From Hydractinia symbiolongicarpus (taxonomy: Eukaryota; Cnidaria; Hydrozoa; Anthoathecata; Hydractiniidae), in NCBI RefSeq assembly GCF_029227915.1, contig NC_079886.1, forward strand, positions 7,812,001-7,876,000: 64,000 nucleotides of DNA, in the 5' to 3' direction. This document shows positions 1 to 64,000 of this stretch, one piece after another. The position numbers and the translations under genes are program-made. Within the stretch, counting starts at the first letter, position 1; each line of letters starts with the position of its first letter. The notes under the pieces were generated by a model, which saw only the letters and a list, made by a program, of their open reading frames with translations, did not search any database and was not told the origin of the DNA.

Positions 1-295
1 GCCTTTTTTGTTGTTTCGTTGTTTTGTTAAGGACATGCCTTGTAGGGAATAACACACTGCAGAAAGTACACAAAACTATTACAGTCTTTTGGTAATTCTG
101 ATAAGTGTCAAATAATGCGATCACTTAGTTTCAATTTTCACTTTTACGTAGTTTAGGCTACTTTAAAGGAAGAAACTTTCACTGGAAGAAAGTTTCGAGG
201 TTCTTCCGAACTGCGAAAATTTCGCTTTTTGCGGGAAAAAACTTTCGCGGCCAAGCAATTTGGACATTTCTTACTGGAAAAAACTTTTGCAGACC

Positions 296-2365
296 ATCAT
301 CATCATCATCATTCATCATTCTCGGCTTAACGTCCGTTTTCCATGCTAGCATGGGTTGGACGGGGTATATTAATGACCCTCTTCCAATCTGATCTAGACT
401 GTGTTAGATCTAAACTCAACTTCCTCTCTATCAAGTCTGTCCTTATAACCTCCTGCCAAGTCTTTCTCGGTCTGCCTCTGGGCTTTGCCCCAGGAACTAT
501 CAAGTCTCTACACTTTCTTACCTAATTATCCTCCTGCATTCTTTCCAAGTGCCCCAGCCAATTCAATCTTCTTATCTGGATAACATCTTTAATTCTACGG
601 AGACTTAGCCTGCTTCTTAGCTCATCTGAACTCTTTCTGTCTCTAAGACTGGCATTACACATCCACCTAACCATTCTCATATCATTCCTTTCTAAACGGT
701 CAAGATCTTCCTGCTTCACTGCCCATGTCTCACTACCGTACAACATAACACTTCTTACACAGGCCTCATACAACCTACCTTTTACCTCAATTGACAGGAC
801 TCTGCTAGTCAATAAAGGAAGTAACTCTCTGAACTTTTTCCAAGCAGAACCTATCCTGCAAGTAACACTTCTTCCAACACCCCCTTCACTGCCCAACATA
901 TCACCTAAGTAACAGAAGTTCTTAACTATCTCTAACGAGCCACTGTTGTACATCATTAAAGCTGGAAATACTTCATTCTCTATGATCTCACCTTTACAAC
1001 GCTTGCATACAAACTGTATGCCAGCTCTTAACCTTCCACTAATACTACTGCACTTCTTATGTACCCAAGTCTGACAAAAAATTGAGTTACTACCAACCCC
1101 TTTCCTGCAAACTCCACAAGGCCACTTTCCAACTACAAGGTCACACTTGGCTGCAATGGTACTAATCATGACTTTAGACTTTGCTGTGTTTACCTTCAGC
1201 CCTTTCTCTTCTAGTCCTTTCTTTCACTTCTCAAACTTTTCAACTAATTCTTCCATCGACTCTGCTATGAGAACCAAATCATCTGCATACAATAACTCCC
1301 ATGGACAACCTGTTCTGAACTCCATCGACAGCGCTTCTAAGACTAGAATAAACAACAAAGGACTAAGTACAGAACCCTGATGTACACCAACATTTACATT
1401 AAATTCATCACTAAGTGAATCGTTAATCCTGACACGACTTCTAGCATTGCTGTACATAGACTGTACCATCGTAACTAGCCACTCATCCACACCTAATTTT
1501 CTCATAGCCCACCAAATAACTTTACGTGGCACTTTATCAAAAGCTTTCTCTAAATCTACAAAGGCAAAATAGAGATTCTTTCTCTTTTCTAAATACTTTT
1601 CCTGAAGCTGTCTGAGTAAAAATATTGCATCTGTAGTGCCACGCCCTGGAACAAAACCAAATTGCATATTGTCTATATCAATTCTTTCTCTAAGTAACTT
1701 ATCAATCACTCTTTCAATAACTTTCATTACTTGGTCAACTAACTTCAAACCTCTATAGTTACCCCTTTCTAATGCATCACTCTTGCCCTTGAAACAATTC
1801 ACTATTACACTCGACTGCCACTCACTTGGAATAGCACCATCCTTTATAATCTGGTTAGCAAGACTTGTAATAAGCTCAACTCCAATATATCCAGATGCTT
1901 TTACCATCTCTGTAACAATACCTGATACTCCTGCAGCCTTGCCAATCTTCAATTTCCTAATAGCCTCCACTACCCATTCTGTCTTGATCTGCATAGCTGG
2001 CCCTTCTACAACATCATCATCAGACAAATTATCCTCGTCCCAATCAAACTCAGTGTTAAGCAACCTCTGATAATGATTCTTCCAAGCTACCCTTTTCTCC
2101 TCCTCTGTGCTAGCCAAAACACCTTCATTATTGCGTATACACTTCTCACCTACAATATCTTGATTAGTCTTCTTCATTTGCTTTGCTATCTTGAATACCT
2201 CATTGCGCTGGTCTTCCCTTCTTAACACATCTGCAAATCTGTTTCTCTCTGCTTCTGATTTTGCCTTATACACTGCTGTACGAGCGCGACGCTTAGCTTC
2301 TAAGTAAATATTTTTACTACCACCTGACTTCCACTCTTTCCAAAGTTTTCTCTTTTCCTTTATAT
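296..2365 (-). mobile_element. 5'-truncated non-LTR retrotransposon (LINE)
   Basis: The minus strand carries the linker, reverse transcriptase and C-terminal part of a LINE-type polyprotein, followed by about 225 bp of 3' untranslated sequence. This ends near 296 in short ATG triplet repeats (CAT repeats on the plus strand), as seen at the 3' ends of several LINE groups. No apurinic endonuclease region precedes the RT, so the copy is 5' truncated. The retrotransposon-like sequence fades near 2365, where AT-rich host-like sequence begins. I could not delimit target-site duplications. A short motif of the type GGAAAAAACTTTTGCGG occurs on both sides (about 276-293 and 2738-2755), suggesting insertion into an older repeat. 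The clade is not assigned. Confidence 0.85.
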
Positions 2366-2396
2366 AATAAAGTATTAAAAAACAATATAAAACCAA
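522..2396 (-). pseudogene. LINE reverse transcriptase ORF, interrupted by one in-frame stop
   Basis: The reading frame runs from about 2396 to 522 and is broken once, by TGA at 1224-1226; both halves are in the same frame. The upstream half shows RT hallmarks: a thumb/finger region with GNYRGLKL, the FVDLEKAFDKVP palm motif, HQGSVLSPLLF, and the YADD catalytic box. The downstream half has a PHD-like Cys/His cluster (CGVC, then WVHKKC, about 1040-1115) and the RT C-terminal region with YLGDMLG, LYGSETWAV and LNWLGHLERM. In the family the stop position normally carries Trp (TGG), so one transition explains it. The missing endonuclease and the nonsense codon make it non-autonomous. The first dozen or so codons at the 2396 end are probably host sequence. 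Confidence 0.85.
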
Positions 2397-2836
2397 GGAT
2401 ACAAATGTTGTAATTATTTTATCACAACAAAATAAAAAAAAATACTATATATTATTCTTAGTCTATGATTATGTCTTCGCAATCTTCCGAAATTTCATCA
2501 GCCTTTTGAATGAATATTATTTTTTTGTTGACAAAAATTATAGTTCTGCTTCTTTATCACCTTTGCTGTAGTTTCTAAGCCTTTCTTCTCAACATCATTT
2601 CTATAAACTCAGCTAATTAAAAAAAAAAATGATAAAAAATTAAGACAACGATACTTGTTTTTTGCTTTTACTGAGTAGTTAAATACAAATAGCATAAAAA
2701 GCCTTCACTGGAAACTAAATTCACAAAAAAATTCGTGGGAAAAAACTTTTGCGGACAATACGTTTTTTTTTTTTTGCAATGTTGTGCTTTTTAGCATAAA
2801 ATAGCGACTTGGCGAACAAAGTTTAAGCAGTAATAT

Positions 2837-2953
2837 GAGTCGTTAGCCCGTGGAAAAATCCACAGGTTCGCCCGTCGCAGCAAAGCTACCATTTTGCATG
2901 ACAGACAGACGGACGGACGGACGGACATACAGACGTATACAGGCATTATAATT
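2837..2953. repeat. Dispersed short element, copy 1 (shared with 57691-57797)
   Basis: This segment contains GTCGTTAGCCCGTGG, a short hairpin around AATCCAC, GGTTCGCCCGTCGCAGC, AGCTACCATTTTGC, a GACGGACGGACGG run, and ends in GGCATTATAAT. Nearly the same sequence recurs at 57691-57797. There its insertion limits can be read by comparison with the empty site in the paralogous intron of copy 1. It has no coding capacity. It may be a SINE- or MITE-like element; no clear terminal inverted repeats are visible. A weaker match to its start lies near 18712-18745. Confidence 0.75.
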
Positions 2954-3082
2954 AAGGGAATTAAAAGTGAATTGCTTTTTCAGCATTTTTTTTAAATTTT
3001 TGTATTCTAAATTTTTCTTCCTCTTTTTACTGATTTACAGATTTTGTAAAATTCTTGTCTTGTTTAGCCTCCACAACTTCAG

Positions 3083-4811
3083 GTCATGCAATATATCAGC
3101 ATAAACTGGATGAGAGTATTGCAGAATGTAAAGATATTGTCAACAAATATAAAGCCAAGTGTTTACGGAACAATGTGAGTGTAGCTGGGTTTTTTTGTAT
3201 GAGTTATAACTATGTACTTACTTGAAAATTATATACATTTATTTTCTTTGTCTAAACTGACTATAGAATTTGGTTATTATTATTTTATTTTTTTGCTAAT
3301 TTTAAAAACTATATTGTATATTGTTGTAAAATGCAATTAATTTAAGTATTTTAAACTACATTTTTTCATATTGCATAAAAGCTTATATATAAAGTTTTGA
3401 GATTTAGATTTTTTTTATAAAATTATAAAAAAATTACTAAATACCACGAATTAGACATTGTGAGCTCTAAGTTAGTAGTATTTGTAATGAAAAGTTTTAT
3501 GTAACATGGCTTTTCTGCCTGTAAAATATAAAAGTATTTTCTTACGTAATAATACCTGAGCTCTGATCACTGGGATTGTTTGATAACCTGACTATCAGAG
3601 GTATATGAGGTATATTATCAGGACCAATTGGATAAATAATAGTATAGTGTGCATATAAATGATTATTATATTTTTTTTGCATAAAAGTCTAGCGTGTTTA
3701 TAGACTTATTTTATAGTATATAATAGAAAAAGATGATAATGGTTGTTAGGAATGTTTAATGAGATTTCTCATGCTTGAGTCAGTGGTCAATAACTATTTT
3801 AAATAGCCATGAATTTTTTATAACCTGCAAATATATCTTTATCCTGAGATAAAAATCTTTGAAAAATCTATGATAAAATGTGTTAGAATAGGTGTTGCAT
3901 TGCTTGTGACATAAAAAAATGTTGATTTTTTTTACTATTTTAGTCTTCACTAGATAGTCTTCACTAGATAGTCTTCACTAGATAGTCTTCTCCTTTTTTT
4001 TAATTAGTCGCTTTAACAATTATTAAATTCTGAAAATCCACACTGTTTACTTTATCATCGTGTCTCTCTTTGCTTTCTTTTTGCAAATGTTGTTGCTGAG
4101 AAAAGTTATGTGTACTTTTTACCTGGATACAAGTACATACATTTATGACCTGGCTGCTACTGCACATGACAATTTACACTACATTTTCCATCATCTATAA
4201 TTGTGATGTAGATTTAATCAACCGGATAATCTAAAATAATGATTGCCTAAGAAACATTTTAAATGGCGAATGAAGTATAGATTTAATTGAAATCAGGCCT
4301 GTACAGCAAGGCAGATTTGCAAGGAAAAAATGTGTGATTTCCTTTAATTAAGCTCATCATCTCCAATCTTCATGATTAAAGTGGAAGTGTTTATAATGGA
4401 GGTATATGTATACCTCCATTCACTCATTAAAAATGTATTAACTGTAAATTGTTGTTCTGTTCATCATCAAGTTATGGAACAGATAATCGTTACAGGTCGA
4501 ATTATTGAAGCAGAAATTATTGAGACAGGGTCTAGAAAGTACAGAAGTAATATTCTATGGCATTTGATTTATTTATAGGATTGCTATTGTTTTTGCATGT
4601 TTAGGTGGAACCAAAAGTGTTTGTGAAGTCTATTGAAGAATCTGTTGGACGCACCATTTGCATGATTGCCAAGGAACAAGGAGCATTTCTTATTGTAATG
4701 GGTCAACGTGGTTTAGGTGTAATTAACCGCACACTACTTGGTAGTGTTAGTGATTACGTGTTGCATCATGCTAATATTGCGTTAATTGTTGTTCCACAAA
4801 CAGAAATGTAA
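3083..4811 (+). CDS. Universal stress protein 1, 5' exons missing
   Basis: Two exons are visible: 3083-3174 and 4605-4811 (stop TAA). The first is preceded by ACTTCAG and followed by GTGAGT. It encodes a helical segment ending in DIVNKYKAKCLRNN and corresponds to exon 3 of the neighbouring USP genes; its opening GHAIY matches the opening of exon 3 of the USP at 23947. The last exon carries ESVGRTICMIAKEQ and the ATP-binding signature GQRGLGVINRTLLGS, then VSDYVLHH and a hydrophobic last strand, as in ATP-binding USPs. No exon 1 or 2 was found between the LINE and 3083. The 5' part either lies left of the window, with the LINE in its intron, or has been lost. An AATAAA lies at 5032-5037. The product is probably a cytosolic nucleotide-binding stress protein if the 5' end exists. 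Confidence 0.75.
3941..3990. repeat. 14-bp tandem repeat, about 3.5 units
   Basis: The unit TAGTCTTCACTAGA is repeated without mismatch inside the intron of USP1. No function is apparent. Confidence 0.9.
4395..4420. repeat. Perfect 12-bp inverted repeat with 2-nt spacer
   Basis: The arm AATGGAGGTATA is followed by TG and its exact reverse complement. It lies in the USP1 intron about 185 bp before the last exon. It could form a hairpin in RNA or DNA; it has no recognised role. Confidence 0.85.
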
Positions 4812-5913
4812 AGAATGATGATGCTGTCATCCATCTTATATTCTTAGTTACTAAGAAATTTTTTTTTTGACAGTTCAATATACGAATAATGCTTTATTTA
4901 TTTTTTAAATATTTTTAAATGAATATTTTTTGTATTGAAGGGAATAATCAACATTAATTTCTAATCTTTTATGTACATTTTTCAGGTTAATTTTATTAAT
5001 TACTGTGTTATTCTTTAGTGAAAGCAAAACAAATAAAATCAATTCCCATGTTTTGCTGTTGCAAAAAAATTATTGCACTTTAGTTGTTTGAAAAACTTTT
5101 TAATTCAATATATATACTTATTCGATATATTTTATGTATGCACATCAAAACACAGCATATTCTGTTTCTTCTGTCTTGTTTTTGCAAATTGATTTTGCGA
5201 ACACAGGTTTAATTAGTAATAAATAACTTTCAGAAATATAATTTTATATATTATTATAACAATTTGTATATACTTGTATCAAATATATATTCTTGTAGTT
5301 TCTTCAGGGATATTTTTGTGATCAGTAGCAATTATTAAAATCTAGCCTCTTTTTTATTTTCAATGACAACAAATAACCTGTTGCTAAAGCAACAGAATAT
5401 TGTAGCATACAACATCAGCTGATTAGTTGATAATCTTGGTGGTGAAATAAAATGTTGAATTCTACCTTGTAATTCTAAATCGAATTTGCTGACAGATACA
5501 CTGTTTCAACATCTTGATTTTTGCTTTTGATGAAATAGATAACCTCGGTATGAAATTTCATGCATTTTCACTGAACGGGCTTTTAAATTCAAGTCAGCAT
5601 TCGACAATTGCCGAGCCGAATGCCGACTTGTAAACAAAAGTTCTCGATTCATGTCAGCAAATTTTTGCCAATGTGTTTTTTTTTATTGTAAATTTTGTCT
5701 TTACATTAAACTGTTATTTGTGTATTGGAGCATACGGTCACAAAAAGAAAGAAATTGCTGACGTCAAACACAAAATGTCAATCCACGTTGGCAATATTTT
5801 GCCATCGTGAAAAAAACTGAATTAGAAAGGCTGCTTCATAAAACAGATGTTTGTAATTTCTAATTTTTTTATTTTTTTTTAGATATTAGAAAATAATAAA
5901 TTCATAATAAGAA
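4812..5913. other. Spacer between USP1 and USP2
   Basis: AT-rich sequence without a gene. It holds the USP1 AATAAA (5032-5037) and, near its right end, a perfect TGACGTCA palindrome 148 bp upstream of the USP2 start. The interval 5560-5830 has several GTCAGCA/TGCCGA-like fragments but nothing I can name. Confidence 0.6.
5759..5766. promoter_or_regulatory. CRE/ATF-type palindrome TGACGTCA upstream of USP2
   Basis: A perfect 8-bp CRE consensus, 148 bp before the ATG at 5914. CREB/ATF-family bZIP proteins bind this sequence in animals. Two further exact copies lie in introns of the next two USP genes (9483-9490, 14181-14188). The regulatory role is inferred from motif and position only. Confidence 0.35.
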
Positions 5914-7058
5914 ATGTCTGGTAAAAAATTATTTGCAGTTTGTATTGATGGTAGCAAACACAGCGAAAGAGCCTTTGAGTGTAAGCGTTTCTTTTTTACC
6001 TTATTCGGGCCAGGGGTGGGTTGGTTCCCCCAGTTAATCCCCCAGTCCAAATAGGGTTAACTTATCCCAGGGTAATATGTTTTCTTTTTAGGGTATTGCA
6101 AATGTGCTCATCGAGAGGGGTATACAGTTGGTTTAGTACATATTCATCAGTTACCATCATCACTTGGTGGACTATATGGTAAGGATATTAAAATGCTCTA
6201 ATAAAATGCGCAGTCTCTATTAAGCACACTTCTCTAATAAAATTCCCCGTGAAATATGTAGTAACTTTTGTCTCTAAACGTCTCCTTTAGTCAAAAATAG
6301 CGTTTGTTTTCCTCTGCAAATTAGTATTTTATCATCAATTTACAACAAATAAGGTATTTCGAATGCTAGTCTCTTTTTTAATGCCTATCTTCAGTGTACA
6401 TTCTCCCTCTTTTATTTGTTTTTTTTTTTTTTAAATGTAATAAACTTTGATGATAGAGCATGTTAGACCTTGATTGTTTTTATGTTAAACTTGCTTTGAT
6501 TATAAATGTTATAAAACACTTTTAATTTCAAATTTTAACAAACTTTTTAAACATTTAATTGTAGAGGATGGTCCTGGCCTGCAAGTATTGGTGGATGAGT
6601 CAGTAACAGAAAGTAAAAGAATAATAAAAAAATATCAAGAACTATGTAAAGCTAAAGGGGTGAGAGATTTACATCTTGTTGTTTTGTCATCTCATTAATG
6701 AAAATATTGTCATACTAACGTAGACAAGTTTCATTACAAGTCCTTTTTGTTTTCAAATGTTTTCTAAAAATCTAAGTGAGAAACATTTTGATGTTAAAGG
6801 TAGATGAATTCTAGCATGTTATTACTAATATTTATCGTCTATTATTTTTAGATTACTGCTTTAACGTTATGTCAGACCAACCAAGGTTCCATTGGTCAGA
6901 CCATCTGCAATATCGCAAAAGCAAACTCAGCTGAAGCTATTATTATTGGTCAGCGGGGGTTAGGCATAGTTCGGCGTACTTTTCTTGGCAGTGTTAGCGA
7001 CTATGTGTTACACCATTCACATGTACCAACAATTGTGATTCCAACGACAAAACAGTAA
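5914..7058 (+). CDS. Universal stress protein 2 (151 aa)
   Basis: Exons 5914-5980, 6092-6178, 6565-6659 and 6852-7058 join in phases 1, 1, 0 with GT-AG borders, giving 151 residues and stop TAA. The ATG opens MSGKKLFAVCIDGSKHSERA; the Asp in CIDGS is the usual nucleotide-contacting acid of the USP beta1 loop. Exon 2 gives beta2 (GLVHIHQLP), exon 3 an amphipathic helix, and exon 4 the signature GQRGLGIVRRTFLGS (G-2X-G-9X-G-S), then SDYVLHHSHVP and strand beta5. The length is normal for a single-domain USP, and all fold elements are present. ATP binding and dimerisation are known for this subfamily; the physiological role in animals is not established. It is expected to be cytosolic, as no signal peptide or membrane segment is seen. 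Confidence 0.9.
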
Positions 7059-7647
7059 GGCGTAAGATAGTCAAAGATTTTCCATTTATGACCATGAGAA
7101 CAAAACTTACAATATATAAATTAATAATTTAGTATTAAAAATGTACACTTATAAACAATTATTATGATTTTTATAAACAGTTTTTATTTTTCATAAAAAA
7201 TAAACACAAGCTCTACAAATTATGTTATACATAAATACAAAATAAAAAACGTCAATTGTAACATAAACTTTAGAAACGTTGCATTAAATACATTCAGTGT
7301 TTGACTTCTTCAGTTTTTATTTGATTTATCTATTACTATAAAAGAGCTTTCTATATGTCTTTCCCATCTTTTTGTCAATCTCCACGCTCGCGCATCTTGT
7401 ATGAGTTTCCAATGTCAATCTTCATAGTTTGTTTCCCGCCAAAAGGTATTGATAGAGACCCACCCCTCTTTTTCATTTAATGTTTTTTTCTGCTTATTCA
7501 ATATTTTTTTTAAGATATCCTTACAACTAACTTTTCTTCACTTGTTGCCATCATGGATCACATGCCAGTGTATAAAATCAGTTTTATATCTGTAGCAATT
7601 TACTATTGTCTATTTCTAGGTTTATATTTTGATTAATAATAGTGAAC
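7059..7647. other. Spacer between USP2 and USP3
   Basis: AT-rich, non-coding. An AATAAA at 7199-7204 is the likely polyadenylation signal of USP2. Nothing else is recognised. Confidence 0.6.
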
Positions 7648-10600
7648 ATGAGTTTAACGAAAAAATTTACTTTGCTATGTGCTGATGGAAGTGAACACAG
7701 TGAAAGAGCGTTTAAATGTAAGAAACGTTTTGTATGCATTGAAAACTTTTTTTTGCTTTTTTTTAACACTGTTATACATGTCTTGAGTTGTTACCTGAAA
7801 TATATAGACTAATATTTTGTGTAATTTATGGGTAAATGTGAAAAAGTCTGTAGTAACAAGTAAAAAGTCTACTGATAAACTCATTAGCAGTAAAATCCTG
7901 AGTTTTATTAGCATAGGTAGGACTTAGTGTCGAAGCCAACCATGTTTCTGCCTTTTTGTCTGCATAAAATGGTGTCCTGTTTAGTCTGAAGATTGCGTAT
8001 GTGTGTATGCCAAATATATAGTGGTTTTCTGATTTTCTTGCTGTATTTTATTTTAATTTTCATTGTACTGTTTTGGTTACTGTCCACTTGTGATAAGGTG
8101 GTGTTGTCTTGTTTGTTTGTAAAATGGTTTGTACAAGCATTAATTGAATATGGTGCTGTTTTCGCTTTAAGCATTTTTATTAGTATTTTTCTTGGATTTT
8201 TGTTAGCTTATATTGGCTACATTATTATTTTTGTTGGCGGCAAAATATATAAAATTATATTCACAAAAAATTTAAAAATTTAGAAATTGGTGTACCCTAA
8301 TAGAAGTAATTATTGCACAGGAAAAGATTTCTGATTTAAAGATTGCAAATCTGATATTGTGTCAAGAAATTGCAGAATTTAAAATTGCGAATTGAAGCAA
8401 TGATCCATGAATTTTTCCACCAAATCGCTTGATAAATTTTTTTCATCCTGGTCATTAGGTTTTTTTCCTTTAAAAATTTTTTATAAAGCAAATAATTGAG
8501 GGGTTTCCCCCTGTAAACTTTCATATAGCAAAACAACGACCGAAATAACTCTTCTTTTTCTTGGAAATTGACAAAATTAGATTGCAAATTTTAATATTTT
8601 TTTTAGTATTGCGGAAAAAAAGTTTGAGAATAGCGTAATTTTTCTAGGCATTGCGGAAGAAAAGATTGTGAATTAGGTCAGAAATAAAGGGTATTACTAA
8701 ACTGTCAACTGCGATCCTCATAACTTACGAAACCAACAAAGTGTGACCATCTGAAGCTTAAGAAAAAAAAAACAATTAGTAAACGCGCCATACATTCCAA
8801 TTTACTTCATCTGAGACCAAACAGAAGATCATTTCATTAGGACTTTACACAAATGGTATTATCAATATAAACTTATTTGTTTATTGCAAAAATTTTTAGT
8901 TTTCTTTTTCTTTTACAGGGTATTTTGAAACCGCTCATCATGAAGGCGATGAAATAGGAATTGTACATGTGCATTGTTTGCCAACTTTGCCCGGGTTTGG
9001 TAAGTAGAATTAATTTAGTGATAACAATGAAATGAAAATAAAGAAAAAGAAATTAATATATGTAGAAAATTTGTAAGATTTGCCATTGCCAACATCATTA
9101 GAAACAAACTTAGACATCATGGTTTGAGGGTTGTGTTATTCAGACATTTTTTTATTTTAAGGAGAACTAACGATTGATAACAAGTGCTTAAAATGTTCCT
9201 TATAATGTGAATATGAACATGTGTAAATATTTTTATATTATTATAAGTGCTACTGTTGCTGCCATGACAGGGTCAATGAGGCATTTTTGTTCGTTAAATT
9301 ACTAATTTGTGTGATGTAATTCTGCAGGGATGTAAACAAACATATTCTGAATAAACAAAGCTAGGGAATGCTAAGCGGAAAAAAACTGCGTCTCCTGTGA
9401 TTGTCTTAAATATCGCAGAATAAAATGTTTCGCTGTTATAAATATAGTTTCTTACAAATCCTGTTGAGCTGTGTACACAGTGTGACGTCACAAATATATG
9501 CACGAACAAGTTGGCTTTTGTTCGATAATGGCAGTTACCGTTAATATAATTATAAAAAAAACATATATGTAAGTTTTTTCGTCAGTTCTCCACTATCACT
9601 TCAGAAGACATTAATTAACTTTTTCAGAAAAAAAGGTTGTATAATAATCTTTATTCTAACAATTACTTAAAATGGCACTACTATGTCCAAACCTATATTG
9701 AATACTGAAGAAGGTAACGAAAGGGCTTTATGTGAATGTGGTTCTCTTAGGTGGTGATATCATTGCAACAGATTTGTACTCTCAAATGATCAACCAGAGC
9801 ATCGAAGATAGTAAAGCTGTCATGGAAAAATTTAAAGAACTGTGTGAAGGAAAAGGGGTATGTAATTTTTCTTTTATGCATTGTGATGTAATTACATTAT
9901 TGGAAAACCTGTCAATATATTGAAGTGGAAATAAGTTCGATAAACTTAAAATGAGTTTTTTTACCTTATTGAATGAATTGGTGCATTTAAGTATTTTTAA
10001 ATATTTAGCTACTACTGTAAATCAGCATTTTTAATATCACTTGTGCAAGACAATTTTGGACCACAAGTGAACACATTTATTACCTTCGCAACGTCATAAC
10101 ACAAGAACTCACAAAGCCTTAATTAGAGTACACAACGGGCTGTGTGAGTCAGCTGTCATGAAAAATTATTTTCGTTGAGCAGAGAATCAAATATCCCAAA
10201 CACTTTCAAAAAATCAATTTACTTTGATAGAAAAATAACTTGCAAAGTTGCAAAAGATATAAAACCAAAAGAAATGTATTAAATGAAAGCAATGAACACA
10301 AAAATACATAAACACTTGAATTGCCTGCTTCACGAGCTTTAGCCATTTTTGCACTTGTGAAATCTACAAAGCAGTTCTCAGGACTTTGTAGCTTCATTTA
10401 CGCTCCTCAAAAATTTTTAAATTTTTTTGGACATTTCTATTTTTGTGTTAGTAATCAAATTGAAATAAAAAATAAACAGTTTATTTTGACCTCCATTCTC
10501 CTTTAAGAATTGAATGTATTCAAGGAATTCCTAAATAGTTTGTCACTGCAAAACTGAATGACTCTAATCCCCAATTTTTGCAAACAAGAAATACGTTAAA

Positions 10601-10935
10601 AATTGAATGGGTGGGTGAACATTTTTAATTAAGTGTAGTCTCTTTTATTCTTTCACATTAATAAGTAGATCAACGATATAAAGAAAGCTAATAAAAATAA
10701 TTTTCTCTTCTAGGTTACACCAAAAGCTTTCTTAGTCTCCATGAACGAGTCTGTGGGTAACACAGTATGTACAGTTGCTAAAGAGAATGATGTAACACTT
10801 ATTGTTTCTGGCCAACGTGGGTTAGGAGCATTTAGAAGAGCCATATTTGGTAGCGTTAGTGATTATATTCTTCATCATTCCGAAGTTCCTGTGGTTATTG
10901 TGCCTCCACCAATTGGTCACGAAAAGAAAGAATGA
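7648..10935 (+). CDS. Universal stress protein 3 (159 aa)
   Basis: Exons 7648-7717, 8919-8999, 9751-9857 and 10714-10935 are joined in phases 1, 1, 0 to give 159 residues. It starts MSLTKKFTLLCADGSEHSER; exon 2 reads GIVHVHCLPTLPGFG, exon 3 GGDIIATDLYSQM, and the last exon NESVGNTVCTVAKEN with GQRGLGAFRRAIFGS. The ATP signature glycines and serine are intact. The loop between them (AFRRAIF) differs from USP1, 2, 5 and 6 but is shared with USP4, and all four exons have exactly the same lengths as those of USP4. The two are therefore the most recent duplicate pair in the cluster. The C-terminus VPPPIGHEKKE is basic-acidic. Introns 1 and 2 contain GCGAAA/TTGCGG-type dispersed repeats. Confidence 0.9.
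9483..9490. promoter_or_regulatory. CRE/ATF-type palindrome in USP3 intron 2
   Basis: An exact TGACGTCA inside the intron between exons 2 and 3 of USP3. It could be an intronic enhancer site or chance; no expression evidence is available. Confidence 0.2.
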
Positions 10936-12206
10936 ACCGCCACATGTTTTGACATCAATCAAATCTAAGAAAACTTTCAATATTTGATTGCAAGTTTGAC
11001 GCCTTAAAAACAAATGCTATTTTTAATCTGATATTTTTTTTAAAATTAGGAAAAGCTATCATTTGATACAGTGTATATTTGATACTGTTTGAACGTTTTT
11101 TTTTTCAGCAGAACTAAAAGTGTCGCCATGTATTTACATTTATTCATCATATATTTTTGATTATTTTCTTTATGGTAGAAAGTAAGATGCTCATATGGCA
11201 AGATGGTAACTAGCTGAATGTGAATATAAAAGCTTACTTTTTATTATTTAGCGCAAATTAAATTGTATTATTTAAACATTATTCACATTATAATTATAGT
11301 ATATTTACAATTATGTTTATATTTATTATTCTTGTTATTCTTATGTGATTGGTCGATCATATATCCTTTTTCCAAATAGCAATTAAAAGTCTAGGTTTTT
11401 CGTGTTCAAATAATAAATTCTAGTCAACTAAATAAACCAAAAATGTTACCAAGTTTTACCACTGTGGTCAAAGCTTGTTCTAGAATCTGCACGACTGGTA
11501 AAGAGGCTGGTCATAAGTCCAAACAACATCCTTTACTAGCAAAAAATCATAAAATTATGCTACGTCAAATCTGTCTTTTAGACCAGACGCGTTTTTACGT
11601 ATTGTAATGAGTATTATGTCCTGAAGATAAATATACATGTTTAATAAAGACAGATTAATTTTGTCACAAAAAAAATATCTTCAATGTTTTTTTTTCTATG
11701 AATTGCATGTCTGTCATTTTGCTGAATGTTAAAAACATTTTGAATAATTAAACTGTTGAAGGTGTGATTATTAGAAAAGCATTGTGTAAAACAAAATTCT
11801 ATAATCATACTATAATCAGTGACGTCTCCAGCTGGGTTTTGATGTTGGTATATATAACAGTACAGGTGGCATTTATTACATTCTCCCACAATAAATATGA
11901 ATTGAACTTTTGATATGACAAGAAAACATTCCAGAATTTTTTTACAGATTTAAGGAACATATTGGAGGTAATTTATGGTACTGTAGGAGGTAATTAATGG
12001 TTATGTAGGAGGTAATTTATGGTACTGTAGGAGGTAATTTATGGTACTGTAAAGTTCTCAAATAACAGGGCAAGAATATATCATTGATGATGCATTAGGC
12101 TTTTCCGTTAGATAAAAGGAAAGCTTAACTTTATCAACATGTGCATGATTATTTCAGCATAATTTATTTAATTTGTTTAGAGAACTAATTATTACTAGTT
12201 GCTATA
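10936..12206. other. Spacer between USP3 and USP4
   Basis: AT-rich, no gene recognised. It contains the 22-bp tandem array at 11964-12051, about 155 bp upstream of the USP4 start. Confidence 0.6.
11964..12051. repeat. 22-bp tandem repeat, four units, upstream of USP4
   Basis: The unit GGAGGTAATTTATGGTACTGTA occurs four times head to tail; unit 2 has a few changes and the others are identical. It lies 155 bp before the USP4 start codon, so it could be part of the promoter region. Confidence 0.9.
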
Positions 12207-14676
12207 ATGAGTGAACACCGAAGATTAATCTTGGTATGCATTGATTCAAGTGATCACAGTAAAAGAGCTCTTGATTGTAAGTACTTTCGTCCCTCTCTTA
12301 TAATGCTTTTTTTTTCAGTACACAAACTGGTCCTTAAAATAAATTGTCTATCATTAGACAATTCAGTAAACAACTGCCAGCAGGTACTACACGTGTTGAT
12401 AAGAAATCTTAAAGATATAAATAGGTTTAAAATGGGTTAGATTAGAATATTGTCCCTGATAACTTTATGTTTCACAAAAATCGATGTCAATTTTTTGCAT
12501 TGTTTTTATTTTTTGATTATAATTATATATTATATTTGTGTGATTTGGCAAAAAAATTATTTACCAAAAACAATTCTTTTGGTTGTCATTAGTATTATTA
12601 CCTGACTGATACAAAAAACCAGTTAGTATGAAAAAATCCGATGATTTGATTGGTTTACGGCTTATTAAAACAGGGCTTTGTATGGAGCCATACTAACCGG
12701 TTTGGAAGCCATTATTAAAATGATAACATAAAAACGTAAACAAATAAATACATTTCCATAGCACACAAAAAATATAAAAGTAGCTCACCTCGCAAGCTCT
12801 GTCTGTACTTTTGACCTTGGGCTTTGTATTTTACAGTACAACATCAAAACCGGTCAGTATCCGCTAAATATAAAAAAGTTTCATTTTGGGGGGAAAAAAT
12901 CAGAAAAAAATTTTTTTTTTTGCAATTTTTCACGTATAGTCGTAAATTATCTCCCCTTTCAAACACTCTATACCAGGTTACCTAGAAATATTAAGGTTGT
13001 GTTTTTTTGTTTTTTTTAAAAAATGTAGCAACTGCTACCTCATAAAAAACTATTAACAACTTGCATACACCTGCACATTTTATTGTTAATGAAACTTTCC
13101 TTTTTATTCAAAATAATTGCTTTAATGCAAACAACTTGTATGATTTCTTTGCTTTAACTGGTATGTTTTAGGGTGTATTAAGGAGATCTATCGGAAGAAC
13201 GATGTATTGGGGCTCCTTCATGTCCATGTTGTTCCAAGTCTTTCAGGTTTTGGTAAGTTTGTGTGTCGTTATTTACATCTGTTTTTGCTGGACAAACAAC
13301 GATACTTTGCTTGTGTTGGCAATTGTTTGTGCCTTTATGCGAGGAATTATTTTTGCAGCAGGTTAGCGTTATTTCTAGGCTTTCATAAATACATATGTGA
13401 TGTTCTGTCTTGTGCTTATATATAATTCGAAACACATAAAAGTGACCCAGAAACACACAAAAGTGGTGGAGCTAAGCTGTTAGGAAACTTTTTCTTTTTA
13501 TAGGTTATCAGTTAATTGTTCTGATAATAATAAATTATGAATACTACAAAATTATGATTTTTTCCTGTGGCTGGTCATGGCATACAAGTTGAAATTCGAA
13601 GTGTAATAAATAAGGTTTACTATTTAGGAGGTGATATCGTTGTCACGGATATGTACTCAGATTCACTGCTTCTAAGTATTGCAGCAAGTAAAGGTTTGAT
13701 GGAAAAGATGAAGAGCTTTTGTGAAGTGAGAGGGGTAGGTTACCAAAAAATGTGTATCTTAATATTCGATTTTAAACACAGTTCTCGCTGTATACACATA
13801 CAAATTTTAGAACTTTTAGCAATCAAGGCCACAAAAAGATTTGTAAGTCCATGAAACATCGTGTAGGGCTGCCACGCTTCCTCAAAGCTCCTTAATTCTC
13901 CTCAGTTTTATTCCTCAAAAAAAACTCCTTAAATCTTCTCTATATTTTCATGAAATTTCTCCTTAAATCTCCTCAGTTTTAGTTTCACATAATAAATAAA
14001 AATGCTTGTTTCCCTTACTCATGACAGTACAATCGCCTCAATAATTCTCAATTTCTTTGTATCCTAAAATATCCTCAATTTTTATATGAATAACCCATTG
14101 TCTTTTCTAAAAAAAGTTATTCCTAAATGGAACTAAACTTAGCACAGTTGTAATTTGTTCTAAAATTTCTGCTTTATTTGTGACGTCATCAGAAGCTTGA
14201 AGTTTGTCAAAAATCTATTTACTTTAGTCCTAGCACGAATTTCAAGATTCTGTTTGAACTTTCTGATAGCCAAGCGAAAAGTTGTTTTATGAAGGGCTGT
14301 GAACCCTGCACACCTTCGGTGTTACAAAAGGGACTGTTACTTTCTCAGCATGGAAACTATTTCCATTGTGATGACTTCAAATAGAAAGCAACTAAAAATA
14401 TTTATGCTCATAAAAGCGTCTTTATTTATCACTTTTTTGATTCTTTTTTTCTAGGTAACTCCTAAACTCTTTCTTGAAGCTATGAACGAATCAGTTGGAA
14501 ATACTATCTGTACTATTGCGAAAAAACATCATGCTTCACTGATTGTGTGTGGCCAAAGGGGCTTAGGAGCATTCCGAAGAGCCATATTTGGTAGTGTTAG
14601 TGATTACGTTCTTCGTCATTCATCAGTCACGGTCGCGACTGTCCCTCCTTCACTGTTTCCACAAAAATTCAATTGA
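12207..14676 (+). CDS. Universal stress protein 4 (159 aa)
   Basis: Exons 12207-12276, 13172-13252, 13628-13734 and 14455-14676 (phases 1, 1, 0) give 159 residues, stop TGA. It starts MSEHRRLILVCIDSSDHSKR; exon 2 is divergent (CIKEIYRKNDVLGLLHVHVV), exon 3 is GGDIVVTDMYSDS, and the last exon has NESVGNTICTIAKKHH and GQRGLGAFRRAIFGS. The exon lengths are the same as in USP3. The C-terminal strand is less conserved (SDYVLRHSSVTVATVPP), with Arg in place of the usual second His of LHHS. Intron 3 contains CTCCTTAAATCT-type repeats. An AATAAA lies at 14889-14894. The reading frame is intact, so I call it functional; relaxed constraint is possible. Confidence 0.88.
13862..14095. repeat. CTCCTTAAATCTCCTCAATTTT-like degenerate repeat in USP4 intron 3
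   Basis: Several imperfect copies of a CTCCTyAAatCTCCTCAgTTTT motif follow one another. The same motif family occurs in intron 1 of USP5 (17078-17185 and 17385-17435). It is a pyrimidine-rich dispersed repeat, not coding. Confidence 0.6.
14181..14188. promoter_or_regulatory. CRE/ATF-type palindrome in USP4 intron 3
   Basis: An exact TGACGTCA about 270 bp before the last exon of USP4. The function is unproven; see the finding on the three CRE palindromes. Confidence 0.2.
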
Positions 14677-16887
14677 ATGTATACGTGTTTGGTTTTGGAG
14701 TTAATTTTCGTGTGGAAAAATTTTTGTTTTTATTTTGAAAAACAAGATTGTTGTAAAATCGTTATGATTTATTGAATCAACTTCAGATTCTGAAGTTATA
14801 TTTATGTTTTGCTTTGAGCATGATTTTTTGTGTTTCTTTATTGTTATTGTATTTATTTATAAAAGTTTTTTTTCATATTTATTTATAAAATAAAGATGTA
14901 AATGTTAATGTTATTTGTAAACTTGTAACTTTTATTAATATAAGTAATTTTTACTGTGTTTAATATTTTTACTTCACTTTTTTAAACTTGTTTCTATATA
15001 TCATACACTGTGAACGATATCCATAATTTATTTGTTTAATATTTGTAAAGATCTATCAGGTGTAGATCTGATTTTTTCGCAGAATTTTTCTCAATCAAAT
15101 AATATACATGTCTATGCTAAAGGAATGTTTCTTCAGATTTCAATATTCGTCTGATGCAAAACGTTCCCAATCAAAAAATCAGTTCTAGAATCTGTTAGCT
15201 ATCACTTTTTTATTGCATATTGTGTTCTGATTTGAAGATACATAGTATTGCTTATCTGTAAATCATTATTCAAGAATGAAATGTTTATCTTAAAACAGAA
15301 AAACATTTGCAATATAATATTTTTCATGAATAGAAACAAAGTCGAAAAGCATTTCTCATAGCTTATTTCATGCAACAAGCGTATTTGCCTAACTGAGCTT
15401 TCATGGTAGCTTAGCATATGTATCTCTTTAACAAGTCTGTGCTTTGTGCTTATACATAGATATGAAGTTTTCTTGCATTTGTGTTCAGAGCTCTTGTTAC
15501 AATGTTTAAACAATGACGTTGTGGACACGCTTTTTTTATTGTTGATAACAAGATAGTTATATTCATTATTGTGTTATGTACTACCTATTAAAAATTTAAA
15601 TATTTGTGCTTAAAAAGTGTTGGAATTAAATGTGATTCAAGAAATTTATTCTACTTCTAATATAAGCTTTTGGTTTGCATATGTGGAATAGCGTGACAAG
15701 GGGTTGTGCAAAAGTATATACCACCATTAAATGAAGAAAAAAGAAAAAAAGTAATTTGTATGTTATTCTGTGTTTATTTTTTTCACCTTTTTTTCAAGCT
15801 ACTATTCAAATTCTTGTTCTGCCTTAAGTATGTGTGTGTGTTTTTTTTTTTTTTGCTTTTTGTTTTTTGTTTGTTGTTTACGAATTTTAAGAATTTTTAT
15901 AATCAGTTTTGATTGCACTATTTAACTAATAAAACGTTTTTTGCTTTTTTATAGAATTTGAAATTTGTAATAGATTATTTATACCCATTAAAATGAAATA
16001 ATTGACAATATTTCATTGCAGCTTGTCTAGAATACTTTTTTCCCACTTGTCTATTATAAATTTCTTTTTTATGTCTTTAAGACCTTAGCATTTATTTTTG
16101 TTATTTTGTAACTCGAATTTTTTTATTTTATTTTTTTTTATTTTTATTTTTTTTTGGGGGGGGGGGGATTTTTATTGCAAATATAACGTGCTTTTGGAAT
16201 CCAATAAAGCGCTTGAACAAGCACGATTTGTACTAGTTGAAAGCAATTGGTGGACCAAAGGTATTATGATGTCTCTTAATAAAACGTGTATTTATGTTAC
16301 CGTTTTAATTAGGTGCAGATAAAACGTGTAAGAAAAAAATGGATGTAGGGGGATATAATTTTTTAGGTAAGAATATAAAGCAGTCATGATATTTTGCATT
16401 GAATTCATCAACATTTTTGTGTCATAAAAGAAGATAATTCAGAAAAATTATATTCTGTTGATGATTATTTCTATAACTTTATTATGCACAGTCCACACAG
16501 GCAAACATCTGAGGATTGTCGTGAAATTTAAAAAACATACTGGAATTTATGTTAAACTTTCTTCATCCAGTTCTTTTTCTTTGCATCATTAATGAAAGCT
16601 TTGCTTTATTGATCAAAAAAGGGATCTTATTGAGGATATAGCAACAAACTAACATTGCCTAATAAATCATAAGGAACAGTCTTTTAAATTTGTGAACCAA
16701 GTATCCCTTGGAAACAACGAAATTATCTTGTAGAGTAATTAAAAAGTATTTTTTATCTTTTTTGTGGCAACCATGAGTATATCATTAATGTTGTTGATGA
16801 TGCAACCCATTTTTACAAGTTGTAGTATACAATATAAGCTGATGAGCGTCTTCATTTGTTGTTTTAGAGAAGATATAAAAACAAAAC
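14677..16887. other. Spacer between USP4 and USP5
   Basis: AT-rich non-coding sequence with many T runs. A G12 run at 16156-16167 interrupts a T-rich tract and could be a sequencing or assembly weak point. No gene is recognised. Confidence 0.6.
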
Positions 16888-22340
<5,453 letters not shown>

Positions 22341-23946
22341 ACATTAAGATGTGTCTGGTTAAATTTTCATTTGGATTTTGCCTTAAATTTTGTCTCTGAG
22401 CTGGAAAATACAACCTCATGTTTTTCTATAAAAATCATTTTACTAGCCAAATAGTAATAGAATTTGTTGTGTTTTTTTAACAGTAGACACAAATATTAAC
22501 ACCCTTTTGCCGTTGTTGTGTTCCACAACCTTTCATTCTTGTAAATACAAAAATAGGATGTTCAACTCTCGTATATGTTGGCTCAATTTCTTTTTAGTTT
22601 TATTTCTGACTACATTCTAGTTTTTCTCTTTAAACCTTTGATGTGTACAGATATTATTTATGTGAAATTTAAAGAACGTGTAGGAGGGTAAAGTTGTTTT
22701 TATTCCTTCAGTTAATAATTTAGAAATAAATATATTATTATTGTCTTGTTTGTTATTTTTTAATACATTATTTGCAACTAGATTTTTTAATATTTCTAAA
22801 AATAAAAACTAACAATAAAATAAGATTTAGAAGAGAGAAGAGAGATTAATTTAAAAACCTACGAAACTAAAACTACATTCTTTCAAAAAAACCAACAGTG
22901 TTTTGGGGTCAAATGCTGATGTCAAAGACCATTTTTAATGTCTGGATTTAATATAAATAATTTTTCAAAATCTGAAAATCTTAGCAGCCTACCTTTCAAT
23001 ACAAAGTAATCGTGTTTATAGATTCAAATTATTTCGTGTTTACATTTATATTTATTTGTTATTCTTTGTATATATACATATAATGACAGGATTTGTTAAA
23101 TGTTTACAGAGTAATCTTTAGAAACTATATGGAATATCAAATATTAATTAATATTATAGACACACTTCTGGAAGTGAGAAGTTTAGTTTGTTTAGTTAGT
23201 TCTAATGACCACGACAACTAAATAGTGGTCACATTTACACTAATTTTATGCTTAAAAGAGCTTTTTCGCTGAATTTAGAGAGAATGTGCAACACTAGCAC
23301 CATTTTACACAGCGGACAAACGAGTCCAAAGCCTAATCTCCACTGGACGATATTCGCGACGATTTTTGTGACGAAAAGTAGAAACCAATTGAACTTTTCG
23401 TCAGGACGAAAACCGCGACCAATCAAATTCGAGTATTTATGACGATCGTCGTAAAAATCGTCCCGTGGAGACTCGCCCTTACAGTGTTGTGTATCACATA
23501 TAACTTGTATGACTTATATAGTTATATACTTTTTTATGCAGTTTAAGTATCTATAGAAGAATTTTATTGTCATCTATTTTCAGGGTAAACATGGGTTCAG
23601 TTCATTTTGTTTGTTTTTGTCTTAAGCTGTCGTTCTATATTTGTTTACATTTAACAAGTGAGTGTGTGTTTCTGCTTTGTTTACATACAGTGGTGTGTGT
23701 CTTTGTGGGTAAAACTAAATATTAACACTTTTTTGAGATTATTTTGAATAATATATTCAAGTTGCTTCCACTGGATTTTTGGCAGATTCTATCTGTTATA
23801 TTAACAAAAAAGGAAATTAGATTCACTTGGATTAATTTACTTTAACTTAAGCTGCTCTATACTTTATCTCCTTTTGAAACTGGCACTGTATTTGCTTGAT
23901 CTGTATTCTTAGATAAGATAGGGATAAAATAGAGACCAGAATAAAG
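22341..23946. other. Spacer between USP5 and USP6
   Basis: No gene is seen. It contains the likely USP5 polyadenylation signal (22725-22730) and a short inverted-repeat element at 23328-23480. The rest is AT-rich. Confidence 0.6.
23328..23480. mobile_element. MITE-like element with long terminal inverted repeats
   Basis: The left end reads AAAGCCTAATCTCCACTGG then ACGATATTCGCGACGAT. The reverse complement of the right end reads AAGGGCGAGTCTCCACGGG then ACGATTTTTACGACGAT. The two arms match over about 36 bp with several substitutions, and the element is about 153 bp long. There is no coding capacity, so it would depend on a transposase elsewhere. Target-site duplication is not clear. Confidence 0.65.
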
Positions 23947-26624
23947 ATGGCAGACGAAGCAGCACCAATAGTCAATGAGGGAAAAGGGTTACCATTAATT
24001 TGTATCGATTCAAGTGAACACAGCATTCGCGCGTTAGAATGTGAGTATGATTTGATAGCTACTTTTTCTTTATCATCTTTACGCTGAGAATTTGATTTCA
24101 AACACAGAGAAAAGGGTGTTGTTCGGCAGGTTTTTACGTTTCCGCATGGTAGAATTTACAATGCCCATGCGCATCACATCAATTATATTCGTTTGTAAAA
24201 ACGTATCATTAGCAATTCGTTCCTTTTTAATAGGAATACACCTTTGTTGCACCAGTTTAAGTTGAATTTTTATATAGCAACTGTTGTTGCACGGTTAATT
24301 CGGTGGTTGATCTTTACGCTTTCAAGTATTACTTTAATTGTGTTTTTATATGCAATTCACGTTTAACGCAGCACCGTTTTTGATTGTTTTTAGGGTACTT
24401 TTTATATCTTCACAAGGAAGGAGACACAGTTGGTTTAGCACATGTACATGTTTTACCTGATATGCCAGGATATGGATTATTTGGTATGTCAAGTTTGGTA
24501 TAACTCTATATTAATGGCCGTATTCTGTTCAAAATGGCGCCGCCACAGCTTCATTTCAGATCCCCTGCAGAGTAAATAATTTGCTGACGGGTAAACCAGT
24601 AGATTTTTTTTCTGATTTACGACTGGTCTCTGTATTTAAAAATTTGTCTATTGTCGGCCATAAGAAAGTCGCGCTAGGTGCACGAAATAGCAGTCCCCAA
24701 AAGAACCGTACGGAGGAGATTTTTATTTTGTTTTTTCACGTTCCTTGTTTAGTTTAGTAGTCTAGGACCAACCAGAAAGTAAAGCTTTGAATTCCGTTTT
24801 AAACGTTTTAACGCTCCGGCATAACAGATTTCAGTCATTGTAAAAGTAATAATGTTGGGGTTTGGAGTTTTCTTTTTACCATTTTTTCTTTCTTTGTTTT
24901 TATGGCATTAATAAATTTTTATGCTTATGCGTATCACTGTTAAGATGAATATTCATCCAATTTTAAGATCTTGCCTAGGAGTGTACATCCAGAAAAAAAA
25001 ATATATCTCAGATGTTTTTGTGTTAAAATGTATTTACATAGCTGTGCGATCTTGGGTACCTTTGTTTAATGTTTCATTGTGGTTAGGTCATATGCAATTA
25101 TTTTCTTGCTCCAGATTTACCTTTGCAACTTTAATGGAAACTACTTCCAAATATTAAAAAAAATCTCGGTTACCGTTTTAGCTGGACGGGGTAAAGACAG
25201 TTGTCCTATGTTTCTATTTGAACTGAAGCTGTGAGAATATTATATACGCCTGAAAGAACCACGCTGCACGGACTCTATACGAATGTGCGTTTGGTTTACC
25301 TGTTCTAAGCCCTTACCACTTAGAATTAAATTTTGAACTTTTATCCGAACTGCTGAAAAAAATGCTAGCCGACTGTTTTTGTTATGACAGGGTAACAACC
25401 GGTTGTAATCTGTGTTTTTTTTGGTGAAAAAAACATTACCACCCGAAAAGCTGTATCACTATGAGCGCTTTACTAAGTTTACGACATACTGTATAACTTT
25501 ACAAAGGCTCTTTATCTGGATGTGCGAAACGGTTTACCTGCACTGAACGCTGAACGTCAGGATTGCGTATCGCTGTAAGCACCCTCTACCTCTACTAAAA
25601 GCCCCCCAACTCGGTAGCTGACTGTCAACCAGTCACTTGCGAATGTCGCTTTTGAATTTTTTTTCCTCGCCCTAGGTCATCGGGTATATGAAGAGGCTCA
25701 TGCAACCAAATATTTCAAAGATGGTGAACCTGTTGCAACCATGTTCAATCAACATCAAATACAGGAAAGTGTGCGTGAGAGTAAAGCTATCGCTGACAGA
25801 GCAAAAGAAAGATGCCAAGAGAAAGGGGTAGGTGCATGGATTCGACTTAGTTTGCATTTATCCCTGCACTACAACTTTTAAGCCACTCCCAGCCACCATT
25901 CACTGTAGCATTCTCTTTTTACCCTGAAAAGTAAAAGAGATATAGTTCAATTGCTAACCGACCAAAATACTTGTTTTGACGTAACGTCACAACGTTGATA
26001 AATTAGATTTAGACGTCAATGCGTTAAATTAAATTAGTGAGGCTATTGTATTTAAATTTCCATTTAAAATGTATTCATAAATGTACCCTAGATAGCTAAG
26101 AATTATTGTACACGTTTTTTATATATATAAACAACCGAGTTGCTGATTGCTGATGCTAAGTTTTGGGCCGAAACCTAAGTAACAGTTGAGCCGCTTGACA
26201 GGTTGAAAATTTGATGGGTTAATCAACGTGTCTTAGTTATCCTTCTTAGCAACTCCGGGATAGGAAAATAATTTAGCCCTCGGAAACTGAGACAGGATTG
26301 AAAAACAAAGTTGCCTATAAAAAACCCCGGATAATAATCAAACAAACGTGTAAAAAGTAGGACTATGTTAATCTTCAGAAACCACTTCTTACTGTGTTAT
26401 ATACTTTTTAGGTCAATGCCAAAGTGCTCGTGGAAACTTCTCAAGATTCTATTGGCCATACGATCTGCAAAATAGCGCAAGAAAACAACGCCTCTATGAT
26501 TGTGATTGGTCAACGTGGTTTGGGTACGATACGTCGTACCTTCTTAGGTAGTGTTAGCGATTACGTTCTCCACCATGCACAAATACCGGTGCTTGTTGTG
26601 CCGCCATTACCAGAGGAGAAATAG
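23947..26624 (+). CDS. Universal stress protein 6 (182 aa, longest of the cluster)
   Basis: Exons 23947-24040, 24394-24483, 25676-25827 and 26412-26624 (phases 1, 1, 0) give 182 residues. The N-terminus is extended ([20 protein letters not shown]) before CIDSSEHS. Exon 3 is 45 bp longer than in USP3-5 and inserts a stretch around [20 protein letters not shown] between beta2 and the helix. The last exon has [20 protein letters not shown] and [15 protein letters not shown], ending VPPLPEEK. All ATP-site residues are present. The inserted loop region is the most variable part of USPs and often tunes dimer contacts; that role here is inference. Exon 3 starts GHRVYEE, resembling USP1 exon 3 (GHAIYQH). 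Confidence 0.9.
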
Positions 26625-29117
26625 AATGATTTTTGAAACTTTCTTAAAATTACATTTTAGACTCTATTTACATTATGCCTTATACTTCATTTACAATTTG
26701 TGCGAGATCTTTTTGTGGTAATATAGTTATATTTAAGAGAGCTGTAGGGTTTGTTATTTTGGTGGGATTCTTTCTTTTCTATATGCAGGTTTAAAATTGT
26801 TGTGACCCGAGACCACTTTTCACCATACAACTATGTTTGTTTGCTTTATAAAAAATTCTTATAGATATGACTTTAACGTTTTCCTAATGCGTTCAAAAAT
26901 CTTTCATAGTTTGTTTTAACACAAAGAGATGTTAGGAAGGAAGGAAAGGAACCAAAAGGAACCAAAAACGCATTGTTTAGGGTCTAATTTTTTTCTTTTC
27001 AATCTCGTAGTTTAATTTTTATATTCTTTTTTGTGATTACACTTTGTATACTTCATGTAAATAATTTCAGAGTATTTATAGCGATCAGCAACTTTCACGT
27101 AATGGCTTATTTATACGTGCCGTATCCTCATTGGTAAAACTATTAGAGGGGTGTGATGGCAAGTGACAATTTCGCTTTATATTCACCAATGTTTTCTTAT
27201 TGGGAACGCTGTACGTAGGGTACAAGTGACAATTTCGCTCTATTTCCACCAATGCTTTACGGTAAAACTACGTAGGGTTCAATTAAAAAAATCATTCATT
27301 TTTTATTTTAGCACGTTTCTTTTTAACGTACATTTTGGTCAATAAGGCGGCTAAATGACCGAAGTGGAATTCTTTGACGTTATTCCTCACGGGACTGTAG
27401 TTAGTTTCGCAATGTTTGCAATTTAAACAACAAATTTATTAAATTTATCCAGAGTTCGAAGGCTGATTTTTGCATAATGTTTATTGTTATTGTTGTTGTA
27501 TGTTTGTCGTTGTTGTTGTTGTCGTCGTCGTCGTCGTTGTCGTCGTCGTCGTTGTCGTTGTTGTTGTTGTTGTTGTTGTTGCTGTTGTTGTAAATTTGTT
27601 GTTGTTGTTGTTATAAAATTGTTAAAGTTAAGTGTCTTTGTGCTTGGATTTATTTATAAATAGCCTCGTTGTTTTAATCCATGGAATAGTATCTATTTTT
27701 TGTTAAGAAAGGTAATTACTCCATTTGTATCGTTCAATGAATTGTAAAGGCGTTTTAAATAGAGTTCGGGCAATCTTGTGGACCCAATTTGGTAGCATTT
27801 AACTTCGTAGAAGCAGAAATTTAGTTCAAAATATGATATCCTAAGAAATAATTTGGCGGAATTAACAAAAGTTGCATTCTGTCGACGAATTTTGCCTGTT
27901 TTCTGCCAAATTTTGTTTTTCTGCCGTCCTCTAAATTATTTTTTTTCTTTTGATTTTCATCAGGATTCTTTTAAATTATAGCATTGGCGATGGATTCTTT
28001 CTTATCTAACTTTCTGGTTGTTAAAATCTAATGTTTACATGATATAAAAAGAATGGACAACCTTAACATTTTTTCAAAGAAAAAGTTTTTTTAAATTTAA
28101 TTTGTCAGATTTTTCGCCATCTGCCAAATTAAATTTCGCCAAGTTCTTTTTTTCCCGCAAAAATTTCTTTCTTCTGCTAAAGGTATGTGACTAACACACA
28201 TCCATTTCTTCACATCTCATTCTTGGCAAAGTCTAGTTAAGTACTCGATACTGCGACGTCTTCTCTCATATCAAAAAGAAAAAAATCTCTGGGAACAAGG
28301 GTGCTTGCAGTTGTGCTAATTATGCGTTACCCAATTCATGCCGTCGTTGTTTAATTTGAACTTTTAACCAACGCATGTATGACTTTGAATCTCTACACTA
28401 ACCTCTTCTGCCCTTGTTGTTACCAATTTTTTTCTGGGGGAAGGGGGGCAAATGTAAACTTTGTAGAGGCTCCTTGGTAACACTTCACCAACATGCAATA
28501 CAAGATTTTTAGCGTCTTCTTGAGGGAACGTATCACAGTTCGATTTAAGTCTCGTTTCCAGGACGCAATCTGATTTTGCGTTTTTTCTCTGTACACAGTA
28601 TAAAGTGTGATGTCAAGACAGCATCTACGTACGGTAACACCGAGAGCTGTCGATTTTAATCTCCTACGGAAACAAGTAACAAGCATCGTGGACTTGGAGT
28701 TAATTTTTCAACATATATGATTAGGTATTACCCAACCTACCCAGGGCATCTTGTACTTTTTCTGACATTTCGCCGTCCCGGTTATAAAAAAGAGACACCA
28801 AGCACTTAAAACAAGGTTGTAGTTTGTCGTCACTTCGGCGCAGATGGTAATCCGTACGTTTATTTATTTCTGGAAATAGATTCCACACATTCTATTTATT
28901 TATTTTTTGAATATATTTCAAATATATACATATTAGTCATTATTAAACTATAAATGGCTAGAACATCATGTATTTCAACAAATGAGATATGGCCTTTATA
29001 ACTAATTTGCCACTTCGTTGCTTTTGCTGTAAATGAATCACGACAAATATCCCAACTTAAAGTTCCGGAGTTGACATTGAGTTGTAATTCCTTTGTCTGA
29101 TGAGTTTGTTACCTCAC
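26625..29117. other. Intergenic region between the USP cluster and the receptor gene
   Basis: No convincing gene. It contains a 62-bp-offset duplicated segment (27161-27284, repeating AAGTGACAATTTCGCT and ACCAATG), a GTT/GTC microsatellite, and TGCCAAATTT/GGCGGAATT-type repeat fragments at 27840-28180. The two neighbouring genes converge here, so both 3' untranslated regions end in this spacer. Confidence 0.6.
27482..27612. repeat. GTT/GTC trinucleotide microsatellite
   Basis: A run of GTT and GTC triplets with a few GCT and ATT variants. Non-coding position. Confidence 0.9.
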
Positions 29118-32100
29118 TTACTCCGTGTCAGAACCATGATGTATTTCAATAACAGGTGGAGTGCGTGTGACAAATGTATATGTTTCACTGTCACTAGCCT
29201 CACGCCGAAGTTTTGCATGTTTACAAATTTCAGCAGATTTTGACTGTAGCATATCATTTGGAGCGTCTAAGTATTTTGTATTGTACACCATAGCAGATGC
29301 GCTCCGTGGACGTTTCCGAACGATGATTTCAAAACCATTGTCGATTTCATCTTCCACTTCGTTACACATGGATGAGTTAGAATTACATAACACTAAAATA
29401 TTAATTTGTTTGTAAAGTTTGTAAATTTCCTTACAGACGAAAAAACGAGAAAGTATTTTTGTGATGAAGAAATGCTTATTGACCAGGTTAAAAGTAAGAA
29501 TTTATTGTTGTCTTTTTTATAATATTTATATTTTTTTTAACCTACGTGTACTAATCTCATGTATTGTGATTATAACTTCAACTAATTTTTAACAGAACGA
29601 AAATAATCTTCTACTAAGCGCGAGGACTCGTAAACAGAAAGAAAAACTCAAATTTTAAAGTTAACCGAACTCCACACTATTGTGTGTTACTCCGATCTCT
29701 GAACATAGTTTTATGGCTAATTAAGTTTGCATTAAAACAAAAAAAAAACACAATAAATTAATGACAGTGTATATTGTTCCGTTTTATTTTGTTCTGAAGT
29801 TCAAGAAAAATTTGATCCGCTTAAGATTAATTTGATTTCAAATCTACTTTTAGACACATGCCATATATGCGTTAAAAATTTTTAATTTTCAAAAAAGACG
29901 TTATTTGACATAAAAAAAAGTGATTCGCGACTTTTTGATTTTTAAAGTCAAAAAATTCTGAGAATTACCAAAGTGCGTATAAATATAAAAAGTATTTTTA
30001 TTTTAATGTATACAAAAGAAAAATACCTGATTGTATTGTATAGTTAGGTAAACTAATGGAATTCATTCCATTTGATACGTGAGATGCGTATGAAGGAGGC
30101 TTCGATGTTAAAATAGAAAGTTTTTTCAAGGCCTGTTTCGATTGATCATTGTTTGTTAAAACAAAACTGCTTTTTTGGTTGCATTTTTCTTTCTCTGCTG
30201 CCTAAACACAAAATTACAAAATTATTATCGGCATGACTATCATTTCCTAGACCCTATTACCGTTCTAAGCGTTGTTTTTCTACTCTCGAGTTTATCTATA
30301 CATACAGTTCGGACATAAACTTTCACTACTGTTTTTAACTTGGTAATATTATAATGTTGCAAGCATAGAATGCTGTTGGTGACACGCTAAAATATGTCTG
30401 TCTTATGGTATTTACAAGTGGATATATGTAATCATCACCTCGTCTAATGCTTTGTCAAACTGCTGCGGTCGTGTGTTGATGTTGTTATTTAGAAACTCGT
30501 TTGAGTCAAGTGTGAGCTTGCTGTTCGCACGATCCATACACCAATTCTGGGTCTACAATTGAACTAACATTATCAGTCATTATCAGAGAAATTCAAACAG
30601 ATTTTTTCATTCTTAAGTGGATATCTTATTGTCAGAACTTTCCGTGGGAAAAATACATTTTACATTTTCGAGATTGAACAAGTTTTAACAAGATTTTGCG
30701 GGAATTTATTTTACGCATGATTAAAATTTATTTATTTCAGATTTGGAATATATTATTTTTAGTATAATTACCCATTAAGATTTATTTAAGAGTTTTTTAT
30801 CAACTATAGTCAGCAAGGGCTTCTGGAAAATAAATCTAGCATCTAAAAATATCGCGAAATTTATTCTTCGTGGTTAAAACTTTTTACATTTTTGCCGAAT
30901 AAAATTTTTGTTTTTAAAGATTGCAAATCCGCGAAATCTTTACTCAAAAATTTCTAAAAAAAGAACAGTTTTATTCGTGTATTTTAGAAGAAATAAATGG
31001 CACCTTCGCTTGTACTGCCAGAGTGAAGAAGAAAACCAACAACATCTAAAAATAAATTTCATAAATTGCTTAACATTTTAAGTTAGTAATAGTTTAAGAT
31101 TTTTAATCAAACAAGTAATTTTGTAACAGTGAAGTCCGTGTTTCGTCCAATTCGTTAGTGAAGATGAAAAACCACTTCACAAGTTTAAATATAGAAACAG
31201 TTCATATGCTTATGAAACGACCTTCCAAACCCTCAGAGAGAACCAATAGTCTCCAAGAAGCCTATATTTAGCAACTTTGTTATGATCGTTAGACTCAGCA
31301 AAGAGAAATGTTAAAGTATGACATTCTCAATAGATACTTACTGTGAAGCAATTTAAAATTGAGAAGAACAAAACGGTTGCAAATTTATCTGGATTTTCAA
31401 GAGGATGTTGTTGCAGCAAGATTACAGCCAACAAAAATATCATCATTGAAATCAGCATCCTAAAAAAAAATTTTTTTTTTCAATCCACTAAATTAAATAC
31501 TCGCAAAGAAAACTTTTGAGAAAGCGTTAAAAAGAGGATAAAAGCAACAACTAGATTAGAAATATAGTATACACAATGGGCTACCTTGGTTGGTCTTATG
31601 GAGTAGAAGATTTTTTGAAAAAAACTGTCACCTCTGCCCTCTGGTCTAATTATATAGATTTTAACTTCTTCTCCCTCTAATGTGCCTATGCACAAAGTGA
31701 AAAGGTAATATGATAAAAAAAAAAAACAGGAGTAGAAAGAAATAGAGAAAAACGTTGGTAGTAAAATAAATAATGGGTTTATGTCTTTATATTCAGGTCG
31801 GGTTATATTGGAAGGTTTACGTCTTTTTTGGAACACAAGATAATTAAGAACGGTGTTTCATATTTTTGTTAGACTCAATTGGTTACTTACAGGCAGTAAT
31901 GTGTTAATGTTGAACAGCGCTTGCCATTATTCCAAACATAGTAGATACTCAGAACAAAGAAAATCTAAAAAAAAACCCATAATGATGGGGTGGATGACTT
32001 ATCGTCTTTACACTTTATTTTTGGCCTGTGGCAGAAAGTCAAAGAAGTATATAAATTTTTAGTATGTACTAATAAAAGTAAAAATCAAAGAATAAGATGA

Positions 32101-35100
32101 TGAAAAATTATTGGAAATATATACGTATATAGTTGTTAACTTGATTCAACTATTTTTTTTCTTTATGTAAATTATAAAATCAGAGAAAGCTCCAGCAACA
32201 ACTGATTAATAATTCAGCAATCGTACCGTTGTCAGCATTAATACGCAAGCCAATGTAACATATCCCTGGATATCGTTTGAAAGTGGCCAGCAACTAAAAC
32301 AAAAGAAAATTGTTGTTAATTCCCTGTGACAACATTGACGATTACTTTGACTTAATAAAACTTAATATAACTTAATAAAAATAACAATGATTGGTCAAGT
32401 CAATTCCAGATAGTTTTGCATGATAAGTTTTTCGAAACGCTTTAGCCAATTAAATTGTGTCCCTCACTGAACGTTAATCTCATCGTATAGGAAAAGTGAA
32501 CAATAGAAGTTTACAATTGAAGAAATCTGATTAAAATAATATGAAAGGAAAGTGGGCAGTAAGAAGAGGTAACATAGAGCGTATTCGTATGTGAGCCATC
32601 CATACAATGTATTTTCAAATTTGTTATTTGTGTATGTTGTATCACATCTCTCTCCTGAGATCAGATTATGTCTTAAACAAATAAAAAACATACATGAGAC
32701 AATTATTCAACCATTCAACTTACTTTTGATTGTGCGTATTTCGTGTATATCCAATAGTAAGTGAAAATGCAATGCAATATGCTATAACAAAAAGGAATAG
32801 TGCTAATAAGCTATTAAATATTTTTGTGATTAAAACTTTTTATTATTATTATTTACACACGTGTAGCACTAAAAATATAAGACCACGAGAACTAATAATC
32901 AGTTCCTGGAGCTTTCTCTGATTTTGTAATTTACATAAAGAAAGAAGATAGTTGAATTAAGTTAACAATTAAGTAAAAATTCCACAAGCGTATCTTGACA
33001 GAGTTTTATCTGCTGACTAAATTTCAGCTTGCGTTATTTGCTCTTAATTGCAGTTTGTTCTGTTCATAAATTCATTATGCCATTTTTACCATTTGATTAT
33101 TTCAATGTATTAACCATTTTAGCTACAAACCTTATTAATTTAATGCTATGAACAATAATGGCAACGTGACAACTTGTAAATTCAGTTTGAATTGGTCACC
33201 ATACTATACCTGCTTGTTATAGTTATGCCTATCAACACTAAAACCCACTAGCAGGACCTTTTAAATACTTATTAAGAACTTAGGAATAATAAATTACCCG
33301 ACATTGCACTCCACCATGCTTTATTTTTAGTAATCTCTCTCCATCCACAATAATACAACATTTCAGTAGAGCATAGCAAAATGACCATTTGAATCACAAA
33401 GATCAGAAAGCCAGAGAGAACATTGCACTGTGTCTAAGTAATAAAAAAGAGGAATGTAATAATGAAATGGTACCTCTATTCTCTATCATCACTATGAAAA
33501 TTGAATAGGCTCCAAGGTTTTGGTTAGAAGATGCAGGTTGGGAATGATCAGACATTTGGTTGCAAATACTTTGAATAGCACTACTTGTAAAAAATTTTTT
33601 TTATTGAATTTATTTAAGTTTAATGGTTTTATTTACCTGCGTATCCACTCGATAAATTCCAGCAAAAATAAGGCTTTCCATAATAATTAACATTAATATT
33701 CTCAAAAAGTGAATGGAACTAACGAAGACAAAGTCCAATCTGGAAACGAAACAGTTATGTTAAGGTTCATAAATAAGCAATGTCAACTGTCAACACATAC
33801 AGTCATTTTGTTGTGCTGTGGTGATGACACAAAATTTGTAAAGTCAGAATTAAATATCAAGTGCTTCGCAGTTCACAGTTATAAATTGTTGCTAGGATAG
33901 CATTTTTTGTTTCAATTTTTTTGTAAATACATCTTTATACATTCATATGTATATAACTTACCTATTTCGACAAACCATACACTTATCCAATGTTTTCTCC
34001 ATTCGTATAGGTTCTGTTAAAAATGAATTTCGTCGAATACATTCAGTATCTACCGTACCATTTTCTCTATTGTATAGCATCCAGTACGCTTTATCATCTG
34101 ATAGTCTTCGGTAACACCATCTGCAACCTGGTTCTTTTGAATGACATGGGGAGTCGTCTGTGTAGCCAATTAAACGGCGTAAACCTTCTTTTAGTCTTGT
34201 CACTAATACCAAACTGAAAGAACAACAATTAAATTTACTGCTGTGTCTAAATTTCACTTTAAAATTAAGCTTCTGTGAAAATCTTATTGCAAAAAAGAAT
34301 CTTTTCCAATTTTAATTTGGTTTCTCTAGCATTCTACTCTACATCCGTTACCTTCCACATAATCAGTGTTCTTTGCTTACTTTTAATCAACGAGATTCTA
34401 GAAACTCTGGAAATCAAATTAAGTTAAAAGAAAATTAAAAAGCAAAAGTTTGAAAATTACATCTTTTGATTGGAAATGGGAATTTACTTATAAAGCAAAT
34501 ATGAGGAAATGTGTATCATTGTCTTTCTTTAACCCTATTTAGGCAGGAGAGGGGAGGATACTTTGAAATCTTGGTGTAACGTCATGTGTTTTTTTTATGG
34601 TTACTCATCAGTTAACAGGTACTCCCCGACTTTTCAAAGCCCCCAAAATGCCGGCCTGAGTAGGATTAAGCGTCTCGTAATTTTTGGATGCTTAATATAG
34701 ATTATATCCACGCGTTCTTTCAAAAGCATGGTAAAATTAAGAAAGAGTAAAATTTAACATGCATACCTGTGTCGTGCAAAGGTAAACAGCAATATTGCGA
34801 GGAAACAAATGGATACTATGCAACTCACTTTCAATGGAGTTGGTAGTTCCTATAAAAAATAAAAATTAAAACCGTATAGACAAAGAGGGGTAAGATTCCA
34901 TAAAGGTATGGTTGACATATTTCTAGTTGACTACTATTCCATAATATTTTTTGCTTTTTTATTAAGAAATCAAGCTATTTTGTTTAGAGAAGAAATTCTG
35001 GCGTTGATTAATTTAGCGATTGCCTAAAATAGCATTTTTAGCGATTTTTAGCATTTTTGACGATTGATAAAAACCATTAAATTTAAGTTTTTAATTTATT

Positions 35101-38100
35101 TCGATGTATTAAGCGATATAAAGACGAAGCAACGTTACACAAAGTTTTAATTGATCAAAATATGTTTTTTGTACACATTCATAACTACCATGTTTTGAAA
35201 ATTGAACATAAAAATTGGCAATTTTTTTAAAAAATTTGTATTTCATTTAGTCGAGTAGTTCAAAATTATTTAACGCTGATTTAAATTGGCGTATTAGGTA
35301 TATTTCCCCCGCGCTAAAATTCCTTCTCTTTTTAGTATAATGAGGTATAATATGATGAAACGTAATAAATGTGATCCGCATAGACGAACGTTAACATTGC
35401 TAAGTTTTCAGCTTTTGAGGGAGGTGTATTTTTAGTACCTGGATTATAACTTTATCAAGTTCTTCCTTTGTGAAAAATAGTTCGGCTAGATTATCTGCTT
35501 TGACACCTTCAAACAGTATATAAATATCATACGAGTCTGGATTGTATTTATATATTTTGTTTTCTGATGAATACTTCATTTTGATTGTATATGGATCACC
35601 TTTAAAGCGTGCGTATGTATCTGAAAAAAAAAACATGTTGCTCATAATAATTTGAGCAACCCAGGAATCTTTATATTCTCTTGACTAAAAGTGTTGTTAT
35701 TTTATTCATAGAGTTTGTATTTTATAAGACAAAGATATTAACTAGTAAGGTCCGCTTATTTATAGTACTAACTGTCAGAAAATGAGCTGATTTAAGATTA
35801 TCATTGTTACCATAAAAGCTGGCTTTCAGCCTCCTTAAATGCATTATTAGGTCTAGTCATACCTAAAAAAGTCGTCTTTCCCAATTATTTTAAATCCTAC
35901 GTTACTTTACCTACACTTTGATTCGATAATGTATAAACTAAAAAGGCAAAATTTTGAAAATATTTCTTGCCTACCATGTATTTGAAGCGACTTTCTCACA
36001 GTGTGTACTGCATCATATGACACATCATTTTCAAAAGGTAAAGGCCAGTTCATTTTACCAAATTGATGTGTAATTTTTCCTTTCAAATTTCTTATGTAGA
36101 TCATTACATTCTTCTTCCCTTCTTTTGTCAGATAGTCTTTTACTTTGATAACATAGGTATGTTTTTCTTTTTGCTTTAAGCGAATCAGTGTCGGCCTGTT
36201 TGTTGGTATATAAGAAGGATCTAAATGCAATGAAAAAAATTTGACTGTTTTGTAAGAAATTTGCCTTAAAAAAGTTTTTAATCAAGAGTAAAACATTATT
36301 AGTCTATGTTCAAACGAGCACCCTGCCTTAACAACATCAGAGTCTTAACGTACCATTGCATAGCCTCTCAGTAATATCATCTCGATTTAGGTTTAACTGA
36401 CGACTTTGCAGAGACATGGTATGGTTATTATCCATTCTATAAAAATGTTTATCGTGATTTGCAAATAGAGAATAAACGTGGATGTTCTCATCTTCAGCAT
36501 TATTTATCTGTCCCAAAGTTTCATCAGAAAATACTTTCTCTTTGTCTGATATTATGGCGATAATGTACTTCATTTCGTGATGATTTTTCCTTCGTCGACT
36601 TTCCTTCAAAGTTTCTACAGTAGCATTGATCATTGTGGATAGTTTCATCGGTAATGAGTTTGGCATTGTACGAAGAAACTGATACAATTTTGATGGCTTT
36701 GAAAACGCTCTGCTGATTCTAAAAATACAACTTTTTAGGTCAGTAAATAAATCGTCCTCATTCTAGTACTCTTTTCATTAAAATTTTTAATTTAAGCTGA
36801 TTTCGAGATTATCGGATTGGTGAAGTATCACCAGATTTTTAAATCCGAAAAAACTGATAAAGAAATGTTTATAGTTCGCAAAAAAACGAAAGATGCAACT
36901 TTGGATTATTTTTTTCGTAAAAGAGAAGAGAAGTTATAGGATTTTTTGTTTACATAAGAACCTAGCCAAGTTTAATAAATTCTTGCTTGAATGTTTTCTT
37001 AGAAATAAAAATTATATTGTTTTTATAAAGTTTTATTATAAAGAATCAGCATGCGATCGGTTTCATGTCTGTATCTAGCTACATATTCAAATTTAGCGTT
37101 TGATTTTTTTAAAAAAGAATAATGACTTACGAGCATGAATCATCAATGGAAAATGCCACTTTAATATTTGATTGACGGGAATAATCCGCAAAAATGTTCG
37201 AAACAAAAGTTTCAACCTTGTGTTTGCGATGGTTTTGCGGAAAATCTGGATGAAACATTAACACAACAAGAAGATCCTTTGTATGCTCTAAGAATATAAC
37301 ATTAAGAAGTTAGCAAACTCCCATTAAATATCGATTTTTCATAAAACACGTCACTAAGTGTCTGAACTGTGGAGTTTCATTACTGTTGCTAAAGCGAAAT
37401 GAAATAAAATCTCAGTACTGTCTACCTAAGCAAAGTTTTTTCTTCGGATATCCACCCGTGTTGCAAAAAGCATCATCTTCATTCATTATTCCACTGCGAC
37501 ATAATGGTTCATAAAGGCAATGGTAAGACCCTCGTCTTTTTTCATCCCTTTTGATATCGCCGGGACAATTTAGAACCTAAAACAACGCAGGGCATAGAAA
37601 TTAAACTTTCGTTATGATTGCTTTGAACTAACAGCAACAAAGACAGAGTTTGAGATTATTGCAGATACCATATTGGTCCGAATCAGTTAGGGTACAAGAC
37701 CTAGTGAAAAACGTCGGTGCAAAAACAACAGCAATTTGATTTATGTTTTCTTACCTTTCTAACTCTTTGCCATATGTTCAACAGAGCTGGTAGTTGTTTG
37801 GTATCATTTTTTAAATGATATAATATTTTCACCATATTCTCCAGACTTCCATCAGCTAGTCTTTTATATAATTTTCCCAATGGTTTCCCTCTAACATAAG
37901 AATAACTTTCACCCCAAATATATGCAGCAGTTCGGAATGCGGATGTTGGAAAAAGTAATACTTCTGGGGCCCCTATAAGTAGAGAGCATATGCTTGATAC
38001 AGAAAATATAACTGTGTTCTTACGTTATCAGTGATTGGTGGATAAAAAATGGGAAAAAGTGAATAATTCTTCAAGTTTTCGTTTTTTTTATTATTAACAT

Positions 38101-39257
38101 GGTCTCCTTCAGAGAATGCAACATCAAACTTCATTACAACTAACAAAAAGCTTTATTTTTTATCGTTTCGTGCAAAAAAAATGCATTATGTGACTACTGA
38201 TCACATTTATCCTTAAAAATAAATCTTTATAATTATTGAACACCATTTTCCAACAGTGTAAAAGCCTATTTATACGTACCAACTGCGTTTATTAATGTTA
38301 AATTATGCTTTCCTTCTTTTTGTAAAAGCTTGTTTAACTTCGGACTTATCCATTGGTAGAACTTCCTTCCTTTCACATGTATTGCGCCACGCCCAATAAA
38401 CTTGATTTCATCATTTTCACCATGCGTTGAAACATTTTTAGCAATATCTACTGGTAAATGTTCCTCCATATTGGTCAGAAAATTTGTGTCAAGAAATACC
38501 TAAATGTTTGATTTAAAAGAGAAAAAATGATTGGATGATTACAAGGTAAAAAATTGAATTTAGTATATTTCGTATCGTGTGAGGCTGTTTTTTCATTAAT
38601 GTTTTCTGAAGAGAAAAAAGTGAACAAAACAAAACAAACAAGCGTGCATTTGAAAAAGTAACAATTATTGATATGTATTTTCCTTTGTGCCAGAAGATGT
38701 CAAAGTACACAAATTTAAAACTGATGTTTATAAGTCTTTCCTTTCCCTGGTGTGACTATTCCTCATTGTTACAGCTTCTGTTGTTCTGGCTTTCTTTGCA
38801 GCCACATAAATCTCATTCAAATCTCTTCTTACTAAATATAGACTTGAAAAACTTACAATGGAGAGGAATGCAGCCAATTCTTCTTTTGTATCAATGTTAG
38901 CTATTGCAATGTCCATAATTAAAAATCTGTACATGACAATGTTTCTTTTAAAAAGTGACGTTATGGACAGAAACTTGTCTTTAGTGAGCCACGTGTGAAC
39001 TTCTGTACGGTTATATTTTCTTGAGTGGAAATATTTTTCGTTTACATTCTCCATAATGCAGCAATATAAGCCCATGTTACTGTGCTGTTTACAGCCGTTC
39101 ATTGTCACGGCATGTCTAAAACAAAATTGGGACGGGTCTTTGAAGCAAAATCCAAAGGAGAAGGTATGGCCCTCGTTGTAGTCACGTGGCGTCCTGTAGT
39201 TTAGTCCGCAGTGCCATTTGTGAAGGTAAGATTGGTATTTTTTACCAGCATCCACAG
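29118..39257 (-). CDS. GH19-like / VWA-like / seven-transmembrane receptor, copy 1 (5' exon not found)
   Basis: Twenty exons join with GT-AG borders and consistent phases: 39257-38857, 38499-38280, 37972-37755, 37576-37426, 37287-37131, 36718-36354, 36220-35975, 35620-35439, 34849-34767, 34213-33962, 33739-33637, 33433-33298, 32781-32724, 32293-32227, 31964-31891, 31459-31342, 31045-31004, 30552-30439, 30201-30027, 29392-29118. They give about 1144 residues; the signal-peptide exon upstream of 39257 is missing. Residues 1-85 are Cys-rich. Residues about 85-280 resemble GH19 (EELAAFLSI, LDTN, GRGAIHVKGRKFY, PEVLLFP, AAYIW). Residues 280-330 are a Cys-rich linker, 333-500 are VWA-like without DxSxS, and 504-646 are probably beta-sandwich. 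TM1 is about 650-670; a Cys-rich loop covers 675-757; TM2-7 cover about 760-955 with secretin/adhesion-GPCR-like features (Cys before TM3, NCWPL before TM5, FSILN in TM7). The tail is 187 residues. No GPS motif is seen. The role as a cell-surface receptor is inferred. Confidence 0.75.
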
Positions 39258-40280
39258 CTACGAATTAAAAAACAAATTATTTAAAAATTACTATTGTTAT
39301 CTTTTATCACCTTGTGTTACGGGAGGATTTCAATAGCATACTCCTTTATCTTAAATGGCTGGTTCGTTCTAAAAACTTCTATATTTTCTGATTCATTTAA
39401 AAGATTTTTAGGCCTCTTTACTTTGAGAGCGTATAGCAATACATTAGAGTTCTTTTGTTTTTACTACTTTACTACTTCGACATTCACTTCTCTACTTTTT
39501 TTCGCAATGTTACTAAGGCCTGATAATTTGCAAACAATAAATTTCACGTGAAAGAAAAAATTGACGACATTTTCTCTCTCACTTTGTACCGTTTTTCGAG
39601 AGATTCTGAAACGGAGTGCTAAAGTTAAAATACACATCCATATAATATAAAGTCCTTTGGAAATTAAAATAAAAAAATTGGTGCATATCAAAATCACTTT
39701 TCGCCAGATTGATAAAAATAATCCCTGCAAAAATAATTTCTTTTACCAGGGTATCGTAAAAAAGATTAATACTTTTATGCATAATAGACTTATTTTTTTT
39801 ATTTATTTATTATGTAACTAGCTATATCTATTTATGTTTTATAGGAAATAAATAATATGCATTAAGAAATGTCATAAAAATCACTTTCTCTATGTTTGCC
39901 CTACAATCAAGCTGGTACATCTTCTTGTTACAAAAATTATGTTTTGAATTGCACAGTGGCATTCAATATTTAAGTAACCTTCTCCAATTGCTCAAGCAGT
40001 AATTTATGGTAGACAAGCTAAAGTATGTGCAATGGCTCTGTGTCGTAGTCATCGAACGTAGCTATAATCTGTTTTTTTTTATCTTCTTTTTTATTATCTA
40101 CTTTGTGTAAAAGCTGATACGTACATTATACCATCTCATGGCGTGGAATTAATAATAATAAATTGTTTTTACACAAAATTTGCTGACTTTTAAAAAAGTT
40201 GCCTATTTGCTCTACTTAATGTAACGTCACATTATGAGTTTGTACCTATACTTGGTATATGCTCGTCGTAGGCGTAAAAT
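39258..40280. other. Region upstream of receptor copy 1
   Basis: The first coding exon of copy 1 must lie at or beyond this stretch, because exon 39257-38857 begins in mid-codon after a TTCGTAG acceptor. I see a hydrophobic reading frame on the minus strand at about 39580-39730. It contains a TATGGATGTGTATTTTAAC stretch and a possible donor near 39586, but its phase does not fit the known exon, so I do not assign it. Confidence 0.4.
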
Positions 40281-41210
40281 TTATTCGGTATCGGTACGAC
40301 TTTGGCGAGATATACTAACTCTATTCGAGCTTAACTTGCGGTATAGTAACTGCCGTAACTGTCGTAGCAAGAATATATAAATAACCGCATCGGTTATGTA
40401 ACCAATCACGTAAAGAAGTAATGTCGCAAGTTCGATATAAATATCCTCGATTTCTAATACAAAAACAACAATAGTTGTTATCAATTCAGGTACGCCGGAA
40501 AAAAATAAAAACGTAACTATGATATAAAACGGGACAAAGTTTGACATTTTCTTATTGTTGTCATGTCCCGAACATTGTTTTACTACAGTACTGATTTTAT
40601 CACGGTTAATTCTAGTTTTCCTCCTTTGATTGGGATTTAACTTGATAAAAATATATGTGTACACGATCGCACAAGTTATAATAAATCCTGCCTCAAAAAC
40701 TGGAAATAAAGTTGTGTAGATAAATTTTAAAAGATAAAAATTCTTATAACGTTGCACGTAAAACATCCAAGTGTTATTGATAACAGCATACAGCCAAGTT
40801 GAGAACAGCGCCATTCGTATACGCTGTGACGTGGCATATAGATGATATTTAATGTTTAATTTTACTTCGAGAAATCGATCAATGGTCATTAACATTAAAC
40901 CAGTGGCCCATGATAAAGCTAGAGCGCACATAGTTATGCTGGAATAAGTCGTGAGTGTGGCTTCATGCACTATATGGCTGACGCTATGAATAACTTGTGT
41001 GCACATCATTGCAATTTCGAAAACACTCAGATTGATCAAAAATATCCTTTGGTTTTCCTTTACGCGATTAGTCGAACAAAGTAGATATATACCAAGAACG
41101 TGTAGGGCTATAGCAAATAGATAAATAGCGTATAGAATTACATGAAGCATTATAGCGACAAGCGATTCCATCTTAAGATAACGATTCTCCTTCTTCAATA
41201 TAATTTTCAC
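40281..41210 (-). CDS. Intronless rhodopsin-class (class A) GPCR, orphan
   Basis: A single open frame encodes 309 residues; an alternative start is Met14 (codon at 41169-41171), which gives a short extracellular N-terminus without a signal peptide. Seven hydrophobic segments are visible. TM1 is VILYAIYLFAIALHVLGIY. TM2 has NLSVFEI, with Glu where most receptors have Asp2.50. TM3 ends in LMTIDRFLEV, a DRF variant of DRY. TM6 has FFSGVPE, lacking the CWxP Trp. TM7 ends in TDAVIYIFL in place of NPxxY. The tail is short and Ser/Arg-rich. Such intronless, atypical class A receptors are common in cnidarian genomes; the ligand is unknown. It lies upstream of, and in the same orientation as, receptor copy 1. 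It is intact and probably functional. Confidence 0.88.
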   Translation of the reverse strand: MKIILKKENRYLKMESLVAIMLHVILYAIYLFAIALHVLGIYLLCSTNRVKENQRIFLINLSVFEIAMMCTQVIHSVSHIVHEATLTTYSSITMCALALSWATGLMLMTIDRFLEVKLNIKYHLYATSQRIRMALFSTWLYAVINNTWMFYVQRYKNFYLLKFIYTTLFPVFEAGFIITCAIVYTYIFIKLNPNQRRKTRINRDKISTVVKQCSGHDNNKKMSNFVPFYIIVTFLFFSGVPELITTIVVFVLEIEDIYIELATLLLYVIGYITDAVIYIFLLRQLRQLLYRKLSSNRVSISRQSRTDTE

Positions 41211-41907
41211 AATTTTTTTTTCAATTCTAGACGAAATGTTTGGGTTCTTTTTTTATTATAATCGCAACATAATTTTTATTTGATTAATTTTTCTTTGTTT
41301 ACCATCTACGTTTTCTAAAGACGCAAAGATAAAGAAGAATATCCTTGTCGGTTGAAATTATTGATATGTGGTTTTTCTTAAACCTAAATAAAATTCTACA
41401 GGGCCTGTGTTCTAGTTTGCAACAAATTATAACCAGCTGAAAAACGTACTCCTGGAAAAACATTTCTATAGCTTTATTTGTTTGCAAATTTCACTAATAA
41501 AATATAACAAATGAACAAAATATAACTTGAAAAGAGGAAGAAAAGAACTAAATAATTAATGTTAATTTTCACAGTCTAACGAATCGATATTTTTTACAAT
41601 AAAATCAGCTAGCTGCCATGTTGTTACTACTTTCCATAAAACGCAAATTTCACACGCACGATACAAAAGATGACTTCAATATTTTCTTCATTTATCAATG
41701 TAATTAGATGTATAGCGCACTGTATGTACGTAGAAACTACCAGTGGCTTAGTAACTAAGCTAATCGGCTGAAGGGAGAAGGGGATGGGGCGCACAAATAA
41801 GATAAATAATATTAACAGGAATTTTAGTGTTTTATTTTTGTTTACCCATACGAAGATTTCTATAAAAAAGAGTATTATGGTTCATGGTTGCGTTCAGGCT
41901 TAACTTT

Positions 41908-42063
41908 TTAATCCCATCGCACTTTATAATCTAATTTTGTCGCGTTTTGTAATCCCATCACATTTTGTAACCCCTTTTGTCGCACTTTGTGATCCCAAAT
42001 ATATCACAATTTGTAATTCTTTGATGCCGCACTCTGTAATCCCACCTTGTCACACTTTGTAAT
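41908..42063. repeat. Degenerate tandem repeat, about 20-25 bp unit
   Basis: A unit close to TTGTCGCACTTTGTAATCCCA recurs about seven times with substitutions and small indels (CATCGCACTTTATAATC, TTGTCGCGTTTTGTAATCCC, CATCACATTTTGTAACCCC and so on). Non-coding. Confidence 0.8.
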
Positions 42064-45000
42064 CCACGATATTTTTGCGATAGAACATTCCTCTCGTATA
42101 CTTCTTCAATTGTTTCTGAAACGCTTTTTGTGTTAAATCAGTGAAGAAGTGAAGAACAGATGACAGTTCCAGCTACACATCTTTTCCAGTTTCCACTACA
42201 CGCAGAAATTCTAACAGGTAATATTTTTATGGCTTATTAGGTTTTTACTTAATAAAGGTCACTAAAGCGATAATTGAGGTGAGTAAAGTGAAGTAACCAA
42301 AGGTTTAACGTCATTGAAACATCCCAACACCTGCCTCTTATTCTTTAAGTGCGACAGGATTACAAAGTGACATACAAGATCATTGATACTACTCTTAATA
42401 CCTGCACATTCCGACGAATGACCAGACCGGATCAGACCACCCAAGAATGCTGTCTAATGAACAGACCACCCAATAGGTCAGGTATAAAAATGGATACACA
42501 GTTTACAACCGCATAGACGTCTGTATAGACTGTTTATAAATAATAATCTTTGGACGATAAATTTGCTATTTTTAATTGATTTCTAGAATAAAATCACTTT
42601 GACTTTTGAGCTCTAAAATAAACTACAGTCTGGAAAATATACAAATATCAGTAAAACCGAACCGAAAGTTTGTTTTGACAATAAAGTAAAGACAACACGA
42701 GAGATTTCATTTTTTATAAAACACCATATTTACTAGCTTTAAGGAGTTTTGTGCAATGCTTTGTCTATAGCAAATATATAAGAATGAAGCGGACTGGCGT
42801 TGTCCAAAAAATTTGAAACCTTATTTGACAGAAAAATTGATGTAAAAACAAAGTAAGTGCTTATATCGATTAAATTACGTATACACAATATATATAGATG
42901 ATTTAGTTTTTTTTTTTGTTCAAAGTGATATTAAAGTTGATTTAGATTTTTTTGTATTTTTTTTTGTCCTTAGTGCCTAGAATCGTTCACCACAATTAGC
43001 TCAATTTTTGCGTCAATTGTCAAAGTCAAAAAACCAACAGCCATTTTGTGGCCTTCTTAATAATTTAAGAATACCTTAAAAAGAAAAGTATAATATTTTG
43101 TAGACGATATAGTTACCGTCAGCACTGTGGGAGGTCTGAATAGAACAAAAATAGATTTTCTGTAGCAGATTCAAGAAGTTAGTCTGAACTTTCTTTTCAG
43201 ATTACACATCCTAATGCACTAAGCCTTTGAAACTGTGTGAATGCGATTGTAGTATGATGAGCTTAGACTTAAATAGTTTTGTTGTTCTATATGGTAAATA
43301 CCTGTCACTGGCCTCCGTCTTTTTCTCTTCTTAAAATAAACGTATTTCGCATTTTTGAAGAAGTCTTTCTTCCTCCAAGGTCTTGCTAATAACAACACTA
43401 AGCCGCTACGAATAGAAACTCTTTTTTAAAACTCGTCCGCTGCGATAGCTTACCAAGGAAAAGTAAATCATAGACAAAAGTGAATGGACGTTGGTTTACT
43501 GAGGAACTAGTCAGTGTCTGCATTTTGTATTTTATAGAACATTTACACTAGTCACAATTCGTAAGAGCAATTATTAACAACTGCGCTTTGAGATTTGTAC
43601 TTATGGCTTGAACAACTGCAAGAGAGTAAAGATTTAAATTCTTTGATTAAAAATTTAGAGAAGGCTAGCGGACAAGTAGCAAAGAGAAATTTAAAGTGAT
43701 ATCGGTCCAACGATTACTTAAGAAATCAGAATCTCCGTTTTCGTTATTTTACAGATTTTCGGTGATTGTTTGTATTTCGTAGATCGATTAGAAAATCGGT
43801 GTGAAGGCAAATACAAATGATATTAGCTTAAAGTAAATGTGCAGTTTGGTTAACTTGGTCACTGTGTGTAGCCAGGACACCCATCATAATTGTTCTTATA
43901 ACCAGGAAGTCGAAATAGTTAAGTTGAAAAAATTGCGCTAGGTCTCAAACTACTTTTCTGCAGTCAGAAGTCTGACTGCGCTTTTTGATTGGATAATTTT
44001 ATTGTTCTTTGCTCACGTGGTAAATATAAGGAATTCTTTTGTTTTTAGCAAGAATGGCTTCACTCACCGGAACAAACATAATTAATTCTTGTACTAGTTA
44101 AAAGGATAACATGTGACCACACGGGCTTTTTGCTCATTGGTTGATTGCAATTCGCGGTTTGCTATGAGGTGGATTTGATTTTTAGGGATTTGCTGCGACA
44201 TTTGTTTGCGTCTAAGCTTTCGTTTGAGAGAAACTAAATTGGATATCCTCGAACAAAGCTTAGTTAACTAGGCTACAACTGTGGATGAAATAAGCGACTT
44301 AAAAGACCACCTTCAGTTGTTTAATGCATTAAGCAAAATAGAACAAAAGAGTATTAATTTCTTTCCCTAAAAAATCACCTCTAAGCTTCTCCTATGGTAC
44401 AGAGATGTCAGAATGAATCAAATTAGCTTAATCGATGTTTATTTTGAGCTATTTTAAATCAGGAATGTAACAAGACAAGTCAGTTGTCAATCAATTTAAT
44501 TGGATTGCAAAACGACAATTTTTTAGGCTAATTTAGATAAGAACCAATTACAGCTCTTTTAGTAAACAAACAAGCAAAAAACGACCTCGGAATTGTGCAA
44601 AATACGGAATAAAGAATTGTGCAAAATGCAGAATAAAAAATCGAAAATGCGCACATTGATTAAAATGCAAAATTAAAAATTGCGAATAGTAACTTGAAAT
44701 AACTATTGTTTTGTTTATATAAAAGGTGAATTATATACTTAATCTGTAGGAAAATTGTAAGCGAGCCGAAAATAAGGTAAAATGCGAACTTAAAAACTAT
44801 AGAATTGAAGTTTGCGAATTTAAGTTATCACTTCTGAGTTCATACAATTGTTGCAATTTTTGGCTTATTTAAAAGTTCTCGTAAGGCTACAGAAACCTTG
44901 CGTCAGTTTAGGATGGAGAGATTATTAATCAAGCTTTTAACGGTAATTTTGCTACCGTTTACATTCCAAAAAACATTTTTTAAGATGCTTTTGGGAAACG

Positions 45001-45436
45001 GTTGGTTTACGAGTTTTTTTTAAAAATAGGATATATTAAAAACTATCATGCAGCACCGTACCACTAAAATGATTGCGCATTTTTTAAATTCTTCACTTTA
45101 TAGGTTTCCTAAAAACCGTTATGGTTTTTAAAATTCTAAACCCAAACTTATTTGATATAAGTTTAAAGTTATAAACTTATTAATTCGGTTTCAATTCGCA
45201 AGAATGACACCACCCCTGACTTTAAGTCGTGCCAAGACCTCATCCGCCAATTTGTGCATACGCATTCATACTGTCAACACGATATTAGAAATTAGTCATT
45301 TACAACGTGACAACGTGACAACGTGCAACGAGTCTTGTTATAAGTTTATATTTTAATAGCCCCTTAACCCCTTTCAACGCATGCAAGATAAGGTAAACGA
45401 GTTATGTATATTTAACTTCATTCAAAAGACTTGGTG

Positions 45437-45464
45437 GGACGGCTCCGTAATTACGGAGCCGTCC
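45437..45464. repeat. Perfect 28-bp palindrome, GC-rich
   Basis: GGACGGCTCCGTAA is followed directly by its exact reverse complement, with no spacer. The base content is much richer in G+C than the surrounding sequence. It could be a dimeric protein-binding site, a residual end-to-end terminal repeat of a DNA transposon, or a cruciform-forming site. Confidence 0.95.
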
Positions 45465-46210
45465 TGTCCATTTATTATAGGCGCAGATTAACCCTGGGAA
45501 CAAAGTTGAAATATATTATCAAATATATATAAGCGATGATGCAAGAAAACTTTGTTGCTAGAGCCTCTCGCGATATTATTGTGATATTTCTTGTGATATT
45601 TAACTACAAAGTACAAAGGTGTTAATTGTTTAAGAAGTGCCAATACAGTAATATTTTTACATTAGGTTCTTTGTTATTTAATGTTGTCAGTTGAAAGGTA
45701 ACTTGTAAAAACACTGAATTTGTAAAAAAAATTGGGTCAATTTAAACTATAGGCTTACATTCTAGGCTAAATGTTATGACAAGGCATAGCACTATAGGAG
45801 GTATACTGTCAGTGTTGATTGGATAGTGGTATTAATGTCACCAATCGGCTATATGTGAGTTAGACGAGGCTGAGAAAAATTTTTAAAAGCAAAAAACAAT
45901 TTTTAACAAGTAAAACTAAAACAAATTATGTTATAAATTTTTAACGTTATTTTTTGTTTTTGCTAACTTTGAACTTGCCTAATTTATAAATATTCAATTT
46001 TATAACAAGCTATATAAAAAATGTAGCTGATAAAGTTTATATTTATTTTTTATATTTACGAAAAAAAAAAAGAAGAAAAAATTACGCTTTTGTAGAAACG
46101 GTTAATATATATACTTTTCTGTTTTCCTTTTGCATCAACTTTAAATTTACTTATTTCGAAAATACAGTGAATCAGCATGTAGCATCAAGAAGACACAGCA
46201 ATAAATTGTG

Positions 46211-46478
46211 TCATAAAACAAAAAATAAATGTACTTTATTCTTGTTTTTTCCTGCATAAAAAGTTTTATTCCCACCAATAATGGTTTTTAGTGCTTTGGT
46301 ATCTGGAAATACCCTTTAAAGCACTATATTTATAAACAAACATTACTAACTTGTAGGGATTTAAATTGGAAAAAAAACTGCAGAGGTATGGATGTCCAAA
46401 TAAATGAATAAACTTACTTGTTAAACTCAATATAACCACCAATACAACAGCGCATATCTGTGACATGTTTTCACACAT
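46211..46478 (-). CDS. Candidate small secreted peptide (two exons, 50 aa)
   Basis: The minus strand shows ATG at 46478, an exon to 46418 ending in a GTAAGT donor, an intron of 115 nt ending in TTTCCAG, and a second exon 46302-46211 ending in TGA. The phase fits (1). The product begins MCENMSQICAVVLVVILSLT, a good signal peptide, followed by a short basic C-terminal part with KNKNK. No homologue is recognised. A spurious open frame is quite possible, because AT-rich DNA yields such short models by chance; transcript evidence would be needed. Confidence 0.22.
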
Positions 46479-47049
46479 CGATTTTGCTTATTTCAAAATA
46501 ACACGGCGAAGATATTAACTAGAATTTATCAAATCAGTTTCTTCTTTCCTCGATATGCCAAACAATAAGTAAATAAAACTCGATTTATTTTTGTACACAA
46601 GTTTTTAAGCAAGCCAGCATAACCAAGTATAAAGGTATAGTGAGATGACATTATTCTTTCCTCTTTAATCAGATAAAAGATAAAGAAAGAAAATTAAGAT
46701 AAGATGGAATTTTTTTGTTATTTTTCTTGTTTTGTAGTTTGATACTATCTTAAATATTTATTATAAATTATTTTCTCGACAACACAAATGTCAGTTCTTA
46801 CTGATTTAATAAAGATAACGAAGTGATATGAATTAAGATTGGAATCATGCACAGGAAGGCTTCAAGACTGAGGAAAAAAGCACGCATCAAAGAAAGGTTT
46901 GCATAACAAAAAATAGAGACTAAATTCTGGATAAAGAAGACACCCATGGTTAGGAAGAAAATATTCATGCTTGATTACCATCAAAGGCTGCTTAGCGACT
47001 ATAGAGAACTTATTTAAATTCTGTTGATTCGAGAAAACATCAGTTCCTT

Positions 47050-47403
47050 AAAGCTTACCTCCCGCAAAAAAAAAACAAGTTAGGTTTATATAAAACACCT
47101 TGAAAGTCTAGGAATTCAAAGTAGCTCAAAGTGAATTATTGTATTTAACATTTTTGTCACAGCATATAAGGTTAAAAAGATTTTTTAATCATTCAGTTTG
47201 GCGTTCTAAACATTTCATATAAATGTCAATATTTAGGTATTCAGCAACAGCAATTACAGAGCTACACAATGACATCATAAATTAGCATAATTAGCAAAAC
47301 TCTTGACACTTTGAGTACAAAAAATTAAAAAGATTTATAAATGACTTTCAAAGGTCTTTCATATGAACCCAACTTGTTTTTCTCCTGGGAGGTAAGCTTT
47401 AAG
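47050..47403. mobile_element. Fold-back element with terminal inverted repeats of about 60 bp
   Basis: Plus-strand 47050-47108 (TTAAAGCTTACCTCCC, then AACAAGTTAGGTTTATAT and ACCTTGAAAGTC) matches the reverse complement of 47345-47403 (TTAAAGCTTACCTCCC, AACAAGTTGGGTTCATAT, ACCTTTGAAAGTC). The arms flank about 235 bp of unique AT-rich DNA. It has no coding capacity; a non-autonomous DNA transposon is the simplest reading. Confidence 0.6.
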
Positions 47404-47766
47404 TGTGTCTGATGAATAAGAAACCACAATGCAATGAAAACACTGTAAAAAATAAATAAGCTAATTTGAGAAGGGAATAGGTGATTACGGAATAGGTGAT
47501 TGCGGATTCTTGAATGGAATGTCATCAAAGCCGTATATCAAGATGTCTCCCCAACGCAAGTCATAGCAATAAGGGAGACATACCAGTAGGATTTTGTGAA
47601 TATTTGGTTGCTTATCGCGGGATGAAACATTATTACCAAAGATACCTGCCAAAAAAACCTGTGATAAACTATAGGTTTGTAACTTAGCAACAAAAGCTTT
47701 AGTTCTATATATTAAGTCTCATTAATGAATGTAGAAACACGAAAACCACAATAACAGAAAAAACGT

Positions 47767-47816
47767 AACAACAACAACAACAACAAAAACAACAATAAAC
47801 AACCACAACAACAACA
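47767..47816. repeat. (AAC)n microsatellite
   Basis: AAC triplets with occasional AAA and CAT variants. On the minus strand it translates to Val/Cys-rich low-complexity sequence, which is not a real protein. Confidence 0.85.
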
Positions 47817-48888
47817 ATCTTCTTTGTAATCTTCATAAAACACTTTCTACAGTAGTGACAGAAATTTCTTGTGTAGATATTTTCGCGAAACTCTTCATTT
47901 ATAGACCTGGCAAGAATCTGACCAATTAGCATTTTTGAAATCAATAAAAATATGTTTGACTTTAAATATTTATTTTGCTAATTAATAAATTAAATGTCAC
48001 GAATAGAGGTCAATGCGAAATTCGCGAAAATTTAAGTACCTTAACTATCTTTTAAGAATATCCTCATTTTGTCAAGAGAACACCCACATCTATTAACTGC
48101 TTATAAATTTCTCAGGACAATTTGTCTAATCTGATTTTCCTTTTATAAAGTTGTAATATGCTATGAGAATCTTTACCAAATAACATCAAGAAACCATCCT
48201 TATCGGACATCCTTAGCAAAACTTTAAGATCAATTTGTCGTTACGCACGCGATTTATCAATTAAATAGCTTTACAAATAAATCTAGTTTATAACGTGGCT
48301 ATAGTTTTTTTCTTATAAAAACCCATCGGCTCCAAATTTGATCAATAATTAAGATCTCATATAGTCAGACAATAAAAAAAATTTAAGCTATATTACTCTC
48401 CTTGAATATAAACATTCTATTTTTTTATTAGAACTTATATTATAAGAACATTTAGGCTGACGTTTGACCAGAAATTAAGAGCACTAGAAAAGTTTTGAAA
48501 AAATTTATTTTATTTTAGATTCTTCTCAAAGTTTTAAAAAGGTTTGGGTAAAAAGGAGAAGCTGCGAATAGCTTTTAAATATTTAGATAAACAAATAGAC
48601 AAAACAAGATAAATCAAAATAGTTTTATAATAATTTTATATATATCACATAATTCTATGTGAGAATCAATCTCATTGTTGTCTGCGGGCCGCCAAAATTC
48701 AGGGACACTTGTGCTATATAGATACGGTTTTCGAACGACAACAGCAACGACTATCTAAAATTTATTTAAATATTGTCCCTCAATTATCCGCAGCCTGGGC
48801 TACTTTAACAGCGGAAAAAAACTAAGCGAAACTCGCAAAAATTCGCAATTTTTTTAAAAAAAAACCGCCATGAACATTTTTAACTTAC

Positions 48889-48975
48889 AAAAGGTTTTGA
48901 TATTACAGTTATTAAGTAGCCGCATAAAACAACACTGAATAAGACTAGCCAAGCTGCTAACGAATAGATCTTCAT
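48889..48975 (-). CDS. Candidate signal-peptide exon of an unresolved gene
   Basis: Minus-strand ATG at 48975 opens MKIYSLAAWLVLFSVVLCGY, a textbook signal peptide (basic residue, hydrophobic core, small residues), and the frame reaches a GTAAGT donor after 48889 in phase 0. A possible next exon begins at 47917 after a GGTCAG acceptor and reads ILARSINEEFRENIYTRNFC then HYCRKCF in the same phase, but it runs into an AAC/GTT microsatellite and I cannot close the gene. The evidence is weak. Confidence 0.2.
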
Positions 48976-49799
48976 GAAAAACCAAGCATATCACGATTAA
49001 AGAAAGTACTTAGATACTAAATGACGAAATATTTTTTCTAGTTAAGAACGATCAATGCAAAATTATTTTTATTTTTAATTAAAAAAGCGAACAAAAATAG
49101 CCATGTTAACAACTATAAACAGCTCTAGAATTTAAAGGAATGCACGGGATCTTTTTTTCCTATTGGATAACAAGTATATATGTTTGAGGTTTGTCTTTTA
49201 AAAAGAAAATCTTTGAATTTTCCAAATGTGACGACATCATTGACGCTTATCTGATTTTAATAAAATAAAATTATTTCGTTTTTGATTTGAATTTAAAATG
49301 AAATTAATGTCTGAACAATATACTAAATACAAAGCAAAAATTTCCAGATAAAAAATATTTTATCGTTTGTTTACTCACATATATATCTTTAATCTTATGT
49401 TTTTTTATTAATTATATAAAAACGTCACAAGCTTACAATTTGGATACAGAGATAACTCTGAAACTGCAAACTTCGAATTTCGGGCCAATATGGAATAAAC
49501 TAGGTGTGGAAATATAAAACAAAACAACTTAACATTTTACAATCGACTTTAAAAACCGCAAAAGGGAATACGATATTTTAATTTATATACATTTTTTTAT
49601 TAAATATAATTTTTTTTAACTTTTCTTGATAACAGCATTCTCTGTTAAAAGGTTCTCCTATATGTACCGACATCAACCGCGTGAGACATGAACATTCTTT
49701 GTTAACTATATGACCAACACAAACTGCGTAAGAATTATGCGCAATAGCTTCTTTATACAATTCGAGTTATTTGAGAAACTTGAATCTAAGAAAACCAGG

Positions 49800-50025
49800 C
49801 TTATTTATTTAATTTGGAACAGACAGGTTAATGATATCATCAAATTCCAATATTTCATCAACCGTCCGTCAAAAGCACATCATCATATTCATTTTCTTCC
49901 TAAGCATTTCTAGCTCTGCGCAATAGGGACAACAGGTAAACGATTTTTTTGTCATTAACGGTTCTCCTCCATTGCTCTTATGCGTATGTGGAATTTTTCA
50001 CCGGCCTATGGACTAGTCTTATACA
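49800..50025 (-). pseudogene. Decayed duplicate of the 52211-52432 ORF
   Basis: Aligned by eye with 52211-52480, this stretch shows the same order of segments: the GTGGAATTTT leader, an ATG followed by GAGAACCGT, then a deletion of about 25 bp and a premature stop right after the fifth codon, then the region matching TTTACC..TATTG and ATGTGCTTTTGA. The frame is lost in several places. It is therefore a pseudogene copy lying about 2.4 kb from the intact ORF. Confidence 0.55.
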
Positions 50026-50386
50026 CTAATTATTCATTCCGTCTGTCTGTATGTCTCTCTGTGACAGGCAAAGTGGATGTGTTTATTTTCCTTTGATGTA
50101 GCCGTCTCATTTATTAAACTTTCTGACGTTACTGCACAATGTCAATGTATCAGACTGATTTCAATGATTTTAATAATATTAGTGAAACAATTGCCATTGC
50201 AATGCAGTTAACTTTGAGCCAAATAACTTGGGAACGAGATTATATCAGCTTTCTTTAACTGCATGAGAAGGAAATAGTACCAATAGCTGTGTCCATCATC
50301 TGTTTCAAACGCGAAGGATTGACGACTTCATCATAAACCCTTTTAACATTATATCTTCAAAACCTTTTTACCTTTTTTTTTTACCA

Positions 50387-50775
50387 GGATTATCCTATTG
50401 CAGTAACGTTCAGCTCAAATTCAGTGATACTCAAATAAAGAGACTCGAATCCATTGACAATCGTGCTAGAATTCTGACTCAACAAAATGTTCCTGAGATC
50501 AGAAAAGAAATTGAAAAACGAGCTGTGCTGTTTGTTAAAAAATGTTTGGATGGTAATGTCTGTGATAACTTTCAAGACTACTTCACTGTGAAGCGTCATC
50601 AAAGAACAACAAGAAACAACGGTTTTCTTTTATTTATACCTAAAGTAGATTGGAATTTGCAAAGGGAAGCTTCTTTTCAATGGGTGTGAGTTTATTCAAC
50701 TCTTTACCCATTGGAATTAGGCAATGTGAAATTTTTGAGGAATTTAAAGCTTTGTGTCAAGCACATTTTGTTTGA
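50387..50775 (+). pseudogene. C-terminal fragment of a retroelement reverse transcriptase ORF
   Basis: Starting at GGA (50387), the plus-strand frame reads segments typical of the region after the RT catalytic domain in LINE-type polyproteins: IKRLESIDNRARIL, FVKKCLDG, FQDYFTVKRHQRTTRNN and LFIPK. A one-base frameshift near 50670 then moves to the frame with FNSLPIGIRQCEIFEEFKAL and a stop at 50773-50775. No RT palm motifs precede it. It is a dead, 5'-truncated remnant unrelated in sequence to the LINE at the left end of the window. Confidence 0.6.
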
Positions 50776-51124
50776 TAAGTGTATTTGTGAGTGTGTTTTC
50801 CATACAGCCTGGTTTAGCTTTTGACACAATCTTTTTGAGTTTTGTGTTAACATTCTTTTTCAACTGAGGACTCTATATAGTGCACCGTTTTGTGACAGTT
50901 TCTTAGTTTGTTTCCCTGTTTTTCTCGATATAGTCTTTCTCTCTTTTTGTCTCTCATTTTATTCCGTACAAATATACATAATCTTCACATTACATATTTA
51001 CTTTTTATCTATTGTATATAACCATTTTAAATGAATATTAATATTTTTAACATTTTATTATCAGGACGCATATTTATAACAGTGTTTTATATACTGACAT
51101 GCAAATCCTGTATAAACATTCGTT

Positions 51125-51318
<194 letters not shown>

Positions 51319-52210
51319 TCGAATCAAAGATTTACAAAGTCGTTTCGAGGGATTGAAAAATTTATGAAAAAATAATTTATCTTATATAACGACGGATGTG
51401 ACATCATCAAAATATATCTCTGTATCCCTAATCATCCAAATTTTGTGCATCTTACAAATAGTTATATTTAGAACAAACAATCGAGCTTGGACTTGTTCTT
51501 AGGATATTCTTGACATCTGATCCGTTCTTCAGAATATATTCTTAAAAAGTACGTAAAGAAGACTTGTTCAGACTCAAGACACAACAAGGAAGTAAATATT
51601 TAAGGAAATGTTGAGAAAGTTGAGACGGCTAAATCGTTAGAACCTAGATTAATCTCTTTATCAGACACCCTAAACAACACACCTGCTTTTTTTTACTTTC
51701 TCAGCAAGTATCAGTTTTTTACTTCGATTGCTAGGTAAAGTTTTATTTATGACGTTATGTCTTCATACGTTTCTAGCTGAGGTAACACCAACTTCTTATA
51801 CTCAGCAACAACAGTTTGTTCGGGACGTAAAAATGGAAAATAAGGAAGTTTAAACTCAAACCTTAAATAACTTTTGAGTGAATAATTTTAAGGAAATAAG
51901 TACAGAAGATTAAAAAGCTTTCTCTTTTCAGTTGACATGCATGCTAAACTGGGGGTGAAAAGGTATTATTTTTAACCATTTCATCCCATGTAGCTTTAAC
52001 ATGAAAAGCAAATAAACTTCAGTTTTGCGATTTTTTCTTAATTTAATAAATTTTAGCGTGACGCTACGCTAATAGAAGAGCAAATACAGTCGTCGTAAGA
52101 ATGTAACTGGTGATTAAGTCATTGCAATGCACTTTTAAGTTTTAAGCCATAAAAATAATTAACGTCATCTCCGCATAGTTAACTAGGTAGCACTTGGGAC
52201 TAAAATGGAA

Positions 52211-52432
52211 TCAATCTCTAAACACTGGGTCAACCCACTCGTTCCAAACGTACGGCTTGATGAAGTCAAAAAACCCATTATTCAACCGTTCTTCAAAAGC
52301 ACATAATCCTACATTTTCTCTATAACCAGACTCTATACAATAGACGCATCGGGTAAATAAATCTCTTAACAATTTTTTTTGTAACTGGTCATTGCTGATA
52401 TCATCAAAATTCAAATGACGGTTCTTTTCCAT
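52211..52432 (-). CDS. Small hypothetical protein (73 aa)
   Basis: ATG at 52432 opens MEKNRHLNFDDISNDQLQKK; the rest contains TRCVYCIESGY, LCAFEERLNNGFFDF and YVWNEWVDPVF before TGA. It is rich in aromatic and acidic residues with three Cys; no signal peptide or membrane segment is seen and I do not recognise the family. A degraded copy at 49800-50025 shows that the segment, including at least 40 bp upstream of the ATG, was duplicated. It may be a terminal exon of a larger gene or part of an unrecognised mobile element. Confidence 0.35.
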   Translation of the reverse strand: MEKNRHLNFDDISNDQLQKKLLRDLFTRCVYCIESGYRENVGLCAFEERLNNGFFDFIKPYVWNEWVDPVFRD

Positions 52433-53380
52433 CGTTCTTCTGTCTAAGTGGAATTTTCTGCAGGCTTATCGACTAGTCTATTTTTCGGACAAATCGGGTT
52501 GCGAAAGTAAAAACGTCTGTCAATTTTTTAATAACGTTTTTGGGAATAATTCTCTTTTTCGTTTATAGGCGCAAAAGATTCTACAACTAGTAGTATGTAT
52601 ATATCATTTTCATATGATATTTGAGTCCTTTTTTGTTTAATATTGTTCTTTATTAAAAAGAAGACAGTGAAAATTCATTAACGACGTGACCCAATATCAT
52701 GACCAAAATTTTCTAAGAAAATCATCAGAGTAATATTTTTTGTTAGATGAATGGCATTTATGCTGTGTTAACTTTTAACTTAGTAGGAATAAATTGTCCA
52801 GTGTATTTGATCAACTATACGCTAATCCATATTAAGGTGGGTTAGATTGATATTTCCAGTACGAATTCTTAAGAAAATCTTTCAGAGCAACCTCTCCAAA
52901 TCGAACACCTCTATGAAGCAGATACTTTTTCTACCGTGAGCATTTCGACAGTAATTAAATGTTGGTGTACATGGAAATATTTTTTTAGATAATGTACCCG
53001 ACTTTCCGTCTAAATTAAAAGCAAAAGCGATATCTGGTTTAAATATACTTAAATATCTTTACAGCTTTTTTATGCTTATTTAGAGTATTAGTTAAGCTTT
53101 TTTATGTAGGGAATGAGCTGTGGTTAACATCTTTTATTATTTTCTTTTAAAAACCATTTTCTGATATGCAATGCGACGCTTTATTTTTTCTGGAATATAT
53201 CTCTGATACACACATATTTTTCATCCACCGTTAAAAATAGTTTTGAAATCACATATTCCAACAAATGAGATACTTATATTAATTAGCTCGTTAGCACTTC
53301 GTTGCTTTTTGCTCTAAATAAATTACGACAAATATCCCAACGTCATATTCTGGAATTAAGTTAAAGATGTAACTCCACGC

Positions 53381-56300
53381 TTACTCTGCATCAGAACCAT
53401 GATGTATTTCAATAACAGGTGGTGTGCGTGTGACAAATGTATATGTTTCATTGTCACTGGCCTCACGCTGAAGTTTCGCACGTTTATAAAGTTCAGCAGA
53501 TTTTGACTGCAGCATATCATTTGGAGCGTCTAAGTATTTCGCATCATGGACTGTTGCAGATGCGCTCCGCGGACGTTTCCGAACGATGATTTCAACGTCA
53601 TTGCAGATGTCATTTTCCAATTCGTTGCATATGGATGAGTTCGAACTACATAACACTAAAAAAGTAATTTAATAGTAAAGTTAATCATTTTCCCATTCCA
53701 GGCACGGAGTCAAAAGATTGTCCTTATAATAACTTTAGGAAATAATAAATTGATCAACAGTAAATAATAAGTTTTTTATGATTTGTTCATATATATACAA
53801 AACTTACAGAAATTGATAAAATACCTGATTGTATTGTATAGTTAGGTAAACTAATGGAATTCATTTCATTTGGTGCGTGAGATGTGTATGAAGGGGGCTT
53901 CGATGGTAAAATAGAAAGTTTTTTCAGGGACTGTTTCGATTGATCTTTGTTTGTTAAAATAAAACTGCTTCTTCGGTTGCATTTTTCTTCGTCTGCTGCC
54001 TAAAAATAGAATAAAATAATAAGGGTGAACTTTAAACGGTCATCACGAAGTGTCACTTTGTTTTTCTGCTCCGTAGTCTAACTAATGATTTAATTTAAAT
54101 ATGAACATCCACAACTGCTCTTTTTTAACAAGATTGAAATATGTAAAATGTTATAAGCTGCAAATGCTGTAGTATAACCAGAATATCAAAGGATCAAAAA
54201 CGCTACTGAATTTAGGTCCGATTCAATAAAGTCAAAGTAAAACAAAATATATTGTGCATTAAGATTAAAACCAAAGTTTATTTTAGCGAAAATTGTTACG
54301 ATGCATGCCATTGTTTTGATAAAGCAGCTGCATAACTATCCTCATTGACTGGCTTTTACACTACTTTAAGGGGAGAATTTTTTGCAGTTTATTTTGTATT
54401 TAAAAGACGTAAAATAATTTTTGCGAAAATAATCTTTGCGAAGATAAATTTTTTGGATTATGTTTTTTATGCAATCTTCTGAACTTTTTTTCTCCATTGA
54501 GAGCTCTGACAATTAACTGCCTATGTTAGAACCATTTTACTTTATTGTTATTAGCAAAAGTATTTTGAGCGTCGCATAATAAAAGTCTAATGAATTTCAG
54601 ATTAAAAAAAGTTTTTTAAAAACTTTCCTTAGAATCTTCATGCTACTTATAACTTGGAGATTTCTTTCGTGCAAAAAATATAACTAATTCGACACCAATG
54701 CTAATATATGTTCCACTTTGACTTGTTTCCTTGTTCGCTCGACATTTTTATGTTAGCAGGATAATCAAACACAGAAGAGTGGAGGTCACTGGCAATATTT
54801 GAAGCTGTAAATCCCACTAAAGTGTTTGGCATTTCTATAAGTGATAGATGGACAATTGGCCTTTAAGGAAGTTTACGTGATGTACTTCTGTCCGGTTTAA
54901 ATAGTTAATGGTTAGCGAAACTTTACACAAAAAGGGTGCAACAAGAAATTACAGAGTTAGAAAGGTATGCGAGAATATCATTGCGCTTATCCCATTTTAA
55001 GATGTTTTGCGACAATAAACTTTCGTTTCTCGCTTAGTACTCTAATGTCATACCTAATTCGTAATGACAATTTGTCCTTAAAACGTTGATATCTCGTTTA
55101 AAATATATATTTGGTCTATTAATTTAAATTAGTAAGAATCATACCTCATCTAATGCTTTGTCAAACTGCTGTTGTTGTGTTTTGATGTTGCTTTTTAAAA
55201 ACTCGTTTGAGGCAAGTGTGAGCTTACTGCTCGTACAAGAATTTTGTGCCTACAATTAAAAAAAATTTGTCAGTTTAATTGCAGAATTCATAAGCCTTAT
55301 AAAGATATTTTGAAAAAGTAAATAGCACCTTTGCTTGAACTGCCAGTGTAAAATTGAATGCCAACAACATCTAAAAATACATTTGATAAAGTTTATTACA
55401 TTTTCTTGCGCAGTTATGTTGTTTTGTGCGGTGTGTCATCTGTTTTGAGTTAATGTCACATGATGATTAAAAATCCACTAGTCCTGGTGGGGAAAGGTAA
55501 GATCTTCAATCAAAACAAATGGCCTGAGATCTTAAGTTCCAACTCCCTTTGTGAACATCAAAGTCAGCTAGTAAGTACTAAGTTTGTTTGTAAGCCAAAG
55601 GTTGGTTTGTGAGCCCAAGTCCTTTTTTCAGTGCTTAATGTCTTTGTAAGTTCGTTGGTCAACATTGGCAAGTAAACTTGGACAACTTTGAAGCGCGTAT
55701 GTCTAATCTAAAAACAGTGTTTATAACTGCTTGTTAAACGATGTTCAACATTTGAGCCTCCTTTACAATACATCATGCATGACATTGTATTAGGTCATGT
55801 TACGTTGTTATTTTCTACCAAAAGTGTTAAGACACACAAAGAGGCCTGCATCCTTTAACTTCCCTATGATTTTAAAACACATGTAAGAAAAAGTCTTGTT
55901 ATCTCATTATCGATAGATACTTACTGTAAAACAATTTAAAATTGAGAAGGACAAAACGGTTGCAAATTTATGTGGATTTTCAAGAGATTCTTTTTGCACC
56001 AAGATTACAGCCAACAAGAATATCATCAATAAAATCAGCATCCTAAAAAAAATTTTTTGGCTCCAGTTCACTAAATTAAATCTTCGTGAAAAACGTACTT
56101 TTTCTGAATCGCAAAAACAAATTCTTTCGACACAATTTAGAAAGCTGACGTTGTGTTACAAAAAGAATAACTGAAACAAGAAAATCGACATTTTTATTCT
56201 GGTAATTGTGTTCAAGTTTATTTTAACAGAACTGCTTTATACAAGGGTCGTGAAGCGGATTTATGAATGGAAAATAATTGCATCTATTCAGAAAAAAATA

Positions 56301-59300
56301 TACAGAGTACTAAGCAAAGGAAAATATATAAAATAGTCGAGTAAAAATTAGAAATCAGTCTGTCCTCATTTTCTCTGCTCTATTAACCACTTTTTTCCAC
56401 TTTTCCCCACAGTTTTATTTTATGCTTTTCATTTGCTTTTGCAATCTTTCTGACAGCGTGGAGTAAACAAGATCAGTGTTTTTGGCGTTGCATATTATTT
56501 TTAGACTGACGGAAAACATGCGATTACTTACAGACAGTAATATGTTATGGTTGAACAGCGCTTGTCATTATTCCAAATATAGTAGATACTCAGGATAAAG
56601 AAAACCTAAAACAAAATAAGCTATTATTTTTCTGTCTTTTAAACTCCACAAAATAGCGAAAAAGTTTCAAGCGTGTCTTTATCTTTTCTTATTTTTTTCT
56701 TGCGACAATAAATTCAGAAGAGGCAGAAACCTTTTTATTTTTATTAAACTTAAATTGGTGGTAATGAGAATTAAAAACGAGAACATGGATAAATAAATTC
56801 TTGTTATTAAAATGTTAAATGCATGTACCATTGTCAGCATCAAAACGCAAGCCAATGTAACATATCCCGGAATGTCGTTTGAAAGTGGCCAGCAACTAAA
56901 ACAAAAGAAAATTGTTGTTAATGTCCTGTGTTCACTTTATACTTTGATGCAAATTGGTGATAATAACAAACGTTGACGCAGAAACATTTTGGAACATTAG
57001 ATATTTTGTGCGCATTGAATTCTTTTGATGTTATTCGAAAAGTTTTACCTAAATTATTTCGTCAGTGTTCGTTATAATTTTTTATACCTTGTTTAGATAT
57101 AATAAACTATTACCAATTGCGAAGAATGAAACTCTTTTTGATTATTATCCATGATTAAAATAATATGAAAGGAAAGTGTGCAAGAAGAAGTAACATACAG
57201 CTCATTCGTACGTCACACACAAGGTATTTCATATTTCACTACCTCTATTATGTTGTATCGCTTCATGTCCAACCAAAAAGACTTAAAATCAAACACAACT
57301 CACCTTCTTTTATGCGTATCTCGTGTTGATTCAATGGTAATTGAAAATGCAATGCAAAATCCTATAAACAAAAGCAGTAATAACAAGACTGTTTATTACT
57401 CGTTATTATTTAAAGAACATTCATAATCAATATACTTCAGTATAACAGTCATGGATATAATAATTTTTACATTTGGGCTACCTCTTGTAATTGCTTAATC
57501 ACCTTGTCAATAATGTACAGCTGGTATGTGTTGGAAGATGTGTATTACATTGGGTGGGTGGGTGGGTGGTTAGCTTGGAAAAAAGTATTAAAATTAAAAA
57601 TTAGAGTAGTTAACAGTTATGATCGTATTTTTTTTATTTTGATCATTTTGGCAACAAACTTTTTTAACTTTAATGCTTTAAATAGTAACTAGTCGTTAGC
57701 CCGAGGAAAAATCCACGGGTTCGCCCGTCGCAGCTAAGCTACCATTTTGCGTGACAGACAGACGGACGGACAGATGTATACGGGCATTATAATATAGATG
57801 GCAGCGTGACAACTTATAGATTAAAGTCAAACCAGAACTGAAACGAGACGAGCAGGCTCTCGTTCGGCTTCTGGCTATCGATAATAAAACCCACTAGCAG
57901 AACACTATAGTTAGAACTTAGGAATAATAAATTACCAGTCATTGTACTCCACCATTTTTTATTTTTAGCCATCTCTCTCCATCCACAATAGTATAACATT
58001 TCATTAGTGCATAGTAAAATGACCATTTGAATAAAAAACGTCAGAAAGCCAGAAGAAACATTGCAGTGAGTCTAGACAATAACAATAAGTTAAGGTGAAA
58101 GCTAGAAAATAAATTGGTACCTCTTGCGTTATTACTATAAAAATTTAATACGTTGCAAGTTATAGGTTATCGATTACAAGACGGATATGGACAATTACGT
58201 GTCACAAATACCCCAAGTTATAGTAAAGCAGCGAAATATAGGTTTCACTAAATTTTTAATAGATTTAATGGTTTTACTCACCTGCATATCCACTCGATAA
58301 ATCCCAGCGAAAATAATACTTTCCATAATAATTAACATTATTATTCTCAGAAAGTGAATTGAACTGACGAAGACGAAGTCCAATCTGGAAACAAAGCATT
58401 AGTGATCTTACTTCAGAACTGAATTAGCACAATCACCAAATTTGAGTTTTATTCACCGTGTATTTTTGATAAAACTAAAATAATTTCACAAAAACTGGTC
58501 GCCCCACAAAACATTGATTCAGACAGGCAGGATTTTCTTTTTCATTTCCTCATCAAAAATCAACAGATTGTAAACTTGCGCACCCCTGATCTTAATCTAT
58601 TTCTTTATAAAGACCTATGTAAAGCAGATACCGCTATCCATATTTTAATAATTTAGACTGGGGTGCTTATCTTAACCTAAGATTATTGCTTTTTTGCTCA
58701 AAGCTTGTGGCTAAACCGCTCCTAGCCCTTTAATATGACGTGTGTGGATTATGGGTTCAAAAAATAATATAACTTTTAAAGTATAACAAAAATCTAGCTA
58801 GAAGTTAGATAGAAAATTAGCTAGGCTCTTAAAAGATCAAGTGATTTTCGACAAATACTTTTAGAATTTTGCTCTTTGTGAATAAGAATTTTAGACTACA
58901 ATAAAACTTCTATTCACGAAGAGAAATGAAAATTTTAATGATAATGAAATGGCTTGGAATAGTTTACTTGATACTAATTGTCTGTTTTCCATATCATACA
59001 ATGTAAAGGGGAAAAAAATTTATTTCGCAGGTAACCCACAAATTCGATTTTTTATTAATCTAACTTGGCCCAAATAATTCGTAGGTTCATAATTTCATAT
59101 GCCTAAAATTTTTGTTTGGGTTGATAAATTTCTGCAAAACACCCAAATTGGATCAAATCGCAAGAATAAATTGTTGTGAGTAGCGAATGGCGCAATTGGA
59201 TGTGATAGCTTAAATGTCTGACAATTTTTCGGTTATATATATATATAACTTACCCATTTAGACAGACCATACATTTATCCAGTGTTTTCTCCATTCGTAT

Positions 59301-62300
59301 AGGTTCTGTTAGGAATAAATTGCGTCGAATATATTCAGTGTCTACTGTACCATTTTCCCTATTATACAGCATCAAATACGCTTTATCATCTGATAACCTG
59401 CGGTAACACCATTTGCATTTTGTTTCTTTTGAGTGACATGACGCGTCATCTGTTTGACTGGCCATCCGTCGGATACCGTCTATCAGTCTTGTGACTAAAG
59501 CTAAACTAAAAGAAATACATTGCTATCATCAAAATTATCTCAAAAAAAAACAATCATAATAAACAATTCCGCAGGGAACATTAATTGAGAAAAACGGATC
59601 ATGATATCGTGGTTTTTTGGATATATTGAATTTTACTTTGGTATCTTTACTACGTTATGTTCTTTACATTCGTGACCTTCCACACAATCAGTGTTCTTTA
59701 TTAACGAGGTTCTAGAAACTTGTTTTCAAGAATAAAGAAGTAAAAAGTACGTATGTTATTGATTTGTTCTTATTAAAACCAAAGTCTTTTGTTGAGACAT
59801 AATTTCAAAATAATTAATCATTTGCCGTAGCAGGTCCTCGCTGAATAAATAAAAACACTAATATGCATACCTGTGTCGCACAAAAGTAAACACCAACATT
59901 GTGAGAAAACAAATCGATATCATGTAACTCACTTTTAAAGGGTTTGGTAGTTTCTATAAAAAAAATAAATCATATTTAAATAAAATGATGATACATCATC
60001 TGGTGTTTTTTCGGGGTGTTTCGTATTTATTGCTGACCATGTCATCATTTCCATGATATAAGTGTTGTCTCTGCACACAAACGCTAACAAGTACGCCGAA
60101 TGCCTTCATTAAAATAGTTAAATTTCCAGCCTCTGATACTGACAAAATCCACATGTAAGGCATATTTTATTACCTGGATTTCAACTTTATCAAACTCAAC
60201 TTTTGTGAGAAATAGTTCGACTAGATTATCTGCTTCGACACCTTCAAGCAGTATATACACATCATACGAATCTGGTTTGTATGCATATATTTTATTTTCT
60301 GATGAATACTTCATTTTGATTGTATATGGATCACCTTCAAAGCGTGCGTATGTATCTAAAGGAGAAAATTATTACGTTAATTATGCGACACTACATTTTT
60401 AACATTCTTTTGCTAAAAAAAGTCTTGCTGTGTTTAATGAAACCAAATTTTCTTGAAAACGCAAGAATGCGCTTTATAACTTTTAGTATATCCAGAAAAA
60501 AAGTGTCCCTTCTAAGCCTTGGATAGAAAATTTGTCCTATTTTTCAAGGCTGTTACAATAAAAACTAACTTCCACCCGATTTTTAATGCTCCAGAACAGT
60601 TGTTTGAAATTCATGCTTACCATGCATTTGAAGCGATTTTCTCACAGTGTGTACTCCATCGTATGACACATCATTGTCAAAAGGTAAGGGCCAGTTCATT
60701 TTTCCAAATTGATGTGTCATTTTTCCTTTCAAATTTCTTATGTAGATCATTACATTCTTCTTTCCTTCTTTTGTCAGATAGTCTTTTACTTTGATAACAT
60801 AGGTATGTTTTTCTCTTTGTTTCAAGCGAATCAGTGTCGGCATGTCCGTTGGTATAAAGGAAGGATCTAAAAAATAAAAAGAGGAAATGTGATGCAGAAG
60901 AAATGCAGCTGTCTTGTAAAGCATCTTAATCTGTCTCAGGGAGTCAATTTTTTTATTTATGAGTGCATAAAAAATGTCCCAACTTGGAGAGGCTGTTTGT
61001 CAAGATTAATCTTGTTTGGGGGCATTCAAAAGTTCTTTCCAAGATCTGTCAAATTAAAAATCGGGTTGGGCTTAAAGTACTACGTCAAAAATTCGCCCGG
61101 AAAAGGGTTGAATCATGCAGGACCTGAATATAACCTGCCTTTTGTTAAAAACATTAGGCTAATTTCTTCATTTACACAGAATCATTAAATATAATTTTAG
61201 AAATTTTAGTTGCAAATAAACAACTACATATTCCAACAAGTCATCATTGGTCTATTCTGTCACACAAGCACCCTTTACCATTCCATACATTGTACTACAT
61301 TTGCCGAACACATCCTTTGTCAACAACAATAACAAAAGCATATCACAACATACCATTGCACAGCCTCTCAATAATATCATCTCGATTTAGGTTTAACTGA
61401 CGACTTTGCAGAGACATGGTATGGTTATTATCCATTCTATAAAAATGTTTATCGTGTTCTGCAAATAGAGAATAAACGTGGATGTTCTCATCTTCAGCAT
61501 TATTTATCTGTCCCAAAGTTTCATCAGAGAATACTTTCTCTTTGTCTGATACTATGGCGATAATGTATTTCTTTTCGTGATGGTTTTTTCTTCGTCGACT
61601 TTCCTTTAACGTTTTTACAGTAGCGTTGATCATTGTGGATAGTTTTATCGGTAACGAGTTTGGCATTGTACGAAGAAACTGATACAATTTTGATGGTTTT
61701 GAAAAGGCTCTGCTAATCCTAAAAATACAAAGTTAGTCAGAATTCCGAAAAAAAGAAAGGATACAGTTATTTTATCTTCCCTAAGTAACAAACATTTTAA
61801 ATGGTATAGAAAATTTGGTCTACAAAAGTTTAGGGCCACCTCTGTTTGGGCCGGTTTTGAAGACAAAAACACGGAAAAGCTGGATTGATAAAATTATCGC
61901 TTTGAAAGGTAAACCTTGTTCTAATCTTAGATTAGAATTTCAGCGCAGATAGATCTCCATAATCGATTCAAATACCACATTAGCATGTTGTTCTTATGTA
62001 AAATTGCAGAAATTGTTGAATTTTAGTGTCGCCAAACCTTTAAATCCAAAAAAAAATAAATCAAGAAATATTAGGTGTTCGCGAAAAACCTAAAGATGCG
62101 TCCTCGTTTAATTTGTACCTTGAACAACAGAAAAGCTAATAAATCCTAAGAATACATAAGAACGCGGAGATGGTGTAGTGGTAGCGCATTCGACTTGTTA
62201 TAATAAGTTGGCAGGTTCGAATTCCCACTTCGGTGCACTTTAAATGCAGTGTTGTTAGCTCATTTGGTGCCATCTACTGACCGCTAACTGGCTTGTGTGG

Positions 62301-63610
62301 CAGGCAAGCAAGTTAGAGCAATGCTATACGTATCTATGGCGGTAATGTAACATAGATCAGTCGGACGGGAGGAAGAGCCAACCGTTAGGATGGAATCCCC
62401 AAGGACGTTAAAACTTCCCGTTACTTACTTATGTGTACGTATGTATGTATGTATGTATAATGACTTACGAACATGAACCATCGATGGAAAAAGCAACTTT
62501 GATGTTTGATTGACGGGTATAATTTGCAAAGATGTTTGAAACAAAAGCTTCAACCTTGCTTTTGTGTTGATTTTGCGGAAAATCTGGATAGAACAATAAC
62601 ACAACAAGAAGATCCTTTGTGTGCTCTAAGAATATAAAAGAAGAAAAATATAAAAATATTTAAATGATTGAATTTATTCTCTTGGCACCAGACATAGTAC
62701 GTGCTGAGTTGAATTTAGGCATTTCACAAAATATGACAATGAATTCAGCAACCATATGGACACAGCACTAGCAGTTAAGATCCCGAAACTGTCTACCTAA
62801 GCAAAGCTTCTTCTCTGGATATCCACCCGTGTTGCAAAAAGTATCGTCTTCAGTCAATATTCCACTGCGACATTGTTGTTCATATAGGCAACGGTACGAT
62901 CCTTGTCTTTTTTCATCTGTTTTGATTTTGCCAGGACAATTTAAAACCTACAAAGATGTGTGACATACAAATTTAACTTTTAGCATGATTACCTTACCGA
63001 AAAAAAAACTTTAAAAAAACTTTAAAACTTTACTTTAAAAAGTGACAAAATATTTCGAGCCGGACAAACAGATTGTCCCACAAATATTTTGTCCCACGAA
63101 GTATGCATTAGAATGCTCACTTAAATTTTTATTAACATCTACAAAGAAAATTAGCTAAAAATAAAGAAACAAAAAACGAGATTTTTGAAAATGATCATAA
63201 GTTCTCTAGTTTTCGGAAAATGTTTAACGAATAATTTTGATCGACAATTTTAGTCCGATACGGTATTTTAAAAAGAACGACAAAAAATTTTGTGATCAAC
63301 GACTGCAAATATTAATGGAGTACGGCATGTGCAAAACATAGTGACAAAATTCATTTAAAAAAACAACACCAATTTCATTAAAAGTTCCTCACCTTTCTAA
63401 CTCTTTGCCATATGTTTAACAGAGCTGGCAGTTCTTTGGTATCATTTTTTAAATGATGTAATATCTTGACCATATTTTCCAAGCTTCCAACAGCTAGCCT
63501 TTTATATAATTTACCCAATGGTTTCCCTTTAACATAAGAATAACTTTCACCCCAGATATATGCAGCAGTTCGGAACGCAAATGTTGGAAAAAGTAATACT
63601 TCCGGCGCCT
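53381..63610 (-). CDS. GH19-like / VWA-like / seven-transmembrane receptor, copy 2 (5' exons beyond window)
   Basis: Eighteen exons correspond one to one with exons 3-20 of copy 1: 63610-63393, 62947-62797, 62625-62469, 61718-61354, 60866-60621, 60355-60174, 59953-59871, 59505-59254, 58384-58282, 58071-57936, 57361-57304, 56895-56829, 56605-56532, 56042-55925, 55370-55329, 55249-55145, 53999-53825, 53655-53381. All lengths match copy 1 except the exon at 55145, which is 9 bp shorter (in frame). No stop or frameshift interrupts it, so it should be functional. The VWA exon differs in only about 6 of 112 compared residues, whereas the first intracellular loop and the membrane segments differ more. 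The Cys pattern of that loop is kept (CHSKETKCKWC, CMVC) except for one Cys changed to Tyr. The intron sequence just before 64000 aligns with that of copy 1 at 38241-38276, so exon 2 should begin immediately outside the window. Confidence 0.75.
57691..57797. mobile_element. Dispersed short element, copy 2, inserted in a receptor intron
   Basis: This is close to 2837-2953 throughout (GTCGTTAGCCCGAGG, GGTTCGCCCGTCGCAGC, AGCTACCATTTTGC, GACGGACGGA, GGCATTATAAT). The matching intron of copy 1 (around 33160-33170) joins TTTAATGCT directly to ATGGCAACGTGAC, the sequences that flank the element here. The element is therefore present only in copy 2 and its ends can be read from the pair. The transposition mechanism is unknown. 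Confidence 0.75.
62164..62460 (+). mobile_element. tRNA-derived SINE in a receptor intron
   Basis: The left end has a pol III A box (TGGTGTAGTGG, 62171-62181) and B box (GGTTCGAATTCC, 62214-62225) within a degenerate tRNA-like head. About 190 bp of tRNA-unrelated body follows, and the element ends in a (GTAT)n tail just before 62460. It sits in the intron between the exons at 62469 and 61718 and directly abuts the splice donor of the former. The equivalent copy 1 intron (36719-37130) lacks it, so insertion followed the gene duplication. Confidence 0.75.
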
Positions 63611-64000
63611 CTATAAGAAGAGAATAAATATTTGGTACAGGGAGTATAACTGTGTCCTTGAAATTACTAGAGTATAGGTGTTGGTTAGCTATTTTGTTAC
63701 TGGCATTACTTTATTAGACAAAACATTGTACAAAAGTTTAGTATATAATCGCTCGTCAATATTAACGACCACGCAAAGTTTTATATCTAGATTTTTCAAA
63801 AAGCTCAAAGTAACCATGGTTTTTTGCCGACAATGTTTTGTCGTTAAAGTCAATTTTATGGCCATCCTCGACCTTTGGAGTCTAATTGTTTAAGAGACAA
63901 GAGCGAAATATGTAACTACTGATCAAATTTATCCTTAAAAATAAATCCCCAAAGTTATTGAATTTTATTTTCCAACATTGTAAAAACCTATTTACACGTA

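What the first reader, a model, noticed from the sequence alone, without database searches (positions are those of the whole stretch)
29118..39257. A seven-transmembrane receptor with GH19-like and VWA-like ectodomains
Seen: 20 consistent exons encode a protein with Cys-rich, GH19-like and VWA-like ectodomain parts, then seven hydrophobic segments, then a long tail. Known: secretin/adhesion GPCRs carry a Cys before TM3, a CW motif before TM5 and an ILN-type motif in TM7, and these have counterparts here. Adhesion GPCRs usually have a GAIN/GPS cleavage site; I see none. Inference: a lineage-specific receptor family that may read chitin-like or other glycans. I know of no described family with this combination.
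Basis: partly seen in the sequence, partly recalled or inferred. Interest (0 to 1): 0.9.

Follow-up and report, generated by a model that had tools for sequence, protein, structure and literature searches.

The report
Hydrozoan receptor carrying a phage-lysin-like domain
Two neighbouring genes in a colonial hydroid encode a receptor-like membrane protein whose outer part is related to the wall-cutting enzymes of bacterial viruses, apparently with the cutting chemistry lost, joined to a seven-helix membrane part that resembles latrophilin-type receptors; what it senses is not known.

Summary
The gene lies on the minus strand of Hydractinia symbiolongicarpus (LOC130621522). A tandem paralogue has matching exon boundaries, dN/dS 0.28. 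A Clytia protein aligns over 93% at 31% identity.

The ectodomain carries a Cys-rich start; a GH19 domain nearer to endolysins than to chitinases (PHROG_181 E=4.4e-6) that keeps 14-15 of 25 scored core positions but 1 of 9 functional ones, so probably a pseudoenzyme; a VWA-like fold without MIDAS, from a low-confidence model; and a Cys-free juxtamembrane part without a canonical GPS motif. A TM2-TM7 profile scores latrophilin-2 above all 6000 block shuffles, though the database E-value is only 0.34. An 81-89-residue CxxC...CxxC loop follows TM1.

Best reading: a GAIN-less, class-B-like 7TM receptor with a domesticated lysin fold as sensor. Ligand and G-protein coupling are inference. New variant of a known kind.

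The parts
   Evidence: homologous to the N-terminus of P0002
38857..39257 (-). exon 2: Cys-rich N-terminal part and start of the GH19-like domain
   Evidence: metagenome fragments P0004-P0008 stop or diverge at the same place
38280..38499 (-). exon 3: GH19-like core (D158 for the catalytic acid, E167 kept, GRGAIHVKG motif)
37755..37972 (-). exon 4: end of the GH19-like domain
37426..37576 (-). exon 5: Cys-containing linker
37131..37287 (-). exon 6: VWA-like part, first half
36354..36718 (-). exon 7: VWA-like part, second half
35975..36220 (-). exon 8: juxtamembrane part, no Cys, no canonical GPS motif
35439..35620 (-). exon 9: juxtamembrane part, continued
34767..34849 (-). exon 10: TM1
33962..34213 (-). 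exon 11: long loop TM1-TM2 with CxxC...CxxC
33637..33739 (-). exon 12: TM2 (IH...E...GI)
33298..33433 (-). exon 13: TM3 with its N-terminal Cys (C816) and start of TM4
32724..32781 (-). exon 14: TM4
32227..32293 (-). exon 15: Cys-Trp-Pro before TM5 (C879 W880) and start of TM5
31891..31964 (-). exon 16: TM5 end and short loop TM5-TM6
31342..31459 (-). exon 17: TM6 and start of TM7 (SILN)
31004..31045 (-). exon 18: TM7 end
30439..30552 (-). exon 19: cytoplasmic tail
30027..30201 (-). exon 20: cytoplasmic tail
29118..29392 (-). exon 21: cytoplasmic tail and stop codon
53384..63611 (-). tandem paralogue LOC130621523 (P0002), residues 228-1162 in the window; its exons 1-3 lie beyond the window (L035: 3139-3080, 1212-811, 221-3)

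Best explanation
A cell-surface receptor family known so far from hydrozoans. A signal peptide sends out a Cys-rich region, a non-catalytic GH19 domain of endolysin affinity, a VWA-like domain without MIDAS and a Cys-free juxtamembrane part; these sit on a 7TM bundle of class-B (adhesion/secretin-like) ancestry with a long tail. Proposed working: the remodelled GH19 groove binds a ligand, most plausibly a bacterial-wall or other glycan, without cutting it; the VWA-like and juxtamembrane parts pass binding or force to the 7TM core; since no GAIN/GPS tethered agonist is seen, activation would not use aGPCR-style self-cleavage. Shown: the exon joining, endolysin-type GH19 homology, loss of the catalytic/sugar-contact set, absence of a canonical GPS motif. 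Supported but not proven: signal peptide use, VWA-like fold, class-B 7TM ancestry. Inferred only: ligand type, G-protein signalling, any larval or immune role.
For: Gene model and selection. One-chain relatives. GH19: PHROG_181 E=4.4e-6 (Hydractinia) and 3.1e-4 (Clytia); a 7-sequence endolysin HMM scores 35.6/30.6 bits against best shuffles 6.0/7.1 (730 and 741 of 1000 shuffles were listed by HMMER); the tree holds the chitinases together at 100, apart from endolysins and receptors. Loss of chemistry: 1 of 9 functional positions kept in each of 3 receptors, 9 of 9 in each of 7 endolysins; 7 of the 8 replaced positions carry the same new residue in all three receptors. GH19 and Cys-rich parts are the most conserved (49.0% and 50.7% Hydractinia/Clytia, against 23.5% VWA-like and 34.9% TM2-7). 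VWA: among the 50 Foldseek rows and 50 VIA rows shown, the ones I can place from title and recall are VWA-containing proteins and I saw no other fold; several titles name only a complex and chain identities were not checked. 7TM: TM2-TM7 three-sequence profile against the ADGRL2 segment 22.1 bits, 0 of 6000 block shuffles reach it; pairwise Clytia 81 (0 of 1000), Hydractinia 72 (2 of 1000); the window's rhodopsin-like GPCR does not beat its own shuffles.
Against: Pfam reports no GH19, VWA or 7tm_2 match. Both AlphaFold models have low confidence (mean pLDDT 32.5 and 48.5), and the 7TM model's Foldseek matches are not significant and mix GPCR classes, rhodopsins and non-receptors. The ADGRL2 match in the database search has only E=0.34, stands behind two designed bundles, and is not listed with narrower alignments; with single-sequence profiles and HMMER's bias correction on, 9 to 15 of 3000 shuffles do as well. 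The long TM1-TM2 loop is unusual for a GPCR. The receptor GH19 branch is very long (2.8) and its place among endolysins has support 63 only; PHROG_181 also hits the host's chitinase over 61 residues (2.3e-5). Isoform X2 of the window gene and the Clytia protein show no clear signal peptide. Nothing tested shows ligand binding, expression or G-protein coupling.
Confidence: 0.6

Rival explanations
1. The same anatomy, but an adhesion or recognition molecule rather than a signalling GPCR: GH19-like and VWA-like parts bind matrix or partner proteins and the 7TM bundle is an anchor with a cytosolic scaffold (CxxC loop and long tail).
For: VWA folds are mostly protein-binding modules (recalled). The loop between TM1 and TM2 is 81-89 residues with CxxC...CxxC, unlike a standard GPCR, and TM1 is poorly conserved (4 of 28 identical Hydractinia/Clytia). 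No canonical GPS motif seen.
Against: TM2-TM7 keeps class-B landmarks in one collinear alignment at 34.9% identity between genera, more than the tail (20.8%) or the loop (20.0%).
Confidence: 0.21
2. A still-active, membrane-anchored lysin: the GH19 domain cuts peptidoglycan, using Asp158 as acid and Glu167 as base.
For: Asp is a conservative change and Glu167 (base) is kept at the same 9-residue spacing.
Against: Water coordinator T->K, Q128->H, N134->F, N187->K and R196->L in all three receptors, H48->L or M; plant GH19 groups that lost the catalytic Glu are predicted to be inactive or weak, or lectins (PMC8547705, passages).
Confidence: 0.05
3. The membrane part is not a GPCR relative at all but a convergent multi-pass protein; only the ectodomain assignment holds.
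For: No 7tm_2 match in Pfam; low-confidence model; insignificant Foldseek matches.
Against: Collinear ADGRL2 alignment including TM2 IH/E/GI, TM3 Cys and Gly, Cys-Trp before TM5 and the TM7 Asn, beyond block shuffles for the three-sequence profile.
Confidence: 0.13

Closest known systems
GH19 endolysins of phages and bacteria (ELYS subfamily; PHROG_181, SPN1S endolysin 4ok7, PWe2 endolysin 9ms7)
   Same: Compact core of about 200 residues, same order and near-same spacing of AAF...E...GRG...Y...PE.L...A...W, Ile33 of the endolysin pattern, base Glu kept. The only PDB sequence listed for the receptor core was 9ms7, at a non-significant E 0.68.
   Different: Asp for the catalytic Glu; 8 of 9 functional positions replaced; Gly118 of the endolysin pattern lost; part of an animal multi-exon membrane protein.
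Adhesion GPCRs, e.g. latrophilin-2 (ADGRL2, 9e51)
   Same: Long modular ectodomain, TM2/TM3/ECL2/TM7 landmarks in the same places.
   Different: No Cys and no canonical GPS motif before TM1 and, by recall of GAIN size, no room for a full GAIN in 148-151 residues; 81-89-residue TM1-TM2 loop with CxxC...CxxC.
VWA-domain proteins (Ku, ITIH1, ANTXR, TRAP, complement factor B)
   Same: Strand-helix order and fold matches over residues about 350-505.
   Different: No DxSxS MIDAS motif in strand 1 (by inspection; motif recalled); no sequence match found in Pfam.
Hydractinia's own GH19 chitinases (L001, L002, same contig, 7.232 and 7.237 Mb)
   Same: GH19 superfamily, GRGAIQ motif.
   Different: Chitinase-type; group with bacterial chitinases (99-100) and away from the receptor domain.

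Membership tests
GH19 (endolysin subfamily) | significant profile similarity over the catalytic domain | tested here: met
   PHROG_181 E=4.4e-6 and 3.1e-4; home-made endolysin HMM 35.6/30.6 bits, none of the listed shuffles reaches it. No Pfam match. Hydractinia's true chitinase also hits PHROG_181 (2.3e-5 over 61 residues), so that hit alone does not fix the subfamily.
GH19 (endolysin subfamily) | two catalytic Glu and Thr water coordinator (E49, E58, T130; PMC8547705 section 7) | tested here: not met
   D158, E167, K197 in all 3 receptors: one of three kept
GH19 (endolysin subfamily) | substrate-contact residues at -2, -1, +1 | tested here: not met
   1 of 9 functional positions kept, the base Glu; Y106 was not scored because the region could not be aligned
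GH19 (endolysin subfamily) | endolysin pattern I33, R109, G118, L173 | tested here: inconclusive
   I33 present, G118 absent; 109 and 173 were not placed
Adhesion GPCR (class B2) | class-B 7TM | tested here: inconclusive
   collinear ADGRL2 alignment E=0.34, 0 of 6000 shuffles for the 3-sequence profile but up to 15 of 3000 for single-sequence ones; no Pfam 7tm_2 hit and no confident model
Adhesion GPCR (class B2) | GAIN domain with GPS before TM1 (called the distinguishing feature in PMC12716839, passages) | tested here: not met
   residues 525-672: 0 Cys in all three proteins; no H[LIV][ST] in either Hydractinia copy, one HVT in Clytia; no GAIN/GPS family listed in Pfam scans. The GAIN fold as such was not tested by structure.
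Secretin receptor (class B1) | hormone-binding (HRM) domain | tested here: inconclusive
   no HRM listed by Pfam for the three proteins at E<=1, but Pfam also missed the GH19 part
VWA domain | VWA/Rossmann-like fold | tested here: inconclusive
VWA domain | MIDAS DxSxS (not required for the fold) | tested here: not met
   strand 1 reads VVLLFYPDFPQN (P0002) and MILIIADVNILSN (Clytia), by inspection; motif recalled

The most novel reading that the evidence does not exclude
A lysin-type GH19 of bacterial or phage origin entered the hydrozoan lineage, lost its chemistry, and was frozen as the sensor head of a GAIN-less class-B-type GPCR that reports bacterial wall or biofilm glycans, making it a candidate for the missing receptor of bacterial settlement cues in Hydractinia larvae.
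Probability: 0.2. Interest if true: 0.92.

Novelty: new variant of a known kind. Interest (0 to 1): 0.74.

Why it matters
If right, an animal receptor family has turned the fold of a bacterial-wall-cutting enzyme into a binding sensor on a seven-helix receptor. That would be a new route by which animals perceive microbes, and would give a testable candidate in a genus where bacterial biofilm lipids and polysaccharides trigger metamorphosis; the authors of a study on H. [quoted passage not shown] It would also be a receptor of class-B ancestry without GAIN and with a long CxxC-bearing first intracellular loop, useful for asking how such receptors switch on without a tethered agonist.

Tried and rejected
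Splitting into two genes: rejected, because junction phases, the paralogue and the single-chain Clytia protein agree. Descent of the GH19 domain from the host's own chitinases: not supported (hhalign of the receptor core with them gave probability 2.9, E 0.016, in the same register around GRG). A first GH19 HMM of 12 sequences, mostly chitinases but including the endolysin-like L023, gave only 7.6/6.3 bits. DUF2070 and DUF2339 Pfam matches in the membrane part are below cut-off and taken as hydrophobic chance. Zinc-ribbon nature of the TM1-TM2 loop: only weak TFIIE (E 0.45) and ZNF622 (E 2.1) matches, left open. Classifying the 7TM by structure: the model is too weak; class-B GPCRs (PTH1R, calcitonin receptor) are among the top Foldseek rows, but the best E is 0.33 and class A, class C, rhodopsins and non-receptors are mixed in; VIA ranks a designed filament, TAS2R14 and Ste2 first. 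Viral contigs: no relative of the receptor GH19 part, nor of the bacterial GH19 query. Searches of Hydractinia's own adhesion GPCRs (PF00002) and of endolysin-type GH19 (phrog_181) in the genome, meant as better controls, did not complete. The Clytia protein as query found only the two known copies plus one chance-level hit (E 0.45) in the genome. mis-joined exon 14 to the paralogue through an ambiguous text match; corrected.
Full report
What is there. The finding concerns a gene on the minus strand. Comparing with the paralogue's N-terminus located the missing start: an exon at 46478-46418 encoding a signal peptide, ending in phase 1 like the acceptor at 39257. The spliced gene is 21 exons and 1165 residues with GT-AG borders throughout; intron 1 is 7160 bases and holds a complete single-exon rhodopsin-like GPCR ORF on the same strand (Pfam 7tm_1 26.2 bits, below its cut-off of 30.5). 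The database holds LOC130621522 isoform X2 (100% over 96%), LOC130621523 (84%) and a Clytia hemisphaerica protein (31% over 93%), all named only as uncharacterized. This names the organism as Hydractinia symbiolongicarpus. Isoform X2 starts at residue 73 of my model and the Clytia protein shows no clear signal peptide. I saw no transcript reads.

Second copy and selection. LOC130621523 is a tandem paralogue; residues 228-1162 lie at 63611-53384 in the window and exons 1-3 beyond it. Its exon boundaries match in protein coordinates, allowing for a 3-residue indel in the tail. Over 935 aligned codons dS is 0.304 and dN 0.085, ratio 0.28; by part the ratio is 0.10 for the end of GH19, 0.16 for VWA-like, 0.42 juxtamembrane, 0.20 for TM1 and its loop, 0.35 for TM2-7 and 0.48 for the tail. 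The Clytia protein as query found no third copy in the genome.

Spread. Full-length searches at E<=10 (single sequence) and E<=1 (profile) found only these three proteins. A search with the N-terminal 279 residues added six short metagenome proteins, 44-65% identical to the Clytia part over 28-48% of the query. Five of the six (P0004-P0008) carry the Cys-rich/GH19 start and stop or diverge where the window's exon 2 ends, which suggests the same intron in other species. The tool needs shared 5-residue words, so absence from Hydra or Nematostella is not shown.

GH19 part. Pfam reports nothing, but PHROG_181 (endolysin) matches at 4.4e-6 (Hydractinia) and 3.1e-4 (Clytia); a bacterial GH19 as positive control gives 4.3e-61. 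PHROG_181 also picks Hydractinia's chitinase over 61 residues around the GRG motif, so I built HMMs. The endolysin one (6 phage proteins and one bacterial) scores 35.6 and 30.6 bits, best shuffle 6.0 and 7.1; HMMER listed 730 and 741 of the 1000 shuffles of each. A chitinase one (11 proteins) scores 5.7 and 5.5. I placed 25 of the 26 core positions of the GH19 database paper (PMC8547705, section 7 read in full) and counted as kept the residues its endolysin column lists, with a few of the rarest left out: the receptors keep 14, 14 and 15; of nine functional ones they keep one, the base Glu, while the seven endolysins keep nine. Seven of the eight replaced positions have the same residue in both genera; this part (49.0%) and the Cys-rich part (50.7%) are the most conserved of the protein. 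I read this as a pseudoenzyme whose groove was rewritten before the Hydractinia-Clytia split and then kept. A 21-sequence tree holds all 11 chitinases, including Hydractinia's own two, together (100) and puts the receptors among endolysins (63) on a branch of length 2.8, so the donor is unresolved and transfer from bacteria or phage is inference.

Membrane part. Seven segments; hydropathy alone misses TM4 in the two Hydractinia copies and sees it in Clytia. The loop between TM1 and TM2, as I cut it, is 81, 81 and 89 residues, with CxxC...CxxC in all three. The whole-protein profile finds ADGRL2 at E 0.34, behind two designed bundles, aligned from TM2 to TM7 with TM2 IH/E/GI, the TM3 Cys, the Cys-Trp before TM5 and the TM7 Asn in register; narrower alignments do not list it. 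Because 7TM proteins share hydropathy, I shuffled the ADGRL2 segment within blocks of 6 and 10 residues: the three-sequence TM2-7 profile scores 22.1, best of 6000 shuffles 14.9; pairwise scores are 81 for Clytia (0 of 1000) and 72 for Hydractinia (2 of 1000); the window's rhodopsin-like GPCR does not beat its own shuffles (129 and 301 of 500 do as well). Single-sequence profiles are weaker: up to 15 of 3000 shuffles do as well. ADGRL2 had been chosen as the best natural multi-pass hit, so the test is somewhat favourable. The cut-out 7TM model (mean pLDDT 48.5) settles nothing. The 148-151 residues before TM1 have no Cys; the Hydractinia copies have no H[LIV][ST], Clytia has one HVT.

Reading. 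The best account is a GAIN-less class-B-like receptor with a domesticated lysin head. Ligand type is inferred from ancestry alone; the lost sugar contacts argue against canonical chitin or peptidoglycan binding, so a protein or modified-glycan ligand is open. In H. [quoted passage not shown]

Literature. Searches of the open PMC library listed no paper whose title or abstract start describes this combination; some lists were capped (one search showed 12 of 1,540, 12 of 24), and most listed papers were not opened. I read passages of PMC12716839 and PMC8262903, and passages plus section 7 of PMC8547705. The first names the GAIN domain as what sets adhesion GPCRs apart, which is why I do not file this protein as one.

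Noticed in passing
window 40281-41210 (-): Complete single-exon rhodopsin-like GPCR ORF (Pfam 7tm_1 26.2 bits, below cut-off 30.5) nested in intron 1 of the receptor gene, same strand; tblastn (E<=1e-3) found no copy in the fetched 10 kb that holds the paralogue's 1.9 kb intron 1.
   Followed up: partly
window 4594-4798, 6894-7019, 10703-10907, 14444-14648, 22176-22301, 26454-26579 (+): Six copies of an exon that reads like a universal stress protein ([18 protein letters not shown]...), apparently a tandem gene family; family name recalled, not searched.
   Followed up: partly
window 522-2396 (-): Two ORFs that read like a LINE-type reverse transcriptase; recalled, not searched.
   Followed up: no
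window 33962-34213 (-): Loop between TM1 and TM2 with CxxC...CxxC kept in Hydractinia and Clytia, weakly like zinc-ribbon proteins (TFIIE alpha E 0.45): possible cytosolic metal site.
   Followed up: partly
window 21205-21687: Long low-complexity repeat read as Ile-Tyr repeats in one frame.
   Followed up: no
L001, L002 (G000:C12 at 7.232 and 7.237 Mb): Two neighbouring GH19 chitinase-type genes of the host, about 0.58 Mb from the window on the same contig, above the Pfam cut-off.
   Followed up: partly
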